Source: Saccharomonospora cyanea NA-134
GTDB taxonomy: Bacteria > Actinomycetota > Actinomycetes > Mycobacteriales > Pseudonocardiaceae
Assembly (NCBI RefSeq): GCF_000244975.1
Contig: NZ_CM001440.1
Coordinates: 2,464,325-2,528,324, forward strand
DNA length: 64,000 bases
Direction of reading: 5' to 3'
The notes below the pieces were generated by a model, which saw only the letters and a program-made list of their open reading frames with translations, had not been told where the DNA came from and did not search any database. The stretch's first letter is position 1. The number at the start of each line of letters is the position of its first letter. The position numbers and the translations under genes are program-made. Of this stretch, positions 1 through 64,000 are shown piece after piece.

Positions 1-2
1 AG

Positions 3-587
3 GTGGCCGGTCGGCGGATTCTCGACGTCGGCTGCGGTTCCGGTCCCCTGTTCGCCGCGCTGCGTGAGCGGGGCGCCATCGTGGCCGGCTTCGACTCCAG
101 CGCGAAGATGGTGGAGTTGGCCCGGCGAAGGCTCGGTGCCGACGCGGACCTGCGGGTCGCCGATCTGGGCAGGCCGCTGCCGTTTCCCGGCGGCGCGTTC
201 GACGACGTCGTCGCGTCCCTGGTGCTGCACTACCTGCGGGACTGGACCGCACCGCTGGCCGAGTTGCGGCGTGTGCTGCGACCCGGCGGCCGACTGATCG
301 CCTCCGTCAACCACCCCTTCGTCTTCAAGCTGGTCCATCCCGACGCCGACTACTTCGCGACCTGCCAGTGGTCCGAGGAGTACACCTTCAACGGCCAGAA
401 CGCCGTGCTCACCTACTGGCACCGGCCGCTGCACGCGATGACCGACGCCTTCAGCGCCGCCGGGTTCCGCACCGCCGTCGTCAGCGAACCACTCCCAGCG
501 CCGGGCGCCCACGAGCGGTTTCCCGACGAACTCGCGGCCAAGCCGGCCTTCCTGTGCTTCCTGTTCTTCGTCCTGGAGGCCGTCTGA
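3..587 (+). CDS. class I SAM-dependent methyltransferase, 5' end missing
   Basis: The reading frame is open from the left edge. The first residues are already the SAM-binding motif I (ILDVGCGSG), followed by motif II-like GFDSS and the motif IV/post-motif region around VVASLVLHY and LRPGGRLI. Class I methyltransferases usually carry 30-45 residues before motif I, so the true start most likely lies outside the window, although a GTG at position 3 could be read as a start. About 194 residues are visible and the fold appears complete to the C terminus. The substrate cannot be deduced; the DUF/UbiE-like small-molecule type is the closest resemblance. It converges on the FMN reductase at 848-1402. 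Confidence 0.85.
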   Translation: MAGRRILDVGCGSGPLFAALRERGAIVAGFDSSAKMVELARRRLGADADLRVADLGRPLPFPGGAFDDVVASLVLHYLRDWTAPLAELRRVLRPGGRLIASVNHPFVFKLVHPDADYFATCQWSEEYTFNGQNAVLTYWHRPLHAMTDAFSAAGFRTAVVSEPLPAPGAHERFPDELAAKPAFLCFLFFVLEAV

Positions 588-824
588 CTGCTGCGCGAAG
601 CCTCCTGAGGCGACTGCGGTAGGACCAGGAGTTTGTTCGGGCTCCCGCTCACCTGGCCTCAGTGTGTGAATTTGAGCAGCTCCGCGGAGCAGGATCAAGA
701 CATTCGGGCCGGTCCGGGCGGCACTCGCAAGCCGTCCACCGGGGACGGCAGGTCCTCAGCGCACGGCCAGAGAGGGGTTTTCAGACCCTGCCTCCGCACG
801 CGCGTCCGCGGTCCGTGTACGGGA

Positions 825-834
825 GTGCGGACAC
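825..834. repeat. single copy of the GTGCGGACAC intergenic repeat
   Basis: The 261-bp gap between the convergent methyltransferase and FMN reductase genes holds GTGCGGACAC followed by GCGTGC, right before the reductase stop codon. The same core is found at 2231-2340, 16434-16485 and 20767-20797. Here only one clear unit is present, plus a degenerate CGCGTCCGCG at 801-810. The rest of the gap shows no convincing gene. Confidence 0.55.
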
Positions 835-847
835 GCGTGCGAGCGGG

Positions 848-1402
848 TCAGGCTGCCGCGACGTCGGCGGTGAGCCTGCCGAGCACCTTGTGCAGGCTCT
901 CGATCACCTCGGTGTCGTTCTCGGGGTGTGTCTCGGCGAAGCGGTTCAGCGAACCGGGGATGGCGAGGGGCTCCTCGTCGACGACCTTGGCTCCCGCGAT
1001 GCCCAAGGCCTTGCGGATCTCCTCCTGCGCCCACACGCCGCCGTACTGCCCGAGTGCGGTGCCGACCACGGCGGTCGGCTTGCCCTGGAGAGCGCCCGCG
1101 CCGTACGGGCGGGAGAGCCAGTCGATCGCGTTCTTCAACACGGCGGGCATCGTGCCGTTGTACTCGGGCGAGAACAGCAGTACCGCGTCGACACCGGAGA
1201 CGGCGGTACGCAACCGGTTCGCGGGCTCGGGCGCGCCTGACTCGGTGTCGAGGTCCTCGTTGTAGAACGGCACCTCGGCGAGCGCGTCGTAGATCTCGAC
1301 GGACACACCGTCGGGCGCGTGCCTGACCGCTGCTTCGGCCAACTGCCGGTTGTGTGAGCCCGCCCGGAGGCTGCCGACGAGCGCGAGAACGCGGATGGAC
1401 AT
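848..1402 (-). CDS. NADPH-dependent FMN reductase family protein
   Basis: A 184-residue flavodoxin-like protein. The N terminus VLALVGSLRAGSHNRQLAE is the typical phosphate-binding loop for FMN, and FSPEYNGTMPAVLKNAIDWLSR is the second family signature. Such enzymes reduce FMN, quinones, chromate or azo compounds with NAD(P)H in the cytoplasm. I chose the ATG at 1402 because CAGGAG stands six bases upstream and the flavodoxin fold starts there; an upstream in-frame ATG at 1501 would add a non-homologous leader crossing the operator. It is transcribed divergently from the TetR gene at 1551 and the palindrome at 1470-1489 lies in its leader, so TetR repression is the likely control. Confidence 0.9.
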   Translation of the reverse strand: MSIRVLALVGSLRAGSHNRQLAEAAVRHAPDGVSVEIYDALAEVPFYNEDLDTESGAPEPANRLRTAVSGVDAVLLFSPEYNGTMPAVLKNAIDWLSRPYGAGALQGKPTAVVGTALGQYGGVWAQEEIRKALGIAGAKVVDEEPLAIPGSLNRFAETHPENDTEVIESLHKVLGRLTADVAAA

Positions 1403-1469
1403 CGAAACTCCTGCCTGCTGGAAACGCTGGGGACGTGGCGGCGGCCCTGCGTCGTCACCGCCGTCATAA

Positions 1470-1489
1470 AAACGGACCGTAGTCCGTTT
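1470..1489. promoter_or_regulatory. perfect palindrome, probable TetR operator
   Basis: Arms AAACGGAC (1470-1477) and GTCCGTTT (1482-1489) are exact reverse complements around CGTA. The site lies between the divergent FMN reductase (start 1402) and TetR (start 1551) genes, where an autoregulating TetR repressor would bind. This kind of AACGGAC/GTCCGTT operator is common for TetR proteins controlling flavin or quinone reductases. Binding is inferred. Confidence 0.75.
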
Positions 1490-1550
1490 CGGGTTTAACA
1501 CCGATCGTCGACAGTGGTCAACAGGACGTGGCCCGGGTTACGCTGCGGGC

Positions 1551-2192
1551 GTGTCCCGACCGTCCCCGTCGCCGAACGCCGCGCCCGAGCGTGCCCCGGA
1601 CGTCCTGCCACTCGTGCCGATCCACGACCACGGACGGCAGCGCGCCGACGCCGTCCGTAACCGGGCCCGGGTCCTCGACGCCGCCATGCGCGTCGCCGCG
1701 CGCCACGGTGCGGGCAACCTCACGATGGACGCCGTCGCGGCGGAGGCGTCGGTCGGCAAGGGCACGGTGTTCCGCCACTTCGGCGACCGCACCGGCCTGC
1801 TGACCGCGTTACTCGACCGGGCCGAACGCGCGTTGCAGGAGGGTTTCCTGAGCGGTCCGCCTCCGCTGGGGCCGGGCGCCGAACCCCGCCTGCGGTTGAC
1901 GGCGTTCGGCTCGGCGGTGTTGCGCCACGAGCAGGAGCACCTGGATCTCTACATCGCCGCGGTGACGGATCCCCACCGGCGGTTCACCGTCCCGGCCCAC
2001 CACGTCCGACACACGCACGTGGCCATGCTCGTCCGGCAACTCGACCCGTGCGTCGACGCCGAGCTGTTGGCCCACACCCTGCTCGGTTTCCTCGACACCG
2101 CGTTGACGAACCACTTGCTCCGCCTGCGCGGGATGGACCTGCCCCGGTTGGAGGCCGGGTGGGCGGACCTCGTCACCCGGCTGTGTCCCTGA
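1551..2192 (+). CDS. TetR/AcrR family transcriptional regulator
   Basis: A 213-residue one-component repressor. After a short polar N-terminal stretch, residues about 35-80 form the TetR helix-turn-helix (RVLDAAMRVAARHG, LTMDAVAAEASVGKGTVFRHFG). The remainder is an alpha-helical ligand-binding domain that cannot be assigned a ligand. The GTG at 1551 is the first start in the frame. Divergent placement from the FMN reductase with an intervening palindrome indicates that it controls that gene and itself. The stop codon lies inside the first unit of a short tandem repeat (2184-2223). Confidence 0.9.
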   Translation: MSRPSPSPNAAPERAPDVLPLVPIHDHGRQRADAVRNRARVLDAAMRVAARHGAGNLTMDAVAAEASVGKGTVFRHFGDRTGLLTALLDRAERALQEGFLSGPPPLGPGAEPRLRLTAFGSAVLRHEQEHLDLYIAAVTDPHRRFTVPAHHVRHTHVAMLVRQLDPCVDAELLAHTLLGFLDTALTNHLLRLRGMDLPRLEAGWADLVTRLCP

Positions 2193-2340
2193 CTGTCCCC
2201 GACTGTCCCTGGCTGTCCCTGACCACCGCCGTGTCCGCAGCTCCCGTACGCGTGTCCGCAGTTCCTGCACAGGTGTTCCCGCCGTGTGCTGCGAAGGCGT
2301 GTGCACAGACTGCGGACACGTGTGCACAGACTGCGGACAC
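2184..2340. repeat. composite tandem and inverted repeat between convergent genes
   Basis: Positions 2184-2223 are four 10-bp units of the type TGTCCCTGAC. GTGTCCGCAG follows at 2231-2240 and 2252-2261, 21 bp apart. A perfect 21-bp direct duplication occupies 2299-2319 and 2320-2340, each copy ending in CTGCGGACAC. The left pair is the reverse complement of the right pair, so transcripts from either side could fold into a long hairpin. The element fills the space between the TetR stop (2192) and the GH84 stop (2346) and may act as a bidirectional terminator or a nucleoid-protein site. Confidence 0.75.
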
Positions 2341-2345
2341 GGTGT

Positions 2346-4767
2346 TCAGGTCACGTCTCGGGCGAGTACGCGGACCTCGGCGAGGTTGAGTTCGCGCGGT
2401 TCGGGCGAGGACAGCCAGATGCGCACGTAGCGGCCCGTGGCGGGGAACTCGACGGTCGTCGGCCTGCCCGCCTGCTCGGTCTCGTGGTGCGCGACCACGT
2501 TCTCGTCGCGCAGAGCCTCGTCGAGCGAGTCCGCGAACGGCCGGTCGGACACCAGAACGTGGTAGTCCCGTACCCGGTCGGCGCAGCAGTCGACCCGGTT
2601 GTAGATCTCGATCCGTTCCACCGCGACGGACCGGCCGAGGTCGACCTGCCACCACGGCTGCGCTTCCGAGCCCGACGTCGTGGAGAAGTTGTTCACGTCG
2701 CCGTCGACCGACTTCGCCGCCGCGTAGACGGGCGCCCAGTCGGAGATCTGCGTGGCGGCGCCGTCGCGCGCCACGTTGCGCAGCGGCGGCAGCCCGAGGT
2801 AGGCGTCGTGCTCGGCCTCCACCCGCTCCAGGAAGGCGTCGACGACGCCGTCACCGATCCGCACCGGTCCCTCGACGCGGTTCTCGCCCGGCACCGAGCG
2901 GATCGCGCCCGCGTCGTCGGCGAACGCGCGCATCCGCTGCCGGGCCTGCTCCGCCCCGGCGGCGTCGTCGTCGGCGACGGCCTCCAGCAGCCGGGCGGCT
3001 TCCCGCATCGCCCGCCCCCACAGTGCCGTGGCGTCGAGCCAGTTCGCCGCGTCGTCGAGGAACGCCTCGTCACGCACGGTGGCCCGGATCGTCGCCGGTG
3101 CCGTCGCCACGCCCTCGGCCAGCGCGCGCAGGTCGCGCAGCGCACCGGGGTCACCGTCGTCGTAGGCGGCCCAGAAGGTGTCGAGCTGCCGGCTCAGCCG
3201 CGGCGCCTGCCGCTGCCAGGGCTCGGAACCGAACGTCGGCGCGAGGTGGTTGAGGTCGGTGAACACCGACAGCGCCGCGACGCCCTGGGGGTCGTCGCCC
3301 GTCAGGTACGCGGCGGCCTGCCGCGCACTGCGGTCGCGGTCGTAGTCGTGGTCGTTCCAGGCGAAGTCGGCCACGGTGAACAACGCGATCTTGCTGGCGG
3401 CGGCCTGGTTCATCGGGTTGGAGACCACACCCGACAGTGCCCGCGACAGCCCGGGCTCCCGCTTGTCGTAGGGCGCGAGCAGCAGCCTTCCCGCGGACTG
3501 CCCGAAGTCGTTGACCGGGTAGTTGTCCCACAGGAACACGTTGCGGCCGAACAGCGCGGAGGCCTGCTCCGCCTGCCCGACGGCGATGCTCGCGGGCACG
3601 ACGTCCGGCCCGGTCCACATGACGACCACCGCCGGATCCAGTTCCTCGCGCAGCACTCGCTTGTACTCGGTGTCGTTCAGGTCCCCGTACTCGGTGGGAA
3701 CGGTCTGGAGCGGACGAACACCCTGGTGCCGTTCCACGAACCCGTCCTGCACGCCGTTCAACAGGTCCGCCTGCGCCGTCGCGGCCGCCGCCCGGCCCGG
3801 CTCGCCGTAGGTCTCGCGGTCGGCCTCGCAGTTCCACGTCGTGTAGTCGATGTCGTCGAGCGGGATCGAGAAGCTACGCACCCCGAGCCGGTACAGGGCT
3901 TCGAGCTTCGCCGTCAGTGCCGCGCGGTCCTGGTCGCTGGAGTAGCAGATGGACGTTCCGGGGGAGAGCGCGAACGTGAACCGTACGTGGTGGTCCCCCC
4001 GCCTGCCGCACCAGCTCCCCGAGTTCGGCGAGCTTGTCGGCGGGGTAGGGCTCGCGCCAGCGGTCGCGGTGGTACGGGTCGTCCTTCGGAGCGTAGACGT
4101 AGGTGTTGAACTTGACGTCGCCGTAGAACGCGAGCTGGTCGAGGCGCTCGGTGTGGGTCCACGGTGAGCCGTAGAAGCCCTCGATGGTGCCGCGCAGCGG
4201 CATGGCGGGAAAGTCGGAGACGCTCACGCCCGCCACACGCACGCCGCCGTCGTCGCTGGGCGCGAGCAGTTGCCGGAACGTCTGCACGGCGTAGTACTGC
4301 CCGGCGGGATCGACACCCCCGATCGCCACGGTGCCGAGCGCGTGCCCGGAGTCGTCGACGCGCAGCGCGTAGCCCTCCGCGGCCTCGGGCACCTCGGTGT
4401 CACCGAGCGCGGACGCCACGTCGGGGCGTTCCGCGGATCCCAGACGGATGGTCAGCGGGGCACGTCCGGGGCGGTCGGCGTCGCGCACCCGGACCCGGTC
4501 CACACCGCGGTCGTGCAACACGTCGCGGAGCAGTTCCAGTGCCGCGGCGTCGGTGTCGTCGTCCACGACGACGTCCACCCGCCCCGGAACGACCACGTCG
4601 TCGCCCGAGCGGACGAGGTGGTGGGGCGTGGGGGAGACCACTGGCGTCGCGCCTGACGGCGAAACCGCCGGCTCGTGGGCGGCCACCGGTGTGACGCCCG
4701 CAGCGCCCACAATGGTCACACTGGCCAAAGCCGACAGCGCGGCCAGCCGGGTACCGAAGCGTGCCAT
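2346..4767 (-). pseudogene. GH84 beta-N-acetylglucosaminidase (hyaluronidase/NagJ type), frameshifted
   Basis: Read with one frame correction this is a secreted protein of about 800 residues. It starts at ATG 4767 (GAGGTGG upstream) with a signal peptide (MARFGTRLAALSALASV, then an Ala-rich cleavage region). A GH20b-like N-terminal domain follows. The GH84 catalytic domain contains GTIEGFYGSPW, NTYVYAPKDDPYHR and, after the frameshift, the catalytic Asp pair in FSIPLDDIDY. The C-terminal domain is F5/8 type C/CBM32 (PWWQVDLG, VERIEIYNR, DYHVLVSD). The frame breaks at a run of six C (3995-4000 on the + strand): upstream the protein reads LVRQAG, and downstream, with one base fewer, DHHVRFTFALSPG. 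Both halves otherwise look intact and well conserved, so this is a recent lesion, a sequencing error or a slippage switch. The substrate is probably GlcNAc-containing glycans. Confidence 0.85.
3995..4000. other. homopolymer frameshift site in the GH84 gene
   Basis: Six consecutive C on the + strand (G in the coding strand). Five would join LVRQAG to DHHVRFTFALSPG and restore one continuous GH84 frame; six shift it. The downstream out-of-frame part continues to 3874 before stopping. Confidence 0.8.
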
Positions 4768-4854
4768 GCGACCACCTCGCCGTGATCTCCGATTGGTCCA
4801 GACGAATCTCGGGGATCATGGGGGGTGAAGTCAAGCCCGTCCCGGGGGTCGGCG

Positions 4855-5343
4855 TCAGTCGGTCGGCAGCAGCACGACCCCGTCGTCGTCGGCGTGGAGC
4901 ACGTCACCGGGGGTGAACGTGACCCCGCCGAACCCCACGGGGACGTCGACCGCTCCGCGGCCCGCCTTCGAACTCTTACGCGGATTGGTGCCCAGTGCTT
5001 TGATCCCGATCGGCAGCCCGGCGAGAGTGGCACTGTCGCGCACGGCGCCGTTGATGACGAGGCCCGCCCAGCCGTTCTCGACCGCCGAGGCGGCGATGAG
5101 GTCCCCGGTGAGCGCGGTGTGCACGGAACCGCCGCCGTCCACCACCAGCACGCAGCCCTCGCCGGGCGTGCGCAGCAGCTCCCGCACCAGTCCGTTGTCC
5201 TCGTGGCACGAGACCGTGCGGACGCGCCCGCAGAAGGCACGGTGTCCGCCGAACTGCCGGAACTGGGTGTCGCACACCCGGAGCCGGTCTCCGTGCTCGT
5301 CGACGAGGTCGGCGGTGGGCAGTGGCGTGGTCGCGTCGGTCAC
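4855..5343 (-). CDS. rraA: RraA family protein (RNase E inhibitor / HMG-type aldolase fold)
   Basis: A 162-residue protein matching the whole RraA family (160-170 residues). It has the N-terminal [16 protein letters not shown], the loop [16 protein letters not shown], and the conserved [17 protein letters not shown] that forms the ligand/metal site in the related 4-hydroxy-4-methyl-2-oxoglutarate aldolases. In E. coli RraA binds and inhibits RNase E. In actinobacteria the same fold often has oxaloacetate decarboxylase or aldolase activity, so the biochemical role is open. ATG 5343 begins the conserved N terminus. It is separated from the upstream DIP1984 gene by a strong hairpin. Confidence 0.9.
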
Positions 5344-5486
5344 CGGGAGCCTTTCGTCGTGCGGTCGCGAGTGCGCTCATCCTGCCCCAGCGGAAGCGGC
5401 GGGCACGAGTGGGACGGCCAGTGCACGTGACCAACATCTCGACGTGCCGGCACTTCACTCGTCGTCAGATGACGGTGAGTGATGGT

Positions 5487-5521
5487 GCGGGGTGGCCGCC
5501 AGGTCATGACGGCCACCCCGC
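5487..5521. terminator. strong GC hairpin, likely terminator of the DIP1984 gene
   Basis: GCGGGGTGGCCG (5487-5498) pairs perfectly with CGGCCACCCCGC (5510-5521) around an 11-base loop. There is no clear U-tract on either strand, as is usual for actinobacterial terminators. It lies downstream of 5733-6200(-) and upstream of rraA(-), insulating the two transcripts. Confidence 0.65.
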
Positions 5522-5629
5522 GGCAGCTCGGTCCCCGTACCCGCCCTCGCCGTCCGGGACCAACACGATGGTGATGCGATGTGCGCGTTGCGCGGTCACC
5601 TGTGCGCGCTGCTGGGCCTGCGCTGTCAT
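5504..5629 (-). CDS. possible 41-residue small protein
   Basis: An ATG-started frame of 41 residues, beginning MTAQAQQRAQVTAQRAHR and continuing with a hydrophobic-to-acidic stretch (ITIVLVPDGEGGYG). It lies in the 389-bp gap between the DIP1984 and rraA genes, and its stop codon falls in the loop of the terminator hairpin. There is no good ribosome binding site. A sequence resembling a tRNA T-arm (stem GGGAG/CTCCC, loop TTCGACT) sits just upstream at 5630-5646. Coding status is uncertain; the Gln/Ala-rich start could be fortuitous. The remainder of the gap shows nothing else. Confidence 0.2.
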   Translation of the reverse strand: MTAQAQQRAQVTAQRAHRITIVLVPDGEGGYGDRAAAGWPS

Positions 5630-5732
5630 GGGAGAGTCGAACTCCCGCACCGCCCTCGGCGCACCAGGCAGCCGGAGGAACCGCCGGCCTCGGTGTCGTG
5701 TTCGCTTCCCGGACGACTACCTGCTGCCGGTC

Positions 5733-6200
5733 TCAGTCCGCCAACTCGGCCTCCCAGTTCACGCGCTGGACGGCGAGGTCGACCTCGCGGATCTCCCGGG
5801 CCACCCGGTCGGCCTGCTCGCGGAGTTCGCGTACGTCGAGCGCGGAGACGTAGGGCAGCTCCGAGCGGAGCTGGCGGCCGTAGCCCTGGCCGTCCTTGCC
5901 CGCCGCGGCGTCGGCGGCGGCGGTGAGCAGACCGTGCCGGATCCGCAGCACGTCCCGGCGCGCCAGGGCGTCGGTCACCGTGCCGGTGCCCAGCCGGGTG
6001 CTCGCGTTGGTGCGGTTGATGCGGCGGATCAGATCCTCCAGCTCCGCGCACGCCTCGACGGCTTCGGCCAGCAGGGCGGACGCGTCCTCGGTCGGAGGTT
6101 CACCCTCCTGATAGCGGGCGTTGTTCGCGATCCGGCGCTGGAGCTGCTGAACACGTCGTTGCGTGTCCGCGCGGGCGGCCAGGGCCTCGGCCAGCTTCAT
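5733..6200 (-). CDS. DIP1984 family protein
   Basis: A 155-residue, highly charged, helical and probably coiled-coil protein. MKLAEALAARAD at the start, NNARYQEGE near residue 30 and the C-terminal REIDLAVQ-like segment (VREIREVDLAVQRVNWEAEL) are the marks of the DIP1984 family, once called septicolysin. Family members are widespread in actinobacteria and firmicutes; their function is not established. It has no signal peptide or membrane segment, so a cytoplasmic location is likely. It appears to be a single-gene unit ending at the hairpin 5487-5521. Confidence 0.85.
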   Translation of the reverse strand: MKLAEALAARADTQRRVQQLQRRIANNARYQEGEPPTEDASALLAEAVEACAELEDLIRRINRTNASTRLGTGTVTDALARRDVLRIRHGLLTAAADAAAGKDGQGYGRQLRSELPYVSALDVRELREQADRVAREIREVDLAVQRVNWEAELAD

Positions 6201-6295
6201 CGTCGTGCCCCCTTACGAATGTCCGACCGGGACACCCTGACACGGGAACGGGCTGCCGCGCACACGGTTTCTCCGAACTCGTCGTCAGCGCGTCC

Positions 6296-7564
6296 TCAGT
6301 GCAGGACGGGTGCCCGTTCCGCCGGGAGTAACCGCGGGTGGTTCGGGGTCGGCCATTCCACCAGGAGGAGTGTGGCGTCGTCGTGCAGCTGGCCCCTCTG
6401 GTGGTCGAGCACGGCGTGGGCGACCCTGCGCAGCGTCTCGGGGGCGGGGAAGCCCGCGGCGTTGTGGCGCTCGACGAGGTCGATCAGCCGTCGGAGTCCG
6501 AAGTGCTCACCGCGGTCGTTGCGGGCTTCGGTCACCCCGTCGGTGTACAGCAGCAGGCGATCCCCGGGCTCCAGCCGTTCGGTGGCCGGTGGCGGTGAGG
6601 GGTTGGCGGTGTCGAGGTGCTGGAGGCCGAGGGGCAGGCGCCGCCCGTGCGCGAGTTGCTTGGCCATCCGCCCGCTGCGCAGCAGCACGGGTGGTGGATG
6701 ACCCGCGTTGAGGTAGGTCAACACTCCGGTCGTGAAGTCGAGCTCCATGAGCAGGGCCGTGGCGAACCGGCTGTGCGAGGTGTTCGCGCGCACGACGTGG
6801 TCGGCGCGGTCGGCGATCTCCGGCAGCTCACAGCCCCCGCGACGCGCATGGCGGGTCGCCGCCAACGCCGTCGAGCACACCAGTCCCGCCTGGAGGTCGT
6901 GACCCGTCGCGTCGAACACGGCCACGTAGCCGCGCTGCTCGCCCGAGTCGTAGTCGTAGCCGTCACCTCCGGCTTCGTCGTAGTACTCCACCACGGCGCT
7001 CACGGTCATGTTCGCGTTGGCGAGCGTCTGCGGCGGGAGGAGCTGCCACAGCAGTTCGGCCGACACCGACAGCGGCTTGGGCCTGCGGGTCCGGTGCAGC
7101 AGGTCGCTCTGTGAGAGTTTCGACATCACCGTCTGACCGAGCACGCCGGCCAGCGTCCAGCAGGATCCGCGCAGCTCGGGGTCGTCGGCGTCGGTGTCCT
7201 CCGGCAGCGCGAGGGACAGCATCCCGACCCGGTGGGCGCCGTCGAGTACCGGCACCCACAGCGTCGGGCGACCCGTCTGCCGGTCGCGTACGGCGTAGAT
7301 CTCGACGAGCCGGAACGCGCGACCCGCGACGGTGGAGTCGATCGGAAGGGGGTCCCCACGGTGCGGGGGTAGGGGATGCAGGTGCCGCTGTGGCAGGTCC
7401 ACGAGGTACAACCCGAGCTCGATGCCCAGCGATGCGGTGGCCTGGCCGGCGATCACCGCCAGGTCCTCGCCTCCCGTCAGGTGCGCACGGTCGATCACGT
7501 CGCTGATGACGGTGAACCATGTCCTGGGCACGTCTCCACGGTATGTGCTCCGGTCACGTCTCAC
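6296..7564 (-). CDS. GAF-domain PP2C/SpoIIE-type serine phosphatase
   Basis: A 422-residue protein. Residues about 20-165 form a GAF-like sensor domain (SLGIELGLYLVDLPQR, WVPVLDGAHRVGMLSL). Residues about 180-400 are a SpoIIE/RsbU phosphatase domain with the metal-binding DATGHDLQAGLVCS, LNAGHPPPVLL, LLLYTDGVTEARND and the closing HDDATLLLVEW. Such proteins dephosphorylate anti-anti-sigma factors and so switch alternative sigma factors on in response to a signal. No anti-sigma or anti-anti-sigma gene is adjacent, so its partner lies elsewhere. The GTG at 7564 gives the longest frame; a GTG at 7531 (PRTWFTVIS) is a possible later start. Confidence 0.88.
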   Translation of the reverse strand: MRRDRSTYRGDVPRTWFTVISDVIDRAHLTGGEDLAVIAGQATASLGIELGLYLVDLPQRHLHPLPPHRGDPLPIDSTVAGRAFRLVEIYAVRDRQTGRPTLWVPVLDGAHRVGMLSLALPEDTDADDPELRGSCWTLAGVLGQTVMSKLSQSDLLHRTRRPKPLSVSAELLWQLLPPQTLANANMTVSAVVEYYDEAGGDGYDYDSGEQRGYVAVFDATGHDLQAGLVCSTALAATRHARRGGCELPEIADRADHVVRANTSHSRFATALLMELDFTTGVLTYLNAGHPPPVLLRSGRMAKQLAHGRRLPLGLQHLDTANPSPPPATERLEPGDRLLLYTDGVTEARNDRGEHFGLRRLIDLVERHNAAGFPAPETLRRVAHAVLDHQRGQLHDDATLLLVEWPTPNHPRLLPAERAPVLH

Positions 7565-7710
7565 CGGGTTCGCCGTTCCCCACCTCCCGCGCTCAGGTAT
7601 ATCCGGCGGCTGACCGGGGTATTCGGCCGCCCGTGGGAGGGGCTGCGACGTGACGCCGGACGCGCTCTCCCCGGCCGTGGTGCCCGTGTCGACCGGGAAG
7701 CAGGACTAGC

Positions 7711-8610
7711 GTGCTCATGGTCGCGGTGACCCTCGCGGTGGTCGGGGCGTTCCTCATCGCGGTCGGCTCCGCGCTGCAGGAACGGGTCGTGGTCGGCATG
7801 CGGTTCCTGGGCGGCCGGGGCGTTCGGTGGTTGCTGAGACTCGTGCGGCAACCCCGCTGGTTGCTCGGTGCCGCCTTCGCGGGAGCGGGTGTGGGCCTGC
7901 ACGTGCTGGCGCTCAGCCACGGGCCCGTGAGTGTCGTCCAACCGGTCGGAACCAGCGGACTGCTGTTCGCGCTGATCGTCAAGGCGGTGCTGGACCACCG
8001 CAGGCTGCGCCCGTCCGAGGCGCTCGGCGGAGTGGCCATCGTGGCCGGGCTGGCCGGGTTGCTGTTCGCGCTGCCGCACGGCGGTAAGGACCCGAGCCTG
8101 CCGACGTCGATCGCGGTGTTGCTCGCCGCTGTCACGCTCGTTTCGGCGGGCGCGGCGGTGCTGGTCGCGTGGCTGGTGTACTCGGCCAGCGTGCGGGCCG
8201 GCACGCTGGCGTTCGCCGCGGGGATCACGTTCGGGGTCGGCTCGGCGCTGGTGAGCACGATCGGGCACCGGATGCTCACCGAGCCCGCCGCGATCTGGGA
8301 CTGGCCCACCCTTCTGGTGGTCGTCCTGCTCTCGACCGGGGGACTCGCTCAGCAGCACGCGTACCGCATGCGGCGCTTCGCGCTCACATTCGCCATGCTG
8401 GAAATCGCGGACCCCGTCGCGGCCGCGACCGTCGGCGTGCTCGTGCTGGGTGAGCCCCTGCCCGGCACGGCGACGGCGGCGGCCTGGATGGGGCTGTCGG
8501 CCACCGTCATCGTGGTCGGCGTCGTCGTGCTCGCCCGCTCGTACCTCGTGAAAGCCACTGGACACACTGATCATGCGCGTGTTGATAGCGACCGACACCT
8601 ACCCTCCTGA
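7711..8610 (+). CDS. DMT superfamily transporter (EamA-like)
   Basis: A 299-residue integral membrane protein with about nine hydrophobic segments, beginning with one at the extreme N terminus (VAVTLAVVGAFLIAVGSAL). The duplicated DMT architecture is visible as GPVSVVQPVGTSGLLFALI in the first half and MLEIADPVAAATVGVLVLGE in the second. The latter is the typical C-terminal EamA signature. Direction and substrate of transport are unknown. GTG 7711 is preceded by AGGA at a good distance. Its last 38 bases overlap the next gene, a glycosyltransferase, so the two are probably co-transcribed. Confidence 0.85.
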   Translation: MLMVAVTLAVVGAFLIAVGSALQERVVVGMRFLGGRGVRWLLRLVRQPRWLLGAAFAGAGVGLHVLALSHGPVSVVQPVGTSGLLFALIVKAVLDHRRLRPSEALGGVAIVAGLAGLLFALPHGGKDPSLPTSIAVLLAAVTLVSAGAAVLVAWLVYSASVRAGTLAFAAGITFGVGSALVSTIGHRMLTEPAAIWDWPTLLVVVLLSTGGLAQQHAYRMRRFALTFAMLEIADPVAAATVGVLVLGEPLPGTATAAAWMGLSATVIVVGVVVLARSYLVKATGHTDHARVDSDRHLPS

Positions 8611-9748
8611 CGTCAGCGGGAGCTCCTTCTTCGCGCATCGCCTCGCCACGGGGCTGGCCACGCGCGGGCACGACGTGCACGTGGTCTGTGCGTCCGAGAC
8701 GGGGCCCCGCAAGACCGTGCGTGAGTCCGGTGTGTGCCTGCACCGGCTGCGCTCGGTACCGCTCGTCATCCACCCGAGCGTGCGGTTCGTGCCACCGCCC
8801 GGAGTCCCTGCGGTCCTGCGCAGACTCGTCGCGTCGGTGCGGCCGGACGTACTGCACACACAGGATCACTTCACCATCGGCCGTGCGGCCGTCCGCGCGG
8901 CCGCACGGCAGGACGTTCCCGTCGTGGCGACCAACCACTTCATGCCCGACAACCTGCTGCCCTACCTCCCGCGTCGCCTGCACCGGCCGGTGGCCGACGT
9001 GGCGTGGCGGGATTTCCGGCGCGTCTACGACCGCGCCGACCACGTCACCACGCCGACGAGGGCGGCGGCGAACCTGCTCGCCGCGAACGGTTTCGCGGGT
9101 TCCGTGGAACCCGTCTCGTGCGGTGTGGACACGGAGCGTTTCTCGCCGGACACGGCGCCGCCTCACGTCCACCGCCGAGCACTCGGGCTCCCCGACGTGC
9201 CCACGGTGGTCTACGTCGGCAGGCTCGACGCGGAGAAACGGCTCGACGAGCTGGTCCGCGCGTTGCCGAGGCTGTCGGTCGGTGACGCCCAGCTCGTGCT
9301 CGCGGGCACCGGCACGCGGCGCGCTGAACTCGAACTCCTCGCCGCGCGAGAGGGTGTCGAGCACCGCGTGCGGTTCCTCGGTTTCGTGCCCGACGAGCGG
9401 CTTCCGACGGTGTACCGGGCGGCGGACGTGTTCGCGATCCCGGGGGTGGCCGAGCTGCAGAGCATCGCGACGCTGGAAGCCATGGCCTGCGCGCTGCCGG
9501 TCGTCGCGGCCAACGCCGTCGCGCTACCGCACCTGGTGTCCCACGAGGACAACGGTTACCTCGTCGAGCCGGGGGACGTCGCCGGGCTGGCCGCCGCGCT
9601 CGACGCGATCCTCACCTCGGCCGACCTCCGGCGTCGTATGGGAGGGCTGAGCAGGACGATCGCCCTGACCCACGACGTGAACCGCACGCTGACGCGGTTC
9701 GAGGAGATCTACCACGCTGTCGCGAGCTCGCGATCGAATCAAGGTTGA
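8573..9748 (+). CDS. glycosyltransferase family 4 (GT-B)
   Basis: A 391-residue retaining GT-B enzyme. The N-terminal acceptor domain starts RVLIATDTYPPDVSGSS and shows VLHTQDHFTIGRAA. The C-terminal donor domain has VVYVGRLDAEKRLDELV, the middle VRFLGFVPDE, and the EX7E-like signature ELQSIATLEAMACALPVVA. This variant has a Glu-Leu-Gln start where many family members have EG(F/L)G. It probably transfers a nucleotide-activated hexose to a lipid or glycan; mannosyltransferases of the PimB/MgtA kind look similar. The ATG overlaps the end of the upstream DMT transporter by 38 bases, suggesting coupled expression. Confidence 0.88.
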   Translation: MRVLIATDTYPPDVSGSSFFAHRLATGLATRGHDVHVVCASETGPRKTVRESGVCLHRLRSVPLVIHPSVRFVPPPGVPAVLRRLVASVRPDVLHTQDHFTIGRAAVRAAARQDVPVVATNHFMPDNLLPYLPRRLHRPVADVAWRDFRRVYDRADHVTTPTRAAANLLAANGFAGSVEPVSCGVDTERFSPDTAPPHVHRRALGLPDVPTVVYVGRLDAEKRLDELVRALPRLSVGDAQLVLAGTGTRRAELELLAAREGVEHRVRFLGFVPDERLPTVYRAADVFAIPGVAELQSIATLEAMACALPVVAANAVALPHLVSHEDNGYLVEPGDVAGLAAALDAILTSADLRRRMGGLSRTIALTHDVNRTLTRFEEIYHAVASSRSNQG

Positions 9749-9781
9749 CGCTGCGGCGTGTCCTGGATCACACTGGAGTTG

Positions 9782-9811
9782 TGCATATCGAAACTCGATG
9801 CGCAATACGCA
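9782..9811. promoter_or_regulatory. dyad region upstream of the one-carbon operon
   Basis: TGCATATCGA (9782-9791) and TCGATGCGCA (9795-9804) form an 8-of-10 inverted repeat. The right arm continues into a second dyad, TGCG-CAATA-CGCA (9799-9811). Position about 75-100 bases before the first gene and the short TGCG/CGCA arms resemble IclR-type operators. This is the only obvious regulatory signal for the 6.4-kb operon. Confidence 0.45.
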
Positions 9812-9883
9812 ACAAGCGTACCCGCAGGGCTCACCTTGCGAGCGTGACCGAGATCGTCGACAGGGCGTGAATAGAGGTGCCCC

Positions 9884-11119
9884 ATGGCCGAGGTCGTTCA
9901 GCCGTCCCTCACGCGGCAGTCCCCCGCCGTGTCGTCCGGAACCGGGGCCACCGTCGTACCGGAGCCGTCCATCCTGCTGTACCCACGACTGAGGAAGTCG
10001 CCCTACTTCTGGAAATCCCGTGCGCACGGGGCCGCGTGCTACAGCGTCTACAACCACACCTATCACCCACGGCACTACGGCGACCCCGTCGGGGAGTACT
10101 GGGCACTGCTGGAGGGCGTCACCCTGTGGGACGTCGGCGTCGAACGCCAACTGGAGATCACGGGCCCGGACGCGTTCGACTTCACCAACATGCTCGTACC
10201 CCGCGACCTCACGAAGTGTGACGTGGGGCAGTGCAAGTACGTGTTCGTCACCGCGCCCGACGGCGGCATCGTCAACGACCCCGTGCTGCTGAGGCTGGAG
10301 CCCGACCGCTTCTGGCTCTCACTGGCCGACAGTGACGTGGGGCTGTGGGCGATGGGACTCGCCCACGCGGGCGGCTGGGACGTGACGATCCGGGAGGCCG
10401 ACGCCGCGCCGCTGCAGGTGCAGGGCCCCAAGGCGAAGGACGTGCTGAGCGACCTGTTCGGCGCGTCGATCCTGGACGTGCCGTACTACCGGCTGCGCGA
10501 GTACGACCTCGACGGCATGCGCGTCGTGGTCAGCCGCACCGGTTACTCCGGCGAGGTGGGCTACGAGATCTATCTTCTCGACGCCTCCCGCCACGCCGAG
10601 CGGCTGTGGGACCGCGTGTGGGAGGCGGGCAGGCCCTACGGGCTGCGGCCGATCGGCCCCTGCCACATCCGCCGCATCGAGGCGGGCATGCTGGCCTACG
10701 GCTGTGACATCACGCTCGACACCAACCCGCTCGAGGTGGGCTACGACTACCGCTGGATGGTCGACCTCGACCAGGAGGCCGACTTCGTCGGCAAGGAGGC
10801 GCTGCGCCGCGTGAGGGCGGAGGGCGTGCGCAGGCTCCTGGTGGGGCTGGAGATCGAGGGCACACCGCTGGGCAGCTACAACGACGGATCGATGGTCGAG
10901 CCGTTCGACGTGTTCGCGGGCGGAGCGCAGCCGGTGGGGGCGGTGACCAGCGCGTGTCACTCACCCCGGCTGGACGCCAACATCGGCCTGGCCATGGTGC
11001 CGGTGGAACTGAGCGGTGTGGGAACGCACGTCACCGTCGCGACCCCCACCGGCCGCCGGGAGGCGAGGGTGGTGGACAAGCCGTTCGTCGACCCCCGCAA
11101 GGAAACGCCGAAGCACTGA
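9884..11119 (+). CDS. GcvT-family THF-dependent methyltransferase/demethylase
   Basis: A 411-residue aminomethyltransferase-fold protein. It shows GVTLWDVGVERQLEITGPDA at the start of the GcvT domain, the folate-pocket GPKAKDVLSDLFG, the conserved SRTGYSGEVGYEIYL, and a GcvT C-terminal barrel (DFVGKEALRRV, GAVTSACHSPRLDANIGLAMV). True GcvT proteins are about 360 residues and start directly at the fold; this one has a 60-residue extension (LRKSPYFWKSRAHG). That places it nearer the DmdA/LigM/DesA group, which moves a methyl group from S- or O-methyl substrates to tetrahydrofolate. Here it is followed by metF-like and fhs genes, supporting demethylation to 5-methyl-THF. The methyl donor is not identifiable. 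Confidence 0.82.
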   Translation: MAEVVQPSLTRQSPAVSSGTGATVVPEPSILLYPRLRKSPYFWKSRAHGAACYSVYNHTYHPRHYGDPVGEYWALLEGVTLWDVGVERQLEITGPDAFDFTNMLVPRDLTKCDVGQCKYVFVTAPDGGIVNDPVLLRLEPDRFWLSLADSDVGLWAMGLAHAGGWDVTIREADAAPLQVQGPKAKDVLSDLFGASILDVPYYRLREYDLDGMRVVVSRTGYSGEVGYEIYLLDASRHAERLWDRVWEAGRPYGLRPIGPCHIRRIEAGMLAYGCDITLDTNPLEVGYDYRWMVDLDQEADFVGKEALRRVRAEGVRRLLVGLEIEGTPLGSYNDGSMVEPFDVFAGGAQPVGAVTSACHSPRLDANIGLAMVPVELSGVGTHVTVATPTGRREARVVDKPFVDPRKETPKH

Positions 11120-11140
11120 AAGCCGGGTGAGAGGTCGACG

Positions 11141-12007
11141 ATGAGACGCCGCGACCACGCACGACGCCCCTTCGAGGTACCCGCTGCCCTCGCTCCCTGG
11201 CTGCCCGAGGCGCGGTTCGAGGTGCTGCCACTGCCTGGCGTGCTCGACCAGACGGCGCGGCTGGCCGAGGGCACGACGGTCACCGTCACCGCCTCGCCGT
11301 CGCGTGGCCTCGACGCGACGGTGGAGTTGTGCGAGAAGCTCGCCGCGCAGCGATTGCACGCGGTCGCCCACCTCGCCGCCCGGCAGCTCCACGACGCTGT
11401 CCACCTGCGCGACGTGCTCGACCGGCTCGCGGGTTCCGGTCTCGACGAGGTGTTCGTGATCGCCGGAGACGCGCGAACCCCGGTGGGCCCGTTCGGTGAC
11501 GGCCTGTCACTGCTGCGGGCGATCGAGGAGTCGGGCCGCAGGCCGCGGCGCGTCGGCGTGCCGTGCTATCCCGAAGGGCACCCGACGATCCCGGAGGACG
11601 CCCTGTGGACCGCTCTCACGGCCAAGCAGTCCCACGCCGACTACGCGGTGAGCCAGCTGTGCTTCGACGCGACCGTCGTGTGCCGGTTCCTCCGTGCCGC
11701 ACGTGAGCGAGGTGTGACGCTGCCGGTGCGGATCGGGCTGGCCGGTGTGGTGGACCCGGGAACCCTGCTGCGGATCGGCTCCCGGATCGGCGTCGGGGAC
11801 TCCCTGTCGTTCTTGCGGAAGAACCGGTCGGTCCTCGCCGGACTCGCCCGGCCCAACCGCCACGACCCCGGCCGGTTCCTCACCGCGCTCGCCGGGGAGC
11901 TGGCCGGCGGTGACTGCGCGCCCGCCGGGCTGCACTTCTACACGTTCAACCGTGTCACCGCCACCGCCGAGTGGCTGGACGCGGTGCGTCCACCCCGCGC
12001 CGAGTGA
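11141..12007 (+). CDS. metF: methylenetetrahydrofolate reductase (MetF-like)
   Basis: A 288-residue TIM-barrel flavoprotein. It retains TVTVTASPSRGLDATVELCEKLA near the N terminus, HLAARQLHDAVHLRDVLDRL for folate binding, the FVIAGDARTPVGPFGDGLSLL segment, VGVPCYPEGHP, and GLHFYTFNR at the C terminus as in MetF enzymes. In biosynthesis it reduces 5,10-methylene-THF to 5-methyl-THF. Placed after a GcvT-like demethylase it could run in the oxidative direction, recovering methylene-THF from methyl-THF. It starts 21 bases after the previous stop. It is divergent from housekeeping MetF, so an operon-specific paralogue is likely. Confidence 0.82.
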   Translation: MRRRDHARRPFEVPAALAPWLPEARFEVLPLPGVLDQTARLAEGTTVTVTASPSRGLDATVELCEKLAAQRLHAVAHLAARQLHDAVHLRDVLDRLAGSGLDEVFVIAGDARTPVGPFGDGLSLLRAIEESGRRPRRVGVPCYPEGHPTIPEDALWTALTAKQSHADYAVSQLCFDATVVCRFLRAARERGVTLPVRIGLAGVVDPGTLLRIGSRIGVGDSLSFLRKNRSVLAGLARPNRHDPGRFLTALAGELAGGDCAPAGLHFYTFNRVTATAEWLDAVRPPRAE

Positions 12008-12020
12008 GGAGCGAGCGGCT

Positions 12021-13712
12021 ATGCCCACGAACCTGGAGATCTCCCGCAACACCGTCCGCAAACCGCTCGTCGACGTGGCGGCGGGCATGGGCATCGAGCC
12101 GCACCTCGTCGAGCCCTACGGGAACGCGGCCGCGAAGCTGTCGCTGGACACGGTGGCCGAACTGTCCGACCGGCCGAAGGCCCGGTACGTCGTCGTGTCG
12201 TCGCTGACGCCGACCCCTCTGGGCGAGGGAAAGACAACCACCACGGTCGGGCTCGGACAGGGCTTCGCCCATCTGGGCAAACGCGCCGTCATCGCCATCC
12301 GGCAGTCGTCGATGGGGCCGACGTTCGGCATCAAGGGTGGTGCGGCCGGTGGCGGCTACGCGCAGGTGGTCCCGATGGAGACCGTGAACCTGCACCTCAC
12401 CGGCGACCTGCACGCGGTCACCAGCGCCCACAACCTGCTGGCGGCGATGCTCGACAACCACCTGCACAAGGGCAACGCGCTCGACATCGACCCGTACAGC
12501 ATCACCTGGCGGCGGGTGCTCGACGTCAACGACCGGGACCTGCGCCAGATCGTCACCGGCCTCGGCGGCAGGCAGGACGGAATCCCGAGGCAGACCGGGT
12601 TCGACATCACCGCCGCGAGCGAGGTGATGGCGGTGCTGGCGTTGTGCTCGTCGCTTCCGGACCTGCGGCGCAGGCTCGGGCGGATCGTCGTCGGCTACGA
12701 CCGGGCGGGTGCCCCGGTGACGGCGGAGCAGCTGCGGGCGGCGGGAGCGATGTGCGTGCAGTTGCGGGAAGCCGTCAAGCCCAACCTCATGCAGTCGGTC
12801 GAGCAGACCCCCGTGTTGATCCACTGTGGACCGTTCGGCAACATCGCGCACGGCAACTCGTCCGTGCTGGCGGATCTCATCGGTATCCGCTGCGGTGACT
12901 ACCTCGTCACCGAGGCCGGTTTCGGGGCCGACATGGGGGCCGAACGGTTCTTCAACATCAAGTGCCGCGCGTCCGGTCTCGTTCCCGACGCCGCCGTCGT
13001 GGTGGTCACCGTCCGCGCGCTGAAAGCACACTCGGGCCGGTACCGCGTGGTGGCGGGCAAGCCCTTGCCCGAGGAGATGCTGCGGGAGAACCCCGACGAC
13101 GTGTACGCGGGGGCGGCGAACCTGCGCAAGCAGCTCGCCAACATCCGCGCGCACGGGGTGACACCGGTGGTGGCGGTCAACGCCTTCGCGGACGACGCCG
13201 ACAGTGAACACCAGGCGATCCTCGACATCGCGGACGAGGAGGGGGTTCGGGCGGCCGTCAGCACACACGTCGCGAAGGGCGGCAAGGGTGCGGCCGAACT
13301 GGCCGACGCGGTGGCCGCGGCCTGCGAGGAGGACGGTGGGTTCCGGTACCTGTATCCCGACGAGCTGCCGCTGGCGGACAAGATCGACGTGGTGGCGCGG
13401 CGCATGTACGGCGCCGACGGGATCGAACTCAGCCCCACCGCGCGAAGGCAGCTCGACACCTACACGCGGTGTGGTTTCGGCTCGCTGCCCGTGTGCATCG
13501 CCAAGACGCACCTGTCGCTGTCGGACGACCCGAGCCGCAAGGGCGCGCCCACGGGCTGGCGGCTTCCGGTGCGGGAGGTGCGGGCTTCCGTCGGGGCGGG
13601 GTTCGTCTACCCCGTCTGCGGGGAGATGCGCACGATGCCGGGCCTGTCGTCGCACCCGGCCGCGGAACGCATCGACATCGACGACGCCGGTCAGGTGGTG
13701 GGACTGGCGTGA
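12021..13712 (+). CDS. fhs: formate-tetrahydrofolate ligase
   Basis: A full-length 563-residue Fhs. The P-loop TPLGEGKTTTTVGL, SSMGPTFGIKGGAAGGGY, NLMQSVEQTPVLIHCGPF, TEAGFGADMGAE and the C-terminal GAGFVYPVCGEMRTMPGL are all present. The enzyme interconverts formate, ATP and THF with 10-formyl-THF. Working in reverse it would release formate and gain ATP from methyl-derived one-carbon units. ATG 12021 follows GGAGCGAG and starts the family N terminus; the frame is open upstream but that part overlaps metF out of homology. No folD gene is in the operon, so the methylene-to-formyl step must come from elsewhere. Confidence 0.96.
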   Translation: MPTNLEISRNTVRKPLVDVAAGMGIEPHLVEPYGNAAAKLSLDTVAELSDRPKARYVVVSSLTPTPLGEGKTTTTVGLGQGFAHLGKRAVIAIRQSSMGPTFGIKGGAAGGGYAQVVPMETVNLHLTGDLHAVTSAHNLLAAMLDNHLHKGNALDIDPYSITWRRVLDVNDRDLRQIVTGLGGRQDGIPRQTGFDITAASEVMAVLALCSSLPDLRRRLGRIVVGYDRAGAPVTAEQLRAAGAMCVQLREAVKPNLMQSVEQTPVLIHCGPFGNIAHGNSSVLADLIGIRCGDYLVTEAGFGADMGAERFFNIKCRASGLVPDAAVVVVTVRALKAHSGRYRVVAGKPLPEEMLRENPDDVYAGAANLRKQLANIRAHGVTPVVAVNAFADDADSEHQAILDIADEEGVRAAVSTHVAKGGKGAAELADAVAAACEEDGGFRYLYPDELPLADKIDVVARRMYGADGIELSPTARRQLDTYTRCGFGSLPVCIAKTHLSLSDDPSRKGAPTGWRLPVREVRASVGAGFVYPVCGEMRTMPGLSSHPAAERIDIDDAGQVVGLA

Positions 13713-13723
13713 GGGATGCCCGA

Positions 13724-13772
13724 GTGCGGGTGTCCCGCAGGAACACCGGGTGCGGGTGTCCCGCAGGAACAC
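13724..13772 (+). repeat. tandem 23-bp repeat with two small hairpins before the FAD/GcvT gene
   Basis: Two identical 23-bp copies at 13724-13746 and 13750-13772 (26-bp period) each contain GCGGG-TGT-CCCGC, a 5-bp stem with a 3-base loop. The ribosome binding site AGGAGG follows immediately and the next gene starts at 13784. The element may modulate translation or protect the mRNA between fhs and the dehydrogenase gene. Confidence 0.7.
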
Positions 13773-13783
13773 AGGAGGTGGCC

Positions 13784-16318
13784 ATGAGTGAGCTTCCCGC
13801 CGAGGCCGACGTCGTCGTCATCGGAGCCGGGATCGTGGGCAACTCGGTGAGCTATCACCTCGCCGAGGCGGGCTGGCGGCGCATCGTCCTGCTCGACAAG
13901 GGACCGTTGCCGGACCCGGGCGGGTCCACGGGGCACGCGTCGAACTTCATCTTCCCCGTGGACCACTCGAAGGAGATCACCGCGCTCACGGTGGACTCGA
14001 TGCGTCAGTACGAGAAGCTCGGCGTGCTCACCACGTGCGGTGGCTTGGAGCTCGCTCGCACTCCGGAACGGGTCGACGAGTTGCGGCGCCGGGTGGCGTC
14101 GGCTCGCGCGTACGGTGTGGCGGCGGAACTCGTCGACGCGGCGCGCGTGGGGGAGCTGGTGCCGTTCGTGGACACCGACCTCGTGCTCGCGGGTTTCTGG
14201 ACTCCGTCGGTCGCGGTGGTGGACCCCGTCGAGGCCGGGGCGTCGCTGCGGGCGCAGGCGAGCGAGCTGGGAGCCCTCACCGTGGTGCCGAACACCGAGG
14301 TCACCGGCGTCCGGGTGGTGGACGGGCGGGTCCGTGGCGTCGAGACCGACGCCGGGGAGGTGGCCACCGACACGGTGGTGGTCGCGTGCGGCGTGTGGAG
14401 TCCGCACATCGCGGCGATGGCGGGAGCGCGCATCCCGCTGACTCCGGCCGTGCACCAGATGATCGACGTCGGACCGATCCCGGAGCTGGAGCGCACGCAC
14501 ACCGAGATCGCGTACCCGCTCGTGCGGGACATGGACGCGATGATGTACGAGCGGCAGAAGTGGGCGAACCTGGAGATCGGCTCCTACGCGCACCGGCCGA
14601 TCCTGCACGATCCCGAGGAGATCCCCTCGATCGAGGCCGCGGCGCTGTCGCCGACGCAGCTGCCGTTCACTCAGGCCGACTTCGCCCCGCAGTTGGAGGA
14701 CGCGCGCGCCCTGTTCGGGTCGATCCTCGACACCCCGCACGCCGAGGTCCGTCATGCCATCAACGGGTTGCTGTCGCTGACTCCGGACGGTGCGCCCGTA
14801 CTGGGGGAGACCCCGGAGGTGCGGGGGCTGTGGTCGGCGGCCGCGGTGTGGATCAAGGAGGGCCCGGGCGTCGGGCGGATGCTCGCGCAGTGGATGACCC
14901 ACGGCCGTACCGAGATCGACCTGCACGGCGCCGACATCGCCCGCTTCTACCCGCACCAGCGCACCAGGGCCGCCGTGCGCGCGCGAGCGGCGGAGGGGTT
15001 CAACAAGACCTACGGCATCGTGCACCCGAGGGAGCAGTGGGAGTCGGTCCGACCGCAGCGCGTCTCGCCGTTCCACGCGCGCGAGACCGACCTGGGCGCG
15101 GTGTTCTTCGAGGTCGGCGGGTGGGAGCGCCCGCAGTGGTACGACTCCAACGCGCCGCTGCTGGAGGAGTTCGGCGACCGGGTGCCGCGGCGCGAACACG
15201 AGTGGGACGCACGCTGGTGGTCGCCGACCGTCGAGGCCGAGCACCTGGCGATGCGCGAGCGTGGGGCGATGATCGACGTGTCGGCGTTCGCGCAGTTCGA
15301 CGTCGCCGGGCCGGGGGCTCTCGACTACGTGCAACATCTCGTGGTCGCTCAGGTGGACCGGCCGGTCGGCTCGTTGGTCTACACACCAGTGCTGACGCCT
15401 GAGGGCGGGTTCCGCAGCGACCTGACGATCGTGCGGCTCGGGCAGCGACACTTCCGCGTCATCACCGGCGCGGCCGACGGCGCCCGGGACGCGTTCTGGT
15501 TCACCCGGCACCTGCCGGACGACGGTTCGGTGGTCCTCACCGACGTCACCTCGGCGGTGTGCACGCTGGGACTGTGGGGGCCGCGGGCCCAGGACGTCCT
15601 CACCGCCGCCACCGAGGACGACGTCTCGGACGCCGCGCTGCCGTTCGGACGGGCCAGACGGATCACCGTGGACACGGTGGACGTGCTGGCGCTGCGGGTG
15701 TCCTACGTGGGCGAGTTCGGGTGGGAGCTGCACGCGCCGTTCGAGTTCGGGCAGCGGCTGTGGGACGTCGTCGCGGAGGCGGGCGTGTCCGCCGGTGTCG
15801 TGCCCGCCGGCATCGGCGTGTACGGCACCACGGGCCGGCTGGAGAAGGGCTACCGCCTGATGGGTGCGGAGCTGGACGCCGAGCACGACCCCGTGGAGGC
15901 GGGGCTGGCGCTGCCGAAGGTGAAGTCCGCCGACTTCGTGGGCAAGGAGGCCTACCTGGCCGCGCGCGAGAGCGGACCCGCCGCCGTGCTCTGCACGCTC
16001 GGCATGGGCGCGCCGCACGAGCACGTGGACGCCGACGGCGTCGTGCGCTACCCCCAGGGTGGTGAGCCGGTCCTGACCACGGCAGGGGAGCGGATCGTCG
16101 ATCGCCGCGGGCGGCCCTCGCAGGTGACGAGCGCCGGGCCGGCACCGTCGCTGGGCACGTACCTGCTGTTCGCCTACCTGCCGCGGGAACTCGCCGTCGA
16201 GGGCACGCGGCTGTCGGTCGAGTACCTCGGTGAGCGCTATCCGGCCACCGTGGCGCGCGTGGGCCGTAAGCCGCTGTTCGATCCCGACGACGCGCGGATG
16301 AAGGGTGGAGCGCGGTGA
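13784..16318 (+). CDS. FAD-dependent dimethylglycine/sarcosine dehydrogenase-like protein with GcvT domains
   Basis: An 844-residue fusion. Residues 1-370 are a DAO-type FAD domain (VVVIGAGIVGNSVSYHLAEAG; STGHASN, whose His is placed like the covalent FAD ligand of DMGDH/SARDH; LSLTPDGAPVLGE). A linker FAO_M domain follows (FNKTYGIVHPREQWES). Residues about 430-840 form GcvT and GcvT_C domains (AMIDVSAFAQFDVAGP, VSYVGEFGWELHAP, DFVGKEAYLA). Relatives oxidise N-methyl amines and pass formaldehyde to THF as 5,10-methylene-THF. It is the fourth gene of the one-carbon operon. ATG 13784 has AGGAGG seven bases upstream; the frame is open further upstream within fhs. N,N-dimethylglycine, sarcosine or another methylated amine are candidate substrates. 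Confidence 0.9.
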   Translation: MSELPAEADVVVIGAGIVGNSVSYHLAEAGWRRIVLLDKGPLPDPGGSTGHASNFIFPVDHSKEITALTVDSMRQYEKLGVLTTCGGLELARTPERVDELRRRVASARAYGVAAELVDAARVGELVPFVDTDLVLAGFWTPSVAVVDPVEAGASLRAQASELGALTVVPNTEVTGVRVVDGRVRGVETDAGEVATDTVVVACGVWSPHIAAMAGARIPLTPAVHQMIDVGPIPELERTHTEIAYPLVRDMDAMMYERQKWANLEIGSYAHRPILHDPEEIPSIEAAALSPTQLPFTQADFAPQLEDARALFGSILDTPHAEVRHAINGLLSLTPDGAPVLGETPEVRGLWSAAAVWIKEGPGVGRMLAQWMTHGRTEIDLHGADIARFYPHQRTRAAVRARAAEGFNKTYGIVHPREQWESVRPQRVSPFHARETDLGAVFFEVGGWERPQWYDSNAPLLEEFGDRVPRREHEWDARWWSPTVEAEHLAMRERGAMIDVSAFAQFDVAGPGALDYVQHLVVAQVDRPVGSLVYTPVLTPEGGFRSDLTIVRLGQRHFRVITGAADGARDAFWFTRHLPDDGSVVLTDVTSAVCTLGLWGPRAQDVLTAATEDDVSDAALPFGRARRITVDTVDVLALRVSYVGEFGWELHAPFEFGQRLWDVVAEAGVSAGVVPAGIGVYGTTGRLEKGYRLMGAELDAEHDPVEAGLALPKVKSADFVGKEAYLAARESGPAAVLCTLGMGAPHEHVDADGVVRYPQGGEPVLTTAGERIVDRRGRPSQVTSAGPAPSLGTYLLFAYLPRELAVEGTRLSVEYLGERYPATVARVGRKPLFDPDDARMKGGAR

Positions 16319-16382
16319 GCGATCAGGCCTGTGCGGAAGGGCTTACCGACTCGATGGTCGTTCGCTGCCGCGCGAGTCGTTC

Positions 16383-16400
16383 TGTATAACGACCTATACG
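16383..16400. promoter_or_regulatory. 18-bp dyad TGTATAACGACCTATACG, copy 1
   Basis: GTATA (16384-16388) and TATAC (16395-16399) form the arms. Identical except for the central base to copies at 26963-26980 and 51427-51444. It lies in the 294-bp gap between the dehydrogenase stop and the S-adenosyl methyltransferase gene, about 210 bases before the latter. Confidence 0.7.
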
Positions 16401-16433
16401 CCGGAGCTCGGATGTCCGATCGGCGTACGGGAA

Positions 16434-16485
16434 GTGCGGACACGCGTACACAGACTGCGGACACGCGCTCAGGAAGTGCGGACAC
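16434..16485. repeat. three-unit 21-bp-period repeat
   Basis: GTGCGGACAC (16434), CTGCGGACAC (16455) and GTGCGGACAC (16476) begin exactly 21 bp apart, with different 11-bp spacers (GCGTACACAGA, GCGCTCAGGAA). This matches the element at 2231-2340. It follows the end of the one-carbon operon. Confidence 0.75.
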
Positions 16486-16539
16486 GCCCGCCGGGATGGT
16501 TCAGTAGTTCGCGGTTGTGTTGCGATGGGGTGACTCGGT

Positions 16540-16568
16540 GTGTGCCCTCGTCGAGTGAGAGGGCACAC
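16540..16568. terminator. perfect 10-bp hairpin in the leader of the methyltransferase gene
   Basis: GTGTGCCCTC (16540-16549) pairs with GAGGGCACAC (16559-16568) around a 9-base loop. It ends 44 bases before the ATG at 16613. It could terminate read-through from the operon upstream, or act as an attenuator or operator for the downstream gene. Confidence 0.5.
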
Positions 16569-16612
16569 TGTGGGCGTACTACGGATGATCATGGCAGAGG
16601 AGCGTGTGTCCG

Positions 16613-17446
16613 ATGTCGGCGAGCAATGCCGACCGGCTCGCTGAGTCGGTGAACAAGGTGTCGGTGGGCCGGGTGTACGACTACCTGCTCGGGGGTGTGC
16701 ACAACTACGCGGTGGACCAGGCGTTCGCCGAGGAACAGCTGCGGCTGCTTCCCGACATCCGCGACTTCGCAGTGTCGAACAGGGCCTTTCTCGGACGTGC
16801 GGTGCGCTACGCCGTCGAGCAGGGCGTTCGCCAGTTCGTCGACATCGGGTCGGGGCTGCCGACACAGGGCAACGTGCACGAGGTCGCCGACGAGGTCGCG
16901 CCGGGCGAGTGCAGCGTCGTGTACATCGACAACGAGCCCATCGCCCAGGCGCACGCGGAGATCCTGCTCGAACGGACCGCGGACCCGGACCGCCACCGCG
17001 CCATCGACGCGGACTTCTTCGACGGTGCGCTGCTGTGGGAGCGGGTGCTCGAGACCGGGGTGATCGACGAGACGAAACCGATCGCGCTGCTCGCGGTGGC
17101 ACTGCTGCACTTCATGCCGCCGGAGACCGAGCCGGGCCGCGTGCTCGCCTACTACCGCGATCGGCTGCCCGAGGGCAGTCTGCTGGCCCTGTCCCACATC
17201 CACGTCGACCCGTCGGACACCGAGACGCTGAAGGTGTCGAAGAAGCTGACCGAGTCGTACGCGAAGAAGACCAACAGCCCCGCGATGCCGCGCCCGCGCG
17301 AGGAGATCGCCTCGTTCTTCGACGGCCTGGAGATGGTGGAGCCGGGCCTGGTGTGGCTGCCGGAGTGGCGCCCCGCCGGGGAGGACCCGTACAGCGGTGA
17401 GCCCGCGCGCTCGCGCGGACTCGCGGGGGTGGGCAGGAAGCGATGA
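16613..17446 (+). CDS. PF04672 family S-adenosyl methyltransferase (DUF574/SAV2177 type)
   Basis: A 277-residue protein. The opening SVGRVYDYLLGGVHNYAVDQ is the defining signature of this actinobacterial family. FVDIGSGLPTQGNVHEVA is motif I, VVYIDNEPIAQAHAE motif II, and LLAVALLHFMPP motif IV; the end carries PGLVWLPEWRP. Family members are numerous in actinomycetes and often sit near XRE/DUF397 regulators; their targets are unknown. I prefer ATG 16613 because GAGGAG is ten bases away; GTG 16604 would be too close to it. The stop overlaps the next gene by four bases, so the two are translationally coupled. Confidence 0.9.
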   Translation: MSASNADRLAESVNKVSVGRVYDYLLGGVHNYAVDQAFAEEQLRLLPDIRDFAVSNRAFLGRAVRYAVEQGVRQFVDIGSGLPTQGNVHEVADEVAPGECSVVYIDNEPIAQAHAEILLERTADPDRHRAIDADFFDGALLWERVLETGVIDETKPIALLAVALLHFMPPETEPGRVLAYYRDRLPEGSLLALSHIHVDPSDTETLKVSKKLTESYAKKTNSPAMPRPREEIASFFDGLEMVEPGLVWLPEWRPAGEDPYSGEPARSRGLAGVGRKR

Positions 17447-18312
17447 CGCCGGAACCGGGGCCCGGCGCGGAAGTGCTGCGGTACGCGGCGTTCACCACCG
17501 ACCCCGCCGGAGGTAACCCGGCGGGCGTGGTGTGCGAGGCGTCGGGACTGGACGACGCGGAGATGCTGGCCACCGCGGCCGAGGTCGGGTACTCGGAGAC
17601 CGCCTTCATCACCGGCGGTGATCCCGAGCGGCGACGGTTCGACCTGCGCTACTTCAGCCCCAGGGCGGAGGTGGCGTTCTGCGGCCACGCCACCGTGGCC
17701 ACCGCGGTGGAACTCGGCCGCAGACTCGGCCCGGGGCGGCTGGTGTTCACCACGAAGGCGGGTGAGGTCCCCGTGGACGTCACCACCGCCGACGCCGATG
17801 TTCCACGGGCCACGCTCACCAGCGTGGCCACGTCGTCGCGCCCGGCCGACGAGGCGGTGGTGGACGCCGCGCTGACGGCGTTGCACTGGTCGCGGGCCGA
17901 CCTCGATCCGCGGTTCCCACCACACGTGTCCTTCGGTGGCAACGACCATCTCGTCCTGGCCGCCGCCTCGCGCGAACGGCTCGCCGACCTCGACTACGAC
18001 TTCGACGCGCTCGGCGACCTCATGCGAGCCGAGGACTGGACCACCGTGCACCTGTTCTGCCCGGGCGCGCCCGGCGAGTTCCACGCCAGGAACCCGTTCC
18101 CGGTGGGCGGTGTGGTGGAGGACGCCGCCACCGGAGCGGCGGCCGCGGCGTTCGGCGGTTATCTGCGGCGGCTCGGCTACGTCACCGCGCCCGCGACCTA
18201 CGTCGTCCACCAGGGGGAGGACATGGGACGGCCGAGTGAACTTCGGGTCGAGGTCGAGCCAGCCGATCCGAGAGTGCGGGTGAGCGGTCAGGCCGTCGTC
18301 ATCCCGGCCTGA
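17443..18312 (+). CDS. PhzF family isomerase/epimerase
   Basis: A 289-residue diaminopimelate-epimerase-fold protein. Both half-domains are visible. FTTDPAGGNPAGVV and GYSETAFIT (with the catalytic Glu) are in the first half, and FCGHATVATAVELG is the conserved loop. FPVGGVVEDAATGAAAAAFGGYL in the second half is the family signature. PhzF isomerises trans-2,3-dihydro-3-hydroxyanthranilate, but most family members outside phenazine clusters have unknown substrates, and no phenazine genes are here. It overlaps the methyltransferase gene by ATGA, implying one transcript and perhaps one pathway. It converges on the VOC gene. Confidence 0.9.
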   Translation: MTPEPGPGAEVLRYAAFTTDPAGGNPAGVVCEASGLDDAEMLATAAEVGYSETAFITGGDPERRRFDLRYFSPRAEVAFCGHATVATAVELGRRLGPGRLVFTTKAGEVPVDVTTADADVPRATLTSVATSSRPADEAVVDAALTALHWSRADLDPRFPPHVSFGGNDHLVLAAASRERLADLDYDFDALGDLMRAEDWTTVHLFCPGAPGEFHARNPFPVGGVVEDAATGAAAAAFGGYLRRLGYVTAPATYVVHQGEDMGRPSELRVEVEPADPRVRVSGQAVVIPA

Positions 18313-18330
18313 CCGCTGTCCCCGGACCGC

Positions 18331-18720
18331 TCACGTGTCCTGCGGGTAGTACCGCAACTCGACCGAGTTGCCGTCCGGATCGCGCACGTAGATCGACTGG
18401 CCGGTGCCCCGGGCGCCGAATCGGGGCACCGGCCCCTCGTCGACGGTGAACACGCCGGACTCGATCACCTCCCGCCAGTCGAGTGGCGCGACGACGAGAC
18501 ACAGGTGGTCGACGTTGGACTCGCCGCGCGGCCCGTGCACGAGGTCGATGATGGTGTTCCGGTCGACCCGGGCCGACGGGAACGGAACCCGCCCGGCCCT
18601 CCATTCGTCCACCCTCACCGGTTCGAGACCGAGGACGTCGACGTAGAAGGCCAGTGAGCGCTCCACGTCGGCCACGTTGAGTACCAGGTGGTCGAACCCG
18701 GTCACTCGCACGACACTCAT
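18331..18720 (-). CDS. VOC family (glyoxalase/dioxygenase-fold) protein
   Basis: A 129-residue single vicinal-oxygen-chelate module pair. TGFDHLVLNVADVERSLAFY gives the first metal His and the beta-alpha start, NVDHLCLVV the second His, and YVRDPDGNSVELRYY the C-terminal Glu ligand. Enzymatic candidates include glyoxalase-like, fosfomycin-type or extradiol activity; none can be chosen from sequence. ATG 18720 overlaps the stop of the upstream DUF1801 gene by four bases, so both are made from one mRNA. Confidence 0.88.
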   Translation of the reverse strand: MSVVRVTGFDHLVLNVADVERSLAFYVDVLGLEPVRVDEWRAGRVPFPSARVDRNTIIDLVHGPRGESNVDHLCLVVAPLDWREVIESGVFTVDEGPVPRFGARGTGQSIYVRDPDGNSVELRYYPQDT

Positions 18721-19073
18721 TTCGCCTCCAACGAGTAGGCCTGGCGGAGCCAGTCGGTGAACAGTGTGTGGTCGAGGTCGGAGGTGTCGCCGAGCTTCAC
18801 GGACGCCATCGCGCGCGAACCGGCCCGCAGCCGTCCGGACCCGTCGGACACCTCCTTTCCCCGCCACAGCCCGAACGTCACGGACGAGGTGTGCGCCTTC
18901 ACCAGGCACACGGGTCGGCGGCCCGGCCGCTCGCCGAGGCTCCAGGTCGGGTGGCCGTGCCAGAGCGCGCCGGTGGCCTCGGGCAGTGCGTCGTCGACGA
19001 GGGCGCACAGTTGTTCGGCGAGCTGCCGCAGCGGTGGTTGAAGCGAGGCCACGTAGTCGGCCACGGTGGTCAT
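18717..19073 (-). CDS. DUF1801 domain protein
   Basis: A 118-residue cytoplasmic protein of the DUF1801/YdhG type. VADYVASLQPPLRQLAEQLCALV at the start and LWHGHPTWSLG, then VTFGLWRGKEVSDGSG, are the recognisable parts. The fold is SCP2/ferritin-unrelated and the function unknown. AGAAGGAG lies seven bases before ATG 19073. It forms a two-gene operon with the VOC gene and is transcribed away from LysR, a typical LysR target arrangement. Confidence 0.82.
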   Translation of the reverse strand: MTTVADYVASLQPPLRQLAEQLCALVDDALPEATGALWHGHPTWSLGERPGRRPVCLVKAHTSSVTFGLWRGKEVSDGSGRLRAGSRAMASVKLGDTSDLDHTLFTDWLRQAYSLEAK

Positions 19074-19106
19074 GGTTTCTCCTTCTTCCGGAAAGAGCCG
19101 GTGGTC

Positions 19107-19214
19107 TCAGGCGGGCTGGTGGTGCAGGTGCGCCACACTGGTGGTGAGCGGCACGAAGCCGGCGGCCCTCTGGGGCCGCATGGTCGGGAACTCCTTCGGG
19201 ATCGCGGTGCTCAC
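19107..19214 (-). CDS. possible 35-residue leader peptide
   Basis: A GTG-started frame (MSTAIPKEFPTMRPQRAAGF, then a hydrophobic and His-rich end) lies between the LysR gene and DUF1801. It ends 33 bases before DUF1801 in the same direction. Codon third positions are GC-rich, as in genes, but there is no ribosome binding site. It may be a leader peptide, a decayed gene end or chance. Confidence 0.25.
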   Translation of the reverse strand: MSTAIPKEFPTMRPQRAAGFVPLTTSVAHLHHQPA

Positions 19215-19267
19215 GACGTCAACGATGGTCCGTACCGCGGCCCGGACCAAGGCGTGATCGGGCTACG

Positions 19268-19290
19268 ATCGTTGATCCTGAGTCAACGAT
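19268..19290. promoter_or_regulatory. perfect dyad at the LysR gene start, probable LysR operator
   Basis: ATCGTTGA (19268-19275) and TCAACGAT (19283-19290) are exact reverse complements seven bases apart, ending ten bases before the LysR ATG. An additional half-site TCAACGAT stands at 19219-19226 toward the divergent DUF1801-VOC operon. This fits LysR binding with autorepression and control of the divergent genes. Confidence 0.7.
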
Positions 19291-19300
19291 GTGGGGTGAC

Positions 19301-20230
19301 ATGCTCGAACGGTACGAGCTCGAGACGTTCCTGACGCTCGCCGAGGAGCTGCACTTCGGCCGCACGGCGGAGCGGCTGCACGTCACCACGGGCCGGGTCA
19401 GCCACGTCGTCAAGGGACTGGAACGCAGGATCGGTGCGCCGTTGTTCGAGCGCACCAGCCGCCGGGTGCGGTTGACCGCGATCGGGGAACGCCTCGCCGA
19501 CGACCTCCGGCCCCTGGTCGACGGCATCGAGGAGGCGGTGCGCCGGGCCACCGACGCGGGCCGGGGCGTGTCGGGGGAGCTGAAGGTCGCCTTCCTCGGG
19601 GAGTGGGGGGCGCCTGTGGTGAGCGCCGCGGCCGGTCTGTTCTCCCGGCGGCACCCCGACTGCACGGTCCGCGTGGTGGAGGTGCAGTTGTCCAACAGCA
19701 GGGCGAGTCTGCTCGACGGTTCGGTGGACCTGCTGCTGGCGTCGTACCCGTTCGACGGCATGGCATGTGGTCCGGCGCTGCTGACCGAACGCAGGCTGCT
19801 GGCGGTGTCGGCGAGCCATCCGCTCGCCCGCCACGAGTCCGTGTCACTGGAGGTGCTGGGCGATCACCCGGTGGTGCAGTACCCGGCCGTGACGTCGGCT
19901 GGGTTCAAACGCGACCGCACGCCGGAGCGGACACCGTCGGGGAGGCCGGTTCCCGTGGGCCCCGCGGGGGCGACGTTCTCCGAGATGCTGTCGCTCGTCG
20001 CGCTGGGCCATGGTGTCCTTCCGGTCGGCGAGGAAACCCGCCGCTACCACCCGCGGCCGGACCTCGTCTACGTGCCGTTCCACGACGCGCCGCCCATCGA
20101 ACGCGGCTTCGTCTGGCTGGAGGCCAACACCATCGCGCGGGTGCGGGAGTTCGTGCGCGCCGCCACCGACGCCGTCCTGGGTGGGCAGTCGCCCGGGCGT
20201 GCGGCTCAGTCCGTCAGCGTGGCGAGGTAG
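19301..20230 (+). CDS. LysR family transcriptional regulator
   Basis: A 309-residue LTTR. The N-terminal winged helix-turn-helix is clear (LETFLTLAEELHFGRTAERLH, then VSHVVKGLERRIGAPLFERTSRRVRLT). A substrate-binding domain starts at about residue 90 (LKVAFLGEWGAPVVSAA). The inducer is unknown. ATG 19301 begins the conserved HTH; a GTG 12 bases earlier is a weaker alternative overlapping the dyad. Divergent from DUF1801-VOC with a shared palindrome, it probably regulates them. Confidence 0.9.
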   Translation: MLERYELETFLTLAEELHFGRTAERLHVTTGRVSHVVKGLERRIGAPLFERTSRRVRLTAIGERLADDLRPLVDGIEEAVRRATDAGRGVSGELKVAFLGEWGAPVVSAAAGLFSRRHPDCTVRVVEVQLSNSRASLLDGSVDLLLASYPFDGMACGPALLTERRLLAVSASHPLARHESVSLEVLGDHPVVQYPAVTSAGFKRDRTPERTPSGRPVPVGPAGATFSEMLSLVALGHGVLPVGEETRRYHPRPDLVYVPFHDAPPIERGFVWLEANTIARVREFVRAATDAVLGGQSPGRAAQSVSVAR

Positions 20231-20451
20231 GAGCTCAGCGCGTCGCGCACCGCCTCCGGCGGGTTCTGCTCGGGGTAGCGGCTGGCGTGGAGGGTGAGGC
20301 CGTCGACGTAGGCGTGCAACCTCGCGGCCGTGTTCTCCCACGACACGGGGTGCAGCGGTGCGAGGACGCTCTCCGGGCGGGTGCCGCCGTGCAGTTCGAC
20401 CACCGCGAGGCGGAACACAGCGCGCGTGCCTTCCCAGGCCTGGCGGCGCAA
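20206..20451 (-). pseudogene. C-terminal remnant of a TetR-family regulator
   Basis: An 81-residue fragment (WEGTRAVFRLAVVELHGG, SWENTAARLHAYVDGLTLHA, PEAVRDALSSYLATL) that reads like the last helices of a TetR ligand domain. No helix-turn-helix precedes it: an in-frame TGA stands six bases before the TTG that opens it. The 3' end overlaps the LysR gene end by 25 bases. Its missing half would lie to the right, where a truncated GNAT gene begins, so a deletion is likely. Confidence 0.6.
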
Positions 20452-20521
20452 CGGGTCTCAACTTCACGGCGCCCGCGGCGGGGAGGGTGAGCGCGGGCTA
20501 GCGTCGCACCCCCGCAGTCGG

Positions 20522-20752
20522 GTCCGAGGGGTGGCTGGTCAGGCGCTCAGCGCCCTCACGCGGTTCGCCTGGACACTGCCCGGCCTGTTCCGGGTCGAGC
20601 TCTACATCGAGCCCTGGAACATCGCCTCCGTACGCACGGCCGAGTTCGCGGGCTACGAGCGGGAGGGACTGCTGCGCAGTCACCAGGAGATCGGCGGCAG
20701 GCGCGTGGACATGCTGCTGTACGCAGCGATCAGGCCGCCCACCCCGACGTGA
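20522..20752 (+). pseudogene. C-terminal remnant of a GNAT acetyltransferase
   Basis: About 76 residues match the second half of RimJ/RimL-type GNAT enzymes: the acetyl-CoA loop end RGVAGQALSALTRFAW, then FRVELYIEPWNIASVRTAEFAGYEREG and the final strand RRVDMLLYA. The N-terminal half is absent, and the sequence before residue 1 (20452-20521) does not continue the fold. Next to the TetR remnant pointing the other way, it looks like the opposite end of a single deletion. Confidence 0.65.
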
Positions 20753-20766
20753 CCACCGACGGCACC

Positions 20767-20797
20767 GTGTCCGCAGCCGGTGCACGCGTGTTCGCAC
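20767..20797. repeat. two-unit 21-bp-period repeat
   Basis: GTGTCCGCAG (20767) and GTGTTCGCAC (20788) start 21 bp apart, in the orientation opposite to the 16434 copy. It sits 15 bases after the GNAT remnant stop and upstream of the DUF6351 gene. Confidence 0.65.
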
Positions 20798-20906
20798 TTC
20801 CGGGACGGTGCTCGGCCGGGTTGAGGCCAGGTGCACCCGAACGGATCATTACCGGATGCAACCGAGCGGCTACAGTACAGCGGCGCTGTCGGCAGGGGGA
20901 GGTCCG

Positions 20907-23129
20907 GTGAGACGCGGTTCGACGAGGTGGGGTGCCGTCCCGGCGGCGGTGATGACGCTGGTGTCCACGCTGGTCGTCGTGCTGTCGCCCGTGGAGAGTG
21001 CCGCCGAGGGACGCGGCGAGCTGTCGTTGCGGGTGCTGTCGGGTCGCGCCGACATGGTCACCGCGGGCGACGCGCTGCTCCAGGCCACGGTCTCGAGAAG
21101 GCTGCCTCTGGCCGCCGTCACCGTGCACGTCAACGGAGTCGACGTCACCGACCGGTTCACCACGGACCAGCGGAGCAGGACCCTCACCGGCCGGGTGAAC
21201 GGCCTGCGCGAGGGCCGCAACGACGTCGTGGTCTCCGTGCCCGGACGCGGGCGTCCGCGCAGCGAACTCACCCTCACCAACCACCCCGCCGAGGGGCCTG
21301 TCTTCTCCGGACCCCACCAGCAGCCGTTCGCCTGCGAGACCACGAAATTCCGCCTGCCGGTCGTCGGTGGCACACTCGGTGAGCCGATCGACGAGAACTG
21401 CTCGATCGAGACGAGGGTGGACTACTTCTACCGCACCACGGGCGGCTCCTTCGCCCCGTGGCCTGCGGCTGCCACCGAACACCCGGACGATCTCGCCATG
21501 ACCACGACCTCCGAGGGCCAGCGCGTGCCCTACGTGGTCCGGATGGAGACCGGCACCCTCAACCGCGGCATCTACCAGACGACGGTGCTGCACGACCCGC
21601 TCACGGAACCCGAGCCCGGGCCCGCCGCGCGGCCGGAGGGCTGGAACGGCCGGGTGATCTACACGCTCGGCGGCGGCTGCGTCAACGGCTGGTACCGGCA
21701 GGGAAACACCACCGGTGGGGTCACCGACGACTTCATGCTCAGCCGCGGCTACGGCGTCATGTCGTCGTCGCTCAACGTCTACGGCGCCAACTGCGCGGAC
21801 GTCACGGCGGCGGAGACGGCGATGATGGTGAAGGAACGCTTCGTCGAACGCCACGGCCCGATCGAGCACACCATCGGATACGGGTGTTCGGGAGGTGCCT
21901 ACCAGGCGCATCAGATCGTCGACAACTACCCGGGCATCTTCGACGGCATCATCGTGGGCTGCTCGTTCCCCGAGGTGGGCTTCGGCACGGTCAACTTCAT
22001 CACGGACGCCTGGCTGTTGCACGAGTACTTCACCAGGACCGACCTCGACTGGTCCGGGGAGCAGAAGCGCGCGGTCACGGGCTTCCTGCGGTACGAGACG
22101 GCTCCCAACGTGGCCGTCGGCGCCCGCCGCATCTCCCCGACGGCGTACTGCGACATGGTGCCCGCCGACCAGCGGTACCACCCGGAGACCAACCCGGACG
22201 GCGTGCGCTGTGGGGTGTACGACCACGCGGTCAACGTGTACGGCCGCGACCCGGAGACCGGGTTCGCGCGCCGGCCGCTCGACAACGTGGGCATCCAGTA
22301 CGGTCTGGAGGCGCTCAACGACGGCACCATCACGGTGGATGCGTTCCTCGACCTGAACGCGAACGTCGGTGGTTTCGACCACGACGCCAACCTCGTGCCG
22401 CAGCGTACGAAGGGCGACCGTGAGGCCATCCGCGTCGCCTACCGGACCGGGCGGCTCACCAACGGCGGCGGTGGGCTCGCCACGGTTCCGATCATCGACT
22501 ACCGCGCGTACACCGACGACAGTCCGAACGGCGACATTCACGTGCGCTACCACACCTTCTCGATGCGGGAACGGTTGCGTGAGGCCAACGGTTCGGCGGC
22601 CAACCAGGTCAGTCTGCTGGAGGACAACCGCTACGGCGGGTTCAGTACGCGCAGTCCTCTCCTGCGCAGTGCCATCGTCAACATGGACCGGTGGTTGACC
22701 AATCTGGACAGGTCAGGTGCGGCTCCCTTCGACATCGACGACATCGCCGAAGCGAAACCCGCGGCACTGCGGGAGGGCTGCCACTCCCGTGACGAGGAGC
22801 CCGTCTTCGTGGCACAGCCCTTGGACCGCGATCCGGCGAGCGAGTGCGAGCAGTGGTACCCGTCGGCGTCCTTCCCCCGTGAGGTCGCGGGGGAGAGCGT
22901 GACGGCCGACATCATCAAGTGCAGTCTCAAACCGGTGGATCCGGCGGACTACGACGTCGCTTTCACCGACGAGCAGTGGCAGCGGTTGCGAGCCACCTTC
23001 GCCGACGGCGTGTGCGACTACTCCCGGCCGGGTGTGGAGCAGCAGGGCCTGGTGGACACGTGGCTTCGGTACCCGGTGGTGGGGGTGGCGCAGGAGACGC
23101 AGGCGGCGCCTCAGAGCACGGACTGGTAG
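20907..23129 (+). CDS. secreted DUF6351 family protein (alpha/beta-hydrolase-like)
   Basis: A 740-residue exported protein. The start GTG 20907 follows a GGGGGAGG ribosome site and opens a signal peptide (RRGSTRW, then VMTLVSTLVVVLSP, cleaved near SAAEG). An N-terminal Ig-like beta domain (about 35-120) precedes a catalytic region with VIYTLGGGCVNGWYRQG and GYGCSGGAYQAHQIVDNYPG. The latter is a nucleophile-elbow-like GxSxG, followed by IIVGCSFPEVG. Actinobacterial DUF6351 proteins are uncharacterised; tannase- or polyester-depolymerase-like activity is a reasonable guess. The frame is open from 20808 and ATG 20856 is an alternative start. The last 19 bases overlap the convergent GT4 gene. Confidence 0.85.
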   Translation: MRRGSTRWGAVPAAVMTLVSTLVVVLSPVESAAEGRGELSLRVLSGRADMVTAGDALLQATVSRRLPLAAVTVHVNGVDVTDRFTTDQRSRTLTGRVNGLREGRNDVVVSVPGRGRPRSELTLTNHPAEGPVFSGPHQQPFACETTKFRLPVVGGTLGEPIDENCSIETRVDYFYRTTGGSFAPWPAAATEHPDDLAMTTTSEGQRVPYVVRMETGTLNRGIYQTTVLHDPLTEPEPGPAARPEGWNGRVIYTLGGGCVNGWYRQGNTTGGVTDDFMLSRGYGVMSSSLNVYGANCADVTAAETAMMVKERFVERHGPIEHTIGYGCSGGAYQAHQIVDNYPGIFDGIIVGCSFPEVGFGTVNFITDAWLLHEYFTRTDLDWSGEQKRAVTGFLRYETAPNVAVGARRISPTAYCDMVPADQRYHPETNPDGVRCGVYDHAVNVYGRDPETGFARRPLDNVGIQYGLEALNDGTITVDAFLDLNANVGGFDHDANLVPQRTKGDREAIRVAYRTGRLTNGGGGLATVPIIDYRAYTDDSPNGDIHVRYHTFSMRERLREANGSAANQVSLLEDNRYGGFSTRSPLLRSAIVNMDRWLTNLDRSGAAPFDIDDIAEAKPAALREGCHSRDEEPVFVAQPLDRDPASECEQWYPSASFPREVAGESVTADIIKCSLKPVDPADYDVAFTDEQWQRLRATFADGVCDYSRPGVEQQGLVDTWLRYPVVGVAQETQAAPQSTDW

Positions 23130-24133
23130 ATCCGTGCGTAGCGGTCGGCCATCATGTCGACGTCGAAGCGCAGTTCGGCCTCCCTGCGGCAGTCGTGCGG
23201 GGAGAGCTCGCCGACGCGGCCGATGGCCCGGGCCAGGCTCTCGACGTCGTCACACACGTATCCGGTGCGGCCGTGGGTGACGACCTCGGGCACCGAGCCC
23301 CGGCGGAAGCCGACCACCGGTGTTCCGCACGCCATGGCCTCGACCATGACGATGCCGAAGGGTTCCTCCCAGCAGACGGGGAAGACGAGACAGCGGGCGT
23401 CCTGGAGCAGTTCCACCTTGCGGGCGCGGTCGGCTTCGCCGAGCCATTCCACACCCTCGCCGAGTAGCGGAGCGATCTCGCGGTCGAAGTACGCCTTCTC
23501 CTCGGGTTCGCGGCACTTCGCGGCGATCTTGAGGTGGATACCGGCGCGCCGGGCGGCGGCGATGGCCTGGGGGATGCCCTTCTCCGAGCACGCCCGGCCG
23601 AGGAACAGGGCGTAGTCGTCCTTGTCCTCGCGGAAGGGGAACCGTTCGACGCGCACGGCGTTGTGGACGGTGCCGATCCAGTTGAGGTCGGGGGAGAGCC
23701 GTCGCTGGGCGTCGGAGACGGCGACGAGCTGCACGCTGTCGCCCAGCCCCCGGTAGTACCGGCCCATCTCGCCGTTCACGGGCCCGTGGGCTGTGAGAAC
23801 GGTCGGCATGGTGCGGCCGCGTGCCATGAGCGGGCCCGCGAGGCTGTGGTCGTGCACGACATCGGGGTCGATCTTCTCGATGATGTCGGTCAGCTCCGCG
23901 GCGTGGGTCACCTCGGGAAGCACCTGGCCGAGCCGGTCCTCGTTCGGTCGGTCGTACGTCGGCACGAAGTCGGCGGGTGTTCCGTTGCGGCCGACGCCGA
24001 CGAGCGTGATGTCCAGTCCTCGCAAGGTGAGCTGTTCGATGAGATCGCTGGCCATGGCTTCGATGCCGCCGTAGGCGGTGGGGGGAAGTTCGAACCACGG
24101 GGGAGCGATCATGGCGATTCTGGGTTGCCTCAT
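23111..24133 (-). CDS. glycosyltransferase family 4
   Basis: A 340-residue GT-B enzyme. The start RIAMIAPPWFELPPTAYGGIE is typical of GT4 enzymes paired with glycogen-debranching proteins. The donor domain shows ALFLGRACSEKGIPQAI and EEPFGIVMVEAMACGTPVVGF, with intact EX7E glutamates. The acceptor is unknown. It starts 60 bases after the debranching-type gene and is probably co-transcribed with it, suggesting work on an alpha-glucan or compatible-solute glycoside. Confidence 0.9.
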   Translation of the reverse strand: MRQPRIAMIAPPWFELPPTAYGGIEAMASDLIEQLTLRGLDITLVGVGRNGTPADFVPTYDRPNEDRLGQVLPEVTHAAELTDIIEKIDPDVVHDHSLAGPLMARGRTMPTVLTAHGPVNGEMGRYYRGLGDSVQLVAVSDAQRRLSPDLNWIGTVHNAVRVERFPFREDKDDYALFLGRACSEKGIPQAIAAARRAGIHLKIAAKCREPEEKAYFDREIAPLLGEGVEWLGEADRARKVELLQDARCLVFPVCWEEPFGIVMVEAMACGTPVVGFRRGSVPEVVTHGRTGYVCDDVESLARAIGRVGELSPHDCRREAELRFDVDMMADRYARIYQSVL

Positions 24134-24193
24134 GTTGGCCCCAATTCCCGTGGGGCGGTGGGGTAAACGACGAGGTCCCGAACGTCCTTCTAC

Positions 24194-26266
24194 CTAATGA
24201 ACCAATTCGATCCCCGAAGGCAGGTGTCCGACGCGGACGTCGGTTCCCTTCGCTTCGATGGAAATGCGGCTTCCTCCGAGCGGAACGTCATCGATCAGTA
24301 ACGCTCCGAAGGAATCCGGAAGTGCCGGGGAAACCCGCAGTCTTCGGTGGGGGAGTGAGGGCTGGAAGCGCAGCAGCGTGCGTAGCAGGTGCACCGGTGC
24401 GGCCGACGCCCACGCCTGCGGCGAACACGAGGTGGGGTAGGGGACGGGCGTGTCGTACTCGGAGCGGTCGAAACCGCACATGAGCTCGGGAAGCCTGCCG
24501 TCGAAGGCCTGTGCGGCGTCGAAGACGGCCACGGCGACGCGCTGGGCGTGCTCGACGAACCCGTAGCGCATGAGGCCCGCCGCGATGAGGGCGTTGTCGT
24601 GCGGCCACACGGAGCCGTTGTGGTAGCTCATCGGGTTGTAGGCGCCCATGTCCGTGGACAGGGTGCGAATTCCCCAGCCGCTGAACATTTGTGGTGACAA
24701 CAGGGAATCCGCGACGGAGGCGGCGCGGGACTCGTCGACGATTCCTGTCCACAGGCAGTGACCGATATTAGACGCTACGGAGTCGATGGGGCGTTTGTCG
24801 CCGTCGAGACCGAGCGCATAACGCCCGAGTTCGGGAAGCCAGAACCGTTCGTTGAATCGTTTCTTCATCTCGGCCGCGCGGTGCCGCCAGTACCCGCTTC
24901 CCTCGTGGTCGCCGAAGTTCTCGGCCATCTCCGCCCTCGCCACGAACGCCGCGTAGACGTAGCCCTGCACCTCGCACAGCGCGATCGGGGAGTGGGCGAT
25001 GGTGCCGTCGGCGAAGTTCACGCCGTCCCAGGAGTCCTTCCAGCCCTGGTTGACGAGCCCGCGTTCCGTGGCGCGGTGGTACTCGACGAAGCCGTCGCCG
25101 TCGCGGTCTCCGTAGTGGTCGATCCAGTCGAGTGCGCGGTCGGCGTGCCCGAGCAGCGCCTCGACGCGGTCCCTGCCGATGCCCCAGCGGCTGAGTTCGC
25201 CGAGCAGCATGACGAACAGCGGTGTGGCGTCCGCGGTGCCGAAGTAGATGTGGCTGCCTCCGAGGGCGAGGGAGATGTCGGCTCCGAAGCGCACCTCGTG
25301 CAGGATGCGGCCGGGTTCCTCCTCGCTGTCCGGGTCCACCTTGGTGCCTTGGTGATGGGCGAGGGTCTGTGCGGTGCCGAGGGCGAGTGCGGGGTCGATC
25401 GCCAGCGACATGAGAGACGCGAGCAGCGAGTCACGCCCGAACAGCGCCATGAACCACGGCGCGCCCGCGGCGATGGCGACGTCGTTGGGGCGGTCGGGGT
25501 CGAACATGCGCAGGGCGCCGAGGTCCTCGCGGCTGCGTTGCAGGGTGTTCGCGAGCGAGCGGTTGTCGGAGTAACGCAGCACGGGGCTCTCCTCGCGCCA
25601 GCGGCGGGCGAGCACGGCGGGGCGCGAGTGTTCGACGGGGCGTTCCCTCGGGAACAGCGGGGTGATCGGTGTGCCGTCGATGACGGGCAGAGCGCCCACG
25701 GAGGCGTACCATTCCCCACCGGGCGGAACGGTGACACGGAAGCTGACGCGGTCGCGGGAGTACTCGGCGGCGCTGCCGTCCAGGGTCTGCCCGGTGATGC
25801 GCACACCCCTGCTGGTGGAGTCGAGGTAGCGGGTCAGGTGGAGTCCGGTGCCGGTGACCTCCACCGCGTGGTGTCCCTTGTCCCGGATGCGTCCCGCCTT
25901 GACCTCGAACACGTCGGCGAAGTCCGCGGCCACTCGTACGCTGACGGTGCAGGTGACCTTCGTGCGGCCGTAGTTGCGGAGGATGAGGTCCTCGCGCATG
26001 CCGCCGCCGATGTAGCGTTCCCTGCGCACCAGCAGCGAGCTCTCGCCTTCGCCCTCGCCGGAGTGGGCGCGGCCGACGAACCGGGCGTGGAAGGGCTCGG
26101 GTGTCTGCACGGTGATCGGTTCGACGGGTTTGCCGTCGACCCGCAGGTTCCAGCCGGACAGTATTCGGGTGTCCTGGTAGAACGTCCCCTGGGCGAGCGT
26201 GCCGCCGAACTCGCCGTCGTCTCCGCACACGCAGAAGGACGTTCCGTGGACGAGGGTCACCGTCAT
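24194..26266 (-). CDS. glycogen debranching N-terminal domain / amylo-alpha-1,6-glucosidase family protein
   Basis: A 690-residue cytoplasmic protein. Residues 1-200 are the GDE N-terminal domain (GTLAQGTFYQDTRILSGW, LRNYGRTKVTCTVSV). The rest is an (alpha/alpha)6 toroid with AAGAPWFMALFGRDSLLASL, GLVNQGWKDSWDG, ALCEVQGYVYAAFV and YNPMSYHNGSVWPHDNALIA. These carry the acidic residues of GH63/GH133-like enzymes. The closest named activity is amylo-alpha-1,6-glucosidase, but these standalone actinobacterial members are untested; glucosylglycerate-type hydrolysis is another possibility. ATG 26266 opens the domain directly. It is the first gene of a unit with the GT4. Confidence 0.88.
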   Translation of the reverse strand: MTVTLVHGTSFCVCGDDGEFGGTLAQGTFYQDTRILSGWNLRVDGKPVEPITVQTPEPFHARFVGRAHSGEGEGESSLLVRRERYIGGGMREDLILRNYGRTKVTCTVSVRVAADFADVFEVKAGRIRDKGHHAVEVTGTGLHLTRYLDSTSRGVRITGQTLDGSAAEYSRDRVSFRVTVPPGGEWYASVGALPVIDGTPITPLFPRERPVEHSRPAVLARRWREESPVLRYSDNRSLANTLQRSREDLGALRMFDPDRPNDVAIAAGAPWFMALFGRDSLLASLMSLAIDPALALGTAQTLAHHQGTKVDPDSEEEPGRILHEVRFGADISLALGGSHIYFGTADATPLFVMLLGELSRWGIGRDRVEALLGHADRALDWIDHYGDRDGDGFVEYHRATERGLVNQGWKDSWDGVNFADGTIAHSPIALCEVQGYVYAAFVARAEMAENFGDHEGSGYWRHRAAEMKKRFNERFWLPELGRYALGLDGDKRPIDSVASNIGHCLWTGIVDESRAASVADSLLSPQMFSGWGIRTLSTDMGAYNPMSYHNGSVWPHDNALIAAGLMRYGFVEHAQRVAVAVFDAAQAFDGRLPELMCGFDRSEYDTPVPYPTSCSPQAWASAAPVHLLRTLLRFQPSLPHRRLRVSPALPDSFGALLIDDVPLGGSRISIEAKGTDVRVGHLPSGIELVH

Positions 26267-26311
26267 GCCAGGACCTCCTCGGCGTGGTCGCTCGAGATCA
26301 CGACCGCGGGG

Positions 26312-26842
26312 TCAGTGCTCGGGGCCTTCCTGCCACTCGTACACGCCCGCGCCGAGTGCGTAGGACAGATGACCGCCGAGCGCGCCGCCCGCCGCGACCG
26401 CGGCCAGGCCGAGGGCACTCCACAGTATTCCGGCGCTGTGGGAGCCCCGGGTCCGGCAGCGGTGCGAAGCAAGGTAACACGTCTGTGCCACCAGATTGGC
26501 TGTCAAGTGAAGCGCGCCGACGCGTCGCTGCACGGTGGACAGGTGCGAGAACTCCGCCAGTCCGGTGATGACGGCGGCCGGTGCGGTGAGGGCGCCGATG
26601 GCGATGAGCCGGCGTGCGGCCTCGCGGTCGCCGAGCGCGTCGAAGGCTGCGGAGCAGACCCATGCCCCGATGGGCACGGTGATGATGAGCGGGTGCGCGG
26701 GGTGCCCGATCCAGGCACCTCGCAGGGCATCGTCCACGACGTTGCCCCGCAACAGGCGGCGTAGGCGGTGAGCGAGTTTCTCGGTCACGCCGTCGAGGCG
26801 GTCCACGGACTCGGAGGCGCGTAGTAGTCGAGGGAGCATCAT
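26312..26842 (-). CDS. DUF2231 membrane protein
   Basis: A 176-residue protein with four hydrophobic segments after a cytosolic N terminus. RGAWIGHPAHPLIITVPIGAW is the DUF2231 signature, which carries the conserved HP-HP pair. Later helices include LIAIGALTAPAAVITGLAEF and SALGLAAVAAGGALGGHLSY. The family is thought to bind haem or sense redox, but this is not established. ATG 26842 was chosen because conservation begins there; the frame is open to 27031. The 18-bp dyad at 26963 lies 121 bases upstream. Confidence 0.82.
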   Translation of the reverse strand: MMLPRLLRASESVDRLDGVTEKLAHRLRRLLRGNVVDDALRGAWIGHPAHPLIITVPIGAWVCSAAFDALGDREAARRLIAIGALTAPAAVITGLAEFSHLSTVQRRVGALHLTANLVAQTCYLASHRCRTRGSHSAGILWSALGLAAVAAGGALGGHLSYALGAGVYEWQEGPEH

Positions 26843-26962
26843 CTCGGCTGTGGTACCCGTTCCCGCGGTGACCAATCCGTCGGCGAGCGTCGGCCACTCC
26901 GGTGACGCCGTGCTCCCGGCGGTAACGGAGCGGCAACCACCGGATCGGGTGACAATCGAGTG

Positions 26963-26980
26963 TGTATAACGGCCTATACG
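26963..26980. promoter_or_regulatory. 18-bp dyad TGTATAACGGCCTATACG, copy 2
   Basis: The same dyad as at 16383 and 51427, differing only in the central base. It stands in the divergent gap between the DUF2231 gene (start 26842, -) and the hypothetical gene at 27052 (+), 72 bases from the latter. Confidence 0.75.
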
Positions 26981-27051
26981 TAGGGGCCTGGAAGACCCCT
27001 GCGGGTTCGCACCACGTATGTAGTGCCCCACCTCCGGGTACCTGCACGGAC

Positions 27052-27417
27052 ATGGGGCTGGAGAACATCTGGGTCGCCACCATCACCGGCGGTCTGGTCA
27101 GAGCCGACTACATCGCGGGCATCGAGAGTCACCAGACGCCCGCGCTGACGGGCAAACCGTCGCGCTGGTTGCTCGACATCACGCTCGCGGTGCCCGCGGG
27201 CAGTGGCAGCGGGGACGGCTGGGAGATCTCCCAGTTGCACCGCACGCTGGCACAGACCGACGGCTATCCGGCCCGGGCTGCCGAGGAACTCGCCCGCACC
27301 CTGGACGGGCTGCGCCGCCGTGACACGGCGGGGGTGCTGCGGGCCGTCGCCCGCCACGAGATCCTGCGGTTCGAGTTCTTCCCGTTCGATCTCGGCGAGG
27401 ACAGCGCCGAACCGTGA
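27052..27417 (+). CDS. hypothetical protein, 121 aa
   Basis: The frame opens upstream but ATG 27052 (MGLENIWVATITGGLVRAD) is the best start; from there the composition is protein-like and third positions are GC-rich. There is no signal peptide or membrane helix. RWLLDITLAVPAG and a helical, Arg/Glu-rich C-terminal half (AAEELARTLDGLRRRDTAG) are visible. I do not recognise a family. It may be a direct target of the factor that binds the 26963 dyad. It converges on the symporter gene with a 10-bp gap. Confidence 0.65.
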   Translation: MGLENIWVATITGGLVRADYIAGIESHQTPALTGKPSRWLLDITLAVPAGSGSGDGWEISQLHRTLAQTDGYPARAAEELARTLDGLRRRDTAGVLRAVARHEILRFEFFPFDLGEDSAEP

Positions 27418-27427
27418 TCCCCCGGTG

Positions 27428-28396
27428 TCACGCCGAGGCGGACTGCTGCCGGGGTTCGCGAGCCGGACGCCTGGCCCAGTAGGTCGCCAACGCCGAGCCG
27501 GACACGTTGTGCCACACGGAGAACAGCGCGGCGGGCAACGCGGCCAGAGGGGCGAAGTGGGAGGTCGCGAGGCTGGCCGCCAGCCCGGAGTTCTGCATCC
27601 CGACCTCCACGCTCACCGCGCGGCACGCGGTCTCGTCGAGCCGGAGGGCCTTCGCCGTGAGGTAGCCCAGCCCCAGTCCCAGCCCGTTGTGCAGGATGAC
27701 CGCCCCGACGAGCAACAGTCCGCTGGTGGCCACCGCGTCGGCGTTGGCTCCGACGATCCCGGCGACCACGACGACGATGCCGGTGACCGACACCAGAGGC
27801 AGGTACGGCGTCATCCGCTCCACGAACGGGCTTGCCAGCGCACGCACGACCACGCCCGCCAGCACGGGGACGAGCACCACCTGCACGATGGAGAAGAACA
27901 GGTCCCCGAAACCCACGGGCAGGTCCGAGCCCGCGAGCCACAACACCCACAAGGGAGTGATCAGCGGTGCCAGCATCGTGGCGACGGACGTGAGCGTCAC
28001 CGACAGGGCGACGTCGCCGCGGGCGAGGTAGACGATGACGTTGGACGCGGTGCCTCCGGGCGCGGCACCGACCAGCACCATCCCGGCCAGCAGCAGGCCG
28101 GACAACCCGAACAGCCAGCTGACCGCCACCGCCGCCAGCGGCATGAGGAGGAACTGCGCGCACAGTCCGACCAGGACGGCCCAGGGGCGTCGCAGCACGA
28201 GCGCGAAGTCGCTCACCCGCAACGTCAGTCCCATCCCGAACATGATCACGCCGAGCAGCAGGGGAACGGCGTCCGCGAGCACCGCCGTCTGGGCGGGCAA
28301 CACCAGCCCGACCAACCCGCCGACCACCACGAGTACCGCGAACCACCGGGCTACGAAGTCGGCGAGTGCCGCGATCGGACCACGTCGGGTGCTCAT
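27428..28396 (-). CDS. bile acid:sodium symporter family protein
   Basis: A 322-residue membrane protein with nine to ten hydrophobic helices. VIMFGMGLTLRVSDFALVLRRP and GLSGLLLAGMVLVGAAPGGTASNVIVYLARG are diagnostic of the BASS family; the latter is the crossover region that binds sodium. EVGMQNSGLAASLA near the C terminus matches the second crossover helix. Plant and bacterial relatives move pyruvate, pantoate or other organic acids; the substrate here is unknown. ATG 28396 has AAGGGGG four bases upstream. The frame continues to 28693 but without homology. Confidence 0.92.
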   Translation of the reverse strand: MSTRRGPIAALADFVARWFAVLVVVGGLVGLVLPAQTAVLADAVPLLLGVIMFGMGLTLRVSDFALVLRRPWAVLVGLCAQFLLMPLAAVAVSWLFGLSGLLLAGMVLVGAAPGGTASNVIVYLARGDVALSVTLTSVATMLAPLITPLWVLWLAGSDLPVGFGDLFFSIVQVVLVPVLAGVVVRALASPFVERMTPYLPLVSVTGIVVVVAGIVGANADAVATSGLLLVGAVILHNGLGLGLGYLTAKALRLDETACRAVSVEVGMQNSGLAASLATSHFAPLAALPAALFSVWHNVSGSALATYWARRPAREPRQQSASA

Positions 28397-28540
28397 GATC
28401 CCCCTTCGACGTCGAATCGAGAGCCACACTCTACGGCGCCGGGTGACGGCGGTGAACCGTGTGCAGTCCGGATCACCTCGCCCACGACAGGAGTCAACTG
28501 GTCGCGGTCCGGGTACTGCGGACGTGGAGGTGGAGCGGAA

Positions 28541-29020
28541 ATGATCGAGGTGAGTCGGTTGATGCCCGTGCGGCCGGAGCGGGTGTACGAAGTTCTCGCC
28601 GACGGTTGGACGTATGCCGGGTGGGTGGTCGGCAACGCGCACATCAGGGACGTGGACGCGGCCTGGCCCGCCGAGGGCAGTCGCATTCACCACAAGGCGG
28701 GGATGTGGCCGTTGCTGGTGCCGGACGTCTCCCTGGTGACAGCGGTCGACCCGGGCCGGATGATCGAGCTCACGGCGCGGCTGTGGGTGTTGGGGCGAGG
28801 GCGGGTCCGTCTCACGTTGACTCCCGAGGGCGACCGGGGAACCAGGGTCACCATGGGTGAGGAGGCGGTCAGCGGCCCGGCGGCGCTTCTCCCGGCGCCC
28901 GTGCAGGCGCTCCTCCTCAAGCCCCGCAACGTCGAGGCGCTCGCGAGGCTGGAGGACATCGCCGTGAACCGGGAGTCCAGAGGGCAGGGGAGGTCCCGGC
29001 CCGGCTTCGCCTCCGGATGA
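28541..29020 (+). CDS. SRPBCC family protein
   Basis: A 159-residue START/polyketide-cyclase-fold protein. EVSRLMPVRPERVYEVLADGWTYAGWVVG is the typical N-terminal strand-helix. RIHHKAGMWPLLVPD and GTRVTMGEEAVSGPAALLP follow, with a helix at the C terminus. It binds a hydrophobic ligand in the cytoplasm. It lies beside an SDR gene and a CrtI-like oxidoreductase, a combination repeatedly found in actinobacteria. GGAG is six bases before ATG 28541. It converges on the SDR gene with a 3-bp gap. Confidence 0.85.
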   Translation: MIEVSRLMPVRPERVYEVLADGWTYAGWVVGNAHIRDVDAAWPAEGSRIHHKAGMWPLLVPDVSLVTAVDPGRMIELTARLWVLGRGRVRLTLTPEGDRGTRVTMGEEAVSGPAALLPAPVQALLLKPRNVEALARLEDIAVNRESRGQGRSRPGFASG

Positions 29021-29023
29021 CCG

Positions 29024-30115
29024 TCAGCCCTGCGGTTGGTGGCTGGGCCGGCCCCACGACGCCGAGGTCCAGCGCCGCCACAGCGGTGCCGTCGGCTCCG
29101 GCGCGAGTGCGGCGCTCGATGTGCCCGCGTGTTCGCGTAGCCCGGACGCCAGGGCGGTCACCGTCTCCATCGCGTCGTGCGCCGGGACCCAGTCGAGTTC
29201 GTTCCTCGCGCGGGTGGTGTCGACGAGGGAGGCCTTGTCGAGGAGTTCCAGCCAGCCGGGGTGCAGTGGGTGCAGCCCGGTCCGCCACGCGAGACTGCTG
29301 CCGACCGCCATGATCGTCTTGGGCACGGGTAGGCGGTAACCGCCGACCGCGGTGGCGATGTCGGCGGCATGCAGCACGGGTTCGGCGGCGAGGTTGAAAG
29401 CGCCTTCCACGTCGCGGTCGAGCGCGGCGACGGCCGCGGCCGCGACGTCGTCGGCGTGGACGATCTGTGCGCGGAGATGGGGCCACAGGGGCAGTGGGAG
29501 CCATGGCCTGCCGACCCAGCGGCCCGGTACCAGCCTGCCGAGGAGCCAGCGGGCGAACTCGCCTGCCGCGTCGTGTTGCAGGATCGCGCACGGCCGCAGG
29601 CGGGTCACGGTGATGTCGGGGTGCTGCCGGGTGAATTCGTCGAGGCGGCGTTCCAGCCACACCTTGCCGCGACTGTAGGCGCTGCCGTCGATGCCGCCGC
29701 GGTCCCAGCCCTCGCTCACCCGTGACCATCGCGGCGCGGGTGAGTAGGCGGCCGCCGACGACGCCACCACGAGCTTGGGCACGCCGGCGCGGGCCACGGC
29801 GCGCAGCAGGTGGCGGGTGCCCGCGACGTTGGTACGCCACATCGGCGGGTCGTCGCGCCGAGGGTGGATGGCCCACGCGAGGTGGACGACGGCGTCGGCA
29901 CCGTCGAGGACGGCGGTGAGCCGTGCGGCCTCGTCGGGGTCGCCGAGGTCGCACGAGACCCAGTCGGCATGCCGGTACGGTTCGCCGGCGGCGGTGGGGG
30001 CCCGCCGGGCGATGCCGACCACGTGCCGGTCGGTGGTGAGTGCGAGCCGCCGTAGCAATGCCGTGCCGACGTTGCCGGTCGCTCCGGTCACGACGATTTT
30101 CGGGCCCACTGCCAT
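29024..30115 (-). CDS. NAD-dependent epimerase/dehydratase (extended SDR)
   Basis: A 363-residue SDR. IVVTGATGNVGTALLRRLA is the GxxGxxG dinucleotide loop, VVHLAWAIHP the following strand, and SAYSRGKVWLERRLDEF carries the active-site Tyr-Lys pair. The C-terminal part contains the substrate domain (FNLAAEPVLHAADIA). The substrate may be a nucleotide sugar or a terpenoid/steroid-like lipid. It is divergent from the CrtI-like gene 77 bases away, and both may share a promoter region. Confidence 0.88.
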   Translation of the reverse strand: MAVGPKIVVTGATGNVGTALLRRLALTTDRHVVGIARRAPTAAGEPYRHADWVSCDLGDPDEAARLTAVLDGADAVVHLAWAIHPRRDDPPMWRTNVAGTRHLLRAVARAGVPKLVVASSAAAYSPAPRWSRVSEGWDRGGIDGSAYSRGKVWLERRLDEFTRQHPDITVTRLRPCAILQHDAAGEFARWLLGRLVPGRWVGRPWLPLPLWPHLRAQIVHADDVAAAAVAALDRDVEGAFNLAAEPVLHAADIATAVGGYRLPVPKTIMAVGSSLAWRTGLHPLHPGWLELLDKASLVDTTRARNELDWVPAHDAMETVTALASGLREHAGTSSAALAPEPTAPLWRRWTSASWGRPSHQPQG

Positions 30116-30191
30116 GTCCTGGGAGATCCCCGGGCGCGGTCGCGGTGAAACGCGGGCCGCATGCTTCGCGGTGTGTGTAGGGTTTCGCCCA

Positions 30192-31829
30192 GTGGGTACG
30201 TCAAGGGCCGTGGAGGCACCGGGGTCGGACAGCAGCGCCTACGGCACGGTGGACGCCGTCGTCGTCGGAGCCGGGCAGAACGGGCTGGTGGCCGCCAACC
30301 TGCTGGCCGATGCGGGCTGGGACGTCCTGGTGCTGGAGGCCACGCCGTATGTCGGGGGAGCGGTCCGCACCGCGGAACTGACCGAACCGGGGTTCCGGCA
30401 CGACGTGTTCAGCGCCTTCTACCCGATGTCCGTCGCCTCGCCGGTCATGCGTGGGCTGGACCTGGAACAGTACGGGCTGCGCTGGCGGCACGCGCCCGCC
30501 GTGCTCGCGCACGTGCTGCCCGACGACCGGGTCGCTCTCCTGTCCCGCGATCTCGACGCCACGGCCGCGTCGGTGTCCGCGTTCGACCCTCGGGACGGTG
30601 AGGCGTGGCGGAGGCAGTTCGACGAGTGGCTGCGGGTCAAGGAACCGTTTCTCGATCTGCTGTTCACACCGTTTCCACCGGTTCGCGCGGCGGTGCGGTT
30701 GGCGCGCACGCTCGGTGTCGCTGACGGGCTGAGGTTCGCGCGCATGCTGGCGACCCCGGTGGGCACGCTCGGCACGGAGACCTACCACGGCGACGGAGCG
30801 CGGCTGCTGCTGGCGGGCAACGCGCTGCACAGTGACCTCGGCCCCCTCGCGGCGGGCAGTTCGGTGTTCGGCTGGTTGCTCAGCATGCTCGGCCAGGACG
30901 TCGGCTTCCCCGTGCCCGAGGGCGGAGCCGGTGGCCTCGCGGACGCGTTGGCGACCCGACTGCGCACGCGCGGCGGACGCATCGAGTGCTCACGTCCGGT
31001 GACCCGGGTGCTGGTGGCCGGAGGCCGGGCGCTCGGGGTGCAGGACGCCCACGGTGGTCTCGTACGGGCTCGCCGGGCGGTGCTGGCGGACGTGCCCGCG
31101 CCTTCGCTGTACCTGGACCTGGTCGGCCGGGAACACCTTCCCGCCCGCCTGCTGTCCGATCTGGACCGCTTCCAGTGGGACGATTCGACCATCAAGGTGG
31201 ACTGGGCGTTGTCCGGGCCCATTCCGTGGAGCAACCCGGATGCCGCTCGCGCGGGAACGGTGCATCTGGACAACGACCTCGACGGCCTCGCCCGCTACAG
31301 TGCCGAACTCACCTCGGGACGGGTGCCGGTCGAACCGTTGCTCGTGCTGGGCCAGATGACCACCAGCGACCCCACGCGGTCACCGGAGGGCACCGAGGTG
31401 GCGTGGGCGTACACGCACGTGCCTCAGGGACTGGAGTGGGACGCCGACCGGACGCGCCGGTTCGCCGACCGGATGGAACGCATCATCGAACGGCACGCGC
31501 CCGGCTTCACCGAACGTGTCCGCAGCAGGCACCTGATGAGTCCCGCCGATCTGCACGCCACCGAGCCGAGCCTGGTCGGTGGTGCCATCAACGCGGGAAC
31601 GGCGGCACTGCACCAGCAGCTCGTCTTCCGGCCGGTACCCGGGCTGGGCCGCTCCGACACGCCGATCGACCGGCTGTATCTCGCCGGCGCGTCGGCCCAC
31701 CCCGGTGGTGCCGTCCATGGTGGACCCGGGGCCAACGCCGCGAAGGCCGCGCTCGCGAGGGCGGGCGTGACCGGGGCGGGTTACGGCAGGCTGATGCGCG
31801 CCGCGCACGCGGCGCTGTACTCGGACTGA
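30192..31829 (+). CDS. phytoene dehydrogenase-like FAD oxidoreductase
   Basis: A 545-residue amine-oxidase/CrtI superfamily protein. VDAVVVGAGQNGLVAANLLADAG and the Glu of VLEATPYVGGAVRT form the FAD-binding Rossmann motif. PVPEGGAGGLADALATRLRTRGG is the central CrtI-type segment, and LYLAGASAHPGGAVHGGPGANAA the C-terminal FAD-binding end. The family desaturates or isomerises carotenoids and other lipids; no other carotenoid gene is present, so the substrate is open. GTG 30192 is the first start before the FAD domain; the open frame further upstream runs over the divergent SDR gene and is not coding. Confidence 0.88.
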   Translation: MGTSRAVEAPGSDSSAYGTVDAVVVGAGQNGLVAANLLADAGWDVLVLEATPYVGGAVRTAELTEPGFRHDVFSAFYPMSVASPVMRGLDLEQYGLRWRHAPAVLAHVLPDDRVALLSRDLDATAASVSAFDPRDGEAWRRQFDEWLRVKEPFLDLLFTPFPPVRAAVRLARTLGVADGLRFARMLATPVGTLGTETYHGDGARLLLAGNALHSDLGPLAAGSSVFGWLLSMLGQDVGFPVPEGGAGGLADALATRLRTRGGRIECSRPVTRVLVAGGRALGVQDAHGGLVRARRAVLADVPAPSLYLDLVGREHLPARLLSDLDRFQWDDSTIKVDWALSGPIPWSNPDAARAGTVHLDNDLDGLARYSAELTSGRVPVEPLLVLGQMTTSDPTRSPEGTEVAWAYTHVPQGLEWDADRTRRFADRMERIIERHAPGFTERVRSRHLMSPADLHATEPSLVGGAINAGTAALHQQLVFRPVPGLGRSDTPIDRLYLAGASAHPGGAVHGGPGANAAKAALARAGVTGAGYGRLMRAAHAALYSD

Positions 31830-31912
31830 CGCCGCTCCCGGTGGGGTCGCGCGTGGTGGTGCTGTCGGGGAGTGGCGCGTGTCGGAACCGGCGCAGCGGG
31901 TATCCGGCGGCC

Positions 31913-32407
31913 ATGCTCGGCACCGACACCGTCGACCTCGTCCTGGCGACCTACCTCAACGACCACCACGCCGCCGCCGTCGGTGGCGCGGAACTGGCCC
32001 GGCGGCTGGCCTCCCAGCAGCGCGGCTCGGCCCAGGCGGCCGACCTGGCCGCGTTGGCCGAGGAACTGGCGGAGGACCTGCGGACGCTGCGCAGGATCAT
32101 GGCCGATCTGGAAGTGCCCGTCCGCGCCTACAAGGCCACCGCGGCGTGGGCCGCGGAGAAGCTCGGGAGACTCAAGCTCAACGGCCGGGTGCTGGCGTCG
32201 TCGCCGTCGAGCCCTGTGCTGGAGTTGGAGGGACTCGCCATGCAGGTCACGGCCAAGGCCGGGCTGTGGCGGAGCCTGCGGTCGCGGGCCCAGCGGGACG
32301 GCAGGCTGGATCCGGCGGAGTTGGACGCACTGTTCACGCGTGCCGAACACCAGCGGGAAACCGCGTTTCGCCTGCACGAGCACTTCGCGGGTGCCGCCTT
32401 CGCCTGA
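31913..32407 (+). CDS. hypothetical helical protein, 164 aa
   Basis: An all-helical, Ala/Leu/Arg-rich protein (TVDLVLATYLNDHHAAAVGGAELARR, DLAALAEELAEDLRTLRRIM, WAAEKLGRLKLNGRVL). The arrangement recalls four-helix ferritin-like proteins of actinobacteria, but the metal ligands cannot be confirmed. ATG 31913 opens it; the frame extends far upstream without similarity. It lies 83 bases after the CrtI-like gene and may belong to its transcript. Confidence 0.72.
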   Translation: MLGTDTVDLVLATYLNDHHAAAVGGAELARRLASQQRGSAQAADLAALAEELAEDLRTLRRIMADLEVPVRAYKATAAWAAEKLGRLKLNGRVLASSPSSPVLELEGLAMQVTAKAGLWRSLRSRAQRDGRLDPAELDALFTRAEHQRETAFRLHEHFAGAAFA

Positions 32408-32534
32408 GGCTTCCCGGGACCACGCGCGGCGTGCCCCCGAGCTGCGTACGTGTGTGTGAGATACGAGTCCGGCCTTGGCGCCCGCTGGGGATCTTCGGCA
32501 TGATCGTCGCCGGAGTCGTAGTGGGAGGCTTACA

Positions 32535-34814
32535 GTGAGCATCGTCGGTACCAGGGTGGTCCGCGTCGAGGACGACAAACTCATCACGACGGGTGGCACC
32601 TACATCGACGACCTTCGTGAGGAGGCGCTCACCGGCGCCGTCCACGCGATGTTCGTGCGCAGTCCGATCGCGCACGCGACCGTGACCTCGATCGACACCT
32701 CGGAGGCCTCCTCGGCGCCCGGCGTCGTCGCCGTGTACACCGCCGCCGATCTCGACCTGGCGCCGGGGCGTGCCGGGCCGGTGCCGCAGCCGTGGCTGGC
32801 CGACGGCGTGGTTCGCTATGTCGGGGAACCCGTGGCGTTGATCCTCGCCGAGCATCCGTACCAGCTCGCGGACGCGGCCGAACTCGTCGACGTGGACTAC
32901 GAGCCGCTCGACGTCGTGGCGGACATCGAGACGGCCCTGTCCGGCGAGGTGGTGTTGCATCCGGAGCTGGACGGCAACGTGGTCCAGACCCATGGCGGTG
33001 ACTTCGCCGAGGACACCTTCGCCGACTGCGAGGTGGTGGTCAGCCGGACCATCGTGAACCAGCGGGTCGCGCCCGCTCCGCTGGAGGTCAGGGGAGCGGC
33101 GTGCGCCTGGGGCGACGACGGTCGCGTGACCCTGTGGCTGTCCACCCAGAACGCCCACCTCGCCCGCTCGACCGTGGCGAAGGGACTCGGCCTCGGCGCG
33201 GGAGAAGTCCGGATCGTCACTCCCGACGTCGGCGGGGGGTTCGGCGCGAAGATCGGCACGGACCCGGAGCCGGTGGTGCTGGCGTGGGCGGCGCGCCGCG
33301 CGGGCCGCCCGGTGCGGTGGTCGGAGAGCCGTAGCGAGAACCTGACGTCGATGACGCACGGCAGGGCGCAGCGCAACACGGTCACGATCGGGGGTCGCCG
33401 CGACGGCACCGTGCTGGCGTTCCGGCTGGAGGTCGTGCAGGACGCGGGCGCCTACCCGCGCACGCTGTACCTGCCGACGCTGACGGAGATGATGGCCCCG
33501 GGCGTGTACCGGTTCCCGAAGGTGGAGACGGTCAGCCGGGCGGTGGTCACCAACACCACTCCCATCGCCGCCTACCGTGGCGCGGGCAGGCCGGAGGCCA
33601 CCGCGGCGGTGGAGCGGGCGATGGATCTGTTCGCCGCCGAGATCGGCGTCGACCCGGCCGAGGTCCGGAGGAAGAACGTCGTCCCGCCCGACGCGTTTCC
33701 CCACACGACGCCGACGGGCGCCACGTACGACACCGGTGACTACGCCGCGGCTCTGGACAAGGTCCTGGAGGCGGCCGGCTACGCCCAGCTGCGGGAGGAA
33801 CAGGCCCGCAGGCGGGCGGAGGGCGACCCGATCGCGCTGGGACTCGGGATGTCGGCCTACGTCGAGATCACCGGAGCCGACGCGCGCGGCGACAGCGGCC
33901 GGGTGGAGATCAACCCGGACGGCACCGTCACCGCCTACACCGGCGTGTCGCCGCACGGGCAGGGCATCCACACGACGTTCGCGATGCTGCTGTCCGACCG
34001 GCTCGGCGTGCCCATGGAGAAGATCACCGTGCGGCACGGCGACACCGACGAGATCCCCAAGGGTGTCGGCACGATGGGGTCGCGGTCGCTGCAGTACGGC
34101 GGGTCCGCGGTGCGTAAGGCCGCCGACGCGGTGATCGAGAAGGCCCGCAGGCTGGCCGCCGACGAGTTGGAGGCCTCCCCGGACGACCTCGAACTGGACA
34201 CCGCTTCGGGCACGTGGCGGGTGCGGGGCGCGGCGTCGGCGGGCGAGGTGAGCTGGGCGCGGCTGGCCGAACGCGCCGGCGACGGCGAGTTGTCGGCCGA
34301 CGTGTGGGCGGACGAGGTGTCGCCCACGTTCCCGTTCGGCGCGCACCTGGCCGTGGTGGAGGTGGACACACTCACCGGCAAGGTGACGTTGCGGCGCATC
34401 GTCGCCGTCGACGACGCGGGCCCCGTGTTCAACCCCGTCACGTTCACCGGGCAGCGGCACGGCGGCCTCGCGCAGGGCGCGGCCCAGGCACTGCTGGAGG
34501 TCATGCACTACGACCCTGACGGCAACCCCACCACGGCCACGCTCGCCGACTACTCGTTCCCCACGGCCGCCGAGCTGCCCGACTTCGAACTGGTGGACAT
34601 GGTCACGCCCACCGACCGCAATCCGCTCGGGGTCAAGGGCATCGGCGAGTCGGCCACGGTCGGCTCCACCCCCGCGGTGCAGAACGCGGTGGTGGACGCG
34701 CTGTCACACCTCGGCGTGACCCACGTCGACATGCCCACGACCCCACTGCGGGTGTGGGAGGCGATATCAGAGGCAGCAGCACAGGCACCGACGCGAGTAG
34801 GGAAGGCGGACTGA
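32535..34814 (+). CDS. xanthine dehydrogenase family molybdopterin-binding subunit
   Basis: A 759-residue large subunit of a molybdenum hydroxylase. It starts [21 protein letters not shown] and shows the ald_Xan_dh_C domain, [12 protein letters not shown], then [16 protein letters not shown] at about residue 345. This is the general active-site loop, not the CO-dehydrogenase Cys loop AYRCSFR. The catalytic Glu is in [11 protein letters not shown] near the C terminus. It binds molybdopterin cytosine dinucleotide and hydroxylates an aldehyde or N-heterocycle. GTG 32535 follows GGGAGG at six bases. It is first in a three-gene operon. Confidence 0.93.
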
Positions 34815-34819
34815 CAGCG

Positions 34820-35286
<467 letters not shown>

Positions 35287-35290
<4 letters not shown>

Positions 35291-36105
35291 TCCCGGCGAC
35301 CCTGCGCTACCGTCGAGTGTCCTCCGTGGACGATGCGCTGGCCGTGCTGGCCGAACACGGGGACGAGGCGAAGCTACTGGCGGGTGGGCACTCGCTGCTG
35401 CCGCTGATGAAGCTCCGGCTGGCCGCGCCGGAGATCGTCGTGGACATCGCGGGGCTGGCGGAGCTGTCGTACGTGCGCCTCGACGGTGACGTCGTCGCCA
35501 TCGGGGCGATGACCCGCTACCACGACCTGGTGCGCGATCCTGTGCTGGCCGAGCACGCGCCTCTGGTGGCGCACGTGGCCGGGGTGATCGGCGATCCGCA
35601 GGTGCGGCATCGCGGCACCATCGGCGGTTCCGTGGCACACGGCGACGCCGCGGCCGACCTGCCCGCGGCCCTGCTGGCCTGCGACGCCGAGTTCGTGGTG
35701 CGCGGTCGTGACGGTGAGCGCACCGTCGCGGCGGGGGAGTTCTTCCTCGGGCCGTTCACCACCGCGCTCGAACCCGACGAGGTGCTGACCGAGATCCGCC
35801 TGCCCCGGCGAGGCGACGCGGGGTGGGGCTTCGAGAAGTTCACGCGCCGCGCGATCGACTGGGCCATCGTCGGCGTCGCCGTGCAGGGCCGCAACGTCGG
35901 TCTGATCAACATGGCGGGCACGCCGATCAGGGCCGAGGCCACCGAACGCGCCCTGGCCGACGGCGCGTCGATCGTCGAGGCCGCGGCCCTGGCCGCCGAG
36001 GGAACGAGCCCCGCCGACGAACCCCACGCCACGGCCGCCTACCGCGCACACCTCGCCCGGGTGCTCACCGAGCGGGCACTGGTGCAGGCCGAGCAACGCG
36101 CCTGA
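35287..36105 (+). CDS. FAD-binding subunit of the molybdenum hydroxylase
   Basis: A 272-residue CoxM/CutM-type subunit. [17 protein letters not shown] binds the FAD pyrophosphate, and [23 protein letters not shown] is the second FAD motif. A CO_deh_flav_C domain ends the protein. It accepts electrons from the 2Fe-2S subunit and delivers them to oxygen, NAD or a quinone. GTG 35287 overlaps the preceding TGA (GTGA). The order large-small-medium is a known variant. No MocA, CoxD or XdhC maturation gene follows. Confidence 0.93.
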
Positions 36106-36135
36106 CACCCGTGGTGCCCGATCACTCGACGGTGT

Positions 36136-37233
36136 TCAGCACCCGCGGCCGACGACGGTCAACACCGGGTGGCCGGGCACACCCACGGTCCAGACCGGCG
36201 CGTCCAGGGTGGAGTCGAGAACCCACAGCACACCCGTCTCCGCCACGGCTGCGACGAAGTCCGCGGGTGACCCGGATGCCGTGACCTGCTCGGCCTGCCC
36301 AGCGGGATGCCACACGGTCGCCGTGAACGTGTAGCGCTCGGGGCCGTCCACACCGAGCTCATCGACGCGGGCGGGCAACGACCACCAGCCGCGAGCCCGG
36401 CGGAATCGCCGGTCCAGGGAGGCCGTCGACCACGCCACTCGGAGACTCCAGAGGACACACACCACGGCGACGGGCAGCCCGATCACGCTCCATACGGGAT
36501 CGACATCCGGCCGGGCGTCGAACAGCGGTAGCAAGGACAGCGTCCCCATCGCGGCGCCCAGCACGACCGCGAGTCCGGCCAGCAGGAGGGTGGCTCGGAC
36601 GGTGAAGCGGGCCCACAGCGAGAGCCCCTCGTCCAGGGCCGGGACGGCGGACACGAGATGGTCCGGTGGAGTGGGCTGGGGTGGCCGCCCCGTGGAGGAG
36701 CGTCGCGCAGTCGCACCCCCAGCACGGCGAGCGAGCCGGGAACCAGGAGCAACACGCGCCGCGAGCCGGGTCGAGCGACGAGGTGCACGCGCCGATGCCG
36801 CAACAACAGTTCCCTGTGGGAGCGTGGGAGCCCCGTGCACCCATCCTTCACCCGCGGGCGTGTCGACGCGCACAGCGGTCAACCACCGGGTGAGCACGAT
36901 GTCGTCGGCAGCGAGGTGCGCCGACCGGATCGGCACCTCGGCCACCTCAGTGAGGGTTGGGTGAAACGGCAGGCGCCACAACACCCAACCCCAACGCAGC
37001 AGCACGCCGACCAGCGCGAGAAGCGACGGAATCCACGGGCCACCGAAGAGAAGGGCGCCGAGTACCAGGAGGGCGAACAACGGAGCCCCCCAAGCCCACC
37101 AGAGGTAGGTGCTCCTGGTCTCCCGCAGCACGTCGGAGAGGAACGGGGCGTCGCGGACCAGGGTGCCGTCGGAGGGAGCGTAGCCCAGTGATCGCGCGTC
37201 GAGTGTGGGGTCGGGCAGGTCGGTGTGGGTCAC
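36136..37233 (-). CDS. hypothetical membrane protein, 365 aa
   Basis: Two N-terminal membrane helices (LWWAWGAPLFALLVLGALLFG, then PSLLALVGVLL) and two more at about 215-270 (ATLLLAGLAVVLGAAMGTLSLL, VIGLPVAVVCVLWSL) frame a long soluble part. Residues about 145-190 are an Arg/Ala/Pro-rich linker whose codons end in A or T far more often than the neighbours. This may be a disordered insert or a compensated frameshift. I recognise no family. ATG 37233 overlaps the cysC stop by four bases, so it is coupled to APS kinase. Role in sulfur metabolism is a guess. Confidence 0.7.
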   Translation of the reverse strand: MTHTDLPDPTLDARSLGYAPSDGTLVRDAPFLSDVLRETRSTYLWWAWGAPLFALLVLGALLFGGPWIPSLLALVGVLLRWGWVLWRLPFHPTLTEVAEVPIRSAHLAADDIVLTRWLTAVRVDTPAGEGWVHGAPTLPQGTVVAASARAPRRSTRLAARVAPGSRLARRAGGATARRSSTGRPPQPTPPDHLVSAVPALDEGLSLWARFTVRATLLLAGLAVVLGAAMGTLSLLPLFDARPDVDPVWSVIGLPVAVVCVLWSLRVAWSTASLDRRFRRARGWWSLPARVDELGVDGPERYTFTATVWHPAGQAEQVTASGSPADFVAAVAETGVLWVLDSTLDAPVWTVGVPGHPVLTVVGRGC

Positions 37234-37826
37234 TGTCGCAGGTCAACCGCCGACGGGGGGTGCATTGTGGACAGAAGACCACGCCTGTGTAACAGCGTGA
37301 TCACCGTCTCAGCCGCCTGCCGGGGCGTCACCACGCTCGTGTCTACGCGCAGGTCCGGCTCCGCGGGTACCTCGTAGGTGTCGCCGACACCGGTGAGTCC
37401 GTTGATCTCTCCGGCCTCCGCGCGGGCGTAGAGGCCCTTCGGATCGCGCCGCGCGCACTCCGTCAGTGGGGTGTTGACGTGCACCTCCAGAAACGGTGTG
37501 CCCTGTCGCTCGTGGTGGGCGCGGACCGCCTCGCGGGTGCGCGCGTAGGGCGCGATCACGGGCACGAGGGTCAGCACGCGGTGCCGCGACAGGAGTTCGG
37601 CGACGTAGCCGACGCGGACGCCGTGCCGGTGCCGGTCGTCGGCGGAGAACCCGAGGTCGGAGGAGATCGTGCCGCGCAGGTCGTCACCGTCCAGCACGCC
37701 CACCTCCACGTTGGTGCGCACGGCGTCGGCGATGGTGCGGGCCACGGTCGACTTCCCGGCCCCGGACAGGCCGGTCAGCCACACGGTGGCGCCCGTTTCG
37801 AGTGCGACGGCCGGCATGGGTGACAT
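37230..37826 (-). CDS. cysC: adenylylsulfate kinase (APS kinase)
   Basis: A 198-residue single-domain CysC. The P-loop GLSGAGKSTVART, DGDDLRGTISSDLGFS for APS binding, ADDRHRHGVRVGYVAELL, and FLEVHVNTPLTECARRDPKGLY are all conserved. It phosphorylates APS to PAPS, the donor for sulfation. ATG 37826 has AGGAGG at seven bases. In this position it is not joined to cysND; instead it faces a divergent sulfotransferase-like gene 134 bases away, so it may serve that enzyme. A downstream membrane protein overlaps it by four bases. Confidence 0.95.
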   Translation of the reverse strand: MSPMPAVALETGATVWLTGLSGAGKSTVARTIADAVRTNVEVGVLDGDDLRGTISSDLGFSADDRHRHGVRVGYVAELLSRHRVLTLVPVIAPYARTREAVRAHHERQGTPFLEVHVNTPLTECARRDPKGLYARAEAGEINGLTGVGDTYEVPAEPDLRVDTSVVTPRQAAETVITLLHRRGLLSTMHPPSAVDLRQ

Positions 37827-37960
37827 GCGTCGTTCCTCCTCGTCGGCGAACACAGCGAACCGATGTAACGATTCGCATTCGTTTCGGTGGAGATTCGCAC
37901 TATAGAGGTACACGCGGCCAGATGATGTGCTGGGACTCGTGTGACTACGATGCGGGGGCA

Positions 37961-39142
37961 ATGCCCTCAGAAATGACCTCAGCAACCCCGCCGAAGGCCG
38001 CCCGGCGCGTCTTCCTCCACATCGGCCTTCCGAAGACCGGCACCACATCGCTGCAGGAGCTGATGTGGCACCACCGGAACGTGCTCGCGACGCACGGGCT
38101 GCTGTATCCGGGGGAGGACGAGGCCGCGCAGCACCGCGCCGCCATGGACGTGCACGCGCAGCGGTACCGGCAGTGGGACGAACCCGGGGTGGCGGGCTCG
38201 TGGTCGCGCCTGGCCGAGTCGGTCGGATCCTGGCCCGGCGACGCCGTGTTCTCCTCGGAACTGCTCGCCGCCGCCTCCCCCGAGGAGGCCCGGCGGGTCA
38301 CCTCGGGGTTCGACGCCGAGATACACGTGGTCTGCACCGCGCGGGACTTCGCGCGCCAGGTGCCGTCGGTGTGGCAGGAGAACGTCAAGACCCGGCACAC
38401 CACCGGATTCACCGAGCTGCTGGACGCCGTGCGCGCACCCGAGCTGACGCACACGGGCCGGGTGTTCTGGGACTATCAGGACCTGCCCCGCGTGCTGCGG
38501 ACGTGGGGCGAGTCGCTGCCGCCCGACCGCGTGCACGTGGTGACCGTTCCCCGGGGCGGAGCCTCGACGCGCGTGCTGTGGGAGCGCTTCGCCGGCGTGC
38601 TCGGGCTCGACCCCGGTGTGCTCGACACGGATCTGGGCAGGCGTAACCACTCCCTCGGCCACGTCGAGACCGAGTTGCTGCGCCGCGTCAACGCCGCCCT
38701 CGGCGAGGACGTCGACTGGCCGCACTACGCCGCTGTCGTCAAGGACGACCTGGCGGCGACGATCCTGGCGCGGCGCCGCTCACCTCGGCCGAGACTGCCC
38801 TTGGACGCGCACGACTGGGCCGCCCACACGGCGCGCCGCTTCGCCGAGGAGATCACCGCCGCGGGCTACGACGTCGTCGGCGACCTCGACGACCTGCTGC
38901 CCGGCCCGGCGGACGGACAGCCGTACCGGGAGGTGACCGACGCGCAGCTGCTGGAGGTCGCCGTCGACACACTCGCCCGCCTGGTGAGCCGGACACCGGA
39001 GGAACCGGAACCAGCGCAGGAACGGTCCCGGCCCGCCTGGAGCGCAGTGGTGGCCGCGGCGCGGACAGCGGTCTCGGCCTCACCGGCGGCCGAAGTCGCA
39101 CGCCGCGTGTACCGGCGGGTGACGACGCGGCGCACCGGGTGA
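37961..39142 (+). CDS. sulfotransferase-like protein
   Basis: A 393-residue protein. The N terminus VFLHIGLPKTGTTSLQELM contains the 5'-phosphosulfate-binding loop of PAPS-dependent sulfotransferases (PKTGTTSLQ). The 3'-phosphate site is probably around VCTARDFARQVPSVWQE, where an Arg and a Ser/Trp follow a beta-strand as in the family. The acceptor is unknown: a glycolipid, a glycan or a small metabolite. ATG 37961 is preceded by GGGGG. The divergent APS kinase gene supports PAPS use. The C-terminal 50 residues are Pro/Glu/Arg-rich and may attach to other proteins or the membrane. Confidence 0.82.
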   Translation: MPSEMTSATPPKAARRVFLHIGLPKTGTTSLQELMWHHRNVLATHGLLYPGEDEAAQHRAAMDVHAQRYRQWDEPGVAGSWSRLAESVGSWPGDAVFSSELLAAASPEEARRVTSGFDAEIHVVCTARDFARQVPSVWQENVKTRHTTGFTELLDAVRAPELTHTGRVFWDYQDLPRVLRTWGESLPPDRVHVVTVPRGGASTRVLWERFAGVLGLDPGVLDTDLGRRNHSLGHVETELLRRVNAALGEDVDWPHYAAVVKDDLAATILARRRSPRPRLPLDAHDWAAHTARRFAEEITAAGYDVVGDLDDLLPGPADGQPYREVTDAQLLEVAVDTLARLVSRTPEEPEPAQERSRPAWSAVVAAARTAVSASPAAEVARRVYRRVTTRRTG

Positions 39143-39153
39143 GACCGGCGGGT

Positions 39154-39378
39154 TCACTGCCCGGTGTCGCGCTGCTTGAGCCGGTACAGGGCGTAGGTCA
39201 CCCAGAAGGCGAGCGCGGACGCCAGCATGAGAATGCCGAAGAACCACATCATCCAGTTCGGCTCGGTGGTGACCATCGCGATCACGAACACCGCGATCCC
39301 CACGACCGTCATGAGAGCGACCGACAGCAGACGTCGTCGGGACAGGTCGACCTGGGGGCGCTGTGGTTGTTCGGTCAT
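39154..39378 (-). CDS. small two-helix membrane protein
   Basis: A 74-residue protein with a hydrophilic N terminus (TEQPQRPQVDLSRRR) and two hydrophobic helices (LLSVALMTVVGIAVFVIAMV and WMMWFFGILMLASALAFWVTY), then a basic tail. This is the pattern of many small actinobacterial membrane proteins of unknown function. It converges on the sulfotransferase-like gene with an 11-bp gap and is divergent from the PIG-L gene 50 bases away. Confidence 0.78.
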   Translation of the reverse strand: MTEQPQRPQVDLSRRRLLSVALMTVVGIAVFVIAMVTTEPNWMMWFFGILMLASALAFWVTYALYRLKQRDTGQ

Positions 39379-39428
39379 GTGCGCACATTCTGCCAGCCAC
39401 CGTCGGCCGCCGGGGCAGGATGGGGACC

Positions 39429-40175
39429 ATGCCGACGATCGTGGCGTTCCATGCCCATCCCGACGACGAGGTGCTGCTGACCGGTGGCACGCTGGCCCGT
39501 GCCGCCGCGGGTGGTCACCGGGTGGTGCTGGTGGTCGCCACCGACGGGCTCATGGACCGCGTGCCTGCCGGAGGCGCGCCCCGGCTGGCCGAACTGCGTG
39601 CCAGCGCGGCCGTTCTCGGCGTGGCCCGGGTGGAACACCTCGGCTACGCCGACAGCGGACACGGGCCCGTCCTCTGCCCGGACCCGCCGGACCGCACCCG
39701 GTTCGCGCGGGCCGACACCGAGGAGGCGGCGCGGCGCCTGGCAGCACTGCTGCGGGAGGAGAACGCGGACGTGCTCCTGAGCTACGACGCGAACGGTGGT
39801 TACGGCCACCGGGACCACGTGAAGGTGCACGAGGTCGGCCGGAGAGCCGTCCGGCTCGCCGGGTCCGTGCGACTGCTGGAGGCGACGATGCCGCGCGACG
39901 CGCTCGTCCGAGTCGCACGGTTGCTCCGTGTGCTTCGAATCGCGCCCGGATTCGACGACACGACTCTCGCCGGTGTCTACAGCCCGCGAGCGGCGATCAC
40001 ACACTCCTTCACCGTGCGGCGCTTCGCGCGGCGCAAGCAGGCCGCGCTGGCCGCACACGAGTCCGAAGTGAACGGACAGGGCCGCATGGCGTCGGTGTTC
40101 CGGCTGCTCGTGCGCCTGCCCGCGCCGGTGTTCGGGCTGGTCCTGGGCCGCGAGTGGTTCGTCGAGGTTCGCTGA
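39429..40175 (+). CDS. PIG-L family deacetylase
   Basis: A 248-residue LmbE-like hydrolase. The zinc motif HAHPDDE is at residues 8-14, with the third ligand region in GYGHRDHVKVHEVGRRA. VVLVVATDGLMDRV, ELRASAAVLGV and HLGYADSG are family features. Members deacetylate GlcNAc derivatives such as the mycothiol precursor (MshB) or cleave mycothiol conjugates (Mca). The C-terminal third with VRLLEATMPRDAL differs from MshB, so the substrate is not assigned. ATG 39429 is preferred over 39420 by spacing from GGGG. Confidence 0.88.
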   Translation: MPTIVAFHAHPDDEVLLTGGTLARAAAGGHRVVLVVATDGLMDRVPAGGAPRLAELRASAAVLGVARVEHLGYADSGHGPVLCPDPPDRTRFARADTEEAARRLAALLREENADVLLSYDANGGYGHRDHVKVHEVGRRAVRLAGSVRLLEATMPRDALVRVARLLRVLRIAPGFDDTTLAGVYSPRAAITHSFTVRRFARRKQAALAAHESEVNGQGRMASVFRLLVRLPAPVFGLVLGREWFVEVR

Positions 40176-40214
40176 CGGTGGCCATTCCCGCCGGAAGCCC
40201 CTAGCCTGGGGCGC

Positions 40215-40835
40215 GTGGCGAGGTATGTGGACGTACACCCGGTGAACCCGCAACCGCGCGCGATCGCGCAGACGGTGCAGATCCTGCGCTCGGACGGTGT
40301 CGTGGTCTATCCCACCGACTCCTGTTTCGCGCTCGGCTGCGCGTTGGGCAACAAGCAAGGCATGGACCGCATCCGAACGATCCGCAAACTGGACGAACGA
40401 CACCACTTCACGCTCGTGTGCCGCGACTTCGCGCAGCTCGCACAGTTCGTCCACCTCGACAACGCGGCGTTCCGGGCCATCAAGTCGGCCGTGCCCGGCC
40501 GGTACACCTTCATCCTGCCCGCCACGAAAGAGGTGCCGCGTCAGTTGGCGCACCCCAAGAAGAAGACGGTCGGGGTGCGCATCCCACACCACGCCGTGGC
40601 CCAGGCGCTCGTCACGGAGCTCGGTGAGCCCATCGTGTCGAGCACGTTGCTACTGCCCGGTGAGGACGAACCGCTGACGCAGGGCTGGGAGATCAAGGAA
40701 CGTCTCGACACGGTGGTGGACGTCGTGCTCGACTCCGACGACTGCGGCGTGGAACCCACCACCGTGGTCGACTTCTCCGAGGGCGCACCGGAGGTCGTGC
40801 GCGAGGGCGCGGGCGATCCCGAACGGTTCCGCTGA
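40215..40835 (+). CDS. YrdC/Sua5/YciO family protein (threonylcarbamoyl-AMP synthase-like)
   Basis: A 206-residue protein. ILRSDGVVVYPTDSCFALGCALG opens the YrdC fold. KLDERHHFTLVCRDFAQLAQF, the positively charged PGRYTFILPATKEVPRQL and VGVRIPHHAVAQAL are the conserved nucleotide-binding strands. Sua5/TsaC makes the threonylcarbamoyl-adenylate used for tRNA t6A37. The spacing and HHFTL here fit the YciO branch better, which shows weak TsaC activity. GTG 40215 starts at the conserved N terminus. It converges on the WYL regulator with a 13-bp gap. Confidence 0.88.
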   Translation: MARYVDVHPVNPQPRAIAQTVQILRSDGVVVYPTDSCFALGCALGNKQGMDRIRTIRKLDERHHFTLVCRDFAQLAQFVHLDNAAFRAIKSAVPGRYTFILPATKEVPRQLAHPKKKTVGVRIPHHAVAQALVTELGEPIVSSTLLLPGEDEPLTQGWEIKERLDTVVDVVLDSDDCGVEPTTVVDFSEGAPEVVREGAGDPERFR

Positions 40836-40848
40836 GCCGACGACCCGT

Positions 40849-41814
40849 TCACTTCGGGAGCCGGTCACGCACCGACCGCAGCCTGTGCCCCACCTCGGGG
40901 GAGGCGGCCACCAGTGTCACGTCGGCGTCCAGCGCCATGATCACCGTGACGTACTGCGCGACCAGTTCGGCCGCCTCCGCGCTGAGCCGCACGGCGCACG
41001 TGTCCGCGCCAGTGGCCTCGATCTCGCCCGGCACGTTGGAGAACACCCGCCGTCGCACCTCCTCGGCAGGAAGCGACACCACCAGCCGGGCGCTGTGCCG
41101 GTACTCGGCGGCGGCGAAGGACCGGGTCAGATAGGCCGCCGGGTCCGATGCGGGCAGTCTCCGAGGGACGAACCGGTGGCGTGTGGGCGCAGGGTGGGCG
41201 AGGCGGTCGGCGCGGAACGAGCGCCAGTCCCGCCGTTCGAGGTCGTAGGCGACGAGGTACCAGTGACCCCGCATGGTGACCAGGTGGTGAGGTTCGACCC
41301 GCCGCGCACTGTCGACGCCGGCTCGACCGCGATAGTCGAAACTCACGATCTCCCGGTCACGGCAGCAGGAGGCGAGCACGGCCAGCACCGCCGGGTCCAC
41401 TCCCGGGGCCTCACCCGGCGCCACGGCCACGGCGTTGCCCCCGAGGGCCGCGAGCCTCGGCCGCAGCCGGCCGGGCAGACCACGTTCCAGCTTCGTCAGG
41501 GCTCGCACGGCGTTCTCCGCGACCCCGGTGACCCCGGCACCCGCCACCGTCACCAGGCCGAGCGCCACCGCCACGACCTCGTCGTCGTCCAGCAGCAGCG
41601 GGGGCAGGTTCCGGCCGGAGGTCAGCCGGTAGCCGCCCGCGGTGCCGGGAGCGCTCCGCACGGGATAGTCCAGTGCGCGCAGCCGGTCGATGTCGCGGCG
41701 CACGGTCCGGTCGGTGACTCCGAGCCGGGCGGCGAGTTCGGCGCCCGACCACTCCCGCCGCGCCTGCAACAGCGACAGCAGCCGCAGCAGGCGGGACGGC
41801 ATGCTCTCGCTCAC
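40849..41814 (-). CDS. YafY-type WYL-domain transcriptional regulator
   Basis: A 321-residue regulator. The N-terminal DeoR-like HTH (LLRLLSLLQARREWSGAELAA, LGVTDRTVRRDIDRLRAL) is followed by the WYL domain (IVSFDYRGR, HHLVTMRGHWYLVAYDLERRDWRSF) and a WCX C-terminal domain. WYL domains sense small ligands or nucleic acids. GTG 41814 was chosen because AAGGAGGTGA, a near-perfect Shine-Dalgarno, is seven bases upstream. It is divergent from the FAD oxidase across the palindrome 41858-41880 and very likely controls it. Confidence 0.92.
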   Translation of the reverse strand: MSESMPSRLLRLLSLLQARREWSGAELAARLGVTDRTVRRDIDRLRALDYPVRSAPGTAGGYRLTSGRNLPPLLLDDDEVVAVALGLVTVAGAGVTGVAENAVRALTKLERGLPGRLRPRLAALGGNAVAVAPGEAPGVDPAVLAVLASCCRDREIVSFDYRGRAGVDSARRVEPHHLVTMRGHWYLVAYDLERRDWRSFRADRLAHPAPTRHRFVPRRLPASDPAAYLTRSFAAAEYRHSARLVVSLPAEEVRRRVFSNVPGEIEATGADTCAVRLSAEAAELVAQYVTVIMALDADVTLVAASPEVGHRLRSVRDRLPK

Positions 41815-41857
41815 CCGGTCACCTCCTTGGTTCACCACGAACACACAATGCCTCGCC

Positions 41858-41880
41858 TTGCGGACAACTCCTGTCCGCAA
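41858..41880. promoter_or_regulatory. perfect inverted repeat, probable WYL-regulator operator
   Basis: TTGCGGACA (41858-41866) and TGTCCGCAA (41872-41880) are exact reverse complements five bases apart, in the gap between the divergent WYL gene (start 41814) and FAD oxidase gene (start 41901). Widely seen YafY/WYL-oxidoreductase pairs carry such a TTGCGGACA-type site, so binding by the adjacent regulator is likely. Confidence 0.8.
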
Positions 41881-41900
41881 CGGCTCCTAGCGTGCCGGGC

Positions 41901-43271
41901 ATGACCGACAGAAACAGCGACATCGAGCGGCTCGCCGCACGCGTCCGCGGCGCCGTGCTCAGCCCCGCGTCCAGCGGCTACGACGCCGAGCGGACCGGGT
42001 TCCAACTGCACCACCCGCACCGCCCCACCGCGATCGTCGCCGCCACCTGCGCCGACGACGTGAGCGCCGCCGTGGAGTACGCCGCCGCTCACCGGACGCC
42101 GTTCGCCGTCCAGGCCACCGGACACGGCCACGCCGTGCCCACCGACGGGTTGCTGGTCAGCACGCGACGCATGACCGGCGTGCGGATCGACCCGGAGTCC
42201 CGCACCGCGTGGGTCGAGGCCGGAGCGACGTGGCGTCACGTCGTCGAGGCGGCGGCCCCCCACGGACTGGCACCGCTGTCCGGGAGTTTCCCCGACCTCG
42301 GCGCCGTCTCCTACACTCTGGGCGGCGGGCTGGGCCTGCTGGCCCGCCGGTACGGCTTCGCGGCCGACCACGTGCACAGGCTCGACGTGGTCACTCCCGA
42401 CGGGCGGCTGCGGCAGGTGACCGAGCAGTCCGAGCCCGACCTGTTCTGGGCTCTGCGCGGTGGGGGAGGGCACATCGGTGTGGTCACCGGCATGGAGATC
42501 GGCCTGGTGCCGGTCACCCACGTCTACGGCGGCAGCCTGCTGGTCGACGTCGAGCAGGCTCCCGACGTGCTGGACGCCTGGCGGCGGTGGACCGCCGACG
42601 TCCCGGAGGAGATGACCTCCGCGGTGTCCCTGCTGACCTACCCGGACGTGCCGGAGCTGCCGCGGGAACTGCGTGGCCGGTCGATCGCCCACCTCCGGAT
42701 CGTCCACCTCGGCTCACCCGGCGAGGGGAGCGCCGTGGTGGAGCCGCTCCGTGCGTGCGGGCCGATCCTGCGGGACACGCTGGCCGAACTCCCGTACCCG
42801 CGGGCCGGGACGATCTTCGACGAACCGGAGCAGCCGCATCCCTACCGAGGCGACAACGTCCTCGTACGCGAGCTCGACCCGAAAGCGCTCGCCGGGCTGA
42901 CGAAGGCGGCCGGACCCTCCGCGCGGGTGTTCACCGTGGCGGGGCTGCGACACCTGGGCGGAGCTCTCGCCAGGCCACCCCGCGCCGCGAACGCCGTCGG
43001 CCACCGCGACGCCCGCTACCTCGTGTCGATCCTCTCCCTGGTGGCCGAGGGCGAGGAGGAGCTGGTGCGAGAGCTGCACGACGACGCGCTCGCCCTGTTC
43101 GCCGACACCGCGCTGGGCCGCTGGCTCAACTTCGCGTTCCGCGAGCTGGGCCCGGACGAGCTCCGTTCCGGGTTCTCCCCCGGCGACTACGCACGGTTGC
43201 TGGAGGTCAGGCGCCGAGCCGACCCGCACGGGCTCCTGCACACCGGCCACGGTGGGCCGGGGGTGCGCTGA
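41901..43271 (+). CDS. FAD-binding PCMH/BBE-type oxidoreductase
   Basis: A 456-residue berberine-bridge-like flavoprotein. PTAIVAATCADDVSAAVEYAA leads into VQATGHGHAVPTDG, whose His is the usual covalent FAD ligand. GLAPLSGSFPDLGAVSYTLGGGLGLLARRYG and LFWALRGGGGHIGVVTGMEI are the other FAD contacts. A BBE-like C-terminal helix (ADPHGLLHTGHGG) completes it, although the classical NP-W(R) motif is altered. It oxidises a sugar or small alcohol/amine. ATG 41901 is favoured over GTG 41892. Control by the divergent WYL protein is expected. Confidence 0.9.
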   Translation: MTDRNSDIERLAARVRGAVLSPASSGYDAERTGFQLHHPHRPTAIVAATCADDVSAAVEYAAAHRTPFAVQATGHGHAVPTDGLLVSTRRMTGVRIDPESRTAWVEAGATWRHVVEAAAPHGLAPLSGSFPDLGAVSYTLGGGLGLLARRYGFAADHVHRLDVVTPDGRLRQVTEQSEPDLFWALRGGGGHIGVVTGMEIGLVPVTHVYGGSLLVDVEQAPDVLDAWRRWTADVPEEMTSAVSLLTYPDVPELPRELRGRSIAHLRIVHLGSPGEGSAVVEPLRACGPILRDTLAELPYPRAGTIFDEPEQPHPYRGDNVLVRELDPKALAGLTKAAGPSARVFTVAGLRHLGGALARPPRAANAVGHRDARYLVSILSLVAEGEEELVRELHDDALALFADTALGRWLNFAFRELGPDELRSGFSPGDYARLLEVRRRADPHGLLHTGHGGPGVR

Positions 43272-43307
43272 GGGCAGCGCGCGGTGACCGGAGCAGTGCC
43301 GAGACGC

Positions 43308-43532
43308 TCAGGTGATGATCCCGGGCAGCAGTCCCGCCGCGAGTGAGCGCCGCCTGCGCAGCCACACCTTCCGCGTGCCGTCGGAGAACAACCGGACGTT
43401 GGACAGCTCCCAGCCCGAGAACTCGGCCTGGATCGACAGTTGCACGGTCGCGGAGAGCCGGGACACACCGGGCGGCAACTGCACCCGGCGGTACTCCCAA
43501 TCGCCGTCCACCACCGCTTCCGCGTTCGTCAT
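43308..43532 (-). CDS. DUF5703 family protein
   Basis: A 74-residue actinobacterial protein. WEYRRVQLPPGVSRLSATVQLS and EFSGWELSNVRLFSDGTRKVWLRRR are the conserved core of DUF5703, ending with a hydrophobic tail (LAAGLLPGIIT). The function is unknown. ATG 43532 overlaps the stop of the lipoprotein gene by four bases. It is the last gene of a three-gene overlapping operon with aldo/keto reductase, suggesting coordinated synthesis. Confidence 0.85.
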   Translation of the reverse strand: MTNAEAVVDGDWEYRRVQLPPGVSRLSATVQLSIQAEFSGWELSNVRLFSDGTRKVWLRRRRSLAAGLLPGIIT

Positions 43533-44560
43533 GGAGTGATCACCTGGATCCCTTCCCCGGTCGCCGAGCCCACCACGACTCGGGACGTCTCTGAGTCGAC
43601 GGTAACCGAATCGGGCTGGCGAACGGTGGGATAGCGGTACCGCTCCGTGGGCTCCTCGCCGCGCACGTCGAAGCCGACGACCTCGTTGCGTGCGGTCAGG
43701 GTCACCCACAGCAGGTCGCGCTCGGAGTCGTAGGCCATGCCGTAGACACCGCCCGGGACCGGGTAGAGCTGGCGCAGCAGGAGCGGGTCGACGGAGAACG
43801 CCAGGAGGCCGCCGCTGCGGGTGTCGGTGACGAACACCCGGTCGTAGTCGTCGGTGACCACGTTCGTGGCGCCCTGGCCCGCGCGCAGGCCCACGCCGAT
43901 GTCCTGTCCCTCGATGTCAACCTCGAACACGGCGCTGCGCAACCGGTCGAGCACGATGGGTTTCCCGTCGACCACCACCACGTCGTCCGCGCTGTTCAGG
44001 CCACCGGCGATCACCGGCTCCAGGCGGCCGTCGTCCAGCACGCCGACGCCCTTGCGGTCGCGCAGGCTGAGCAGTGCGCGACCGTCGAGAACGGCCGCGC
44101 CGGTGGGCTCGCCCTTCGCGGGTGTGACGCGCAGTTCACCGTCGAGGGTGATGCGCGCGAGCGCGTTCTCGGACGGTACGGGCGCCAGCAGTTCGGCGCC
44201 CGCGACGGTGAGGTCCTCGGCCGGGCCGGGCAGTTCCACGACGGTGGGCTCGGGGTCCGGCCCGGCGAGGGCGTCGCGGTCGTAGAGCAGCACCCTGGCC
44301 GGGTCGGCGACGGCGACGGCGACGGCGCCGTTCTCCTGCGCCGTGGCCATGGCGGTGACGTCACCGTCGACGTCGATCACCGAGCCCTCGGGTGCGGTCG
44401 TGGTCTCCGGTGACGGTGGCGCGGTCGCCGCGGTGGGGTTGTCGATCACCTGCAGCTCGTCGGTCACCTCCTCCTCACCGGAGCAGGCCGCCAGCGGCAC
44501 CACAAGGGCGGCGGCCAGCGCGGCGAAGGTGAGTTTGGGGAGACTCGTGCGTGTTCTCAT
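43529..44560 (-). CDS. lipoprotein with beta-propeller-like repeats
   Basis: A 343-residue exported protein. The signal peptide ends in the lipobox LAAC (PLAACSG), so the mature N-terminal Cys should be lipidated. After a Thr/Pro-rich linker, the sequence repeats units such as VAVADPARVLLYDRDA, ALARITLDGELRV and VVGFDVRGEEPTERYRYP. These suggest a six- or seven-bladed propeller of the NHL/YncE type. It may bind a ligand at the cell surface. ATG 44560 overlaps the aldo/keto reductase stop by four bases, and its own end overlaps DUF5703. Confidence 0.85.
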   Translation of the reverse strand: MRTRTSLPKLTFAALAAALVVPLAACSGEEEVTDELQVIDNPTAATAPPSPETTTAPEGSVIDVDGDVTAMATAQENGAVAVAVADPARVLLYDRDALAGPDPEPTVVELPGPAEDLTVAGAELLAPVPSENALARITLDGELRVTPAKGEPTGAAVLDGRALLSLRDRKGVGVLDDGRLEPVIAGGLNSADDVVVVDGKPIVLDRLRSAVFEVDIEGQDIGVGLRAGQGATNVVTDDYDRVFVTDTRSGGLLAFSVDPLLLRQLYPVPGGVYGMAYDSERDLLWVTLTARNEVVGFDVRGEEPTERYRYPTVRQPDSVTVDSETSRVVVGSATGEGIQVITP

Positions 44561-45522
44561 GCGGGCCACCGTTCCGGATAGCCGAACTCGATGGCGCTGA
44601 CATCGTCGAGCGCCGCCTTGATCGCAGTGGGCAGGGTCAGGCTCTCGGCGGCGAGCGAGCCGGCGAGTTGGCTCTTGTCGCGGGCGCCCACGATGGGGGC
44701 GACCACGCCGGGTCGATCGCGCACCCACGCCAGGGCGACGGACAGCGGCGAGGTGCCCAGCCCTTCGGCCGCGGTGACGACCGCCTCGACGATGCGCGCC
44801 GCGCGTTCGGTGCGGTGCTGCTCGACGTAGCCCGCGTAGGCGGTGGACGCGCCGCGGGAGTCGGCCGGGGTGCCGGTGCGGTACTTGCCGGTGAGCACGC
44901 CACGGCCGAGCGGCGCCCACGGCAGTACGCCGATCCCGTGGTGCGTGGCGGCGGGCACGACCTCGCGTTCGATGCCGCGTTCGAGGAGGGAGTACTCGGA
45001 CTGGATCGACACGATCCGGCCCTCGGCGAGCGCCGAGGCGGCCGTCGCGAGCTGCCAGCCTGTGTAGTTGCACACACCGACGTAGCGGACCTTGCCGCTG
45101 CGCAGCGCGTACTCCAGGGCGGAGAGCGTCTCCTCGATCGGCACGGCCGCGTCCCACGCGTGCAGTTGCCACAGATCGAGGTGGTCGACCCCCAGCCTCC
45201 GCAAGGAGCCGTCCAACGCCGACAGCAACGCTCCGCGTGAGGCGCCGCCCCCGAACGGGCCGTCGGCCCTGCGAGCGACGGCCTTGGTGGCGAGTACCAC
45301 GTGATCGCGGGGCACCAGGTGTCCCAGCAGCGAACCCAGCAGGCGCTCGACCTCACCGTCGCCGTAGATGTCGGCGGTGTCGACGAGGGTTCCGCCCGCG
45401 TCGACGAACGCCGAGAGCTGGTTGGCGGCGTCCTCGGCGTCGGTGCCGGTCGACCACGAGAGGGTGCCGAGCCCCATCCGCGACACCCGCAGGCCGGAGG
45501 TGCCGAGCTGACGGCTTTCCAT
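44557..45522 (-). CDS. aldo/keto reductase
   Basis: A 321-residue TIM-barrel oxidoreductase of the AKR family. LGTSGLRVSRMGLGTLSWS, DTADIYGDGEVERLLGSLL (catalytic Asp and Tyr), VVLATKAVA (Lys) and LDLWQLHAWD (with the His) are intact. The NADPH-binding end GVVAPIVGARDKSQLAGSL is present. It reduces aldehydes or ketones with NADPH; the substrate is unknown. ATG 45522 opens the family N terminus. It is the first gene of a three-gene, ATGA-overlapping operon with a lipoprotein and DUF5703. The 378-bp gap upstream to 45900 has no recognisable gene. Confidence 0.93.
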   Translation of the reverse strand: MESRQLGTSGLRVSRMGLGTLSWSTGTDAEDAANQLSAFVDAGGTLVDTADIYGDGEVERLLGSLLGHLVPRDHVVLATKAVARRADGPFGGGASRGALLSALDGSLRRLGVDHLDLWQLHAWDAAVPIEETLSALEYALRSGKVRYVGVCNYTGWQLATAASALAEGRIVSIQSEYSLLERGIEREVVPAATHHGIGVLPWAPLGRGVLTGKYRTGTPADSRGASTAYAGYVEQHRTERAARIVEAVVTAAEGLGTSPLSVALAWVRDRPGVVAPIVGARDKSQLAGSLAAESLTLPTAIKAALDDVSAIEFGYPERWPA

Positions 45523-45900
45523 GCGCCAGAGCCTAACCGTCGCCCGTGCGGGTTCGTGACCAAGGCATGTCGGGCGGCGCGTCATCGCCCGATGGTGTCG
45601 AAGGCTCATCCCGCCCGCCGGTGGCGGGACGCCGCCACAGCGGTTTCGGAAGGGGCACCGGCGGTCGAGTCCGAGCTGCCTGCCCTGTGGTGGTCTCGTC
45701 GGGTCCGTGCGCGATGATCGGGATACTCGCGAGTAGTGCGCTGTTTCGGGTCGCGCGGGGGACGCTCTCACGCAGCTCGGGGCGGTGGATATCGTGCCGC
45801 TGACAGACCAACGGAAGTCGAACCGGTCGGCAACGCTTCAACGGTGGGAGACGTCTTGACCCCGTATCAGCCCCATGAGGGCGGTGTTTCATCAGGTCGG

Positions 45901-46944
45901 ATGCGATTGGGACTGAACCTCGGGTACTGGCGTGCGGGCAAGGGCGCGGAGACCCTGGCTCTGGCCAAGGAGGCCGACACGCTCGGCTACTCGGTGGTGT
46001 GGGTCGCGGAGGCGTACGGGTCCGACGCGGCGACCGTGCTCTCCTGGATCGCGGCCCAGACCTCGTCCGTCGACATCGGAAGCGCGGTGCTGCAGATCCC
46101 GGCGCGAACCCCGGCGGCGACGGCCATGACGGCCGCGACACTGGACACGCTCTCCGGCGGCCGGTTCCGGCTCGGGCTCGGCGTGTCGGGTCCACAGGTG
46201 TCCGAGGGCTGGCACGGGGTCCGGTTCACCGCCCCGCTCGGCCGTACCCGTGAGTACGTCGACATCGTGCGGATGGCGCTGCGGCGCGAGCGGGTGGGCT
46301 ACGCCGGCGAGCACTTCCAGCTCCCGCTGCCCGACGGCCCGGGCAAGGCACTGGCCCTGACGATGCACCCGGTGCGGGAGCGCATCCCCACCTACCTCGC
46401 CGCCATCGGGCCCAGGAACCTGGAACTCACCGGAGAGATCGCCGACGGCTGGCTGCCGGTGTTCTTCTCGCCCGAGCACGCGGCCACCCAGCTCGATCAC
46501 GTCGCCGCCGGTGCCGCCAGGGCCGGTCGCACGCTCGCCGACCTCGACGTCGCGCCCACGGTGCCGCTGGTGCCGGGTGACGACTGGACGGTGTGCGCCG
46601 ACTCCGTGCGCGCCTACGCGGCGCTGTACCTGGGTGGCATGGGCAGCCGGGACAAGAACTTCTACAACCGCCTCGCGGTGCGGATGGGCTTCGCCGACGC
46701 CGCTGCCGAGGTGCAGGAGCGTTACCTGGCCAAGGACTACGAGGGCGCGATGGCGGCGGTGCCGCTGGAGTTCCTCGACGCGACGTCGCTGCTCGGCCCG
46801 GTCGAGCGCATCGCCGAGCGCATGACCGCGTTCGCGGAGGCGGGTGTCACGACGCTCAGCGTGCTGCCGTTCGTGGCCCCGGAGAACGCCCCCGCCGCGT
46901 TGCGCACGGCCCTGGAGGCACTGGAGAAGGCGGGAGTGGCCTGA
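45901..46944 (+). CDS. LLM class F420-dependent oxidoreductase
   Basis: A 347-residue luciferase-like monooxygenase-fold protein. [26 protein letters not shown] and [16 protein letters not shown] are the usual beginning for F420-dependent members. [29 protein letters not shown] and [20 protein letters not shown] complete the barrel. It uses reduced F420 for hydride transfer to an unknown substrate. Both this and the next gene are common partners in actinobacteria. ATG 45901 begins the fold; AGG is five bases upstream. Its stop overlaps the uppP start by one base (TGATG). Confidence 0.9.
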
Positions 46945-47804
46945 TGGGTTGGTTCGAGGCTCTGGTTCTGGGGCTCGTGCAGGGGTTGACGGAGTTCCTC
47001 CCGATCTCCTCCAGCGCCCACGTCCGCCTGACGGCGGCGTTCGCGGGGTGGGACGACCCCGGCGCCGCGTTCACGGCCGTCACCCAGATCGGCACCGAGC
47101 TCGCGGTGCTGCTGTACTTCAGCAGGAAGATCGGCCGGATCCTGCACCACTGGTTCCTGTCGCTCACCAAGCGTGAGTACCGCTCCGACCCGGACGCGAA
47201 GATGGGCTGGCTCATCATCGTCGGATCGGTCCCGATCGGGGTGCTGGGGCTGCTGTTCGAGGAGCGCATCGAGAGCGTGTTCCGCGACCTGCGGCTGACG
47301 GCCACGACGCTCATCGTGTTCGGTCTGCTGCTGTTGCTCGCCGACCGGATCGGCCGCAAGGACCGGGAACTCGACCAGCTGACCGTTCCCCACGGCCTCG
47401 CCTACGGCTTCGCGCAGGCGCTGGCGCTCATCCCCGGGGTGTCGCGGTCGGGCGGCACGATCACCGGCGGGCTGCTGCTCGGCTACAAGCGTGCGGACGC
47501 CGCGGAGTACGCGTTCCTGCTGGCGGTGCCCGCGGTGCTCGCCTCGGGCGCCTACAAGCTCACCGACATCGGAGAGGGTGACGCACCCGGTGTGGGCCCG
47601 ACCCTGCTGGCCACCATCGTGTCGTTCGGCGTCGGGTACGCCGTGATCGCGTGGCTGATGTCCTACATCAAGAAGAACAGTTTCCTGCCGTTCGTGATCT
47701 ACCGCGTCGCCTTGGGCGTGCTGGTGCTGGTACTGGTCTTCACCGGGGTGTTGGATCCCGACGCGGGCCCGGCCGTGACCGACGCGGTGGGGCAGCGGGA
47801 GTGA
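46944..47804 (+). CDS. uppP: undecaprenyl-diphosphatase
   Basis: A 286-residue membrane protein of the BacA/UppP family with about eight helices. [20 protein letters not shown] is the first active-site motif and [21 protein letters not shown] the second, each bringing catalytic Ser, Glu, Arg and His residues into the membrane pocket. It converts undecaprenyl diphosphate to the monophosphate, recycling the lipid carrier of peptidoglycan and other wall glycans; it also gives bacitracin tolerance. It is translationally coupled to the LLM gene. Confidence 0.95.
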
Positions 47805-47821
47805 GGCCGTAGGGTGGCGTC

Positions 47822-48532
47822 GTGGCTACTGTGATCCTGCTCAGACACGGCAGGTCGACGGCGAACAGTGCGGGCGTGTTGGCCGGACGCACCCCCGGCG
47901 TCGGTCTGGACGACACCGGCCGTGCCCAGGCGGAGGGGTTGGTGACGCGCCTGGCGGACGTGCCACTGGCTGCGGTGCTGACGTCGCCGTTGCTGCGGTG
48001 CAGGCAGACGGTGGCGCCGCTGCTGAAGGACCGACAGCTCCCACAGCGAACGGAAGCCCGGCTGTCCGAAGTCGACTACGGCGAGTGGGCGGGCAAAGAG
48101 CTCAAGGAGCTGGCCAAGCACCCGCTGTGGAAGGTGGTGCAGTCGCAGCCGTCGGCCGTGGTCTTCCCCGGCGGGGAGAGCCTCGCCCAGATGCAGACAC
48201 GGGCCGTGCGGGCGATGCGGGAGCACGATGAGCGCATCACGGCCGAGCACGGTGAGCATTCGGTGTGGCTGGCGTGCACCCACGGCGATGTGATCAAGGC
48301 GGTGCTGGCCGACGCGCTCGGCCAGCACCTCGACCTGTTCCAGCGCACGGTCGTCGAGCCGGCGTCGGTGTCGGTGATCCGCTACACCGAGATCCGGCCG
48401 TTCGTGCTGCGGATGAACGACTGCGGGGGTGAGCTGAGCGGGATCGTGCCGCCCAAGCCGAAGCGGCGGCGCAGGGACGGCGGGCTCTCCTCCGACGCGG
48501 AGGTCGGAGGATCGACAGGACGAAAGGATTGA
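47822..48532 (+). CDS. histidine phosphatase family protein (MSMEG_4193 type)
   Basis: A 236-residue phosphoglycerate-mutase-like phosphatase. ILLRHGRSTANSAGVLAGRTPG carries the phospho-accepting His of the RHG motif. LTSPLLRCRQTV has the conserved Arg, YGEWAGKE the Glu, and WLACTHGDVIKAVLADAL the second catalytic His. The last 35 residues are Lys/Arg-rich. The actinobacterial MSMEG_4193 group lies next to uppP in many genomes; its substrate is not known. GTG 47822 is the family start. Confidence 0.92.
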   Translation: MATVILLRHGRSTANSAGVLAGRTPGVGLDDTGRAQAEGLVTRLADVPLAAVLTSPLLRCRQTVAPLLKDRQLPQRTEARLSEVDYGEWAGKELKELAKHPLWKVVQSQPSAVVFPGGESLAQMQTRAVRAMREHDERITAEHGEHSVWLACTHGDVIKAVLADALGQHLDLFQRTVVEPASVSVIRYTEIRPFVLRMNDCGGELSGIVPPKPKRRRRDGGLSSDAEVGGSTGRKD

Positions 48533-48534
48533 TC

Positions 48535-50586
48535 GTGACGACTGCGGACAACCCGCTGTTGGCGGCGAGTGAGCTGCCGTACGAGCTGCCGCCGTTCGAC
48601 CGGATCTCGGGCGAGCACTTCCTGCCCGCGTTCGAGGCGGGAATGGCGGAGCAGATCTCCGAGGTGGAGGCCATCGCGAACAATCCGGAGCCGCCGACGT
48701 TCGACAACACGATCGTGGCGCTCGAACGCTCCGGCGAGTTGCTCGACCGGGTCTCGGAGGTGTTCTTCAACCTCAACGCCTCCCACACCGACGACACCCT
48801 GCGGGCCGTGCACGCCGAGATCGCGCCGAAGCTGGCCACGCACTCGGACGCCATCCACCTGAATCCGGCGTTGTTCGCCCGCGTGGAGAGGCTGTACGAG
48901 GACGCCGACTCGCTCGGGTTGGACTCCGAGTCGGCGTGGCTGTTGCGCCGCTACCACCTGGATTTCGTGCGTGCCGGTGCGGCGTTGCCGGAGGCCGACC
49001 AGGAGCGGTTGCGGGAACTCAACACCGAGCTGTCGTCGCTGTCGACCCGCTTCCAGGACAACCTGCTGGCCGACACGAACGACCTCGCGGTCCTGGTGTC
49101 CGACCGCGAGGAGCTGGCGGGCCTGTCGGACGCGACGATCGCGGCGGCGGCCGAGGCGGCCACCGCCCGGGGTGAGGACGGCAAGTACCTGCTGACGCTG
49201 TCGTTGCCGACGGCGCAGCCGCTGCTGGCGTCGCTTGAGAACCGGGCGCTGCGAGAGCGGCTCTTCCGCGCTTCGGTGACGCGCGGCAACCGGGGCAACG
49301 AGCACGACAACAAGGCGGTGTTGACGCGGATCGCGCGGCTGCGGGCGGAGCGGGCCGCGCTGCTGGGTTATGCGAACCACGCCGAGTACGTGATCGAGGA
49401 CCAGACGGCGGGCACGGCGCGGGCGGCCACGGAGCTGCTGCACCGGCTGGCCCCGGTGGCGGTGTCCAACGCCCGCGCCGAGGCGGCCGAGCTGGTCGAG
49501 GAGGTCGCGCGGTCCGGTTCGGACCATCCGCTGGAGCCGTGGGACTGGGCGTTCTACGCCGAGCGGGTCCGTAAGCGTCGGTTCGACGTCGACGACGCCG
49601 AGCTGCGCCCGTACTTCGAGCTGGACAGGGTGCTGCGGGACGGGGTGTTCCACGCCGCGACGAAGCTGTACGGGTTGACGTTCACCGAGCGTGACGACCT
49701 GCCGACCTACCATCCCGACGTGCGGGTGTTCGAGGTGTTCGACGCCGACGGCGGTCCGCTGGGGCTGTTCCTCGGCGACTACTACGCGCGTGACTCCAAG
49801 CGGGGCGGTGCGTGGATGAACTCCTACCGCGTGCCCTCACGGTTGTTGGACCGCAAGCCGGTGGTGGTGAACAACCTGAACATCACCAAGCCGCCGGCGG
49901 GCGAGCCGACGCTGCTGACCTTCGACGAGGTGGTGACGGCGTTCCACGAGTTCGGCCACGCCCTGCACGAGTTGCTGTCGGACACGCGGTACCCCACGTT
50001 GGCGGGCACGAGCGTGCCGAGGGACTTCGTGGAGTTCCCCTCGCAGGTCAACGAGATGTGGGTGTTGTGGCCGGAGGTGCTGGACAACTACGCCCGCCAC
50101 CACCGCACGGGTGAGCCGTTGCCGCAGCATCTGGTGGAGAGGCTGCGGGAGTCGCGCACCTACGGCGAGGGCTTCGCGACGACGGAGTACCTGGCCGCGT
50201 CGCTGCTGGACCTGGCGTGGCACACGTTGGACGCCGACACGACGGTCGACGACGTGGCCGCGTTCCAGGCGCAGGCGCTGGAGAAGGCAGGAGTGGCGGT
50301 GCCGGAGGTGCCGCCGCGTTACGCCAGCACGTACTTCGCGCACATCTTCTGCAACGGCTACTCGGCGGGCTACTACTCCTACATCTGGAGCGAGGTGCTG
50401 GACGCCGACACGGTGGAGTGGTTCCGGGAGAACGGGGGCCTGACGCGGGAGAACGGCGACCACTTCCGGCGGGAGCTGTTGGCGCGGGGCGGCAGCAAGG
50501 ACCCGATGGAGTCGTTCCGGACGTTCCGGGGGCGCGACCCGGAGATCGAGCCGTTGCTGAAGCGCCGGGGCCTGACGGGAGCGTAG
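48535..50586 (+). CDS. dcp: M3 family metallopeptidase (peptidyl-dipeptidase Dcp-like)
   Basis: A 683-residue cytoplasmic zinc peptidase. HEFGHALHEL at about residue 470 is the HEXXH motif, and the third ligand Glu follows in FVEFPSQVNEMW. The long N-terminal helical part (LLRRYHLDFVRAGAALPE, FQDNLLADTNDLAV) and the C-terminal ARYASTYFAHIF-like end are typical of Dcp/OpdA. It trims C-terminal dipeptides or digests oligopeptides, consistent with peptide turnover. GTG 48535 is placed seven bases after AAAGGA; a TTG at 48529 overlapping the preceding stop is less likely. Confidence 0.93.
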   Translation: MTTADNPLLAASELPYELPPFDRISGEHFLPAFEAGMAEQISEVEAIANNPEPPTFDNTIVALERSGELLDRVSEVFFNLNASHTDDTLRAVHAEIAPKLATHSDAIHLNPALFARVERLYEDADSLGLDSESAWLLRRYHLDFVRAGAALPEADQERLRELNTELSSLSTRFQDNLLADTNDLAVLVSDREELAGLSDATIAAAAEAATARGEDGKYLLTLSLPTAQPLLASLENRALRERLFRASVTRGNRGNEHDNKAVLTRIARLRAERAALLGYANHAEYVIEDQTAGTARAATELLHRLAPVAVSNARAEAAELVEEVARSGSDHPLEPWDWAFYAERVRKRRFDVDDAELRPYFELDRVLRDGVFHAATKLYGLTFTERDDLPTYHPDVRVFEVFDADGGPLGLFLGDYYARDSKRGGAWMNSYRVPSRLLDRKPVVVNNLNITKPPAGEPTLLTFDEVVTAFHEFGHALHELLSDTRYPTLAGTSVPRDFVEFPSQVNEMWVLWPEVLDNYARHHRTGEPLPQHLVERLRESRTYGEGFATTEYLAASLLDLAWHTLDADTTVDDVAAFQAQALEKAGVAVPEVPPRYASTYFAHIFCNGYSAGYYSYIWSEVLDADTVEWFRENGGLTRENGDHFRRELLARGGSKDPMESFRTFRGRDPEIEPLLKRRGLTGA

Positions 50587-50609
50587 CGGGGCCGGCGTGG
50601 GCGGCCGGG

Positions 50610-51350
50610 TCAGTTCGGCAGGTCGCCCACGCTGTCGCGATAGTGGTCCGAGCGCGTCCGTCGGGTCCAGGGCCACGTGAGCAGGGCCCAGGCGGCGAGG
50701 ATGAGCATCACTTCGATCACGACGTACCAGGGCCAGGGGCCGAGGGCGTCGAGCACCGAGCCGGTGGCGGGTTTGCGGTTGAGGTAGCCGTAGTTGGTGC
50801 CCGTGACGCTGTTGAAGGCCATCGCGAGGACGGCCCAGCTCGCGGTGATTTTGACGGTGGTGCGGTAGTCGCGCCACGTGGGGTGCAGTCCCACGCCCCA
50901 CGTGAGGTAGACGGCGGCCCATATCACGAGCAGGTGCAGGGCCCAGAACGCCAGGAACTCGTGGTGGGGGAAGTCGGGGGCGTCGAGCACGGGGGAGAAC
51001 AGGGCCTGCGGGGAGAGTGTGAGGCACCAGTAGTAGGTGAGCGCGTAGGCCCAGCGGGTGTGGGTGAACAACGCGTACGCGGCGACGAAACCGGCGAGGT
51101 CGGACAGGTGTAGGGGGATGGTGTCGAGCAGGTCCCAGTCACGGGACGACACCGTGTAGCCGAGGGCGCCGACGTGGATGGTGAGGAGCACGGCGCCGAA
51201 GGTGCGGCTGGTGCGGCGTTCGGTGGGGGTGTGGCGGTGGGCTCGGCCTGTGAGGACGAGGGCGAGGCAACCGAGGGCGAACACGGCGAGCACCACCCAG
51301 TGGGAGAGGCCGTAGGCGGTGAACTGCTCCTGCGCTGTCGTCGCGTCCAT
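50610..51350 (-). CDS. TIGR02206 family integral membrane protein
   Basis: A 246-residue protein with six to seven membrane helices. FTAYGLSHWVVLAVFALGCLAL opens the family. TIPLHLSDLAGFVAAYAL, TYYWCLTLSPQALFSP, HLLVIWAAVYLTWG and GTNYGYLNRKPATGSVLDALGPWPWYV are the conserved TIGR02206 segments (HL-D and NY-YL). The function is unknown. ATG 51350 is the best match to the family N terminus; ATG 51392 is possible. The 18-bp dyad at 51427 lies 77 bases upstream, in the right place for an operator. Confidence 0.88.
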   Translation of the reverse strand: MDATTAQEQFTAYGLSHWVVLAVFALGCLALVLTGRAHRHTPTERRTSRTFGAVLLTIHVGALGYTVSSRDWDLLDTIPLHLSDLAGFVAAYALFTHTRWAYALTYYWCLTLSPQALFSPVLDAPDFPHHEFLAFWALHLLVIWAAVYLTWGVGLHPTWRDYRTTVKITASWAVLAMAFNSVTGTNYGYLNRKPATGSVLDALGPWPWYVVIEVMLILAAWALLTWPWTRRTRSDHYRDSVGDLPN

Positions 51351-51426
51351 GGCTGTGCCGTGATGGTCGCCTGTCGGGTGTCGCCCTTCCATCGTGGCAG
51401 CTGGGCGCGCTCCGCGACACCCGAGT

Positions 51427-51444
51427 TGTATAACGCCCTATACG
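51427..51444. promoter_or_regulatory. 18-bp dyad TGTATAACGCCCTATACG, copy 3
   Basis: The third copy of the dyad found at 16383 and 26963, again differing only at the central base. It lies just upstream of the TIGR02206 gene (minus strand) and beyond the terminator of mdh. Confidence 0.75.
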
Positions 51445-51490
51445 TCTGGGCTTGAAAGGGCGGATTCTCCTTGGGCCGACCGAGACAACA

Positions 51491-51533
51491 AAGGGCCGTC
51501 TTCCCGAACGAATCGCTCAGGAAGATGGCCCTT
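51491..51533 (-). terminator. intrinsic terminator of mdh
   Basis: A 14-bp stem pairs AAGGGCCGTCTTCC (51491-51504) with GGAAGATGGCCCTT (51520-51533), with one G-T wobble and a 15-base loop. On the minus strand it starts 12 bases after the mdh stop and is followed by a T-rich run (TTTGTTGT reading across the stem end). It is the clearest rho-independent terminator in the window. Confidence 0.85.
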
Positions 51534-51544
51534 GTCGACTCGAC

Positions 51545-52555
<1,011 letters not shown>

Positions 52556-52780
52556 TCAGTGCTTGTACCCGGGATGTTATCGGCCGTTCTCGCAGCGGGG
52601 CGGGTGCGTCACCTCACCTGAACCGATTGAGCGGTGTTGTCATGATCACCTCGTCCTGCGGTGGCGGTCCGCAACCTGCGTACGGGCGGTGAGGTCGCGG
52701 GCAAAGCGGTCAGGCAGCGTCCGCTTTGTTTGCGATCGTCGTCGTGTATTCCGGAAGCGACGCGGGAGGATTCGAAGTCG

Positions 52781-53872
52781 ATGACCGTTCTGGACGCCCG
52801 GGCTCTGAACCGTGCGACGCTGGCCCGGCAGTTGCTGCTCGAGCGCGCCGAGCTGCCTGTCCGCGAGGCCGTCGCGCATCTGTGTGGTCTTCAGGCGCAG
52901 GAGCCGCAGGAGCCGTTCGTGGGGCTGTGGTCGCGGCTGCGTGCGTTCGATCCGGCGGTGCTGGACGAGTTGTTGGTCGGTCGGCGGGTGGTGAGGACTC
53001 ACCTCATGCGCCGCACTGTTCACCTGCTCACCGCGGACGACGCCGTGGCGTGGCGGGCGCGGCATGATGCGATGCTGCGCCAGCGGGTGCTCGGCGTCTA
53101 TCGCCGTGAGCTCGACGGGGTGGATCTCGACGCGTTGGCGGCGGCGGGCCGGGAGGTGCTGGCCGACGGTGAGCCCCGGTCGACGAGGGAGATCGTCGAG
53201 GCGCTCGCCGACCGCTGGCCCGGTGTGGCGGCGAGGGCGCTGGGCGAGATGGTGGTCGCCGTTGTCCCGGTGGTGCAGAGACCGCCGCGTGGGTTGTGGC
53301 GTACGTCGGCGGGTGTGCGTCACGTGCTTCTTTCCTCGTGGGTGGGTCGTGAGGTGGACCCGCTGGTGGGGGATGGTTCGGATCCGGTGGGGAAGTCGTT
53401 GGTGCGGCGGTACCTGGCCGCCTTCGGTCCTGCGGCGTCGGCCGATCTGCGCGCGTGGTGTGGGCTTGCCGGTCTGCCCGCTGCGGTGGCCTCGATACGG
53501 GAGGAGCTCGTCGTTTTCCGCGACGAGCGGGGTCGTGAGTTGCTCGATCTTCCCGGTGCTCCGCGTCCTGGTCCTGACACGCCTGCTCCGGTGCGGTTTC
53601 TGCCCGCGTTCGACAACGCGCTTCTCGGTTACCGCGATCGCGGGCGGATCGTCGATGACGTCCATCGTGGATTGTCGGTGGCCGGTGAACGGGTTGTTCT
53701 GGTCGACGGGAGGGTCGCTGCGACCTGGAGGGTCGGGGAGGGAGCGGTGGTCGTCACTCCGTTGCGGCGCTTGTGCCGGGACGAGCGTGTCGCTGTGGTG
53801 GAGGAGGGTCGGGAGTTGGCGGCGTTTCTGTCCGGTGGCGACGGTCACGACGTCCGGGTGGAGAGGTCGTGA
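52781..53872 (+). CDS. AlkZ-like winged-helix DNA glycosylase family protein (HTH_42)
   Basis: A 363-residue protein of the HTH_42 (DUF1006) family. HLCGLQAQEPQEPFVGLWSRL contains the Q-x-Q motif that is catalytic in AlkZ, and VVRTHLMRRTVHLLTADDAVAW follows. Three winged-helix modules continue through LVRRYLAAFGPAASADLRAWCGL to FDNALLGYRDRGR. AlkZ and YcaQ unhook interstrand crosslinks or remove bulky alkyl bases, often as self-resistance in producers of alkylating agents. No biosynthetic cluster is seen nearby. ATG 52781 lacks a close ribosome site; the frame is open from 52661. Confidence 0.85.
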   Translation: MTVLDARALNRATLARQLLLERAELPVREAVAHLCGLQAQEPQEPFVGLWSRLRAFDPAVLDELLVGRRVVRTHLMRRTVHLLTADDAVAWRARHDAMLRQRVLGVYRRELDGVDLDALAAAGREVLADGEPRSTREIVEALADRWPGVAARALGEMVVAVVPVVQRPPRGLWRTSAGVRHVLLSSWVGREVDPLVGDGSDPVGKSLVRRYLAAFGPAASADLRAWCGLAGLPAAVASIREELVVFRDERGRELLDLPGAPRPGPDTPAPVRFLPAFDNALLGYRDRGRIVDDVHRGLSVAGERVVLVDGRVAATWRVGEGAVVVTPLRRLCRDERVAVVEEGRELAAFLSGGDGHDVRVERS

Positions 53873-53887
53873 CCGTCGTTTGCCGGG

Positions 53888-55192
53888 TCAGGCGTGGAGG
53901 AGCAGGTGTTCCAGCACGCGTGTGCCGAAGCGGAGGCCTTCGACGGGGACGCGTTCGTCGACGCCGTGGGCCATGGCGCGGTAGTCGAATCCTTCGGGTA
54001 GCCACAGTGGGGCGAAGCCGTAGCAGTCGATGCCGAGTTGGCTGAAGGCTTTGGCGTCGGTGCCGCCGCCGAGGCAGTAGGGCACGACGACGGCGTCGGG
54101 GTCCTGGGAGTGGAGGGCGTTGCTCATGGCGTCGAACCACGGCGAGTCCACGGGGGCCTGGACGGGCAGGCTGCGGGAGAGGAACTCACGTTCGACGTCG
54201 GGGCCGATGAGGGCGTCCACCTGGGACAGGAGGGTGTCTTCGGTGCCGGGGAGGACGCGGCCGTCGACGCGGGCTTCGGCGGTGCCGGGGATGACGTTGA
54301 CCTTGTAGCCGGCGGTCAGGACGGTGGGTGTGACGCTGTTGCGGACGGTGGATTCGACGAGGGGGGCGGCGTCGCCGAGTCTGTCGAGGGTGGTGTCGAT
54401 GTCGTGGAGGTCGATGTCGACGCCGAGGGCTTTTCCGGTGCGTTGGAGGAACGCCTCGACGGTGGGGGTGAGGACGACGGGCCAGTCGTGGGCGGCCAGG
54501 GCGTGGAGTGCGGTGACGAGGCGGGTGACGGCGTTGGCGTCGTTGCGGCGGGAGCCGTGTCCGGCGCGGCCTCGGGCGGTGAGTTTGAGGTGGGCGGTGC
54601 CGCGTTCGGCGGTGCCGATGGGGTAGAGGCGGATTTTGCGGCCGTCGGTGGCGCGGACGTGGTAGGTGTAGCCGCCGGATTCGCTGATGGCGGCGGCGCA
54701 GTCGGCGAAGAGGTCGGGGTGGTGTGTGGTGAGCCAGTGTGCTCCGTGTTCGCCGCGGTCTTCTTCGTCGGCGACGAAGGCGAGGACGATGTCGCGGCGG
54801 GGGCGGCGTCCGGTGGTGGCCAGTGAGTGGACGGCGGCCAGGACGGTGGCGCAGAAGTCCTTCATGTCGACGGCGCCGCGGCCCCAGACGTAGCCGTCGG
54901 CGACGGTGCCGGAGAACGGGTCGACGGTCCATTCGCCTGCGTCGGCGGGGACGACGTCGAGGTGGCCCTGGATGAGGAGTGGGGGTAGGTCGGGGTTGTC
55001 GCCGGGGACGCGGGTGACGACGTTGGCGCGCCGGGGTGCGGATTCGAGGATGGTGGGTTGGAGTCCGGCGTCGGCGAGGGTGGTGCCGCAGAATTCGGCG
55101 GCTTCGCGTTCTCCGCGTGCGTCGCCGGCTCCGTGGTTGGTGGTGTCGATGCGGATCAGTTGTGCGCAGAGATCCACGACGTCGGCTGTCAC
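53888..55192 (-). CDS. M20/M25/M40 family metallo-hydrolase
   Basis: A 434-residue di-zinc peptidase. LIQGHLDVVPADAGEWTVDPFSG contains the first zinc His and the catalytic Asp. GRGAVDMKDF has the bridging Asp, and AFVADEEDRGEHGAHWL the catalytic Glu pair. The lid domain (GRAGHGSRRNDANAV) and the last His (CLGGGTDAKAFSQLGIDCYGFAP) are intact. It probably removes N-terminal residues or an acyl/dipeptide group in the cytoplasm. It follows the DppA-like gene in the same direction by 53 bases, forming a peptide-degradation pair next to the peptide importer. Confidence 0.93.
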   Translation of the reverse strand: MTADVVDLCAQLIRIDTTNHGAGDARGEREAAEFCGTTLADAGLQPTILESAPRRANVVTRVPGDNPDLPPLLIQGHLDVVPADAGEWTVDPFSGTVADGYVWGRGAVDMKDFCATVLAAVHSLATTGRRPRRDIVLAFVADEEDRGEHGAHWLTTHHPDLFADCAAAISESGGYTYHVRATDGRKIRLYPIGTAERGTAHLKLTARGRAGHGSRRNDANAVTRLVTALHALAAHDWPVVLTPTVEAFLQRTGKALGVDIDLHDIDTTLDRLGDAAPLVESTVRNSVTPTVLTAGYKVNVIPGTAEARVDGRVLPGTEDTLLSQVDALIGPDVEREFLSRSLPVQAPVDSPWFDAMSNALHSQDPDAVVVPYCLGGGTDAKAFSQLGIDCYGFAPLWLPEGFDYRAMAHGVDERVPVEGLRFGTRVLEHLLLHA

Positions 55193-55245
55193 TGTGGGTT
55201 ACACCGCCTTTGTGGGGTTGCCTGTGGTGTGGGGTTGTGGGTGTG

Positions 55246-56073
55246 TCAGCCGTATTTGCCTTGGACGGCGCCGTCGGCGATGGCGGTGACGATCTTGAAG
55301 GCTTTCATGGCGTCGGTCATGGTGTCGGCGTCGAAGCCGACGGTGCGGACGCCGGTCTGTTCGACGGTCGGGATGACGGCGGCCGCCTGGGCGAGGTGGC
55401 TGGCGTCGAATTCGACGTCGATGTGGTGTGCTGTTGTGGTGGGGTTTCCCCGTCCGGCGTGGCGCATGCTCGTGGTGGCGGCGGCGGTGAGGTCGGCGGC
55501 GGTGCGGGAGGGTGGGAGGCAGACGGCGGCGTAGCGGCTGACGCATTGTTTGACGGCGACGACTTCGGCGTCGGGTGCGTAGTCGTGGGCGTCGTCGCAG
55601 GTTTTGTCGTCGCCGCTGACGAGGAGGACGGGTACGCCGTATTCGGCGGCGAGGGCGGCGTTGAGGCGGCCTTCGCTGGCGGGGACTCCGTCGAGCCAGA
55701 CGCCGGTGATCTGGTTGGGCAGGTAGGTGTGGGAGAGCACGCCGTCGCAGCCTGCTCCGGCGTGGTAGCCGAGGAAGACGACGCCGTCGACGCCGGTGTC
55801 GATGCCCTCCATCATCGACAGTGGTTTGTGGCGGCCGGTGAGCATGTGGGCGCGGGGGTCGAGGTCTTCGAGGAGCACGTTGCGTTGGGAGGAGTGTGCT
55901 TCGTTGACGAGGATGTCGGTGGCGCCGCCGTCGGCGAGGCCTGCGATGACGGCGTTGACGTCGCCGGTGAACAGGCGTCGGAAGCGTTGCCATTGTTCGG
56001 TGCCGGGGACGACGTCGTCTGTCCAGGTGACACCGGTGGCGCCTTCCATGTCGGCGGAAATCATGATTCTCAC
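55246..56073 (-). CDS. dppA: M55 family D-aminopeptidase (DppA-like)
   Basis: A 275-residue zinc peptidase of the DppA family. IMISADMEGATGVTW supplies the first metal Asp and Glu. FLGYHAGAGCDGVLSHTY gives the His region, and VNEAHSSQRNVLLEDLDP and LVSGDDKTCDDA are further family blocks. B. subtilis DppA releases N-terminal D-Ala and belongs to a dpp transport operon; here the gene is divergent from a full Dpp-type transporter. GTG 56073 or ATG 56064 could be the start; the first is given. A role in D-amino-acid peptide or wall-peptide salvage is inferred. Confidence 0.92.
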   Translation of the reverse strand: MRIMISADMEGATGVTWTDDVVPGTEQWQRFRRLFTGDVNAVIAGLADGGATDILVNEAHSSQRNVLLEDLDPRAHMLTGRHKPLSMMEGIDTGVDGVVFLGYHAGAGCDGVLSHTYLPNQITGVWLDGVPASEGRLNAALAAEYGVPVLLVSGDDKTCDDAHDYAPDAEVVAVKQCVSRYAAVCLPPSRTAADLTAAATTSMRHAGRGNPTTTAHHIDVEFDASHLAQAAAVIPTVEQTGVRTVGFDADTMTDAMKAFKIVTAIADGAVQGKYG

Positions 56074-56094
56074 GGGTGTCCAACCTAGCCGCGA

Positions 56095-56157
56095 TGTCAC
56101 AGGTTGCACACCGGTGACAGCAAATCGTTGACATTATGCGGTGGGGAGTGGTTACTT
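56095..56157 (+). promoter_or_regulatory. divergent promoter region of the dpp cluster
   Basis: TGTCAC (56095-56100) and GTGACA (56114-56119) form a short inverted repeat. A -35-like TTGACA follows at 56128-56133, and TTACTT lies 18 bases further on at 56152-56157 as a possible -10. It lies between dppA (start 56073, -) and the substrate-binding protein gene (start 56200, +). This is a sequence-based proposal. Confidence 0.4.
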
Positions 56158-56199
56158 TTCCGCTTCGGCATCCTCTCGGAGTGCAGTGAGGTGTACACA

Positions 56200-58020
56200 G
56201 TGAGTTGGTCTGGCTTTCGGCGTCGGGTCGCGTCCTTGGGCGCGGTTGCCGCGGCGTTGTTGATGGTCGGGTCGCTGGCGCCCGTGGCCGTGGCGCAGGA
56301 GCGGTCTCCTCGGGTGTTGCGGGTGGCGTTGGTGCAGGAGATCGATCATCTCAACCCGTTCACGGCCAGTTTCGCGTCGAGCACGATGGTGGGCCGGTTC
56401 GCGTGGGAGTTCCTGACGCTGCCGTCGTCGGAGGACGCGACGCCCACGGGTGGTGTGGCGGAGTCGTGGGAGGCGTCGGAGGACAAGCTCACGTGGACGT
56501 TCACGATCCGGGAGGGGATGACGTGGTCGGACGGTGAGCCGGTGACGGCGCACGACGCCGCGTTCACCTTCAACAAGATCATGTCCGATCCGAAGGCGGC
56601 GGAGGCCAACGGCGGATATGTGGAGAACTTCGAGAAGGTCACCGCGGCGGACGACCGCACGCTGGTGATCGAGACCAGGGAGCCGCAGGCGAGCATGACG
56701 GCGCTGGACGTGCCGATCGTGCCGGAGCACGTGTGGTCGAAGGTCGGGGACATGCACGACCCGGCCACGGACGGCATCGACGTGGTGGGTGTCGGTAGTG
56801 GGCCTTTCCTGATCGCGGAGTACCGGCCGAACGAGATCGTGCGCATGAAGGCGAACGAGAGCTACTGGCGGGGCGCTCCGGCCTACGACGAGTTGCACTT
56901 CATCAAGTTCGAGAACGCCGACGCGGCGGTGAACGCGCTGCGCAACGGTGAGGTGGATTTCATCAACCGGCTCACGCAGGCGCAGTTCGACAGTCTGAAG
57001 AACGAGCCCGGGGTGGAGACGAACCAGGCGTCCGGGCGGCGGTACCGGGAGTTGTTGATGAACCCGGGTGCGCGTAACGCCGAGGGTGACGAGATCGGTG
57101 ACGGGCACCCGGCGTTGCGGGACGTGAAGGTGCGTCGGGCGATCGCGATGGCGATCGACCCGAAGGTGCTGGTGGAGAAGGTGCTCGGCGGTTACGGCGA
57201 GTTGCCGGGTGGGTTGGTGCCGCCGATCTACGCGGACTTCCACTACGAGCCCACCGACGACGTGCGTTACCGGTTCGACCCACAGGCGGCGAACGCGCTG
57301 CTGGACGAGGCGGGTTACGAGCGCGGTCCGGACGGTGTCCGGGTGGATTCGCAGGGCAGGCGGCTGGAGTTCCGGTTGACCGGTCGCGCCAGTGAGGACT
57401 ATGCGCAGCGCGCGAGTGACTACCTGGTGTCGTGGTTGAAGGACGTCGGTATCGCGGTGACGAAGAACCTGGTGTCGGACAACGAGGTGGACGAGACGAC
57501 GTCGTCGGGTCACTACGATCTCGCGTTCTCGGGGTGGGGCACGAACCCGGACCCGGACTACATCCTGGGCAAGCAGACGTGCGCGGCGCTGCCGGCGTCG
57601 TCGGGCAGCAGCAGTAGCAACGCGTTCTTCTGCGACGAGACCTACGACGAGTTGTACTACCGGCAGGCGGCGGAGCTGGACCCGGCCAAGCGGGCGGAGC
57701 TGGTGAAGCAGGCGCAGGCCCGCTACTACGAGATGGTTCCGAGTCTGGTGCTGGGTTACGACAACGTGTTGGAGGCCTACCGGTCGGACCGGTTCACCGG
57801 CTTCGTGCAGCAGCCGGAGGGTGAGGGCCAGATCATGGAGCAGACCGGTTACTGGGGCTTCTACGGTGCCAAGCCGGTGGAGGCCACGGCCGGTGGCGAC
57901 GGTGACTCGGGCCTGTCGGCGGGGGTGTGGGTCGCGCTGGGTGCGGGTGCGCTGGCGTTGGTGGCCGTCGGGGGCACCGTGGTCGTGCGTCGCCGGTCCT
58001 CGATCGACGACAGGGAGTGA
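56200..58020 (+). CDS. ABC transporter substrate-binding protein, family 5 (peptide), with C-terminal anchor
   Basis: A 606-residue extracytoplasmic receptor. The signal peptide (FRRRVASLGAVAAALLMVGS, cleaved near VAVAQE) has no lipobox Cys. The SBP_bac_5 body shows RVALVQEIDHLNPFTAS, LTWTFTIREGMTWSDGEPVTA, GPFLIAEYRPNE, AIAMAIDPKVLVEKVLGGYG and SGWGTNPDPDYILG. Unusually, a single membrane helix (VWVALGAGALALVAVGG) followed by VVRRRSS at the C terminus anchors it, replacing lipidation. It collects oligopeptides for the downstream permeases. GTG 56200 gives a complete signal peptide; the next gene follows at once. Confidence 0.94.
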   Translation: MSWSGFRRRVASLGAVAAALLMVGSLAPVAVAQERSPRVLRVALVQEIDHLNPFTASFASSTMVGRFAWEFLTLPSSEDATPTGGVAESWEASEDKLTWTFTIREGMTWSDGEPVTAHDAAFTFNKIMSDPKAAEANGGYVENFEKVTAADDRTLVIETREPQASMTALDVPIVPEHVWSKVGDMHDPATDGIDVVGVGSGPFLIAEYRPNEIVRMKANESYWRGAPAYDELHFIKFENADAAVNALRNGEVDFINRLTQAQFDSLKNEPGVETNQASGRRYRELLMNPGARNAEGDEIGDGHPALRDVKVRRAIAMAIDPKVLVEKVLGGYGELPGGLVPPIYADFHYEPTDDVRYRFDPQAANALLDEAGYERGPDGVRVDSQGRRLEFRLTGRASEDYAQRASDYLVSWLKDVGIAVTKNLVSDNEVDETTSSGHYDLAFSGWGTNPDPDYILGKQTCAALPASSGSSSSNAFFCDETYDELYYRQAAELDPAKRAELVKQAQARYYEMVPSLVLGYDNVLEAYRSDRFTGFVQQPEGEGQIMEQTGYWGFYGAKPVEATAGGDGDSGLSAGVWVALGAGALALVAVGGTVVVRRRSSIDDRE

Positions 58021-58028
58021 CGTCGGCC

Positions 58029-59075
58029 GTGACGTTGACGTCGTCCGATGCCGCGCCGGGTCCGGGCCGTGAGGGTTCGGATCGGCGCGGTGCCGCTGAC
58101 GGGGGCTCGGTAGCTTCGACGGTCCGTTTCGTCGCGGTGAAGCTGGGTGGGGCGCTGGCGAGTTTCGCGCTGGTGGTGGTGCTCGGGTTCCTGCTGTTCC
58201 GGATGATCCCGGGTGATCCGGTGGCGACGATGACGCGGGACCGGCCCACGAGCCCGGAGCAGTTGGCCGCGTTGCGGGAGCGGCTCGGGGTGGACAAGCC
58301 GATGCCGGAGCAGTTCCTGGACTACGTGCTGGGGCTGTTGCGGGGTGATCTGGGCACCTCCTACATGTACAACCGGCCGGTCGCGGAGATGATCGGTGAG
58401 CGGTTCTGGCCGACGCTGTTGCTGGTGGGCACGGCGACGGTGCTGGCGGTGGCGCTCGGGTTGTGGTTGGGGGTGCGGGCGGCGTGGCGGCGCGGCAGCG
58501 CGTTCGACCGGGTGAACACCGGGGTGGCGTTGACGTTGTGGTCGGTGCCGCAGTTCTGGCTGGGGCTGCTGTTGTTGATCGCGACGCAGGGGTTGTTCCC
58601 GAGCCGGGGGATGCGGTCGCCGGTGATTCCGGACGATCCGGTGGCGCAGGTGCTCGACGTGGCCCATCACCTGGTGTTGCCGTGTGTGACGTTGCTGGCG
58701 GTGATCTACGCGCAGTACATGCTGGTGATGCGGTCGTCGCTGCTGGAGGAGATGGGCGCGGACTATCTGACGACGGCGCGGGCGAAGGGCCTGCGTGACG
58801 ATCTGGTGCGCAAGCGGCACGCGGTGCCGAACGCGTTGTTGCCGACGGTGACGTTGGTGTTCCTGCAGTTCGGGATGGTGGTGTCGGGCACGGTCACGGT
58901 GGAGACGGTGTTCTCGTGGCCGGGGCTGGGCCTGTTGACGTACGAGGCGTTGCGGGGCCCGGACCTGCCGTTGTTGCAGGGCGTGTTCGTGGTGCTGGCG
59001 GGATCGGTGCTGGTGATGAACCTGGTGGCCGAGTTGCTGTACCGGGTGCTGGACCCGAGGGTGCGTGAGTCATGA
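58029..59075 (+). CDS. peptide ABC transporter permease (DppB-like)
   Basis: A 348-residue membrane protein with six helices. FLLFRMIPGDPVATMTRDRPTSPEQL is the characteristic DppB/OppB N-terminal periplasmic motif. AADYLTTARAKGLRDDLVRKRHAV-like sequence (residues about 238-260) is the EAA loop contacting the ATPase. A 30-residue Gly/Ser-rich cytosolic tail precedes the first helix. Start GTG 58029 has GGGAG 11 bases upstream; GTG 58017, overlapping the preceding stop as GTGA, is an equally serious alternative. It ends in an ATGA overlap with the second permease. Confidence 0.92.
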   Translation: MTLTSSDAAPGPGREGSDRRGAADGGSVASTVRFVAVKLGGALASFALVVVLGFLLFRMIPGDPVATMTRDRPTSPEQLAALRERLGVDKPMPEQFLDYVLGLLRGDLGTSYMYNRPVAEMIGERFWPTLLLVGTATVLAVALGLWLGVRAAWRRGSAFDRVNTGVALTLWSVPQFWLGLLLLIATQGLFPSRGMRSPVIPDDPVAQVLDVAHHLVLPCVTLLAVIYAQYMLVMRSSLLEEMGADYLTTARAKGLRDDLVRKRHAVPNALLPTVTLVFLQFGMVVSGTVTVETVFSWPGLGLLTYEALRGPDLPLLQGVFVVLAGSVLVMNLVAELLYRVLDPRVRES

Positions 59076-59953
59076 CCTCTCCTGTGTGGCAGCGGCGGCG
59101 GGCGGCGGCCGTCTCGGTGTGGACCGCTTTCCGCCGCGAGCGTGGTGGCCTGGTGGGGCTTTGTGTGCTCGCGGCGGTGGTGGTGCTGGCGGTGACGGCG
59201 CCGTTGTTCACGAACGAGGCGCATCTGGACGTCACCACCGCGCCGGGGACCCCGTTGCAGCCGCCGAGCCTGGAGTTCCCGTTGGGCACCGACGTGGACG
59301 GCCGCTCGGTGTTGCTGCTGACGCTGTGGGGCGCGCGGGTGTCGCTGCTGGTGGGGTTCGCGGCGACCGTGCTGTCGGTGGTGATCGGCACGCTGGTGGG
59401 TCTGGTGGCGGGGCACTTCGGCGGGTGGGTGTCGGCGGTGCTGTTGCGGTTCACCGACTTCTTCCTGGTGCTGCCGTCGCTGGTGCTGGCCATCGCGCTG
59501 TCGACGGTGTTGCCGCAGGGCGTCGCCACGATCGTGCTCGCGGTCGGGGTCACGTCGTGGCCTGCGACGGCGCGGTTGGTGCGGGCGCAGACGTTGACCA
59601 TCGAGAGCAGACCGTTCGTGGAGCGGGCTCGCGCGCTCGGCGGCGGGCACGGGCACGTGCTGGGGCGGCACGTGCTGCCCGCGGTGCTGCCGCTGGTGCT
59701 GGCGAACACGACGTTGGTGGTGGGGAACTCGATCATCGCGGAGTCGACGCTGGCGTTCCTCGGGTTGGGTGATCCGAGCGCGGTGTCGTGGGGTTCGATG
59801 CTGCAGACGGCGTTGTCGTCGGGGTCGGTGAGCGCGGGTGCGTGGTGGTACCTGTTGCCGCCGGGACTGGCGATCGTGGTGATCGTGTTGTCGTTCACGC
59901 TGGTGGGTCGGGCGCTGGAGACGGTGCTGAACCCGAGGTTGAAGGGACAGTGA
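59072..59953 (+). CDS. peptide ABC transporter permease (DppC-like)
   Basis: A 293-residue permease with six helices. FRRERGGLVGLCVLAAVVVLAV is the first. FPLGTDVDGRSVLLLTLWGARVSLLVGF is the DppC-type segment (LGTD-GRD relative), and ERARALGGGHGHVLGRHVLP the EAA loop. FLGLGDPSAVSWGSML near the C terminus is a strong family mark. It pairs with the DppB-like protein to form the channel. ATG 59072 overlaps the previous stop (ATGA), as does its own end with the ATPase gene. Confidence 0.93.
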   Translation: MTSPVWQRRRAAAVSVWTAFRRERGGLVGLCVLAAVVVLAVTAPLFTNEAHLDVTTAPGTPLQPPSLEFPLGTDVDGRSVLLLTLWGARVSLLVGFAATVLSVVIGTLVGLVAGHFGGWVSAVLLRFTDFFLVLPSLVLAIALSTVLPQGVATIVLAVGVTSWPATARLVRAQTLTIESRPFVERARALGGGHGHVLGRHVLPAVLPLVLANTTLVVGNSIIAESTLAFLGLGDPSAVSWGSMLQTALSSGSVSAGAWWYLLPPGLAIVVIVLSFTLVGRALETVLNPRLKGQ

Positions 59954-61611
59954 TGACGCCGACCACGTCCGAGTCACCGGAGTCGGAGACGCCCCTGCTC
60001 CGGTTGCGTGACCTGGGGGTCACCTACCGCACCTCGGGTGGGGAGGTGCCCGCGGTGCGGGACGTGAACCTCACGTTGCGGGCGGGTGAGACGCTGGGCA
60101 TCGCGGGCGAGTCCGGGTCGGGCAAGTCGACCGTGGCGATGAGTGTGCTGCGGCTGCTGCCGAAGTCGGCGACCGTGACCGGTGAGGTGCTGCTGGACGG
60201 CGAGGACGTCAACACCATGCGGTGGGGGCGGCTGCGGGCGATGCGGTGGTCGTCGGCGTCGATCGTGTTCCAGGGCGCGATGCACGCGCTGAACCCGGTG
60301 CGCACGGTCGCCGAGCAGATCGCCGAACCGATCCGGCTGCACACCACCGCGAACGGGGCCACGAAGGACCGGGTGGCGGAGTTGCTGCGGCAGGTCGACC
60401 TGCCACCGGAACGCGCGGGCGCCTACCCGCACGAGTTGTCCGGTGGGCAGAAACAGCGCGTGATGATCGCGATGGCGTTGGCGTGCGAGCCTAAGTTGAT
60501 CGTGGCCGACGAGCCGACCACGGCGTTGGACGTGGTGGTGCAGGACCAGGTGCTGCGCCTGCTGAGCGAGCTGGTGGCGCAGCGCGGCATCGGACTGATC
60601 ATGATCAGCCACGACCTGGGGGTGCTGGCGCAGACCTGCGCGCGGACCGCGGTGATGTACCGGGGTGAGATCGTGGAGGAAGGGCCGTCGGTCGAGGTGT
60701 TCGGTCAGCCCCGCCACGAACACACGCGCGCGCTGGCCGCCGCGATCCACCGGATCGGCGACCCGGACACCCGGATGGTCACTGACCGTGAGACCAGGAG
60801 CGGTGACGCGGAGGGAGCGGGTGGTGAACTTCTGGCCGCCCGGGACCTTGTGGTGACGTTCCGTGATCGTTCGCGGCGGGTGGTGCGCGCGGTCGACGGG
60901 GTCGATCTGGGGGTGCGGCCCGGCGAGATCGTGGCGCTGGTCGGGCAGTCCGGGTCGGGCAAGACCACGCTGGCGCGCACGCTGCTGGGGTTGCAGCGGC
61001 CGACGTCGGGGTCGGTGCTGTTCGACGGGGCGCTGTTGCCGACGTCGGTGTCGGGGCTGCGCTCCTACCGGCGGCGGGTGCAACTGGTGTTGCAGGACCC
61101 CACCAGCGCGCTGAACCCGCGGCACACGGTGTACGAGGCGGTGGCGGAGGGCCCCCGCATCCACGGCCTCGCCGGCGCCGAACGGGACATCGTCGTCGCG
61201 GCGTTGGAGGCCGCCGAGCTGCGGCCGGCGGAGAAGTTCCTGTCGCGCCTGCCGCACGAGTTGTCCGGCGGGCAACGGCAGCGCGTGGTGATCGCGGGAG
61301 CGTTGGCGTGCGAGCCCAGCGTGCTGATCGCCGACGAACCGGTGGCCTCACTCGACGCGACGGTGCGCAACGAGATCCTGGCGCTGTTGCTGCGGCTGCG
61401 GCAGGACCTCGGGCTGGCCGCGCTGGTGATCACCCACGATCTCGGGCTGGCGTGGGCCATCGCCGACCGCGTGGCGGTGATGCGGCACGGCCGCATCGTC
61501 GAACACGGACCGGTGGAGAAGGTGCTGCTCAACCCGCGGCACGAGTACACCGGTTCGCTGCTGGAGGCGTTGCCGACACCTTCGGCGAGCGCATTCCGTC
61601 GCGGTGTGTAA
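59953..61611 (+). CDS. fused two-domain peptide ABC transporter ATPase (DppD-DppF)
   Basis: A 552-residue protein with two complete ATPase domains. The first has Walker A GESGSGKST, signature LSGGQKQRV and Walker B LIVADEPTTALD. The second has GQSGSGKTT, LSGGQRQRV and VLIADEPVASLD. Each ends with an oligo_HPY-like tail (QPRHEHTRALAAAI, NPRHEYTGSLLEALP). A single polypeptide thus supplies both nucleotide sites of the importer, a common actinobacterial fusion. ATG 59953 overlaps the permease stop by one base; GTG 59950 is the alternative. Confidence 0.95.
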   Translation: MTPTTSESPESETPLLRLRDLGVTYRTSGGEVPAVRDVNLTLRAGETLGIAGESGSGKSTVAMSVLRLLPKSATVTGEVLLDGEDVNTMRWGRLRAMRWSSASIVFQGAMHALNPVRTVAEQIAEPIRLHTTANGATKDRVAELLRQVDLPPERAGAYPHELSGGQKQRVMIAMALACEPKLIVADEPTTALDVVVQDQVLRLLSELVAQRGIGLIMISHDLGVLAQTCARTAVMYRGEIVEEGPSVEVFGQPRHEHTRALAAAIHRIGDPDTRMVTDRETRSGDAEGAGGELLAARDLVVTFRDRSRRVVRAVDGVDLGVRPGEIVALVGQSGSGKTTLARTLLGLQRPTSGSVLFDGALLPTSVSGLRSYRRRVQLVLQDPTSALNPRHTVYEAVAEGPRIHGLAGAERDIVVAALEAAELRPAEKFLSRLPHELSGGQRQRVVIAGALACEPSVLIADEPVASLDATVRNEILALLLRLRQDLGLAALVITHDLGLAWAIADRVAVMRHGRIVEHGPVEKVLLNPRHEYTGSLLEALPTPSASAFRRGV

Positions 61612-61625
61612 CCTCAGAACGCAGT

Positions 61626-63239
61626 ATGGCCACCACGACCGATTCCGCGCCGAGCGCCGAGACGCCCGCGGAGGAGACCGCAGGAGCACGGGCTGAGGCC
61701 CGTGCCGGGGAAACGGCTCGTTTCCCGTACCGCACGATCGCGATGGGTGTCATCGGCAGTGTGGTGCTGATGCTCGCGTCGCTGGGCGCCGGGGGCATCC
61801 TCGTGCGCGACCCGGTCATCGGGGCCGGGCCACTGTCGTGGATGCGTTACGGCCACGGGCACGCACTCGCCACCACCGTGCTCTACGTCGGTTTCGGACT
61901 GGTGGTGTGGGCGTGGGTGCGGTTGGGCCGGTACGCGCTCGCGGGCCGCATCGGCACCAGACCCATCGTCGTCGCCGCGTTCGCGTGGATGGCGCCGCTG
62001 CTGATCGCGCCGCCGCTGTTCACGCGGGACGTGTTCTCCTACCTCGGGCAGGGGGCGCAGCTGCTGCACGGGCTCGACCCGTACGACTACGGGCCCGCCG
62101 CGCTGGACGTGTTGCCCGACGTGGTGCAGAACGTGCACCCGCTGTGGCAGACCACCCCCGCCCCGTACGGGCCGTTGTTCCTGCTGGTGGCCGAGAACAT
62201 CGTCGGCGTCACCGGCAACAACATGATCGCCGGGGTGATCCTGACCCGGGTGGTGCTGCTGCTGGGGCTGGCCGGGATGCTGTGGGCGCTGCCGAAGCTG
62301 GTGCGCCACCTCGGCGGGCGGCTGCCGGTGACGATGTGGCTGGCCGTGGCCAGTCCGATGACGGTGATCCACCTGGTCGGTGGCCCGCACAACGACCTGC
62401 TGATGCTGGCGTTCCTCACCGTCGGCGTGTGGGCCGCGCTGGAACGCAAACACGCGCTCGCCATCGCGCTCGTCACGGTGGGCATGCTGATCAAGCCGAC
62501 CGCGGCGGTGGCGTTGCCGTTTTTGGTGTGGGTGTGGGCCAACCACCTGCCACGCGAGGAGAGTCTGTTCCGGCGGTTCGTCAAGGCGGTCACCCCGTCG
62601 TTGGCGATCTTCGCGGTGGTGTTCACGGCGGGCACGTGGGTGTCGCTGGGCTCGTTCAACCTGGGCTGGGTCGCCGGCCTGCAGGCACCCCAGATCATCG
62701 CGAACTGGCTGAACTTCCCCACCGGGCTCGGCGAGATCGCGCACACCCTGGTCAACCTCGTGGTCGACGTGCCGGTGTCGCCGTTCGTCACCGTGGCGCG
62801 CGGCCTGGCGTGGGTGGCGCTGTCCGCGGTGATGGTGTGGCAGTGGTGGCTGGCCCGCAACGGCGGGAGGGAAGCCATCCTGCGCATGGGTGTCACGCTG
62901 CTCGCGGTGGCGGTGTTCTCGCCGCCGACGCTGCCGTGGTACCTGACGTGGGGCTTCGTGATCCTGTCGGCGTTCCCGTGGCGGCGCGTGCACCTCGCCG
63001 TCGTGGTGGCCGTGTCGATGTTCCTGGTGCTGGTGTACTACCCGACCGGGGAGCAGAGCCTCTACGACTGGTGGTTCATCATCGGCGTGATCGCCGCCAG
63101 CCTCTACGGTGCCGCCTCACTGCTCAAGCCCGACCCGCTCGGCCTGATCGGGGTGTGGCGGCGACAGCCGGTCACCGCGGCGAGTGAGACCGATCCGGGA
63201 CAGGCTGAGGGGCCGCCGACCAGCCGCGCCACGTCCTGA
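61626..63239 (+). CDS. mptB: polyprenol-phosphomannose-dependent alpha-1,6-mannosyltransferase (MptB-like)
   Basis: A 537-residue GT-C membrane enzyme with about 13 helices. After an acidic N-terminal tail, TIAMGVIGSVVLMLASLGAGG begins the membrane part. The catalytic loop LFTRDVFSYLGQGAQLLHGLDPYDYGP carries the Asp-Asp type acid of GT-C enzymes. WQTTPAPYGPLFLLVAENIVG and SPMTVIHLVGGPHNDLLML are further MptA/MptB marks. It adds alpha-1,6-mannose to lipomannan-type glycolipids outside the membrane, using polyprenyl-phosphate-mannose. ATG 61626 is 14 bases after the ATPase stop. The last 68 bases overlap the convergent PPOX gene. Confidence 0.88.
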   Translation: MATTTDSAPSAETPAEETAGARAEARAGETARFPYRTIAMGVIGSVVLMLASLGAGGILVRDPVIGAGPLSWMRYGHGHALATTVLYVGFGLVVWAWVRLGRYALAGRIGTRPIVVAAFAWMAPLLIAPPLFTRDVFSYLGQGAQLLHGLDPYDYGPAALDVLPDVVQNVHPLWQTTPAPYGPLFLLVAENIVGVTGNNMIAGVILTRVVLLLGLAGMLWALPKLVRHLGGRLPVTMWLAVASPMTVIHLVGGPHNDLLMLAFLTVGVWAALERKHALAIALVTVGMLIKPTAAVALPFLVWVWANHLPREESLFRRFVKAVTPSLAIFAVVFTAGTWVSLGSFNLGWVAGLQAPQIIANWLNFPTGLGEIAHTLVNLVVDVPVSPFVTVARGLAWVALSAVMVWQWWLARNGGREAILRMGVTLLAVAVFSPPTLPWYLTWGFVILSAFPWRRVHLAVVVAVSMFLVLVYYPTGEQSLYDWWFIIGVIAASLYGAASLLKPDPLGLIGVWRRQPVTAASETDPGQAEGPPTSRATS

Positions 63240-63618
63240 CCCGCACCCGCACCACAGGCCCGCCGGGTGGGGTGCGCGCGTACTGCTCGTACTTCGCCAC
63301 CAGTACCGCCACCGCCGACTCGTCCTCTACGCCAGTGACGGTGGCGTGCCCGTCGACGCGCACCCACCACAACCTCGACCAGTCCTCGTCGTAGTGGTCC
63401 ACCAGCAGCGACACGTTGGGTTGCGCGGCGATGTTGCGCAACCGGCGCAGCGCCGTCGTCGTCTTCGGCTTCGCGTCGACGGCCCACACCACGTCGTCGC
63501 CATCGAGGGCGAACGTCACCGGCACCAGGTGCGGGACCCCGTCGGCGCCCGCGGTGGCCAGGCGAGCCACCCGCGCCGACGCGAACAGCCGCCGCGCCGT
63601 CGCCACGTCCATGCGCAT
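63172..63618 (-). CDS. TIGR03668 family PPOX-class F420-dependent oxidoreductase
   Basis: A 148-residue split-barrel flavin/deazaflavin protein. ARRLFASARVARLATAGADG is the usual N terminus, and PHLVPVTFALDGDDVVWAVDAKPKTTT the cofactor strand. LRNIAAQPNVSLLVDHYDEDWSRLWWVRVDG is the TIGR03668 signature. It is expected to bind F420. The ATG at 63618 or six bases later (63612) may start translation. The C-terminal end lies inside the last codons of mptB on the other strand, so the two genes overlap tail to tail by 68 bases. Confidence 0.88.
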   Translation of the reverse strand: MRMDVATARRLFASARVARLATAGADGVPHLVPVTFALDGDDVVWAVDAKPKTTTALRRLRNIAAQPNVSLLVDHYDEDWSRLWWVRVDGHATVTGVEDESAVAVLVAKYEQYARTPPGGPVVRVRVRTWRGWSAAPQPVPDRSHSPR

Positions 63619-63724
63619 ACCCGCGAGCGTAGGCGGGTCGCCACCAGCGGGGTCGCCCGAACGCACCGGACGGGTCTGCCGTATGGGGTGCGATCAGACA
63701 CCGATGATGGTGGGTCCTTGACGG

Positions 63725-63895
63725 ATGAGGGAGGCTGCGCGGCGCGAGTTGGCGCGGATGCGGGACTCGCCTGCTGTATGGCGTGAGCTGCGCTACGAGC
63801 GGGCCACGGGTGCCGACGGCGACGACGGCGATGACTGCGACGGAAACGCGGTGCGGTGGGCGAAGGTGCTGTGGGCGTTTTGGCCGGGTCCGTAG
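63725..63895 (+). CDS. possible 56-residue hypothetical protein
   Basis: ATG 63725 opens a 56-residue frame (REAARRELARMRDSPAVWRE, an Asp-rich middle GADGDDGDDCDG, and WAKVLWAFWPGP). It overlaps, in another frame, the start of the possible gene at 63856. The helical Arg/Glu-rich beginning looks protein-like, but there is no ribosome site and no recognised family. Confidence 0.25.
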   Translation: MREAARRELARMRDSPAVWRELRYERATGADGDDGDDCDGNAVRWAKVLWAFWPGP

Positions 63896-64000
63896 AGGGC
63901 GAGTTGGCCGAGGCGGTGTTCGTCGAGGCGGACCGTCAGGCACGCGACGTGCCCGGCTTGCCCCTGCTGGTGTTGCGGGCCGCCGCCGAAGCCGCCGGCA
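63856..64000 (+). CDS. possible gene start cut by the window edge
   Basis: From a GTG at 63856 the frame runs to the window end without a stop, reading GEGAVGVLAGSVEGELAEA and then FVEADRQARDVPGLPLLVLR. Its balanced amino acid use and GC-rich third positions make it more likely coding than the other frames. No family can be named from 48 residues, and an in-frame TGA stands 24 bases before the GTG. Confidence 0.4.
   Translation, partial: MGEGAVGVLAGSVEGELAEAVFVEADRQARDVPGLPLLVLRAAAEAAG

Follow-up and report, generated by a model that had tools for sequence, protein, structure and literature searches.

A candidate glycine betaine:tetrahydrofolate methyltransferase of a DmdA-like branch and its predicted folate-linked demethylation operon in Saccharomonospora cyanea

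Glycine betaine is among the commonest osmolytes. To our knowledge, there is no proven case in which a methyl group passes directly from a quaternary ammonium to tetrahydrofolate (THF) without cobalamin. The described systems closest to the locus reported here are the DMSP:THF methyltransferase DmdA of Pelagibacter and Ruegeria, the LigM-MetF-LigH module of Sphingobium SYK-6, whose genes lie in the order ligM-metF-ligH, and the dimethylglycine oxidase of Arthrobacter globiformis together with mammalian dimethylglycine dehydrogenase. For glycine betaine itself, excerpts of a 2025 PNAS article give the GbcAB monooxygenase, Bhmt and the corrinoid MtgB/MtgBCD as known first steps, and state that the molecular mechanisms of this first demethylation had stayed elusive (PMC12478193). 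In Pelagibacter, excerpts of PMC3160333 describe a dmdA-like gene adjoining metF (SAR11_1265), for which a second DMSP demethylation is speculated, and an aminomethyltransferase and a monomeric sarcosine oxidase (SAR11_1303/1304) adjoining a betaine transporter; going by that description only, these resemble our locus in that metF or betaine genes adjoin unassigned members of the GcvT family.

We analyzed a 64,000-nucleotide stretch of the Saccharomonospora cyanea NA-134 genome (the window), in which four co-directional genes lie on the + strand. Gene 1 (P0001; 9884-11119, 411 amino acids) encodes a DmdA-like THF methyltransferase with GCV_T and GCV_T_C domains; gene 2 (11141-12007, 288 amino acids), a short methylene-THF reductase (MTHFR domain); gene 3 (12021-13712, 563 amino acids), a formate-THF ligase (FTHFS domain); and gene 4 (13784-16318, 844 amino acids), an FAD oxidoreductase/GcvT fusion (DAO, FAO_M, GCV_T and GCV_T_C domains). 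The intergenic gaps are 21, 13 and 71 bases, confirming the original prediction of four genes in one direction separated by 13 to about 70 bases. One open-reading-frame scan placed the start of gene 4 six bases further upstream. No sarcosine oxidase, ETF or betaine transporter gene adjoins the window operon.

To describe the surroundings of gene 1 more broadly, we scored neighbourhood genes by tblastn in a same-family set (37 loci, from 37 of the 82 same-family genomes with a gene 1 match), a named set (80 loci, some ending early at contig ends) and a phylum-level set (40 loci); the controls were 20 arbitrary 20-kb stretches, all from gene 1-bearing genomes. The four-gene operon is real: its grouping goes beyond chance, since all 37 same-family loci contain MTHFR, 36 the FAD/GcvT fusion (DMGDH) and 34 FTHFS, while every neighbourhood query was positive in 0/20 control stretches. 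The same 37 loci also contain SoxA (16), EtfA (13) and IclR (20) genes. Among the 80 named loci the corresponding counts are 62 for MTHFR, 51 for FTHFS, 68 for DMGDH, 16 for SoxA and 19 for EtfA, with GbdR in 15 and a BADH-like gene in 11.

Profile, domain, alignment, tree, residue and structure comparisons were combined to place gene 1. Its best NCBIfam match is DMSP demethylase (NF009133, 326.5 bits, below the curated cut-off of 410), and its best structural match is DmdA 3tfh (TM-score 0.83/0.92, 30% identity). Gene 1 shares with DmdA its fold and an N-D-P motif at residues 131-133, and in a quick tree with flagged long branches it occupies its own clade (SH-aLRT 99) inside a DmdA-like group of 52 rows, separate from GcvT, SoxA, DMGDH and TMAO-demethylase domains. 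In the same large clade, DmdA 3tfh pairs with other rows at support 100, and Pelagibacter DmdA groups with other, Trp-bearing actinomycete proteins and not with gene 1. We rejected gene 1 as a glycine-cleavage GcvT (165.4 bits for TIGR00528, versus a cut-off of 235.85); the tree position outside ordinary GcvT agrees with the original prediction. The 60-residue N-terminal extension proposed there survives in part: about 30 residues are variable (AlphaFold pLDDT below 50 for residues 1-22), but the conserved segment from about 31 to 60 aligns with DmdA, so that most of the conserved N-terminal part appears ordinary for the DmdA-like group.

With DmdA as both best family and best fold match, gene 1 might be a demethylase of DMSP or another sulfonium, joined with dimethylglycine genes by chance. 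We regard this as improbable, given the sub-cut-off score, the grouping of Pelagibacter DmdA elsewhere in the tree, and the Tyr that our alignment places at the position of DmdA Trp171, a residue named as key for DMSP binding in an excerpt of PMC7487153. On score, residue and separate clade we likewise rejected gene 1 as DmdA proper. The residue at the Trp171 position is linked to the gene neighbourhood: Tyr or Phe occupies it in 57 rows (57 loci), and 51 of those loci carry DMGDH, sarcosine oxidase or MSOX genes, while Trp occupies it in 28 rows (21 loci), with such genes in 3. An extra aromatic loop (for example GYDYRW or GYGFEKTW) is present in 55 of the 57 Tyr/Phe rows. This loop further distinguishes gene 1 from DmdA, as do its neighbours, which are genes for the breakdown of betaine and not of DMSP.

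The first three genes had also been likened to ligM-metF-ligH, and this comparison holds for the module logic and for the order of THF methyltransferase, short MetF and FTHFS. The closest PDB match of gene 2 is 7xg9, presumably the MetF of Sphingobium SYK-6. Both points would suit a LigM-type operon for THF-dependent aryl O-demethylation. In contrast, the methyltransferase of the window comes from another family branch: gene 1 scores 57.5 bits against the LigM cut-off of 580 and 63.1 against the DesA cut-off of 800, and its fold matches LigM at an rmsd of 5.7-8.5 Å, poorer than the 2.4 Å for DmdA. We therefore rejected gene 1 as LigM or DesA; because these cut-offs are missed, an aromatic methyl ether is an unlikely substrate, and an aryl O-demethylase operon is the least probable of the alternatives, at a very low likelihood. 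Gene 2 exceeds the Pfam MTHFR cut-off (46.4 versus 24 bits) and falls below that of the NCBIfam equivalog (61.4 versus 293.7 bits); judged by these profiles, it is a divergent short form of MTHFR. The host genome has a separate canonical MTHFR at C1:3756420-3757262, so the operon enzyme looks catabolic. Gene 3 is over the cut-off of NF010030 (783.1 versus 652 bits).

In gene 4 all four domains score above cut-off, giving the domain plan of dimethylglycine oxidase and dehydrogenase, and the protein matches dimethylglycine oxidase 1pj5 with an E-value of 6.3e-152. It shares with these enzymes four active-site positions, His48, His225, Tyr259 and Asp552 (A. globiformis oxidase numbering, with His48 counted on our alignment of the two proteins). 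Across 54 aligned rows, His225 and Tyr259 are each present in 54, and His48 (one gap) and Asp552 each in 53. For His225 and Tyr259 the roles come from a reference title in PMC5082570; the D552A mutant is named in the title of a PDB entry. Gene 4 nevertheless belongs to a divergent branch, only 43% identical to the branch that adjoins sarcosine oxidase and with a weaker dimethylglycine oxidase match (510.9 versus 889.4 bits), so that its substrate may have shifted. Because related operons contain an adjacent EtfB-EtfA pair, gene 4 more likely donates its electrons to ETF than to O2, suggesting a dehydrogenase.

The neighbourhoods of gene 1 orthologues point to glycine betaine as the substrate. 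At three loci the pathway is almost complete: L109 (a GMC gene of choline-dehydrogenase type, ProV, permease, OpuAC, aldehyde dehydrogenase, DMGDH, gene 1, MTHFR, SoxG and SoxA), L108 (DMGDH, gene 1 and MTHFR, with OpuAC, permease, ATPase, GMC and BADH-like genes running divergently from them) and L128 (gene 1, MTHFR, SoxB, SoxD, SoxA, a SoxG-like piece and FTHFS, with a divergent BCCT gene). In Halomonas, a GbdR-type regulator adjoins gene 1 (438.6 bits against a cut-off of 480, with the second-best model at 140.6). Some counts speak against this reading. Transporters or choline-oxidation genes lie close to gene 1 at few loci (4/80 named, 5/40 phylum-level and 0/37 family loci). DMGDH, sarcosine oxidase and MSOX are all missing from 11 of the 80 named loci, 5 of which end at contig ends and 6 of which do not, and MTHFR is missing from the stretch covered at 18 of the 80. 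An FTCD_C-type gene adjoins some gene 1 orthologues.

The GcvT-type fold of gene 1, and its frequent position beside dimethylglycine and sarcosine oxidation genes, would also suit an accessory of the FAD enzyme that loads THF with the methylene groups or formaldehyde set free from dimethylglycine or sarcosine, and such a role allows for the 18 of 80 named loci in which MTHFR is absent from the stretch covered. We consider it unlikely: the FAD/GcvT fusion and SoxA each have a folate domain of their own, and methylene-THF alone would need no MTHFR, yet that gene accompanies gene 1 at every family locus and most named ones.

The host genome fits a betaine substrate. It has choline-to-betaine and betaine-uptake genes, namely BCCT genes at five places, OpuAC and one BCCT-GMC-ALDH cluster. 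A GbcA-like Rieske protein (at E 1e-50) and a heterotetrameric SoxA scoring above cut-off were both looked for in it and not found, and a search for MttB family members at E 1e-10 gave none, in the host as in another 79 gene 1-bearing genomes. The host may have a Bhmt, as it contains two PF02574 matches: one in a 1383-residue frame that lies about 4 kb from the canonical MTHFR and is presumed to be MetH, and a second that on visual inspection resembles an MmuM-like homocysteine methyltransferase. Read from the sequence, the host's own GcvT adjoins gcvP- and gcvH-like genes at locus L070. Elsewhere, genuine GbcA is over cut-off in 11 of 12 Halomonadaceae genomes examined (covering 12 of the 15 gene 1 loci there) and 46 of the 82 gene 1-bearing genomes of the same family encode a weaker GbcA-like Rieske protein, so gene 1 cannot simply be seen as the sole betaine demethylase in all its hosts.

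Would the same chemistry serve another betaine? Gene 1 could convert proline betaine (stachydrine), the most plausible case, or a comparable amino acid with an N,N-dimethyl or N-trimethyl group to an N-methyl amine and methyl-THF, with the FAD/GcvT enzyme taking the last methyl. Consistent with this, the window branch has no neighbouring sarcosine oxidase, its FAD enzyme is divergent, and no SoxA near or over cut-off is found in 10/19 genomes where the FAD gene lies downstream of gene 1 (the window-type layout), as against 0/19 where it lies upstream. However, gene 1 of one layout is 64-71% identical to that of the other and carries the same Tyr/Phe and aromatic-loop signature; glycine betaine is the best fit for those layouts that include sarcosine oxidase; and the host has both the choline-to-betaine-type cluster and a monomeric sarcosine oxidase-like protein (310.6 bits, over the cut-off of 257) that could take sarcosine. 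Another betaine is thus a doubtful alternative, if the strongest of those considered.

We therefore favor, at a probability of roughly 0.6, an operon under regulation that breaks down glycine betaine by folate-linked demethylation. In the proposed pathway, gene 1 would transfer a methyl group from glycine betaine to THF, giving dimethylglycine and 5-methyl-THF; this step is probably redox-neutral, as with DmdA and DMSP, and would use neither cobalamin nor oxygen. Judging by its family, the short MTHFR would work in the oxidative direction, from 5-methyl-THF to 5,10-methylene-THF; a dehydrogenase/cyclohydrolase coded elsewhere would convert this to 10-formyl-THF, and FTHFS would free formate and make ATP. 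Gene 4, as its family and kept active-site residues suggest, would convert dimethylglycine to sarcosine while loading methylene-THF, and sarcosine may then be taken by gene 4 itself or by the host monomeric sarcosine oxidase-like protein. The original prediction of methyl groups oxidized through methyl- and methylene-THF to formate, with a gain of ATP, is thus probably right, formyl-THF being a further intermediate. Glycine betaine, which fits best, was missing from its substrate list of dimethylglycine, sarcosine, an aromatic methyl ether or a sulfonium. The pairing that it called unusual, methyl transfer plus oxidative N-demethylation in one operon, would be accounted for by successive demethylation of a betaine, because the quaternary nitrogen needs methyl transfer and the tertiary and secondary amines need oxidation.

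The proposed regulation rests on the region upstream of gene 1. A promoter-like pair on the + strand (9745-9774), read by eye, consists of TTGACG (9745-9750), an 18-base spacer and CACACT (9769-9774); comparable pairs were seen by eye 5' of many window-type orthologues, but a consensus promoter scan reported 0 promoter-like sites, so the pair is an inference. Downstream of it on the same strand lie two candidate operator halves, each GTTG-N9-CAAC with one mismatch, at 9778-9794 and 9797-9813, the second beginning 19 bases after the first. At least one such site with at most one mismatch occurs in 21/21 window-type upstream regions, from which the motif was derived, versus 21/343 upstream regions of other genes at the same loci. 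Because an IclR-type gene closes several related operons, expression is probably under repressor control at this tandem repeat near the start site.

Compared with GbcAB, Bhmt and MtgB/MtgBCD, gene 1 would carry out the same conversion of glycine betaine to dimethylglycine, but with THF as direct acceptor and without O2, cobalamin or homocysteine. We lean toward a cobalamin-free, oxygen-free glycine betaine:THF methyltransferase, representing a new DmdA-like branch marked by Tyr/Phe and the aromatic loop, that would open a wholly folate-linked route to formate and ATP, shared by Halomonas and many Actinomycetota. Gene 1 would be an enzyme type so far unassigned to glycine betaine. If correct, direct betaine:THF methyl transfer would add another chemistry for the first demethylation of betaine, in which a folate enzyme demethylates a quaternary nitrogen with no need of cobalamin; ATP would be saved through FTHFS and free formaldehyde avoided. 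It would also explain the possible use of betaine by actinomycetes that have no GbcA-like, Mtg-type or SoxA proteins.

Four genes on the + strand of the host genome, which is one contig of 5.41 Mb with the window at C1:2464325-2528324, form a co-directional operon with intergenic gaps of 21, 13 and 71 bases. Pfam and NCBIfam domains identify gene 1 as a protein of the GcvT fold (411 aa, 9884-11119), gene 2 as MTHFR (288 aa, 11141-12007), gene 3 as formate-THF ligase (FTHFS; 563 aa, 12021-13712) and gene 4 as a DMGDH-like FAD oxidoreductase/GcvT fusion (844 aa, 13784-16318). The MTHFR of the operon scores 40.2 bits, against 294.4 bits for the canonical MTHFR encoded elsewhere in the host. A direct repeat, CGGGTGTCCCGCAGGAACAC, occurs in two copies in the gap ahead of the FAD/GcvT gene (13713-13783).

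The NCBIfam model closest to gene 1 is DMSP demethylase, with 326.5 bits against a cut-off of 410. We rejected the DMSP-demethylase reading on this score and because Tyr occupies the position of DmdA residue W171, which the accessible part of a DmdA study (PMC7487153) names as key for DMSP; assignments to LigM, DesA or GcvT were also rejected, as the curated cut-offs were missed. In an AlphaFold2 model built from 30 sequences (mean pLDDT 82; residues 1-22 below 50), the top structural match is DmdA (3tfh, TM 0.83/0.92, 30% identity), followed by GcvT, with LigM a poorer fit. The original prediction had set gene 1 apart from ordinary GcvT proteins, and the phylogeny bears this out: in a 73-row tree (quick search; the program flagged several branches as long), a clade of their own (SH-aLRT 99) unites gene 1 with its orthologues inside a 52-row DmdA-like group, separate from the domains of GcvT, SoxA, DMGDH and TMAO demethylase. 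In this tree, Pelagibacter DmdA groups with Trp-bearing actinomycete proteins, not with gene 1. The gene 1 enzyme represents an unassigned branch of the DmdA-like family. The idea that the catalytic Asp of GcvT is lost in the Asn131-Asp132 motif was dropped, since Asp552 of dimethylglycine oxidase (DMGO) aligns with position 132 and is kept.

Of the 85 relatives collected, 57 have Tyr or Phe at the W171 position and 28 have Trp. An extra aromatic loop (e.g. GYDYRW, GYGFEKTW, DYGYEW) is present in 55 of the 57 Tyr/Phe rows, the exceptions being L127 and L128. Genes for dimethylglycine or sarcosine oxidation lie near the Tyr/Phe type at 51 of 57 loci, counting the window as one, and near the Trp type at 3 of 21. 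The Actinomycetota proteins of L119, L135 and L136 carry a DmdA-like GWS(K/R)QGG motif and join Pelagibacter DmdA in the tree; they are possible DMSP demethylases outside Proteobacteria. Pairs of Trp-type DmdA-like genes, arranged in tandem or a short distance apart, occur in Actinomycetota from other families at L117, L123, L124, L131 and L132, and also at L110 and L125. The first five adjoin an amidohydrolase-like gene, L123 and L124 also a GbcA-like Rieske cluster (GbcA being the Rieske part of the known betaine monooxygenase); no MTHFR, FTHFS or DMGDH match was found at the two-copy loci, except for a DMGDH-query match at L110.

The neighbourhoods of gene 1 within the family fall into two main layouts. 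The window type runs gene 1, MTHFR, FTHFS, DMGDH-like; EtfB and EtfA come next in many relatives, and sometimes IclR. The other runs DMGDH-like, gene 1, MTHFR, FTHFS, and upstream of it there is usually a GntR-type gene together with soxB-soxD-soxA-soxG in divergent orientation; SoxA (1267.9 bits) and SoxB (628.4 bits) of one locus, L104, exceed their NCBIfam cut-offs, and the EtfB, EtfA, SoxD, SoxG, GntR and IclR labels were assigned by eye from sequence. We counted neighbours by tblastn at 37 family loci from 37 of the 82 genomes with a match, leaving out L053 (a 44% relative of Trp type) and L070 and L071 (without gene 1): MTHFR was found at 37, FTHFS at 34, DMGDH at 36, SoxA and SoxB at 16 each, EtfA at 13, EtfB at 15 and IclR at 20. 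Among the named loci (the best 80 of 589 confirmed stretches, also by tblastn), the counts were MTHFR 62, FTHFS 51, DMGDH 68, SoxA 16, SoxB 14, EtfA 19, EtfB 21, GbdR 15, IclR 32 and BADH-like 11. Across 40 phylum-level loci, orthologues and Trp-type paralogues together, they were MTHFR 15, FTHFS 14, DMGDH 17 and SoxA 4; the Tyr/Phe type among these had DMGDH, sarcosine oxidase or MSOX in 14/19, a figure derived by subtracting the family loci (36/37) and the window from 51/57. As a control, 20 arbitrary 20-kb stretches of gene-1-carrying genomes gave 0 matches with every query.

The region 5' of gene 1 is also conserved. TTGACG and CACACT, 18 bases apart, can be read there, followed by two GTTG-N9-CAAC repeats with one mismatch each (9778-9794 and 9797-9813). 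One or more of these repeats, with no more than 1 mismatch, lie 5' of gene 1 in 21/21 window-type loci, compared with 21/343 upstream regions of other genes at the same loci; the motif was derived from the very upstream regions counted, so the count expresses conservation, not independent discovery. Because these repeats are conserved, gene 1 likely heads a regulated transcript. The consensus promoter scan gave 0 promoter-like sites and 2 terminator-like sites (shuffle mean 1.3), and neither Rfam nor a tRNA scan gave a match anywhere in the window. Further along the window, 52001-60000 has GC skew of 0.24 and 0.21 and AT skew of -0.27 and -0.18, the GC skew of the rest being at most 0.11 in size; part of this stretch carries oligopeptide-transporter-like genes (by eye).

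What substrate would such an operon serve? Where the operon adjoins sarcosine oxidase, sarcosine and glycine are the expected end of the demethylation series. The gene 4 enzyme would convert dimethylglycine to sarcosine: the DMGO positions His48 (FAD link), His225, Tyr259 and Asp552 are all present in the window protein, and across 54 relatives they are kept in 53, 54, 54 and 53, respectively. Glycine betaine is the common compound that yields dimethylglycine on losing one methyl. Gene 1 would remove it by redox-neutral methyl transfer, which is suited to a quaternary nitrogen, and MTHFR would be in the operon because methyl-THF, unlike methylene-THF, needs prior oxidation. We are probably dealing with a well-conserved folate-linked demethylation operon whose most likely substrate is glycine betaine.

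Most of the pathway is present at three loci. L109 has a choline-dehydrogenase-type GMC gene (by sequence), ProV, permease, OpuAC, aldehyde dehydrogenase, DMGDH, gene 1, MTHFR, SoxG and SoxA. L108 has OpuAC, permease, ATPase, GMC, a betaine-aldehyde-dehydrogenase-like gene (647.8 bits vs 668.6), DMGDH, gene 1, MTHFR, a second GcvT-like gene and a monomeric sarcosine oxidase-like gene. L128 has gene 1, MTHFR, SoxB, SoxD, SoxA, a SoxG-like piece, FTHFS and a divergent BCCT gene (604.4 bits vs 650). In Halomonas, gene 1 has as a neighbour a GbdR-type regulator (438.6 bits, cut-off 480; GbdR is a choline metabolism regulator per NCBIfam), which is placed between FTHFS and DMGDH. Transport and choline-oxidation genes are a minority feature, at 4/80 named (best 80 of 589), 5/40 phylum and 0/37 family loci. 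The second GcvT-like gene followed by a monomeric sarcosine oxidase-like gene recurs at L107, L108, L111, L112, L138 and L140 (in L108 the former scores 235.2 bits, slightly under the GcvT cut-off of 235.85), and the pair resembles SAR11_1303/1304 as described in the accessible text of PMC3160333.

The host itself carries BCCT genes at five places, plus OpuAC; named from sequence, L158 is a cluster of BCCT, GMC and aldehyde dehydrogenase genes plus a divergent TetR-type gene, and L159 a second aldehyde dehydrogenase-BCCT pair. The host's own GcvT gene, read from sequence, has gcvP- and gcvH-like neighbours at L070, a locus without gene 1. No GbcA-like Rieske protein was found in the host at E 1e-50, nor an MttB-family protein in any of 80 genomes with gene 1, host included. 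Heterotetrameric SoxA was also not found in the host (best E 1.4e-52, under the cut-off); one monomeric sarcosine oxidase-like protein exceeds its cut-off. Possibly, the window operon acts on another betaine, because its FAD enzyme is divergent (43% identical to the L034 counterpart, and 510.9 bits to dimethylglycine oxidase vs 889.4 for L034 and 735.3 for L109) and because SoxA is absent in 10/19 window-type-layout genomes vs 0/19 of the other layout, by our reading of the tables.

Across the 249 family genomes, SoxA (best E about 1e-200 or less) accompanies gene 1 in 65/82 and occurs without it in 68/167 (Fisher p 7.9e-9, kinship ignored). Weaker SoxA-like proteins, in G160, G185 and G207 (E about 1e-228 to 1e-232) and in G181 and G218 (among those at 840-865 bits), stand against sarcosine oxidase alpha at 1000-1180 bits. 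GbcA-like matches occur in 46/82 family genomes with gene 1 (among the matches listed, most span about half of the model and none reaches the cut-off); within SoxA-bearing genomes they are somewhat rarer with gene 1 than without (46/65 vs 60/68; p 0.017, kinship ignored). A simple replacement of GbcA by gene 1 gave no clean result and is contradicted by Halomonadaceae: true GbcA accompanies gene 1 in 11 of 12 genomes examined (12/15 such loci). The same search of 13 actinomycetes found none above the GbcA cut-off and 5 with weaker Rieske matches. In Halomonas, gene 1 would thus provide a second route that is perhaps independent of oxygen, or act on a different substrate.

At E 1e-60 or better, gene 1 matches 82/249 genomes of the family and 68/396 of the phylum, the latter including Trp-type paralogues. 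The best 80 of 589 loci come from Saccharomonospora, Prauserella, Haloechinothrix, Actinomycetospora, Saccharopolyspora, Actinopolyspora, Nocardiopsis, Phytoactinopolyspora, Nesterenkonia, Brachybacterium, Arthrobacter and Microbacterium, from Halomonas and kin, and from a small number of assembled genomes with labels such as Chloroflexi, Acidobacteria and Thermomicrobium.

In the open-licence PMC papers covered, titles and abstract openings describe no glycine betaine methyltransferase of the DmdA or GcvT type, a weak negative. The accessible portion of PMC12478193 gives GbcAB, Bhmt and corrinoid systems as routes into betaine demethylation, with 0 occurrences of the words DmdA and GcvT. In excerpts, PMC3160333 describes for SAR11 a dmdA-like gene next to metF, for which the authors considered a role in DMSP breakdown possible, and an aminomethyltransferase adjoining both a monomeric sarcosine oxidase and a transporter for betaine; PMC5395565 presents DmdA as a GcvT-like methyltransferase whose reaction is redox-neutral; PMC3691474 describes glyA-soxBDAG-purU clusters as well as betaine breakdown in Colwellia; and PMC9404685 and PMC5082570 were consulted on THF-dependent demethylases and dimethylglycine dehydrogenase. 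The parts of the operon and their logic are already known; what would be new, if true, is the pairing of enzyme and substrate, and a first step that proceeds without oxygen or cobalamin.
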